Source: a virus
Strand: one strand, 5' to 3'
Virus record (IMG/VR): IMGVR_UViG_3300025112_000221
Location: 1-21,722 of that record
Length of the DNA: 21,722 nt
Every line of letters begins with the position of its first letter. Position 1 is the stretch's first letter. The notes below the pieces were generated by a model, which did not search any database, had not been told where the DNA came from, and saw nothing but the letters and a program-made list of their open reading frames with translations. A program made the translations under genes and the position numbers. This document shows, piece after piece, positions 1 to 21,722 of the stretch.

Positions 1-1
1 G

Positions 2-925
2 ACTGTGGATAACCCCTCCGGATACACTCCCGAGGACTTCCTTTATCTTCCTGCTCTCCCAACCGATAATCCGCTGTTGCCTAGAAGCTATATTAAGACG
101 CTCGAAAACCAACCCGAGCCTCTTAGAAGTGCGGTTCTCAAAGGAGACTGGAATGCTTTCGTTGGTCAGTTCTTCTCCACATTCTCCCGTCACGACCTGC
201 AATGTGATCCATTTTACATCCCCGAAAATGGGAAGATATGGGGTAGCTTGGATCCAGGATGGGGAGGTATATGTTCCTTCGGACTGTGGTATCTTGAAAA
301 CTCTAGATGGGGGACGGAGTATATCGAGATCAACGGTGTTAAGCAGGCTACAGGAGATCGAATCTGGATACCGGGAAAGATTTACCGGCTTGTCACCTAC
401 TACGTTGAAGGACGAAACTCTCAGGCACACGCGCAAGCGATCCTTGAACTCATTGAGAACTTTGAGTATACCCACGGCAGACACCCAGAGGTGATATATG
501 CAGGACGAGACGCATTCGCAAGAAAAGAGCGCAACCTACACAGTGAGGACATCTCGTCCGACCATACTATGGCAAATGATTTCGAGGAAGTTGGTCTGTA
601 TCTCGATTCATTTCACGTCGGGCGCGGATCTCGTGTTCCGGCTTTCGCTGCGTTTAGACAGTTCGTGGATCAGCGTCGCCTCCAGATCTTCTCTGGTTAC
701 AATGATCCTCTCTTGGAGGAAATGGAGGGAGTCCAGGCAGACGAGAGGAATGTGGAGGACATACAAGGGGGAGGGAATGATCCCAAGGTTCCAGATCATG
801 CGCTTGACGAAGCAAAAGGTTTGCTGTATATAGCTCACATAGAAGAAGAAGAAGTTATGCAACAACAGGCTCCAACCGGTTTAGACTATGGCGTTCATGA
901 CCCATCGCCTTGGGAAGATGGATGA
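2..925 (+). CDS. terL: Large terminase subunit, C-terminal nuclease part (5'-truncated)
   Basis: This is the DNA-packaging motor protein, of which only the nuclease half and the preceding linker lie in the window. The reading frame is open at the left edge, so the true start is outside; the GTG at 5 is only the first possible start codon. Numbering from that GTG, a linker of the type seen between ATPase and nuclease is visible (YIKTLENQPEPLRSAVLKG, then DWNAFVGQFF). The first RNase H-fold acidic motif follows as LDPGWGG (Asp83), a second acidic position may be Asp169 in AGRDAF, and the third is PDHALDEA (Asp264, Asp268). The family cuts concatemeric DNA into genome units while docked on the portal, which is encoded just downstream. 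The ATPase Walker motifs must lie upstream. The stop TGA overlaps the ATG of the mini-gene at 922. The family assignment is firm; the subfamily is not. Confidence 0.88.
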   Translation, partial: TVDNPSGYTPEDFLYLPALPTDNPLLPRSYIKTLENQPEPLRSAVLKGDWNAFVGQFFSTFSRHDLQCDPFYIPENGKIWGSLDPGWGGICSFGLWYLENSRWGTEYIEINGVKQATGDRIWIPGKIYRLVTYYVEGRNSQAHAQAILELIENFEYTHGRHPEVIYAGRDAFARKERNLHSEDISSDHTMANDFEEVGLYLDSFHVGRGSRVPAFAAFRQFVDQRRLQIFSGYNDPLLEEMEGVQADERNVEDIQGGGNDPKVPDHALDEAKGLLYIAHIEEEEVMQQQAPTGLDYGVHDPSPWEDG

Positions 926-1008
926 TCTACTTTATCTGCACTGGTGTGATTGTGATGATGTGTTTCGTATTAGCATTTGTGGCTTATCTTGCATTCAGGA
1001 GGGGGTAG
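922..1008 (+). CDS. 28-aa single-pass membrane mini-protein
   Basis: A short frame of 28 codons starts at ATG 922, which overlaps the terminase stop (ATGA), and ends at TAG 1006-1008, two bases before the next gene. The product starts MIYFICTGVIVMM and ends AYLAFRRG. About 22 consecutive residues are hydrophobic and a positive pair closes the C-terminus, as expected for one membrane span with a cytoplasmic tail. A purine-rich GGGAAG at 912-917 could serve as a weak ribosome site, and the stop-start overlap suggests translational coupling. No family can be named. A small lysis-related or membrane-targeting role is possible, but nothing shows it. It could be a chance frame, since codons such as ATA, CTT and GTG give hydrophobic residues easily; the exact fit between two genes argues against that. 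Confidence 0.5.
   Translation: MIYFICTGVIVMMCFVLAFVAYLAFRRG
997..1005 (+). promoter_or_regulatory. Ribosome binding site fixing the start at 1011
   Basis: The run AGGAGGGGG ends five bases before ATG 1011. It decides in favour of MARGRRC as the true N-terminus of the zinc-ribbon protein. The longer in-frame version starting at 888 inside the terminase gene has no comparable signal. Confidence 0.7.
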
Positions 1009-1010
1009 TT

Positions 1011-1289
1011 ATGGCTAGGGGTAGGAGATGTATCCAGTGCGACAAGCCTATAACAGGGACATTATCACAGTTCTGTTCGGGTAAATGTAAGATTAGGATG
1101 TACCGAACCAGAAAGCAGAAGGCTGAAAAGCCAATGAACTTTAAGAAAATGATGCTCCTTAGGGGTCCTGATTTTGAGAAAGAATCAAACCTAATCCTTG
1201 CCGGTGGTCACTTTTACAAAGACACGCGGGGGAATGTGCACTCTCAAGTAAAGGCCCAAATTCAGGGTAACCTTGTGTATTCTCATTAA
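1011..1289 (+). CDS. Small zinc-ribbon protein
   Basis: A 92-aa basic protein. Four cysteines near the N-terminus have zinc-ribbon spacing: Cys7-x2-Cys10, then Cys22-x3-Cys26 (CIQC, then FCSGKC). The stretch after the second pair is rich in Arg and Lys (RMYRTRKQKAEK), which suits nucleic-acid binding. The second half (MNFKKMMLLRG to the end) has no motif I recognise. It lies between the terminase and portal genes, where many phages place a small terminase subunit or packaging-accessory gene, but it lacks the helix-turn-helix and oligomerisation helices of a typical small terminase. A structural zinc site with a DNA- or RNA-binding role is inferred; the function is unknown. The start at 1011 is chosen because of the strong ribosome site just upstream. 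Confidence 0.75.
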   Translation: MARGRRCIQCDKPITGTLSQFCSGKCKIRMYRTRKQKAEKPMNFKKMMLLRGPDFEKESNLILAGGHFYKDTRGNVHSQVKAQIQGNLVYSH

Positions 1290-1344
1290 TTAGGTTTTAA
1301 TTTGAAACGATCCCACAAAGTGGTTTATATTAAGGAGTGTAGAC

Positions 1345-1713
1345 GTGAACCTAAATATCCCAGTAGAGGTCCCAGACACTTCATGGTGGCAACTGGTAGA
1401 TCACACCGGTGGGATATACACAGATTACAGATCTGATCTTGTGTGTATATGTAATGCAGTCGCATCTTATAAGGCTGCGCAGATAGCACACTACTACGAC
1501 GAGCAAGCATCAAAATACCCGCCCGAACTGATTAGCATGATAGAACGGGCAGATGAGTTAACAGGACGAATCACGGAACAACTCACGAATTTCGTGACCT
1601 CGGAGGACGATGGCAGAGCAACACGTAGTTCTGGACGGAATAAAAGGCGTAAACGCTCCAGGAACCGTAAGAAAGCCAACTCGTCAGGCAAAAAGGCTAA
1701 GCGGCAGGGATAA
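1345..1713 (+). CDS. Hypothetical protein with a very basic C-terminal tail, overlapping portal
   Basis: A 122-aa protein starting at GTG 1345, with AAGGAG at 1332-1337 as ribosome site. Residues 1 to about 60 look like a small folded domain (PVEVPDTSWWQLVDHTGG...), residues 60-85 a helix (ELISMIERADELTGRITEQL), and the last 30 residues are dominated by Lys and Arg (GRNKRRKRSRNRKKANSSG). Such a tail would bind nucleic acid or acidic partners. The last 104 bases overlap the portal gene in a different frame, and this is where the basic tail is encoded. I do not recognise the family. Its place between terminase and portal makes a packaging or portal-assembly role conceivable but unproven. The strong ribosome site and ordered spacing support a real gene. 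Confidence 0.65.
   Translation: MNLNIPVEVPDTSWWQLVDHTGGIYTDYRSDLVCICNAVASYKAAQIAHYYDEQASKYPPELISMIERADELTGRITEQLTNFVTSEDDGRATRSSGRNKRRKRSRNRKKANSSGKKAKRQG
1602..1607 (+). promoter_or_regulatory. Ribosome binding site supporting the portal start at 1610
   Basis: GGAGGA lies directly before ATG 1610, inside the preceding gene. The spacing is short (two bases), but no comparable site precedes the next in-frame ATG at 1760. The long overlap between the two genes is therefore probably real and not a start-calling artefact. Confidence 0.5.
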
Positions 1714-3970
1714 GAAGAAGCTCGTCAAGCTAGGGCTGAAACGACAGCAGTATTCGTCGATGTCTACAGCTGAGTGGCGAGAGGGTGGCCGTAAGGGATA
1801 CAACTTCTACGAGTCAGCCCAAGTCCCACTGGAAGTTAGCAGGATGGAGACTGACTTCCCCGTCAGTCTGAACCTGGTCAAGGGTAGGATCGATACCAAG
1901 GTAGGTATCCTTACCGCTGGCAAGCCTATTACCGAGCTGGATCCTGTTGGTGCTGAAGATATGGAGGCAGTTGAGGCCTTTAAGCATATCTTCCAAGACT
2001 CGCAGAAGAAGTCCAGAGTTCCGTATAAAACCCAGCGTGGTGTGGCAGACATGGCCAAGTGTGGCCTTGCTGTATACTACGAGGGGGTAAACCCGAATAA
2101 GGAACAGCCTACTATACACGGAAAAGTTCCGGGCGATCTTGATCTATCATGGGTGGATCCACTTACCGTATATCCAGACCCAGCCAATCGAGATCCAGCC
2201 TTCAGAGACGAAGCCGCAGGTAGGTGGTATAATATCCTTGACGAACCTAGACTCGCCGAACTAATCCAACAACACCCACAATTCAAAACAGAGTTGCTTG
2301 GGGTTAGCGCCGCTTCTAGGAACAACATCCTCCACTCTCTCGATCGAGACTATGACCAGATCGGAGCCAATACACAGAGGGTGAGGTCGTCACACGGAAT
2401 AGCAGAGTCGGACAACTCTACTGAGGAGGATAAGAACCCTAAGTCTGATAAGGCAGATCCGGACGCTAGGATACAGACACTGACCTGTTACTATATGGAA
2501 CACGAGTCCATTGAGCAGGTGTGGTATCACGATCCGATGACTGGTGTATCGAAGCTAGCTAAGTTCGAGGAGTTTGAAGACCAGCCTGTTCTGGACCCAG
2601 AGACGAAGCAGATGCACTTCACCACTGTGACTTCGTCTAGGTTTATGGTCCCCGGTGATATACCCAAGGGTAATAAGAACGAAGATCCGACACAGAATCA
2701 AGACAACTATGAAGTAAGAGTAAAACTACTCCCCCGGCCGAGGGTATGCCTCATCGCTGGGGAGATCTTGTTATACGACAGACCTGTAGGGTATCACCAC
2801 GGTCACTTCCCCCATGTCTTCCTGATGGGGACGATGCACCGTAACAAGCCTTTGGGGTATGGTGAGGTTCACAACCTCTTCGAAGCCCAGACGCTTTTCA
2901 ACATGCTGAACAGTCTCCTGTTAGAGAACACCGTAAAAACCAACAACTCAGGTTGGATTTATGAGTCAGGTGCACTCACACCAGAACAGGAACGAAAGCT
3001 TAAAAGAAGCGGAGGGGAACCCGGATTCACCCTTAAGGTTAATCGCGGTCGAATTAGAGCAATTGATCGCATCGAACCAGGGCGTTTTCCCGAGGGAATT
3101 TATAGGTTGCAATCTGACCTACGGATCCTTTTCGACGACTTAAGCGAATTGTTCCAGACACAACGTGGAGGTATGCCATACGAAACCTCTGGCAAAGCTG
3201 TGATAGCCCTACAGCAAGCAGCCGACGTGTCTCTGGCTCAGCTACAACGTCACGTTGAGGAGTTTTTGACATGGCAGGGTAGACTGCGACTGAGTAATAT
3301 ACAACAGTTCTACACATGGGAGCGAGCATGGCGTGTGTCAAACAAGATGCGAGAGGAGACACACTACCTGGTCACCAAGCTAAAGGTTCAGGAGGATTTC
3401 AAGGGCCGATCCCAAGGTGGCGCACCAACACTACATCTAATGAAGTTCGAAGATGGCACCGGTCGACAGGCCGAGCTGTTAAAAGATTTCTCGATAGCTG
3501 AGTTCGACATCACCATCCAGATAACCTCCGAGCACAGACGCTCCGAGGAACAGGAGCTGGAATACACTCAGTATCTCAGAAGTATAGAGGCCATAGATAA
3601 CGAGGCGGTCTTAGAGATGCTCAACGTTCCGGGCCGTAAGAGAATTCAGGAACGTATGGATCAGAGGAATCAGGTCTTAGCGTTAGGTGAGAAGGCCCTA
3701 GCGTGGCTTGAGGAAGATCCTCAGGTATTCCAGTTGGTTAATATCGCTATCGAACAACCACAAGTTCTAATGCAGGTTCTGCAACAGGCCGGTATAGGGC
3801 CAGCAGAACTAGGGGAGATTACAGGGCAATCTCCTCCGGGTCAAGAATCAGAAACGTCCCCTGCGCTTTCTGAATTTCTGGGTCAGGATCCAGCAGGATC
3901 TGGTGCAGAGATAGGAGGACCCGCCTTTAGTCCCCAGCAACAGCTAGGGCCTCAAACGGTAAGCCAATAG
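1610..3970 (+). CDS. Portal protein, P22/N4-type
   Basis: A 786-aa protein expected to form the dodecameric ring at one capsid vertex through which DNA enters and leaves. Size and pattern fit the long portals of P22 (about 725 aa) and N4 (about 763 aa). Visible traits are the early KGRIDTKVGILTAGKP segment, the long helical DPVGAEDMEAVEAFKHIFQD stretch, DLSWVDPLTVYPDPANRD followed by DEAAGRW (the recurring 'D-P..v..DP..r..D' stretch of this group), and a Gln-rich helical and disordered C-terminus. The N-terminal 50 residues are strongly basic (RKPTRQAKRLSGRDKKK) and include the part overlapping the previous gene. Terminase upstream and scaffold plus capsid downstream support the call. An alternative start at 1760 (MSTAEWREGG) would remove the overlap but lacks a ribosome site. 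Confidence 0.85.
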   Translation: MAEQHVVLDGIKGVNAPGTVRKPTRQAKRLSGRDKKKLVKLGLKRQQYSSMSTAEWREGGRKGYNFYESAQVPLEVSRMETDFPVSLNLVKGRIDTKVGILTAGKPITELDPVGAEDMEAVEAFKHIFQDSQKKSRVPYKTQRGVADMAKCGLAVYYEGVNPNKEQPTIHGKVPGDLDLSWVDPLTVYPDPANRDPAFRDEAAGRWYNILDEPRLAELIQQHPQFKTELLGVSAASRNNILHSLDRDYDQIGANTQRVRSSHGIAESDNSTEEDKNPKSDKADPDARIQTLTCYYMEHESIEQVWYHDPMTGVSKLAKFEEFEDQPVLDPETKQMHFTTVTSSRFMVPGDIPKGNKNEDPTQNQDNYEVRVKLLPRPRVCLIAGEILLYDRPVGYHHGHFPHVFLMGTMHRNKPLGYGEVHNLFEAQTLFNMLNSLLLENTVKTNNSGWIYESGALTPEQERKLKRSGGEPGFTLKVNRGRIRAIDRIEPGRFPEGIYRLQSDLRILFDDLSELFQTQRGGMPYETSGKAVIALQQAADVSLAQLQRHVEEFLTWQGRLRLSNIQQFYTWERAWRVSNKMREETHYLVTKLKVQEDFKGRSQGGAPTLHLMKFEDGTGRQAELLKDFSIAEFDITIQITSEHRRSEEQELEYTQYLRSIEAIDNEAVLEMLNVPGRKRIQERMDQRNQVLALGEKALAWLEEDPQVFQLVNIAIEQPQVLMQVLQQAGIGPAELGEITGQSPPGQESETSPALSEFLGQDPAGSGAEIGGPAFSPQQQLGPQTVSQ

Positions 3971-4075
3971 GTAACCGAGTGTTTAAGGAACACAAGCCTT
4001 ATATAGGATGAAATCCGCGATTCGTGGCGTTACCACTAGAGAGATAAACCCTATACTTTGGAAGGGGATTTACAG
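3971..4075 (+). promoter_or_regulatory. Intergenic leader with possible promoter and small hairpins before the scaffold gene
   Basis: This 105-base gap is the longest non-coding stretch in the window. TATACT at 4052-4057 matches the bacterial -10 box in five of six positions. TTACCA at 4030-4035, 16 bases upstream, matches the -35 box in four of six. Two small inverted repeats are present: TAAGG/CCTTA around 3984-3999, and GTGG-CGTTA-CCAC at 4024-4036, the latter overlapping the -35 candidate. A dedicated promoter for scaffold and capsid, which are needed in large amounts, would make sense, but this is inferred from short matches. Confidence 0.3.
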
Positions 4076-4942
4076 ATGGCAGATCCACAGGAAGTTATCA
4101 CACCGGCAGAACCGGCAGTAGATCCAGCACCAGCGGATCCAACACCGGCAGAGCCAGCTCCTAATCCGGCAGACGAGTTTAAGAACCAGCTGTCCGAAAT
4201 GGGGCGTAAGATTGATAACCTTACTACCGAAAATACGGGTTTCAAGGCTAAGATCCAAGAGGTAACGGATCCTAGTTATATTCGTAAGCAGGCAGCTAGT
4301 CTGTTGTCGAATGACCCGGCACCACCCGCTGACCCTGAACCGGACCTTTACACACAGCCCGAGGATTGGAAAGCGTGGAACACCCGTCAGGCCAGATCAG
4401 CGGCTAGGGAAGAAACTCAGGCTACTCTTAATAGGGATCGGCAGACTCAGGATGCGAGTAATCGACGCGCTGCGTTGAACACCGCAAACAATGATGCCGA
4501 GGCTGGCTTTAAAGCCTACTACAAGGACCGATACGACAAGGATATCACTGCTGACGATTTGAATGCCTTTGCTGCTTTTGCTAATACGCATTACAAAGGA
4601 ACAAACGCCAGTGGTGGATTCGACGCTAAGGATCTTGAGGAAGCTTGGAAGTCCTACCGAAAGGATGAGTTTGATGCTGAGATCGCTTCCGCTGCTCAGA
4701 ACGAGTTGGCCCAGAATCTTAGGATTGCTGGAACTGACATCCCTGGCGGTCCCGCTGTGGATACCACATCAGACGCGGGAGAATTCGCGGCCTTATCATT
4801 AAATGAACAGGCTGAAACTTTATCGAGGCATCTGGCTGTTGGTGACAAGGCAACTGCCTCTGCTTTATCGCAGAGTCTGAGCCGTAACAACCGGTCGAGG
4901 TTGAAGTTCTTCTCGGCCACTGGCCAGCAACCAGACTTCTAG
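4076..4942 (+). CDS. Probable scaffolding protein
   Basis: A 288-aa protein between portal and major capsid genes, the classic scaffold position. Residues 9-35 are low-complexity Pro/Ala/Asp/Glu (AEPAVDPAPADPTPAEPAP). The rest is acidic, polar and largely helical, with a likely coiled coil at LSEMGRKIDNLTTENTGFK and further helices rich in Ala, Asp and Gln. There are no cysteines, transmembrane segments or enzyme motifs. Scaffolds are usually small helical proteins that guide capsid assembly and then leave; sequence similarity between them is poor, so the call rests on position and composition. The start at ATG 4076 is chosen because GAAGGGG at 4061-4067 is at the right distance; a TTG at 4058 would add six residues but would place the ribosome site inside the gene. 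N4-type capsids could alternatively use it as an assembly factor of another kind. Confidence 0.65.
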   Translation: MADPQEVITPAEPAVDPAPADPTPAEPAPNPADEFKNQLSEMGRKIDNLTTENTGFKAKIQEVTDPSYIRKQAASLLSNDPAPPADPEPDLYTQPEDWKAWNTRQARSAAREETQATLNRDRQTQDASNRRAALNTANNDAEAGFKAYYKDRYDKDITADDLNAFAAFANTHYKGTNASGGFDAKDLEEAWKSYRKDEFDAEIASAAQNELAQNLRIAGTDIPGGPAVDTTSDAGEFAALSLNEQAETLSRHLAVGDKATASALSQSLSRNNRSRLKFFSATGQQPDF

Positions 4943-4944
4943 AT

Positions 4945-4969
4945 CCCCCGGACCTCAGGGGGGTCCTTT
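4945..4969 (+). terminator. G/C-rich hairpin between scaffold and capsid genes
   Basis: Two alternative stems can form: CCCCC (4945-4949) with GGGGG (about 4958-4962), or GGACC (4950-4954) with GGTCC (4962-4966), followed by TTT. The T-run is short, so it may be a weak terminator or attenuator, or a transcript-stabilising hairpin in front of the capsid gene. Its end is directly followed by the capsid ribosome site (GGGAG, 4970-4974). Confidence 0.4.
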
Positions 4970-4984
4970 GGGAGACATTAAACT

Positions 4985-6118
4985 ATGGCCGGTATCGTAT
5001 CCGGAACTTTTGCCAGATATGCGGAAACGTCGAACAACGACGGGAATCTCACCAGATTTCTGTTTACCGACGATCTGCATCAGCAAGTTAAGGACAAGCT
5101 CCTCTTCGCCCGACAGGGTTGGATGGGTCCAGACCGCGGTGGCGAGGATCCCCAGGACGAGAAGGAAGTTTACTTCCCTATCTTGCAGCGAACCGACCTG
5201 GGCAAGAAACGTGGTGACCATGTTATCCTTCCGTTGATGAAGAACCTTACAGGTGCTGCAACGGTTGGTAACTCCAAACTTTTGGAGACTTCTGGTGAGG
5301 AAGCTTTTGCTTTCGCCTACCTGAAGGTATACGTGGAAACCATGCGTCATGCCACAGGTTACGTTGGAGATATGTCTGAAGTTCGTAACCCTTTCCTTTC
5401 CGAGGAGAGCGCCTCTTCACAGTTGGCCAAGTGGCTGGCTGATCAGGAGGAAAAGGCAACACTCGACGCTTACTACGATGGCTTCTCAGCTCACGTAGTC
5501 ACTGGGATCTCTGCTGCTTCTGCAACAGACAATCCCAACTGGTTCTACGGTGGTGATGCTACTACCGAAGAGAACGTCGATTCGAACGACACGCTTGGAA
5601 CCGCTGACTTCGAGAAGATGTCGGTATGGGCCGAGGTCAACAAGATCAATGCTATCCGGGTTCCGGACGGTGTTGGTGGGATGGAAGAGGGGTATGCAAT
5701 GATTATCCACCCCTTCCAGATGTATGACCTTCGTCAGGATTCCGTGTGGCAGCAAGCACAGCGGGAAGGTAACGAGCGCGGCTGGAAGAACCCCATCTTC
5801 TCCGGTGCCAAGGGGATGTATGCAGGGATCTTTATCTACACCCACACGTTATGTGAAGTCGCCGCTTCTGGCGTAACCGATCGTAACAACAAACGTAGGG
5901 CCATCTTCACCGGTGCACACGCAATTGGCTACGCTACAGCAGTTCCGGAGCAGGTCAATCGTCGAGCCGAGGATGACTACGGTGTCGTGAGGGCGTGGGC
6001 TATTAGCAAGACCTATGGGTATGCTAGAGCCGACTGGCTGAACGACTCCGATAGTGGCACTACCTCATTCAATCAGTCCAGCGCTATTGTGACTACATAC
6101 GCTGCCCAGCCCTATTAG
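4985..6118 (+). CDS. Major capsid protein, N4 gp56 type
   Basis: A 377-aa protein that would form the icosahedral shell. The segment LGKKRGDHVILPLMKNLTGA, then the F-AYLKVYVETMRHATGYVGDMSEVRNPF stretch and the SSQLAKWLADQEE helix, match the pattern I know for the N4 gp56-like major capsid family (the DUF4043 group), including the highly conserved 'LGKKRGDHV' start. The C-terminal part (AHAIGYATAVPEQVNRRAEDDYGVVRAWAISKTYGYARA) is also typical. The length is close to N4 gp56 (about 400 aa). The start ATG 4985 has GGAG at 4971-4974. The gene follows the scaffold and is the centre of the head block. It is the strongest taxonomic marker in the window and, with the long portal, places the phage near the N4/P22-type architecture; it does not make it an N4 relative in the strict sense. 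Confidence 0.9.
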   Translation: MAGIVSGTFARYAETSNNDGNLTRFLFTDDLHQQVKDKLLFARQGWMGPDRGGEDPQDEKEVYFPILQRTDLGKKRGDHVILPLMKNLTGAATVGNSKLLETSGEEAFAFAYLKVYVETMRHATGYVGDMSEVRNPFLSEESASSQLAKWLADQEEKATLDAYYDGFSAHVVTGISAASATDNPNWFYGGDATTEENVDSNDTLGTADFEKMSVWAEVNKINAIRVPDGVGGMEEGYAMIIHPFQMYDLRQDSVWQQAQREGNERGWKNPIFSGAKGMYAGIFIYTHTLCEVAASGVTDRNNKRRAIFTGAHAIGYATAVPEQVNRRAEDDYGVVRAWAISKTYGYARADWLNDSDSGTTSFNQSSAIVTTYAAQPY

Positions 6119-6124
6119 ACCCTT

Positions 6125-6142
6125 GGCTAGCCTAGGCTAGCC
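6125..6142 (+). repeat. Perfect 18-bp palindrome after the capsid gene
   Basis: GGCTAGCCTAGGCTAGCC reads identically on both strands. It starts seven bases after the capsid stop and ends 22 bases before the next gene. As RNA it could fold only into a tight self-hairpin or pair between molecules; as DNA it could be a dimeric protein's binding site. No T-run follows, so it is not a normal terminator. Confidence 0.6.
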
Positions 6143-6164
6143 TTCACTAGAACGAGGTAATAAG

Positions 6165-6716
6165 ATGGGTTTTTTGAAGAAAGCTGGTGTTTTCGCATTG
6201 GCGCTTTTCCTAATCTCTGGGTTGTTTAATACCATAGAGGCTGGAAAAAGATCACCCACTAAGGGTGGGATGTTCTCGGAGCTTGACAGCTTGCTTAATG
6301 CTGACAATAACTCCACATATATCGACACTCTGGTAGGTGCTGCTTCTGCTGCTTCTGCTGCTTTCGGCAATATTGATCTGCGCGGGGTAACCAGGGCGTA
6401 TCTTTACGCTTACGCGGATACGGCAGTTGGAACCGGTGGTAATGGCGGAGGCCCTGATACGGTAATCGTTCAGGTATCTACGTCAATCAACGGTAGCACT
6501 TGGGGAACATGGACTTCATTGGACAGTCTCTTTCCAACTGCTCCTGTGTCCGTGTTAATCAATCTTGATCCGACACTCTTAGGTGCCGAGGCCTTGCCTT
6601 ATGGGGTTGGTCCCGGGACGGGAGCGATGAGATTCCGCGGTATTCGCGGTGGAGAGGGATCTGCTACTGACTCTAGTAGAGTCAAGTTCCTTTACCAGTT
6701 AGAATACCCCCGATAA
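6165..6716 (+). CDS. Signal-peptide-bearing beta-rich protein, possible virion component
   Basis: A 183-aa protein directly after the capsid gene, with GAGGTAA upstream as ribosome site. The N-terminus has the three parts of a Sec signal: positive MGFLKK, hydrophobic AGVFALALFLISGLF, and a small-residue cleavage site after IEA (about residue 26). The mature part is rich in Gly, Ser, Thr, Ala and Asp and looks beta-stranded: DLRGVTRAYLYAYAD, DTVIVQVSTSINGSTWGTW, MRFRGIRGGEG. The 'tvqvs.s.nGstWgtw' pattern resembles small beta-sandwich proteins of virion regions. A decoration or head-associated role is suggested by position. A secretion-type signal is unusual for such a protein; it may instead be exported by the infected cell. 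I do not recognise a named family. Confidence 0.7.
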   Translation: MGFLKKAGVFALALFLISGLFNTIEAGKRSPTKGGMFSELDSLLNADNNSTYIDTLVGAASAASAAFGNIDLRGVTRAYLYAYADTAVGTGGNGGGPDTVIVQVSTSINGSTWGTWTSLDSLFPTAPVSVLINLDPTLLGAEALPYGVGPGTGAMRFRGIRGGEGSATDSSRVKFLYQLEYPR

Positions 6717-6722
6717 CCTACG

Positions 6723-6753
6723 GCTGGCTCGAGGCTAAAAACCTCGGGTCAGC
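6723..6753 (+). promoter_or_regulatory. Long stem-loop between the two signal-peptide genes
   Basis: The arm 6723-6734 (GCTGGCTCGAGG) pairs with 6742-6753 (CCTCGGGTCAGC) over 12 positions, two of them G-U, around the loop CTAAAAA. No T-run follows, so it is not a standard terminator. A second, smaller inverted repeat (CGCC at 6758-6761 with GGCG at 6769-6772) sits just before and partly in the ribosome site of the next gene. Together they could influence mRNA stability or translation of the gene at 6782. Confidence 0.55.
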
Positions 6754-6781
6754 TTAGCGCCCTTTAAAGGCGGGAGGCTGT

Positions 6782-7582
6782 ATGCGACGTTTTATTATGA
6801 GCGCCTTAGTTGCTGTAACGGCAATAGGGGTGCTTTTTTCTTTAGGTGATGCACAGCAGGGTGATAAGAAGTCCATCGTCACCACATCTCCTAATGCTTC
6901 ATGGTATTTTTTCAGCTTCGATGCTGATATTGACACAGCCCTAGAGTTCGTTGATGAGCTTGACTCGTTCGTGCAGATGGATGGCACGGACAAGATTGAG
7001 ATTGTATCAGCCCAAGCCGCTGATACCAAGCAACGTCTGCGGATCACGGGGATTTCAAAGTTTGACTCGACCCTACGAACTGAGTATATGCGCACCAATG
7101 GAACCACTGTGGTTACATCAGTGGATTCATTCTATGCATTCGAACACGCGGTTATTGACTCAGGTGTAGATGCTACTGGTGCTATCACTATTCGAAACGC
7201 GAACGGTGATGCAACGATAGCTACTATCACTATTGGTCAAACACAAACCTACGAAGCACAGAAGTTCTTCATGCGAGGGTCCAGTGGATACGTTACCCAA
7301 TGGACTGCGGGGGTTACCAGCACCACGGGAACAGTTAAGTTTGAGCTGAGGGCTTACCCGGATTACACAGATGTAAGGGATATGGGTGATGGTTATGCGG
7401 TGGTGGATGTTATAATGCTCCCAGCTGCACTTGGTGGAGAGACTCACGTCTTTAACCCCCCAAGATTAATCGACTCAGCCTATGGCTTCCTCACAGTGTT
7501 TGCCATAGGAGGGGCTAATAATTCAGATGGATATGTATCCGTTGAGGGATATACCCGATCGGCACCTCGTGACCAATACTAG
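6782..7582 (+). CDS. Signal-peptide-bearing beta-rich phage protein
   Basis: A 266-aa protein with GGGAGG at 6772-6777 as ribosome site. The N-terminus MRRFIMSALVAVTAIGVLFS with a likely cleavage after GDA (residue 24) is a textbook Sec signal. The mature chain reads as successive beta strands. The order DKIEIVSAQAADT, RLRITGIS, MRTNGTTVVTSVDSFYAFEHA, GAITIRNANGDATIATI, QTYEAQKFFMRGSSGYVTQW, GTVKFELRAYPD resembles a recurring but poorly characterised group of environmental-phage virion proteins built on 'AADT... NGTT.V... G.I.. ' elements. That resemblance is from memory of the pattern, not from a search. It stands between capsid and adaptor genes, so a decoration or head-surface role is plausible. 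It is the second signal-bearing protein in a row. Confidence 0.7.
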   Translation: MRRFIMSALVAVTAIGVLFSLGDAQQGDKKSIVTTSPNASWYFFSFDADIDTALEFVDELDSFVQMDGTDKIEIVSAQAADTKQRLRITGISKFDSTLRTEYMRTNGTTVVTSVDSFYAFEHAVIDSGVDATGAITIRNANGDATIATITIGQTQTYEAQKFFMRGSSGYVTQWTAGVTSTTGTVKFELRAYPDYTDVRDMGDGYAVVDVIMLPAALGGETHVFNPPRLIDSAYGFLTVFAIGGANNSDGYVSVEGYTRSAPRDQY

Positions 7583-7597
7583 AAAGGTGGTATGAAG

Positions 7598-8077
7598 ATG
7601 GCTAGAGTTAGACTAGTTGAATACGTGAAGGAAGATCAGTGCTTGGCGGGTTCTGAGGAGTTGAACCAGGATGGCGCAGTTGTTCTTAATGAAGAAGTGG
7701 ATGGACCCGAAGGGGAAGAAGTTACTGTAGTAACGTTTAAACGCATCCGTCGAAAGAGGATTGGTGGAAAAGGATACGTATTCCAGGCAAACCCATCATA
7801 CGGTGGTAGGTTCGTTGAGGAGGTAGAGGACGAGAAGGCTGTCCGATTCTTCCTGAGTCAGGGCGAGGAGATGTTTAAGATCGCCTCTGATCTGGAAGCT
7901 GGGATCGAGAAGGAGTTGTTCGTTGCTGTGTTTGAAAACACCACCGTCCTCTCCGATTACGTCACACCTCTTATCGAAGAAGCCTTGGAGGAAGCTGCCG
8001 AGGTAGCCAAGAAGAAGTTCGCTAGCTTGGAAGGTAAGCTGGCGGCTCTGAAGAAGACCGCATCAAAAGAGGATTAG
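7598..8077 (+). CDS. Hypothetical acidic/helical protein
   Basis: A 159-aa cytosolic-type protein. The N-terminal half is mixed (MARVRLVEYVKEDQCLAGSEE, then VVTFKRIRRKRIGG and FQANPSYGGRFVEEVEDE), and the C-terminal 50 residues form a charged helix with coiled-coil character (LIEEALEEAAEVAKKKFASLEGKLAAL). The start at ATG 7598 is preferred over ATG 7592 because AAGGTGG at 7584-7590 stands seven bases before it but only one base before the other. Repeated 'V.F' acidic patches suggest a small globular domain. No family is recognised. Position between head proteins and the adaptor suggests a head or head-completion component, but this is inferred from order only. Confidence 0.6.
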   Translation: MARVRLVEYVKEDQCLAGSEELNQDGAVVLNEEVDGPEGEEVTVVTFKRIRRKRIGGKGYVFQANPSYGGRFVEEVEDEKAVRFFLSQGEEMFKIASDLEAGIEKELFVAVFENTTVLSDYVTPLIEEALEEAAEVAKKKFASLEGKLAALKKTASKED

Positions 8078-8080
8078 TAG

Positions 8081-8773
8081 ATGACAGCACAAAAGTTCCT
8101 TAATGATGTATGTGACATGACTCGCATGGACCGCGAGGACACAGATGATAAGACTAGGATCATCACATGGGGGAACTTTGCGCTTGATGAAATAGCTAGA
8201 GAGTTTGACTGTTGGTTCCTAGAGGTGGATTTTGAGGTTACCCTATCAGCATCCATCAGACGCTACGCACTCCCAACCACGGATATATACAGCAACACCG
8301 GTCTGGTAGTGATGCGTATGAGGCAAAAGTCTTTTCGGACAGCTACCGGAAGAATGCCTTTTCAACCAAACAGAGAGACCCTTGACCTGGAAGACCCAAC
8401 GTGGTTGGACACAACCGCAGAGGGTAATCCGGGCAGGGTGACCATCGTCGGTAACTTTCTGGTATTCGATCGGATCCCCAGTTCAGACTGGATAGCCGAC
8501 AATCCAAAGCTCTACTTCTCAGCATTCCGTAGAGCAGCTCAGATGGACGTTGATGCTTTATCCACGGAGATAGCTGACATTCCAGCTCCGTGGCACGACG
8601 TGATTTCTCTAGGTGCTCAGTATCGTGGCGAACAACGTCAGGGTGCCAAGGGATGGGGAAACAAGCGTGAGGAGTTCTACAACGCAGTGGAGAATATGAT
8701 GGACAAGTCCCTACCGTCTACAGATGATGATGACATGATAAACCTGCCATACACCGCTGCTGCGTATAGATAG
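8081..8773 (+). CDS. Probable head-tail adaptor protein
   Basis: A 230-aa protein. The start MTAQKFLNDVCDMTRM, the helix DKTRIITWGNFALDEIAREFDCWFLEVDFEVTL and the following RYALPTTDIYSNTGLVVMRMRQKS fit the general pattern of podoviral adaptor/connector proteins: an N-terminal helix with a conserved 'W.N.A..EIa..fd.Wf' segment, then a beta domain starting with 'Y.LP.d'. A helix toward the C-terminus (PWHDVISLGAQYRGEQRQG, then REEFYNAVENMMDK) also fits. Such proteins bind the portal ring and carry the tail hub. The next-but-one gene is a tail hub candidate, which agrees. The ribosome site GAGGA at 8069-8073 overlaps the end of the previous gene. Recognition is by pattern, so the exact subfamily is open. 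Confidence 0.6.
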   Translation: MTAQKFLNDVCDMTRMDREDTDDKTRIITWGNFALDEIAREFDCWFLEVDFEVTLSASIRRYALPTTDIYSNTGLVVMRMRQKSFRTATGRMPFQPNRETLDLEDPTWLDTTAEGNPGRVTIVGNFLVFDRIPSSDWIADNPKLYFSAFRRAAQMDVDALSTEIADIPAPWHDVISLGAQYRGEQRQGAKGWGNKREEFYNAVENMMDKSLPSTDDDDMINLPYTAAAYR

Positions 8774-8782
8774 GGGGGTAGT

Positions 8783-9169
8783 ATGCCAGTAGAGATGCTA
8801 CAACCAAAGAGTGAGTCTCATCTGTTATTCGACGATGAGGCTGTATCTGGAGCGGAAACCACAGACTCGCAGACTTTCCTGATAGGCGGGTGTGATACAC
8901 TAGCGTTATACGTAAAAGTCTCCAACACCTCAGGCGCGATGGATATAACCTTCGACCTGATGTATTCCCCTGACGAGGTTGTGTTTCTCAAAGAGCGAAC
9001 AATCTTAGACGCAGATCATATAGCCGGTGAGGACCACGAGGCGTTCTTAGAAATAGCCAACCCACCCAGCTGGGCGCACGCTGGACAGATCAGGATGATA
9101 GCTAACAGTGGTAATGGAGTTCAGACAGTCGATGTGCACGTAGTCGTTAACTGGAAACCTAGTGCCTAA
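8783..9169 (+). CDS. Small beta-rich hypothetical virion protein
   Basis: A 128-aa protein with GGGGGG at 8773-8778 as ribosome site; its stop TAA overlaps the ATG of the next gene by one base (TAATG). Strand-like stretches alternate with loops: TLALYVKVSNTSGAMDITFDLMYSPDEVVF, AGQIRMIANSG, VQTVDVHVVVNWK. The 'vkvsn.sg.mdItf.l..SpD' arrangement is similar in style to the protein at 6165 (DTVIVQVSTSINGSTWGTW), so the two may share a beta-sandwich fold. No signal or membrane segment is visible. It lies between adaptor and tail hub genes and may be a neck or tail accessory protein. Confidence 0.6.
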   Translation: MPVEMLQPKSESHLLFDDEAVSGAETTDSQTFLIGGCDTLALYVKVSNTSGAMDITFDLMYSPDEVVFLKERTILDADHIAGEDHEAFLEIANPPSWAHAGQIRMIANSGNGVQTVDVHVVVNWKPSA

Positions 9170-10806
9170 TGGAAGTTGATCTCGATAGTTCGTCGTATTC
9201 AGAGTTCTACGGAGGGAGAGATGACAAAGAAGACTCTATTGAGATGTCTGAGGTCACCTTCAAGGAACTCTTTAATTTTTACATATCCCGAAACTCCCTA
9301 ACCAAACGTAAGGGGTATGTTGACAGGCTGAGTGAAACGCTCGAGTCGGGCGCTAGGATAAAACAGATCCATCAATTCCAGGAGGAGCTGAACCAGGTTG
9401 ATGAGGAGTTCGGTATCTTCTACTTCCTGAACGGCAAGCTCTTTTACGATGATAACGCTACACGAGTAGAGAAGACCAACGCAATGGGAATCACCACTGA
9501 TGCTGACGTGCCTATATCCGTAACGGAATACGAGGGACGTATCGTGGTATGTGACAGGGAGAACGACCCATTTGTGTTCCCATACAACGCATCGGACCTG
9601 ACAGACAAGGACCCGTCGGGATCCGGAGTGGCTACAAAGATATCTTCCCTAGTCACATCTACCAACTTCGTGCAGAAGGCTGGGTGTGTTGGGACGAGCC
9701 ACAGTCACCTGATGTTTGGTGATGTGGTAGACTTTGATGGGACATACAGACCCTACCGGCTGGTAATCAATCGACCCGGACAACTAGGGACATGGCCTGT
9801 GGATTTATTCGTGGATCTAGATCGATCCGATCGCATAGTAAAGATCGTAGACCACGGCAAAGATGGCACGTTGATCTTCATGACCAAGCATATATACGTA
9901 GCCACATACGTAGGATCGGGTGGTGTGTCTCGCTCTCCTTTTCATTTTGATGAGGTTATCGCTGGTGTGGGGTTGATAGGTCATAACGCCATAGTGGAAA
10001 CCGACAAGGGTATTATATTTATCTCTACCAAGGGAACGTATTTTATTGAGAAGGGCCAAATCTTCCCTAGGTATATAGGTAAGCCGATCGAGGGGTTCTG
10101 GTCGGACGTGAATAAAACATACCGACAGCGGATATTCGGGGTAGATATCCCATTCCGGAATAGCGTGATGTTCTGTGTTCCGCACGGAACTGGTCAGGTA
10201 AACAACAACCGCGGTATAGTCATCAACTACCACGAGTGGCACCAAGACGGCCCTGATTTACTACCGGCATATAGCATCTTCCGCGGAACCAAGGATAACT
10301 CCACCCTGTTCGAGTTTCAGTCGGGACATACCATAGTAGATCCCACCACCAGAGAGCTTCAGGTTATACTGGGTAATGACGGGGTGGTTTATGATTTTGA
10401 TGGGGTGGTATATGACGGTGTGGACACGATGGGTATCAACTGTTACCTTAGGTCCCCGTATTACCGCCCACTGTCAAAAACCAAGATGAAGACGTGGTAT
10501 CGTCTGCAGCTGGACATCTCCTTTGACCTTAGTGGGACATATACCCTGACATTTCGTCCGTTTAATACCACCTCAGTGATCAGAGATAGCTTATCGGACA
10601 CTAAGGCCGGTGCACCATTGGGCGCGTTTGTGCTTGGAACTCACAGGTTAGGTGCTGACAGCCTAGGATTTATCCACGGGGATATAGGTGGTTGCTCAAG
10701 ATACGGTGAGGTGGAGCTAGATGTAGACGAGTCCACCCAGCAGTTATCCATTCACAATATCCAGCTATTCTTCAGGGACGCTGGAACAATGTCGAGTTTA
10801 CATTAA
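9169..10806 (+). CDS. Probable tail hub/nozzle, beta-propeller-like
   Basis: A 545-aa protein. The opening (SSSYSEFYGGRDDKEDSIEMSEVTFKELFNFYISRNSLTKRKGYVDRL) has the 'gGr...D....m.......l.N......l.kRkGy' arrangement seen at the start of podoviral tail hub or stabilisation proteins of the P22 gp10 / T7 gp12 kind. Repeated blocks follow that look like propeller blades: SVTEYEGRIVVCDREND, HLMFGDVVDFDGT, IVKIVDHGKDGTLIFMTKHIYVATYVG, NAIVETDKGIIFISTKGTYFIEKG, RNSVMFCVPHG. The last 150 residues are a separate beta domain (YRLQLDISFDLSGTYTLTFRPF). In that group the protein closes the neck below the adaptor. Start and previous stop overlap (TAATG), with no strong ribosome site, indicating translational coupling. 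Assignment is from pattern and order. Confidence 0.6.
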   Translation: MEVDLDSSSYSEFYGGRDDKEDSIEMSEVTFKELFNFYISRNSLTKRKGYVDRLSETLESGARIKQIHQFQEELNQVDEEFGIFYFLNGKLFYDDNATRVEKTNAMGITTDADVPISVTEYEGRIVVCDRENDPFVFPYNASDLTDKDPSGSGVATKISSLVTSTNFVQKAGCVGTSHSHLMFGDVVDFDGTYRPYRLVINRPGQLGTWPVDLFVDLDRSDRIVKIVDHGKDGTLIFMTKHIYVATYVGSGGVSRSPFHFDEVIAGVGLIGHNAIVETDKGIIFISTKGTYFIEKGQIFPRYIGKPIEGFWSDVNKTYRQRIFGVDIPFRNSVMFCVPHGTGQVNNNRGIVINYHEWHQDGPDLLPAYSIFRGTKDNSTLFEFQSGHTIVDPTTRELQVILGNDGVVYDFDGVVYDGVDTMGINCYLRSPYYRPLSKTKMKTWYRLQLDISFDLSGTYTLTFRPFNTTSVIRDSLSDTKAGAPLGAFVLGTHRLGADSLGFIHGDIGGCSRYGEVELDVDESTQQLSIHNIQLFFRDAGTMSSLH

Positions 10807-10807
10807 T

Positions 10808-13800
10808 ATGAATAAACTACTAAAGCTATCGTTACTGACGTTCCTGATGGTGCTGGCTCCCAGATTAGCGGAGTCCAAGCTGACGGTATATTCCAGGGTC
10901 TATACCTTTATCAACGGTCAGATCCTAACTCATACTCACCTTGAGGATGAACTCAACGCCCCAATCAACTGGCTAGAGAATACTCTCAAGCAGGGTGGCA
11001 GTTACTTTACGATAGCCAATGATGACACCCTTCGTGTCATAGGCTTTGCGTGGCTGGATACGTCTGAGGTGGCTGACGATGCTGCTTTCTACTTCGGTGA
11101 CGATGAGGACTTCTGGTTACAGTTTGATTCAGCCAACTCGATATTCGAATTCCATAGCACTGATACTGATGGCGCTGGTGCGGATGGGATAGTGTTCGAT
11201 ATAGACGTTGGAACGAACGACGTTCGCTTTAATGGTGGATTGGGAGTTGATGGTCAGACTGCCCCTACCGCTGGTATGGTACTGAATGGTAATATAGATC
11301 TCACTACTAGTGGCAACCGGATCGATCTCGATACTGACAACGACACCTCCATTCGGGCTAGTGCAGATGATGTTATTACATTCGAAGCTGCCTCCGACGA
11401 GTTGTCCTTGTCGGCAACCGCACTATACCCCGAGACTGACGATGGCTTAGCCTTGGGGATTGCCTCCACTAACGAGTGGGGTGACCAGTTCAACTCTAGT
11501 GGTTTCGTTGAGAACTATGACAACGGTGATGTAACTATTACCCACTCCGCAGGGAAGCTGACTTACGGTGGGGATGGTGCTGTTGAGCTAGACTTTAACA
11601 ACCACGAGATGACCAATGTAGACATCAACGGCGGGACAATCGATGGGGCGGTTATCGGTGCTTCTTCAGCCGCCGCTGGTACATTCACTACGGCTGTTTT
11701 CGATTCGGTAGCAACCGGTGGACTAAGCGCGAACCGAGTATCGAATCTTGACACCGTAAATACCGCAGATCACACCGTAACCTCCACAGCTACCTACGCT
11801 GGAGCTACGATTGCTAATCTCGGAACCGTAAGCGCAGCAACGTCTATTACCTCAACTGCTTTCGTCGGTCCCATAGATGGGATCGTAGGTGGGAATACCC
11901 CCGCTGCTGGATCTTTTACTACGGTTGATGGCTCGGTAATTACAGGAACCGGAATTCTCTCCACCTCAGATGCGACCGAAGCTACGAACACCACAACTGC
12001 CTCACTGAAAACAGCCGGTGGTATTGCTTGGGTGAAGGATGCCTATGTGGGTGATGATGTTTTCAATACCTCAGGTGCCGTATATGATTGGGATGGTGGG
12101 GATGTGACGTGGACTCACTCTGCCGGGAAGCTGACTCTGGGTGGTGACGGTGCCGTTGAAGTAGATTACGGTAGCCACGAACAAACGAATGTTGATATTA
12201 ACTCAGGAACAGTAGAAGCCACCATTGGGGCGACAACGCCAGCCGCAGGAACATTTACTACTATTACGGCGAACACCTCCACTACTTCATCTGTTCTTAC
12301 AACGCTTGGCGGTAGCACAGTTCTTACGGGCAATATTGATATTACTGGAAGCACTGGACAGATAAGCACCAATGCCGACTCCACATTCGTCACGCGCCCC
12401 ACATCCAACCTTATAGAGTCTGCCCACAAAGTAATTCGCGTGAGCCTCTACGATCAGTCGGTAATGTGGAACCGTCAGGCTTTTCACGCCAAGAGTAAGA
12501 ATACGAGTTGGTATAAAGAGCTTGGCCCGATGCCTGATGAACTGGAAATACGGGTAACGGCTGGCGAGGATTCACTTGTAATTTGGGATATGCAGACAGG
12601 TGAAGAATGGATGATATTTGTTGGCGCACCCCAGAATATGTTAAGGGGAACAACTATCCCTGACTTCGCTTTCTTGGACGGAAGGTTATATACTGCGGGT
12701 GGGTCAGGTGGGTATGGTGTGAATGTGATAGATTTCTTGCGCGACTCGATGCAAGGTTATATGACACAAGGGATGCGTAAATATAATGGGGACATCACAA
12801 ACAGAAATGCCGCTGGCGATGTATTCGACTTTGATGCCAATGCCATTGTAAACAACACCGTCAACGCAGTCGCAGTCATCCGTGATCCTGAAGGGTCAGA
12901 GGATGAGTTTGGGAGGAAGAAGCAGATATTTCAAGTTACTACAGCAAGCGGCACTTCTATCTCTGACGCGGGGATAGAAAACATTTACGATGAAGCAAAT
13001 ACGGGAGTGTCTTACACCAACTCCACCATCACCCCGCAGGGTTTCCACGCTTACATATCTGACGGTGGAGTAGAATCGGCCCAACTGTATAGAAATATCC
13101 TGGCTGACATTGGAACGGGTGATGGATGGAACGAAGATTACAATATGAACTCAAGTAAAACGGGGTCGAATGATATTCCAACACCCGCAGGGTCAGGAGC
13201 AAATGACCTTGTGCTTATGCCACAGGCTTCAGTGGCACACGATGGCGATCCGGTTGTATTCTTTGCTCAAAATGACGGCCTGAGTGTTCAGCACATCAAT
13301 GCGTCTTCGGGCAACGAGAACAGCGGCCTCACCTTCATCCTTCGTGACACGGTGAATACAGGTGGATGGTCGAACACTGTTGTCGATGCTTGGGGATTTC
13401 ACGGTCTGAACGATGCACCTTTTGGTATGGTATGGACTGCTAACGGAACCCCAACATTCGCAACGGGTGGTAAAATTGGAAATGGCTTAATCGGCCTTGA
13501 TGGATCAACAGATTATCTTACTCGCAGTGATGCTGGGTTAGCTGTAGGGGCTGGAGACTTTAGTATTTCAATATGGTATAAGTCAACGTCAGCTACTAAT
13601 CCAGCAGGGTCAGAATATATATTTGAACTACGTGACTCCGGCACAGTAGGTAACTTTGCAAGATTATATCTTGATACTGCTGGACTTTTAAAATTCTGGC
13701 TTCAAGAGGATGGAGTTGGATCAGATCAGGCAGCAGGGGCAGTGGACTTATACGATGGAAAGTGGCATCATATTGTTTGCACTGGCGATGATACTAATGA

Positions 13801-15034
13801 TGATTTAGTGGAGTTGTATGTTGATGGAGAACTTCACGATACTGAATCTTGGGGAACTGCTGATGGCGATCTTACTTTTGACGAAATAGCCATTGGAGGA
13901 AGTAATGGCGGTGGGAATTTGTTTGCCGGGGATATTGATGAACTTGTGATTATTCCAGGTAGATTCCTAACACCGAAAGAAAACCGATGGATGTATCAGC
14001 GCGGTCTACGAGGACGTGGCACAGACGAAGATTACCTTGCATCCAATGACGTTGATTACATCGCCGTAGATGAGGCCAGCGGCTTCGTAGCAGTCGGCAA
14101 CCAAGACTCTGTTGTCGTGCTGGACCAGTTCTTGATCCCCATCACGGGCGCACGTTACGGCACCCCCGGCGGGGCCATTGACGATGTGGCATTGTGGACG
14201 GCAGCAGGGCAGGATTCTATCGGACTGATCGTCGGAGCCGCCAACGCTACCCAGTGGATTCAACCCCCACAGTTACTTGCTGAAGCTGGCGCACAGCAGC
14301 AGACGGAGATTGTTGTGCCACGCGCTGACATCGGCTGGCACAGGGGGCCGAGCAATTTACACCTGTTCGATGCCGTAGTAGATTCAGCGGGTAACGGCGA
14401 CTACACAAACGTTGATGATGCGATAGATGCTCTGGGCGCAGGGGCTTCGATCTTCATTAAAAATGGCACTTACCCGCCGTTCACGATGGACGTTCACAAC
14501 TTGCATATTGTGGGCGAAAATTGGTTTGGGACAGTCATTGACGGTGGGACAACGGCAGATGCAGTAACGGTATCATCGGCAGACAACGGCTATCTTGGCA
14601 ATATGACCGTGAAGACCGATGCAGGGCAAGGGAACTCCTACGCCGGGATCGACCAGGATGCTACCTACGCTTTCACGATAGAACGCATTTATATTCCTGA
14701 TGTTGATGATGATGGCATTCAGATTGACGGTTCGACTGATTACTATACTCGCGTAATCGACTGTTACATTGTCGGGTCTGACGACGATGCTATTTTTGTG
14801 AATGGCCCCAATGTTATGGTGACAGGTTGCCGGATACAGGGAACGTCAGGGATAGGCATTCACGTTGGAATCAACGGCGACTACTTCGTGATTATGGGCA
14901 ACACAATCTGGAGCGCGACTTCAACTACGATTGTGTCTGGCGCAAACTACGGGACAAATTGCGTGAACAGCCAGAACCTTGCAACGAGTGACAGCGGGAC
15001 CGGAAATTCAGTCTCGCTCAACTCAGTATTCTAA
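10808..15034 (+). CDS. Mosaic tail fibre/spike with signal-type N-terminus, LamG and beta-helix
   Basis: A 1408-aa protein and the probable receptor-binding protein. Residues 1-23 look like a Sec signal (MNKLLKLSLLTFLMVLAPRL, AES before Lys24). Then comes a fibre-type head (YTFINGQILTHTHLEDELNAPINWLEN, about 33-60), which in ordinary fibres lies near residue 1 and joins the tail. Residues 236-295 and 426-485 are two copies of a 60-aa repeat. Residues about 500-860 look like propeller-type blades (PDFAFLDGRLYTAGGSGGYGV...). Residues about 868-1060 form a LamG/concanavalin-like domain (DFSISIWY 917, KWHHIV 985, ELYVDGEL 1002, GDIDEL near 1041). Residues 1187-1408 form a beta-helix of the pectin-lyase type. 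No catalytic residues can be assigned. No clear ribosome site precedes it; it starts one base after the previous stop. Confidence 0.75.
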   Translation: MNKLLKLSLLTFLMVLAPRLAESKLTVYSRVYTFINGQILTHTHLEDELNAPINWLENTLKQGGSYFTIANDDTLRVIGFAWLDTSEVADDAAFYFGDDEDFWLQFDSANSIFEFHSTDTDGAGADGIVFDIDVGTNDVRFNGGLGVDGQTAPTAGMVLNGNIDLTTSGNRIDLDTDNDTSIRASADDVITFEAASDELSLSATALYPETDDGLALGIASTNEWGDQFNSSGFVENYDNGDVTITHSAGKLTYGGDGAVELDFNNHEMTNVDINGGTIDGAVIGASSAAAGTFTTAVFDSVATGGLSANRVSNLDTVNTADHTVTSTATYAGATIANLGTVSAATSITSTAFVGPIDGIVGGNTPAAGSFTTVDGSVITGTGILSTSDATEATNTTTASLKTAGGIAWVKDAYVGDDVFNTSGAVYDWDGGDVTWTHSAGKLTLGGDGAVEVDYGSHEQTNVDINSGTVEATIGATTPAAGTFTTITANTSTTSSVLTTLGGSTVLTGNIDITGSTGQISTNADSTFVTRPTSNLIESAHKVIRVSLYDQSVMWNRQAFHAKSKNTSWYKELGPMPDELEIRVTAGEDSLVIWDMQTGEEWMIFVGAPQNMLRGTTIPDFAFLDGRLYTAGGSGGYGVNVIDFLRDSMQGYMTQGMRKYNGDITNRNAAGDVFDFDANAIVNNTVNAVAVIRDPEGSEDEFGRKKQIFQVTTASGTSISDAGIENIYDEANTGVSYTNSTITPQGFHAYISDGGVESAQLYRNILADIGTGDGWNEDYNMNSSKTGSNDIPTPAGSGANDLVLMPQASVAHDGDPVVFFAQNDGLSVQHINASSGNENSGLTFILRDTVNTGGWSNTVVDAWGFHGLNDAPFGMVWTANGTPTFATGGKIGNGLIGLDGSTDYLTRSDAGLAVGAGDFSISIWYKSTSATNPAGSEYIFELRDSGTVGNFARLYLDTAGLLKFWLQEDGVGSDQAAGAVDLYDGKWHHIVCTGDDTNDDLVELYVDGELHDTESWGTADGDLTFDEIAIGGSNGGGNLFAGDIDELVIIPGRFLTPKENRWMYQRGLRGRGTDEDYLASNDVDYIAVDEASGFVAVGNQDSVVVLDQFLIPITGARYGTPGGAIDDVALWTAAGQDSIGLIVGAANATQWIQPPQLLAEAGAQQQTEIVVPRADIGWHRGPSNLHLFDAVVDSAGNGDYTNVDDAIDALGAGASIFIKNGTYPPFTMDVHNLHIVGENWFGTVIDGGTTADAVTVSSADNGYLGNMTVKTDAGQGNSYAGIDQDATYAFTIERIYIPDVDDDGIQIDGSTDYYTRVIDCYIVGSDDDAIFVNGPNVMVTGCRIQGTSGIGIHVGINGDYFVIMGNTIWSATSTTIVSGANYGTNCVNSQNLATSDSGTGNSVSLNSVF
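11513..11692 (+). repeat. Fibre repeat, copy 1 (60 codons)
   Basis: Residues 236-295 of the fibre. Key elements are GDVTITHSAGKLTYGGDGA, NVDINGGTIDGAVIG and AAAGTFTT. It matches the copy at 12083-12262 in length (180 bases each) and in about half of its residues, with many base differences, so the duplication is not recent. Confidence 0.75.
11867..11923 (+). repeat. Fibre repeat, short third copy
   Basis: Residues 354-372 (GPIDGIVGGNTPAAGSFTT) repeat only the last third of the 60-residue unit ('IDG..IG...PAAGTFTT'). This is a common fibre-stalk motif that usually marks the end of a beta segment. Confidence 0.6.
12083..12262 (+). repeat. Fibre repeat, copy 2 (60 codons)
   Basis: Residues 426-485. 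Elements are GDVTWTHSAGKLTLGGDGA, NVDINSGTVEATIGATTP and AAGTFTT. It is preceded by TTTASLKTAGGIAWVKDAYVG, a segment of the kind common in phage fibres before an 'added track' repeat. The composition of the DNA changes soon after this copy. Confidence 0.75.
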
Positions 15035-15040
15035 GGAGGA
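15033..15040 (+). promoter_or_regulatory. Strong ribosome binding site before 15047
   Basis: AAGGAGGA, nearly full complementarity to the 16S rRNA tail, overlaps the fibre stop codon and lies six bases before ATG 15047. It rules out the TTG at 15041 as start and predicts efficient translation of the small membrane protein. Confidence 0.75.
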
Positions 15041-15046
15041 TTGAAA

Positions 15047-15493
15047 ATGATTCGATTACATTGGAAATGGTTAGTGTTTTACGTGGGTGTGATTCTGTTT
15101 GGTGTGACAGTTGGAAGTGCGATTTCGCAGACGCGCGTAGAGCGTGAGATAGCAGTCCTCAAGGCAAGGATAGACTCTATACGCGCCTCGGAAAACGCGA
15201 AGGGTGCTTTTGCGTCGAGAGTTTTCGTAAAGTCGGTGGCAGATACGATGCCAGCACTGGCAGCAGCAGGCGTGAGAGTAGTTGCTGACGTGCGTGATGG
15301 CCAATGGGTGCAAATTGACCTTCCCCTATCTACGGCTACAGGATTCGAGCTTAATTTCTGGAAAGAATTTATTAAAACTTCTGGAGCAAAAAGCGGGATA
15401 GATAAACAGCTAAGGAACGTGGATGGAAGAATTCGCCTGAGAAAAGATAGAGCCGTAGCACTTCTCCAAGAACTTAACGACAAACTCAAATAG
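15047..15493 (+). CDS. Small membrane-anchored coiled-coil protein
   Basis: A 148-aa protein. Residues 8-26 form one transmembrane segment (WLVFYVGVILFGVTVGSAI) after a basic MIRLHWK, so the N-terminus should stay in the cytoplasm. Residues 30-52 form a short coiled coil (VEREIAVLKARIDSIRAS). The rest is a soluble domain with a helix (TGFELNFWKEFIKTSG) and a basic helical end (RIRLRKDRAVALLQELNDKLK). One N-terminal anchor plus a periplasmic coiled coil is the layout of an inner-membrane spanin, and lysis genes can lie in the late region. However, no holin or endolysin is visible in the window and the overlapping outer-membrane spanin frame is not seen. A fibre chaperone or membrane-attachment role is equally possible. 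Confidence 0.7.
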   Translation: MIRLHWKWLVFYVGVILFGVTVGSAISQTRVEREIAVLKARIDSIRASENAKGAFASRVFVKSVADTMPALAAAGVRVVADVRDGQWVQIDLPLSTATGFELNFWKEFIKTSGAKSGIDKQLRNVDGRIRLRKDRAVALLQELNDKLK

Positions 15494-15504
15494 GGTAATT
15501 AAAG

Positions 15505-18500
15505 ATGGCAACAACCCCAGGATCCTCACCTCCGAGATCGGATAGGTCGGGTAGTAATACATTCGCAGATTGGGATCCAATCACCAGGCGCTGGGTTCCA
15601 AGGAATCCATTAGGGATAAACTCTAGCGGTAATGCCCCGTCAGTTCCTGACAGTCCAGAGGAAGCTAACCAGAACACCGCAGATCAATTCGGTGCGGATA
15701 GCCAGCCCAATTTCCCGGGGTCGCCAGCAGCTTCGAGGTTCCAAGGATCGAACTCACTGCTGGATGCTGCTGCCTCTAGTTTGGAAAGCGATATCACTAA
15801 CAACAACTTCGGCTTACAGAACGAGGTTGACTTTAGGTTTAAAGATGCCGAGGGTAATGAGCAGACAGAGAAGCGTAGTGTATTCAGAATCCTATCCGAT
15901 GAGGCTAGGGGTCAGCTCGACAAGTCTCTACAGGACAGGATACAGCGTGAGGAGCAAGACCTTATAGGTGCTGGGCTGTTCAGGGGTGGACAGCTACTAA
16001 CCTCTCGTGGTGAGGCTGTTCAGGATGCCGGTGACCAGTTTACTGACTTCCTGAATCGATTATCAGTCGACGAGGCACAGCGCTTTAGTGATGCTAAAGC
16101 CAGCACGTTGGGGCTGGCTAGTCAGGTAGGTGGACAACAGGCTTCTCTGGAAGTCCAAGCTGACCAGTTGGATCTGGATGCTGAGTCTTTACGGCTGGCA
16201 TTTAACACGATGATGTCTGATGCCACTATACGTGAAAAAGCCAATGAGATAGCGGAACGTGCACAGGCCTTTGGAGAGAAGGTCACCGAGGCTGAGCTTA
16301 CGGGTATGTTTACAGCACTGGGGCCGGGAGCCTTTATCGGGTTCACTGAGGCTCTGTTCGCATCAAAGGGTGATCCGGCTTATAATGCCGAGTACGATAT
16401 AGACAAGAATGGCACGATAGATCGGGCCGACATGCGCCAGTTGTCTGCGTCTGGTGTGGAGACGTTGCAGCTTAGGGCTTTCACAGCCAGCGAAGAACAG
16501 CGAGAGATCGACAACACTATCCGATTGGCTGAGACTACGGGCTTCTTGCCTACGGTTGACGTAGAGGGTGGCTTCTTCTTCAGCACCGATGAGGATGGGC
16601 TGTTCTCCGGTCAGGCTACCAGCGCTGAGCGCAGGACACAGTGGGAGCAGAAGTTCGCTGAGTCGGACCTGACGGGCGTGTGGACGTATAAAGACCCAGA
16701 GACTGGTAAGGATATAACAGTAGACACAGAGGCCAAGAAAGACCGGCTGTTCAACCAAGCGATGGCTATCTCGGCTGCTTCTGGTGTGATGCCAGAGGTG
16801 GACGATGAGGGTAGATTCGTATTCGACTTCACGACTAATGAGGATGGTTCTCTAAAGACCTCTGTCACTACTGCTGCTGAACGCGACGCGGCTTTCCAGC
16901 GTAAGCTTGACGAGGCTAATCTCACTGGTGTGTTTGATGATGCTCCCACTAGGGATGCACTAAACGACGCATTCAATCGAGCTGTGGTAAAGGCTGAGCT
17001 TACTGGTGAGTTCGGTGAGCCTATATACAACGAGGATGGTTCTCCTCAGTTAGACGACAATGGTAACCTCGTGTTCGAGGAAGGTACTGCACCCACGCTG
17101 GAGAAGCTGGACCAGATCTTCAACCAGACATACGCTATGGCCCAGCTCACGGGATTTGTCCCCGGCGTAAACGAAGACGGTCAGTTCACCTTTAGCACGG
17201 ATGAAGACGGAGAGTTCAATGGTGTAACTACGGCTGCTGAGCGTGACAGTGTGTTCAATCGTCTGGTGACCGAGGCTGGAGTCACTGGTCGGTGGAATAC
17301 CGGCGAAGTGGACGATAAGGGTAATCCGATATTCGAAGACACAGAGGCTAAGCTTACGAGGCTGTTCAATGAGAAGGTCGTTGAGGCTGAGCTTACCGGA
17401 GTGTTCAAGTCCGGAGAGATCGGGGAAGATGGCAAGCCTGTAGCAGGGGTGGACACCGAAGCTAAGCTGACCAGGTTGTTTAACGAGGCTATGCAGTTGG
17501 CTCAGGTCACTGGGTTCGTTCCAGCCAAGAACGAGAATGGACAGTATGTATTTGATATCGGTGAGGATGGTGAGACAACGGGTGTTACCACTGCCGATGA
17601 ACGTGAGGCAGCTTTCCGTAGGAAACTGGACGAGTCATTTGTTACCGGTAAGTTCGGTGATGATGCCACGGTCCAGCAGATACAACAGTTATGGGAGAAT
17701 GCAGTCGTAGAGGCTGAGTTGACTGGTGTGTTTTCCACACAAAAACTGGACGACGACGGACAGCCAGTATACAACGACGATGGCACACCAGTGATGGTGA
17801 CCACCGACACCCAAGATGCATTGGATCGTGCTTGGGAGAAAACGTTAGCAGAGGCAGATGCGCTAGGGTATCTGGATGGTGTGGATGATAAGGGCAACCC
17901 CATACGAACGCCTACTCTGGACTCTCAGATAGCAGCGGGACGAGTGAGGGACCCACAGGATCCTGATAAGTTTGTCGACTCACCGGACAAGATAAAAGCT
18001 GACGCTGCTACTACGGCTGCTGCTGCTCAGGAGGATGCTGCTTACTACAGCGGGCTTTCGGATGCTGTTACAAATCTCCTGCCTATACTAGGTGAGCTTG
18101 GTATAGCTGGTCCACTACAGGATCTTATAAAAGATCTGATACAGGGTCCGTTTAGTAACGAACCTCCCGGTGAAGACCCTTTTAAACTACCCCCACCCGG
18201 TAAGAGGGACCCAAATGATCCGGGTAGCAACGATCCTAACAAGGGTGGACCACCCCCCGGTGGTAGAACAAACGATCCTAATAACCCATCACCGAGAGGT
18301 GGTGGTGGACCTACGGATGGTATTCCAGACAGCCCAGTTGGTAATGGCCTGAGGAGTATGGTTCCGTCAGGGTCCAACGCTGAGGACTTTATCCCTGATG
18401 GGAAGAACAGTCATGGTAACTGGGTTTTCCGAAATCCGAATGGATCACACATCACGGTAACCCCAGATGGTAACGTTTCCAGGCTGGTGAATAAAAAGGG

Positions 18501-19929
18501 TATACTAGAGAAGAAGACGGTTATCAACGAAGCTGGGGAGTCGTTCACGATCACCAAAGACCAGTTCCTTGCCGGTGTTCGTAACCAGACTTTGGTTAGG
18601 ATTGGTTGGGACATCATCAACAACGGATTCGGTGTTAATACTGTAGGTAAGATCCCCGACCACGTAAACAAAGCGGCTTTGGCTACTACCCTAGCGTCTT
18701 CCAATATGAATCCATACCTTGCGTTGGCTGTGCAGATGGGTCTGGACGAGTTCTTGAACAAGTTCGGCAACCCTGACTTTGTTGAGCCTATGAGGGCAGC
18801 TTTCCAGAGTGGTTCGTTGGGTGAGGTATCTAACGAACAACTGATAGGATGGCGTGATGGGACAGTTGGTGGGTTGGGGACAGGTCAGGCCGGATGGAGC
18901 TTCGATGGTGAGCGATCGTGGAGAGGCATATCCTTGGGGCCAATGGCTAAGGCTATTGATATGGAGATTACCAGGCGTGGGTTCGAACAGATGGAAGCCG
19001 ATGGTGTGGTGCCGGGGAGTTCACCTGAGTTCGATGAGCTTATGGCCCATCTAGGCACGAGGGAGGATGTAGAGGGTGGTGAGCAGGGAGCTTGGGTGAT
19101 GGTGTCTAGGCTGTATATGAAACACGACGGTGATATGACTGCTGTGGTAGACGAGCTATCCACCCCCAACATGAGCATACTGGACCGTGAGGGTGATGGC
19201 TTCATGGAGAAGTTCGGGCCAACGTTTGACTCAGGTCCACCTCCCGGTGGTGAGTTCGATCCTTCTATAACATCCATCGAGAAACAGGATCTCACCCGTT
19301 CCAATCTAGACGAAAAGATGGGTGATCTGGGGCTAACGGATGAGCAGATAGCTAGTGTCACGTTCTTGTTAGATGGACAGAACGGTGAGTTCCTCATGCA
19401 ACAGGCTCTACAGAAGCACAATGGTGATCCATTCAAAGCCGGTGAGCAGATCCTTGCAGACCTAGGGTTTGGACCAGAGCCGGTAGTAGAGGAGTCTGGT
19501 GGTGGAGCTACCACGTTTGATCCCACGGGCGGTGACCCCAACCAACCGCCCCCCGGTGGTGACCCCAACCAACCGCCCCCCGGTGGTGACCCCAACCAAC
19601 CGCCCCCCGGTGGTGACCCCAACAGCCCAGTTAGTAACGTCCCCGGTGACTGGTTTACTGTTGCCAACGATACTAACACACAGCAACCGGCACTACTAGC
19701 AGAGGACTTCACACCAGAAGATTCAGAGAAGGTGATCGATAATATGGGAGCCGTTTTACAAACCTGGTATGGGTTTAGTGAGACTGAGGTTTCTGCTCTG
19801 ATAAAATCTTTGAGAAGTAACCCGTTACTACGACAGACGATATTAGAACGCTTAGCAGAAACTGGTGGTAATCATATTGATACTGCTAGGGTAATGGCTG
19901 AAGAAATTAAATCGATCTTTGGGAGGTAA
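15505..19929 (+). CDS. Giant repeat protein (1474 aa), possible internal virion/ejection protein
   Basis: I do not recognise a named family. Residues 1-80 are disordered (Ser/Pro/Asn). Residues about 85-250 are helical and Gln/Asp-rich. Residues 298-309 are a dockerin/EF-hand-like loop (DIDKNGTIDRAD). Residues 260-800 hold about 13 short units ending 'A.lTG.F', arranged in about 120-residue super-repeats. Residues 885-942 are a Pro/Gly/Asp/Asn linker. Residues about 950-1160 are a possible globular domain (NWVFRNPNGSHITVTPDGN, RIGWDIINNGFGV). Three alike helical modules follow at about 1174-1222, 1262-1322 and 1401-1474, separated by PPPGG linkers. The protein is strongly acidic, with no signal, membrane segment, lysozyme or polymerase motif. 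Position after the fibre and before a coiled-coil protein suggests an internal or ejected protein. The ribosome site is weak (AGGG at 15492-15495). Confidence 0.7.
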   Translation: MATTPGSSPPRSDRSGSNTFADWDPITRRWVPRNPLGINSSGNAPSVPDSPEEANQNTADQFGADSQPNFPGSPAASRFQGSNSLLDAAASSLESDITNNNFGLQNEVDFRFKDAEGNEQTEKRSVFRILSDEARGQLDKSLQDRIQREEQDLIGAGLFRGGQLLTSRGEAVQDAGDQFTDFLNRLSVDEAQRFSDAKASTLGLASQVGGQQASLEVQADQLDLDAESLRLAFNTMMSDATIREKANEIAERAQAFGEKVTEAELTGMFTALGPGAFIGFTEALFASKGDPAYNAEYDIDKNGTIDRADMRQLSASGVETLQLRAFTASEEQREIDNTIRLAETTGFLPTVDVEGGFFFSTDEDGLFSGQATSAERRTQWEQKFAESDLTGVWTYKDPETGKDITVDTEAKKDRLFNQAMAISAASGVMPEVDDEGRFVFDFTTNEDGSLKTSVTTAAERDAAFQRKLDEANLTGVFDDAPTRDALNDAFNRAVVKAELTGEFGEPIYNEDGSPQLDDNGNLVFEEGTAPTLEKLDQIFNQTYAMAQLTGFVPGVNEDGQFTFSTDEDGEFNGVTTAAERDSVFNRLVTEAGVTGRWNTGEVDDKGNPIFEDTEAKLTRLFNEKVVEAELTGVFKSGEIGEDGKPVAGVDTEAKLTRLFNEAMQLAQVTGFVPAKNENGQYVFDIGEDGETTGVTTADEREAAFRRKLDESFVTGKFGDDATVQQIQQLWENAVVEAELTGVFSTQKLDDDGQPVYNDDGTPVMVTTDTQDALDRAWEKTLAEADALGYLDGVDDKGNPIRTPTLDSQIAAGRVRDPQDPDKFVDSPDKIKADAATTAAAAQEDAAYYSGLSDAVTNLLPILGELGIAGPLQDLIKDLIQGPFSNEPPGEDPFKLPPPGKRDPNDPGSNDPNKGGPPPGGRTNDPNNPSPRGGGGPTDGIPDSPVGNGLRSMVPSGSNAEDFIPDGKNSHGNWVFRNPNGSHITVTPDGNVSRLVNKKGILEKKTVINEAGESFTITKDQFLAGVRNQTLVRIGWDIINNGFGVNTVGKIPDHVNKAALATTLASSNMNPYLALAVQMGLDEFLNKFGNPDFVEPMRAAFQSGSLGEVSNEQLIGWRDGTVGGLGTGQAGWSFDGERSWRGISLGPMAKAIDMEITRRGFEQMEADGVVPGSSPEFDELMAHLGTREDVEGGEQGAWVMVSRLYMKHDGDMTAVVDELSTPNMSILDREGDGFMEKFGPTFDSGPPPGGEFDPSITSIEKQDLTRSNLDEKMGDLGLTDEQIASVTFLLDGQNGEFLMQQALQKHNGDPFKAGEQILADLGFGPEPVVEESGGGATTFDPTGGDPNQPPPGGDPNQPPPGGDPNQPPPGGDPNSPVSNVPGDWFTVANDTNTQQPALLAEDFTPEDSEKVIDNMGAVLQTWYGFSETEVSALIKSLRSNPLLRQTILERLAETGGNHIDTARVMAEEIKSIFGR
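16282..17900 (+). repeat. Diverged higher-order repeat encoding 'A.LTG.F' units
   Basis: About 13 units of roughly 40 codons or fewer, each ending in an 'A.(L/V)TG.(F/W)' corner followed by an acidic hairpin-like loop and a helix 'T.a.R...F.....eA'. The units with a proline after the corner (GFLP, GVMP, GFVP, GFVP) recur at about 16540, 16789, 17155 and 17515, then a related GYLDG at 17868, giving steps of about 366, 360 and 353 bases. At DNA level copies such as GAGGCTGAGCTTAC are still recognisable at 16288, 17383 and elsewhere but many third positions differ. Confidence 0.75.
16396..16431 (+). other. Dockerin/EF-hand-like calcium-binding loop in the giant repeat protein
   Basis: Residues 298-309 read DIDKNGTIDRAD. 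Asp at 1, Asp at 3, Asn at 5, Gly at 6, Thr at 7, Asp at 9 and Asp at 12 occupy the metal-binding positions of an EF-hand or dockerin loop. Only one loop of clear quality is present, so it would be a single site, not a paired EF-hand. Confidence 0.55.
19531..19623 (+). repeat. Perfect 27-bp tandem repeat (3.4 copies)
   Basis: Three identical 27-base units at 19531-19557, 19558-19584 and 19585-19611, and a 12-base partial copy to 19623. Each unit encodes GDPNQPPPG, so the repeat lengthens a Pro-rich linker without changing frame. Base identity across copies indicates recent duplication by slippage. Confidence 0.95.
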
Positions 19930-19931
19930 GG

Positions 19932-21710
19932 ATGCCACGATTCGAAGGGCTAGTTAAGACCGCTGGTGCCATTGGGCGTGGCGTTAGGGGATTCAAGGAG
20001 AACCAGTTTCAGGACGAGTTCAGGGAGGAGCAGTTACTGGGTCTTAAGAGTCAGCGTGAAGCTCGTGGATTGGACAACGAGATCAAGCGCAATAGCCTTA
20101 AACAAACACAGATAGACAAGGCAGCAGCCAAGGAGATCCTTGCAAGGTTAAGCAAGAGGGATATCGAGGGTGCTAGGACAGCACTTGGCAAGCACCAGTC
20201 GTTGGGGATGTCTGAGACTTTGTCTGGTCAGATGTTCAACGCTATCGAGGCCTTGGCGAAAACCAAGAGGTCAGAAGCCAAGGATGCGGAAATCAAACAG
20301 GCCAATAACCTGAAAGAGCAGGGTGTAATATTCCAAGGTGCCTTACAGCAGGGCCTAGTAAAGGATCCGGATGCTAATACTGAGAAGCTAGCCGAGAGGT
20401 TCTTTCTTCCCGGTGGTGGTGGACCGAACGACTTGGAAACGTTCTTGGGCTTAGTGAACCAATTCCCTGCTATCGAACAACGGGCACAGCTTGGTGCGTC
20501 ACAGCAACGATCGGCCACTAACACTGCTAACAAGCCAGCGCAAAGTGATTCGCAGAAAAGAGCTGGTCGAGCAGGATTCTTCAGGTCGGTAGACGAGACT
20601 GCTCTGAGGATAGCAAAGCGTGATGGTGCTATGTCCGCGGACATAGCCAAACTCACGATAGCTGAACAACTACAGAGGTTAGACAATAAGGGCAGTAGGA
20701 GTGTTGGTATAACAGAGGATCATATCAGACAGGCATTCCAGTTTGTGATGAATGGTGATATCGAGGCCGACTATGGACCCAATGTAAAACTTCCAACGAT
20801 AGAAGAGGTTCTTGGTCAGCATGGATTTTTACCACCACCACATAACATTAGCGTTTATCGAGACCCACTATCACCACAGTCCAGTGGATCTGTATTTGTG
20901 GATTCTCTGGGGGCTGGAGCAACTGGACTTTTTCCGGTATCTACGCCACCTCCGCAGGGTCAACCTCCACCCCCCGGACCTGCCGTGGTAGGTGGTGGGC
21001 AACCACCCCCAGATGAACAGGGCTTCGACCACAATGCTTTCATCGAAGCTATTAATGTGAGAGCTGAGGAGTTAGGAATAGCACCCGAGGTATTCGCTAA
21101 ACAGGTACTAGATAGTAATGTTGATCTAAGAACTGGTAAGGCTCTATCACCGGGGATGGTTAGTGCCCTGGAAGCTATTATACAGTCCACTACCCCACAG
21201 GGTGGTAATCTTGTGACTGGTGCAGGTGAGGAGCAGGCATTGTCCTTCCCCAGTGGTGGGACTCCTGGATTTGGGGAACTGGCTCCACGACCAGAGGTGC
21301 CTTTTGAACCAGACACGAGTGGTTTCGATGCACTACCCGAGGCTCCTAAAGTTGACCGGGTAGAGGTTAGGGAGCTTCAGGCGCAAAGAGAAAAAGCTGA
21401 GGGTAGTATACAGAAGATACGTCGTAGGGTTAGTGCCCTTGCCCAACACCTAGGGTTCTATATTGGACAGTTTGAGGACCCAAAGGAAAAGCTTTCGAAT
21501 AGAAGGAAGGAGTTAGAAAAAGAGATAGCCAATCCCATAGGACTGGTTGGTGACCAAGAGGGAACAGACGTTGGGATCGATCGGAATCTTGAGGAGATAG
21601 CGCAGATAAACGAACTAGAGCAGCTCATTAGGATAGTAAGAGATCTGGAGAGTGGTTTAAGGAAATCAGATGATCAGTTCCGAACTAAGTTCCACGGAGA
21701 ATCTAGATAG
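19932..21710 (+). CDS. Coiled-coil protein, possible internal virion/ejection protein
   Basis: A 592-aa protein starting three bases after the previous stop, with GGGAGG at 19921-19926 as ribosome site. Residues 1-20 are basic and Gly-rich (KTAGAIGRGVRGFKENQ); residues 20-75 form a charged helix (EEQLLGLKSQREARGLDNE); residues 80-300 are helical; residues about 336-361 are a Pro/Gly-rich linker (STPPPQGQPPPPGPAVVGGG) like those in the 1474-aa protein. Residues 370-415 are a small helical domain (AFIEAINVRAEELGIAPEVF), and the C-terminal 120 residues are a long coiled coil (ELQAQREKAEGSIQKIRRR, KLSNRRKELEKEIA, ELEQLIRIVRDLESGLRKS). No enzyme motif is visible. Helical, amphipathic, late-gene proteins in this position are often internal core/ejection proteins of short-tailed phages. 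That assignment is by position and composition. Confidence 0.65.
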   Translation: MPRFEGLVKTAGAIGRGVRGFKENQFQDEFREEQLLGLKSQREARGLDNEIKRNSLKQTQIDKAAAKEILARLSKRDIEGARTALGKHQSLGMSETLSGQMFNAIEALAKTKRSEAKDAEIKQANNLKEQGVIFQGALQQGLVKDPDANTEKLAERFFLPGGGGPNDLETFLGLVNQFPAIEQRAQLGASQQRSATNTANKPAQSDSQKRAGRAGFFRSVDETALRIAKRDGAMSADIAKLTIAEQLQRLDNKGSRSVGITEDHIRQAFQFVMNGDIEADYGPNVKLPTIEEVLGQHGFLPPPHNISVYRDPLSPQSSGSVFVDSLGAGATGLFPVSTPPPQGQPPPPGPAVVGGGQPPPDEQGFDHNAFIEAINVRAEELGIAPEVFAKQVLDSNVDLRTGKALSPGMVSALEAIIQSTTPQGGNLVTGAGEEQALSFPSGGTPGFGELAPRPEVPFEPDTSGFDALPEAPKVDRVEVRELQAQREKAEGSIQKIRRRVSALAQHLGFYIGQFEDPKEKLSNRRKELEKEIANPIGLVGDQEGTDVGIDRNLEEIAQINELEQLIRIVRDLESGLRKSDDQFRTKFHGESR

Positions 21711-21722
21711 ATGCCTATCGAC
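21711..21722 (+). CDS. Start of next late gene (truncated at window edge)
   Basis: ATG CCT ATC GAC directly follows the TAG of the previous gene with no gap, and GGAGA at 21696-21700 lies ten bases before it. The other genes here use the same tight packing. Only four codons are visible, so no function can be given. Confidence 0.5.

Follow-up and report, generated by a model that had tools for sequence, protein, structure and literature searches.

A 13-unit TG-repeat array in a candidate ejection protein of a podovirus with a P22-type portal

An array of 13 TG units was identified in a 1474-residue protein encoded by a virus whose genome is represented by one linear record of 21,722 bases, the whole of which constitutes the window analysed here. 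Direct evidence covers the repeat itself, how old it is, the relationship of its unit to those of other phages and the head/neck setting of the gene. Taking these together, we estimate a probability of roughly 0.55 that the open reading frame encodes an ejection (internal or pilot) protein of an uncultivated podovirus with a P22-type portal, in which the TG array would be a modular spacer or assembly arm. The ejection role is drawn from gene context only; that the protein is packaged and ejected, and that the array acts as a spacer, is inferred. The protein is probably an undescribed part of the DNA-injection machinery.

The TG array and its gene neighbourhood

The main genes of the window, with their best family matches, are listed below.

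1610..3970, + strand: portal protein, P22 type (PF16510, E=2.8e-40; phrog_156, E=2.5e-51)
4985..6118, + strand: major capsid protein (PF13252, E=9.2e-24; phrog_334, E=2e-33)
8081..8773, + strand: tail adaptor protein, SU10 type (PF24175, E=2.8e-10)
10808..15034, + strand: tail fibre- or spike-like protein with a LamG domain (PF13385, E=3.3e-21)
15041..15493, + strand: small protein with one N-terminal hydrophobic segment, directly 5' of the TG gene
15505..19929, + strand: TG-repeat protein, 1474 residues, a single open frame (open reading frame list and translation)
19932..21710, + strand: 592-residue protein directly 3' of the TG gene, without family match

Genes on the + strand run from the end of the large terminase through the P22-type portal, a scaffold-like protein, the major capsid protein and several small proteins to the SU10-type adaptor, a 545-residue virion structural protein and the LamG-bearing fibre, followed by the small membrane-anchored protein, the TG-repeat protein and the 592-residue protein. 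The P22-type portal places the genome among the podoviruses, and the TG gene sits in its late, structural module, with portal, major capsid protein and adaptor upstream on the same strand. Hydrophobic N termini resembling signal peptides, which one would not normally expect of virion proteins that assemble in the cytoplasm, are encoded at 6165-6716 and 6782-7582, beside the capsid gene, and at 10808-15034, the fibre gene (hydropathy 1.8, 2.3 and 1.5).

The 1474-residue protein consists of an N-terminal helical part (residues ~80-265), the TG units (residues 244-800), linkers rich in proline and glycine, and a C-terminal part. One linker holds a tandem repeat of nine residues, GGDPNQPPP, in about four copies (19528-19629, residues 1342-1375), resembling those of flexible linkers. 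No convincing match to the protein was found in Pfam (sub-threshold hits only), PHROGs, NCBIfam, PDB sequences or 50,697 phage records, and viral contigs yielded no close relative when queried with the whole protein, the repeat region, an alignment of the super-repeats, the 545-residue protein or the capsid protein. Roseobacter phage CRP-9 gave a weak tblastn hit (E=4), which was dropped because the unit profiles did not back it.

Each TG unit comprises a helix of ~18-20 residues, mostly ending in A-x-L-T-G-x-[FYWLM], and then a loop. The TG dipeptide or its equivalent anchors the 13 units at residues 266, 345, 390, 426, 474, 500, 549, 594, 631, 669, 714, 740 and 787 (bases 16300, 16537, 16672, 16780, 16924, 17002, 17149, 17284, 17395, 17509, 17644, 17722 and 17863); 12 of them are contiguous, from residue 345 to 787, and a 79-residue spacer parts the first from this array. 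Profiles built with one unit left out recover 12 of the 13 at E values of about 2e-6 or better, unit 345 being weak (E=0.05). The array is laid out as follows.

16234..16311, + strand: first TG unit (helix plus TGMF, residues 244-269; leave-one-out E=5e-8)
16396..16434, + strand: EF-hand-like loop DIDKNGTIDRADM (residues 298-310), in the spacer between units 1 and 2, by consensus match
16537..16779, + strand: first, incomplete super-repeat of two units, TGFLP type (45 residues) and TGVW (36)
16780..17148, + strand: super-repeat S1 of three units, SGVMP (48 residues), TGVF (26) and TGEF (49)
17149..17508, + strand: super-repeat S2 of three units, TGFVP (45 residues), TGRW (37) and TGVF (38)
17509..17862, + strand: super-repeat S3 of three units, TGFVP (45 residues), TGKF (26) and TGVF (47)
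17863..17904, + strand: diverged end unit LGYLDGVDDKGNPI at the edge of the array (helix profile, leave-one-out E=1e-7)

A preliminary description of this DNA had proposed a super-repeat of about 120 residues, and self-alignment indeed peaks at an offset of 120, with 71 high-scoring windows of 15 residues (46 at an offset of 240), against a maximum of 13 windows over all offsets in 100 shuffles. Proline-type units at 16537, 16780, 17149 and 17509 (residues 345, 426, 549 and 669) open super-repeats, the first of two units and the other three of three units each, in agreement with the proposed count of two non-proline units after each, one in the first; a related LGYL unit at 17863 is the fifth that had been placed near 17868. 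Steps from one proline-type unit to the next, ending at the LGYL unit, are 243, 369, 360 and 354 bases, so that the last three, originally put at 366, 360 and 353, were right within a few bases. The proposed three-unit order stands in that every third unit is of the proline type, but the non-proline units do not form two separate classes: the observed period-three grouping ranks 5th of 280 possible groupings with whole units and 2nd of 280 with helices, its signal is carried by the proline class, the second and third places in the super-repeat cannot be told apart, and the most alike non-proline units are 594 and 631. Similarly, a helix with 'R...F' and an acidic loop had been ascribed to every unit, whereas units 474 and 714, 26 residues each, have no acidic D/N-G turn and the R of 'R...F' is not present in every unit.

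Unit lengths fall into classes of 26, 36-38 and 45-49 residues, which makes the array modular and not strictly regular. In the longer units there are one or two acidic D/N-G turns, which on inspection of the sequence look like beta-hairpins, and the classes lie ~10-11 residues apart, as though hairpins had been added onto a core of 26 residues; a crude automatic count of turns correlates with unit length (r=0.83).

The super-repeats are 43-44% identical in protein and 50-54% in DNA. At identical residues, codons are shared at 24 of 47, 20 of 51 and 17 of 48 positions, where codon usage leads one to expect 18.8, 19.3 and 18.6. Since sharing is close to this expectation, synonymous sites look saturated and the copies old, and a recent DNA-level duplication was rejected as the explanation on this ground. 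Judging from these sequence comparisons, the conserved residues are kept by selection on the protein, as had been proposed from the divergence of the copies in DNA.

Relatives of the unit in other uncultivated phages

Motifs like T-G-x-Y-x-G-Q-P-T occur in phages, and this prompted a scan of viral contigs for that motif, written as a degenerate DNA pattern; it returned at least 120 stretches (cited below by L numbers). Among the matches listed, about two dozen code for helical proteins that contain between one and four TG units, L038/L079 and L044/L104 being near-duplicates. A profile made from 32 units of other phages only finds the 1474-residue protein at E=1.3e-14, its repeat region scoring 58.6 bits against 5.2 bits for the best of 300 shuffles of that region. 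Because the upstream helix lies outside the pattern by which the relatives were selected, its agreement is independent evidence of kinship. In the reverse direction, the profile of the 13 units matches L033 (4e-8), L118 (3e-5) and L083 (1e-4), and a local match pairs TGVFDDAPTRDALNDAFNRAVVKAELTG with TGVLGGAPTLAAQQQAFNQALAEAGLTG. Homology of the N-terminal part with other TG proteins is unsupported, its profile giving no match outside the units.

TG-to-TG spacings in the other phages, among the matches listed, include 26 (six cases), 37 (four) and 19 (four), and 26, 26, 36, 37 and 38 occur among the unit spacings of the 1474-residue protein. Spacings of 19, 37 and 38 are found in the TG proteins of L125, L103 and L058. 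The steps between spacings of 19, 26, 37 and 48 are 7 or 11 residues, a difference that preserves helical phase and may hint at a coiled-coil register.

Across 84,980 prokaryote genomes the longer pattern A-x-L-T-G-x-Y-x-G-Q-P-T matched three times, never in a TG protein; these matches (L169-L171) were set aside as unrelated proteins or frames. Of 41 stretches obtained with a pattern for EAELTG-x-F, L137 and perhaps L157 are the only ones that appear related. The relatives' TG proteins that were tested against phage records, Pfam, PHROGs and NCBIfam had no match there save one sub-threshold Pfam hit.

The genes around these relatives are again those of heads and necks. Among the matches listed, a P22-type portal is present in 7 of 25 relative records and an SU10-type adaptor in four, one of them below the curated cut-off; other records have a terminase or major head protein close to it, and in some the TG gene stands just 5' of genes for a scaffold-like protein and the major head protein. 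A protein of 1173-2367 residues is encoded directly downstream of the TG gene at seven loci and two genes upstream at two, again among the matches listed. Giants with glucosaminidase, SLT, M23 or C39 domains occur in L071, L073, L077, L031 and L079, while in L081, L083 and L109 the gene directly 3' of the TG gene encodes a polyvalent protein with LPD38/ART domains. According to Iyer et al. 2017 (PMC5512222), phage polyvalent proteins probably travel in the particle and enter the cell together with the DNA, and the gene pair in these three loci suggests that the TG protein is connected with the delivery of injected effectors. In the environmental phages L071, L073, L031 and L079, adjacent genes for a protein of ~530-660 residues, the TG protein and the hydrolase or C39 giant resemble the gp14-gp15-gp16 arrangement of T7; in L077 just the TG protein and the giant are visible.

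L106 has the same broad gene order as the present genome (portal, major capsid protein, adaptor, fibre region, small signal-bearing protein, TG gene), and L033 repeats it from the adaptor-like gene on, in the known part of that locus. An adaptor followed by a large neck or tail protein before the fibre region is common to L106, L033 and this genome. Just 5' of the TG gene, L106, L033 and L083 encode a small protein whose N terminus looks signal-like, with one short open reading frame in between in L083.

In PMC8954989, podovirus ejection genes are described as clustered, with a large protein possibly carrying a peptidoglycan hydrolase; the clustering of the relatives' TG genes with a large hydrolase-capable gene resembles such an operon as portrayed there. 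In the present genome, the only gene visible 3' of the TG gene before the record ends is the unmatched one for the 592-residue protein, a candidate partner ejection protein whose similarity to the neighbour genes at other TG loci is not significant. The last base of the record lies 12 bases beyond this gene, and the sequence up to there encodes neither a hydrolase giant nor a polyvalent one.

Structure of the array and alternative readings

AlphaFold gave a pLDDT of 42 and a pTM of 0.21 without an alignment, and 55 and 0.40 with a four-row alignment of the super-repeats. Both models have one helix of ~18 residues per unit with beta-hairpin joints and show no confident global fold, and a Foldseek search of the low-confidence model against viral models returned nothing meaningful. 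A long regular solenoid or superhelix, as first imagined, is neither borne out nor contradicted by these poor predictions; the stepped unit length (26, about 37, about 47) disfavours a regular solenoid.

The acidic loops of the array are real, the repeat region having a net charge of -54, and they had led to the idea of an acidic internal protein by which the DNA in the capsid would be organised, with metal ions or basic partners as the means. This charge and one EF-hand-type loop, DIDKNGTIDRADM, would suit such a role. The latter is the single loop that fits the EF-hand consensus, by a PROSITE-type pattern that occurs in only 26 of 2000 shuffles; it is located outside the contiguous array, and Pfam EF-hand_1 scores it below threshold (residues 298-310, E=0.008, 16.1 bits against a cut-off of 25.4), which leaves it no more than a putative calcium site. 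Against the DNA-organising role, the TG proteins of other phages are only mildly acidic (-3 to -19) and their units have no acidic loops, which therefore cannot be the general function of the unit. The loops also look like common hairpin turns, the fibre protein of this phage is more acidic overall (-127), and no basic DNA-compacting protein was identified, although none was specifically sought. With nothing tying the loops to metal or to DNA-compacting partners, we regard this role as highly improbable. It is also quite unlikely that the array has no role of its own and merely expanded neutrally, through unequal crossing-over in a protein that evolves fast. The range of unit number across phages, from 1 to 13, and the close likeness of the neighbouring units 594 and 631 are what such a process would leave, yet 43-44% of residues and the period-three order have been kept despite apparent synonymous saturation, which argues for an old, constrained array.

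A placement outside the capsid, with the TG array as a rod in a neck or tail component (a nozzle extension, a fibre attachment or a needle-like structure), is a rather unlikely alternative to the ejection protein. The TG gene does lie close 3' of the genes for the fibre and the small membrane-anchored protein, and acidic beta-hairpin repeats would suit an exposed rod. The relatives' TG genes, however, adjoin hydrolase or polyvalent giants or head genes and not consistently fibres, and the neck roles in this phage may already be filled by the adaptor and the 545-residue protein.

A candidate ejection protein and known systems

Reading the 1474-residue protein as an ejection protein, we propose that the TG unit would be a small building block, one to four of which other phages use in a like module, and which here would have been multiplied to thirteen. 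Acidic beta-hairpin inserts would have been added, so that units measure 26, about 37 or about 47 residues, with a proline-type unit at every third position. The protein would be packaged with the DNA and exit through the portal loosely folded; the TG array would then form a modular spacer or assembly arm that joins the N-terminal helices to the C-terminal part, acting while the ejection proteins build a passage across the cell envelope. As homology is demonstrated for the TG unit only and not for its flanks, the unit could also be borrowed by a protein of another role. The protein has no predicted membrane segment (best 19-residue Kyte-Doolittle value 1.3), which speaks against a gp14- or gp16-type role and not against a gp15-type tunnel role. 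No similarity to the gp14, gp15 or gp16 families was found in PHROGs, Pfam, NCBIfam or the PDB, nor to gp7, gp20 or gp16 of P22 in PHROGs, Pfam or the PDB; for gp15 and gp16 this is weak counter-evidence, as proteins of these types diverge strongly.

Ejection proteins are already a known kind of protein; it is the TG unit that appears new and undescribed, as far as the libraries and literature searched show, and no report of TG repeats in podoviral ejection proteins was found in that literature. The form with 13 units and period three is the most elaborate among the matches listed. The passage of DNA and proteins through the envelope is described in detail for few short-tailed phages, such as T7. 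The signature helix-TG-x-[FYW], with steps of 26/37 and beside hydrolase or polyvalent giants, could serve to annotate ejection modules in uncultivated phages where homology searches fail; the unit would give a testable structural unit, and the 13-unit protein an example of how such a module can lengthen. It is tempting, if improbable, to go further and see in the array a molecular ruler of the ejection machinery, with discrete unit steps matching the thickness of the envelope, and in the unit the mark of an injected protein family that is common among uncultivated phages and of which no experimentally studied member is known.

The nearest comparison is with the TG proteins of other phages (L033, L083, L109, L049, L073, L071, L104, L125 and others), which have the same helix-TG-x-[FYW] unit, the 26/37 spacings and the head, neck or ejection context. 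They differ from the 1474-residue protein in having one to four units, mostly with a G-Q-P-T loop and without acidic hairpins, and demonstrable similarity is confined to the units. The TPR, HEAT and Sel1-like families of Pfam are built of tandem helical solenoid units. The TG array is like them in its tandem helical units and unlike them in having one helix plus a beta-hairpin per unit and a variable unit length; none of the repeat families of Pfam matched it, and a stacked fold is not confidently predicted (pTM 0.21, 0.40). Polyvalent proteins (LPD38, ART-PolyVal; PMC5512222) are encoded next to the TG gene in L081, L083 and L109, the TG protein itself having no polyvalent domain and being a neighbour of that group rather than a member. 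Gp14, gp15 and gp16 of T7 and gp7, gp20 and gp16 of P22 are likewise encoded in a late cluster after the tail genes. At 1474 residues, the TG protein is longer than any of the ejection proteins from PMC8954989 compared here (up to 1337 residues). It resembles podoviral ejection proteins in general as one of several large, poorly conserved and largely helical proteins and, at the related TG loci rather than in this genome, in having a giant peptidoglycan hydrolase as its neighbour.
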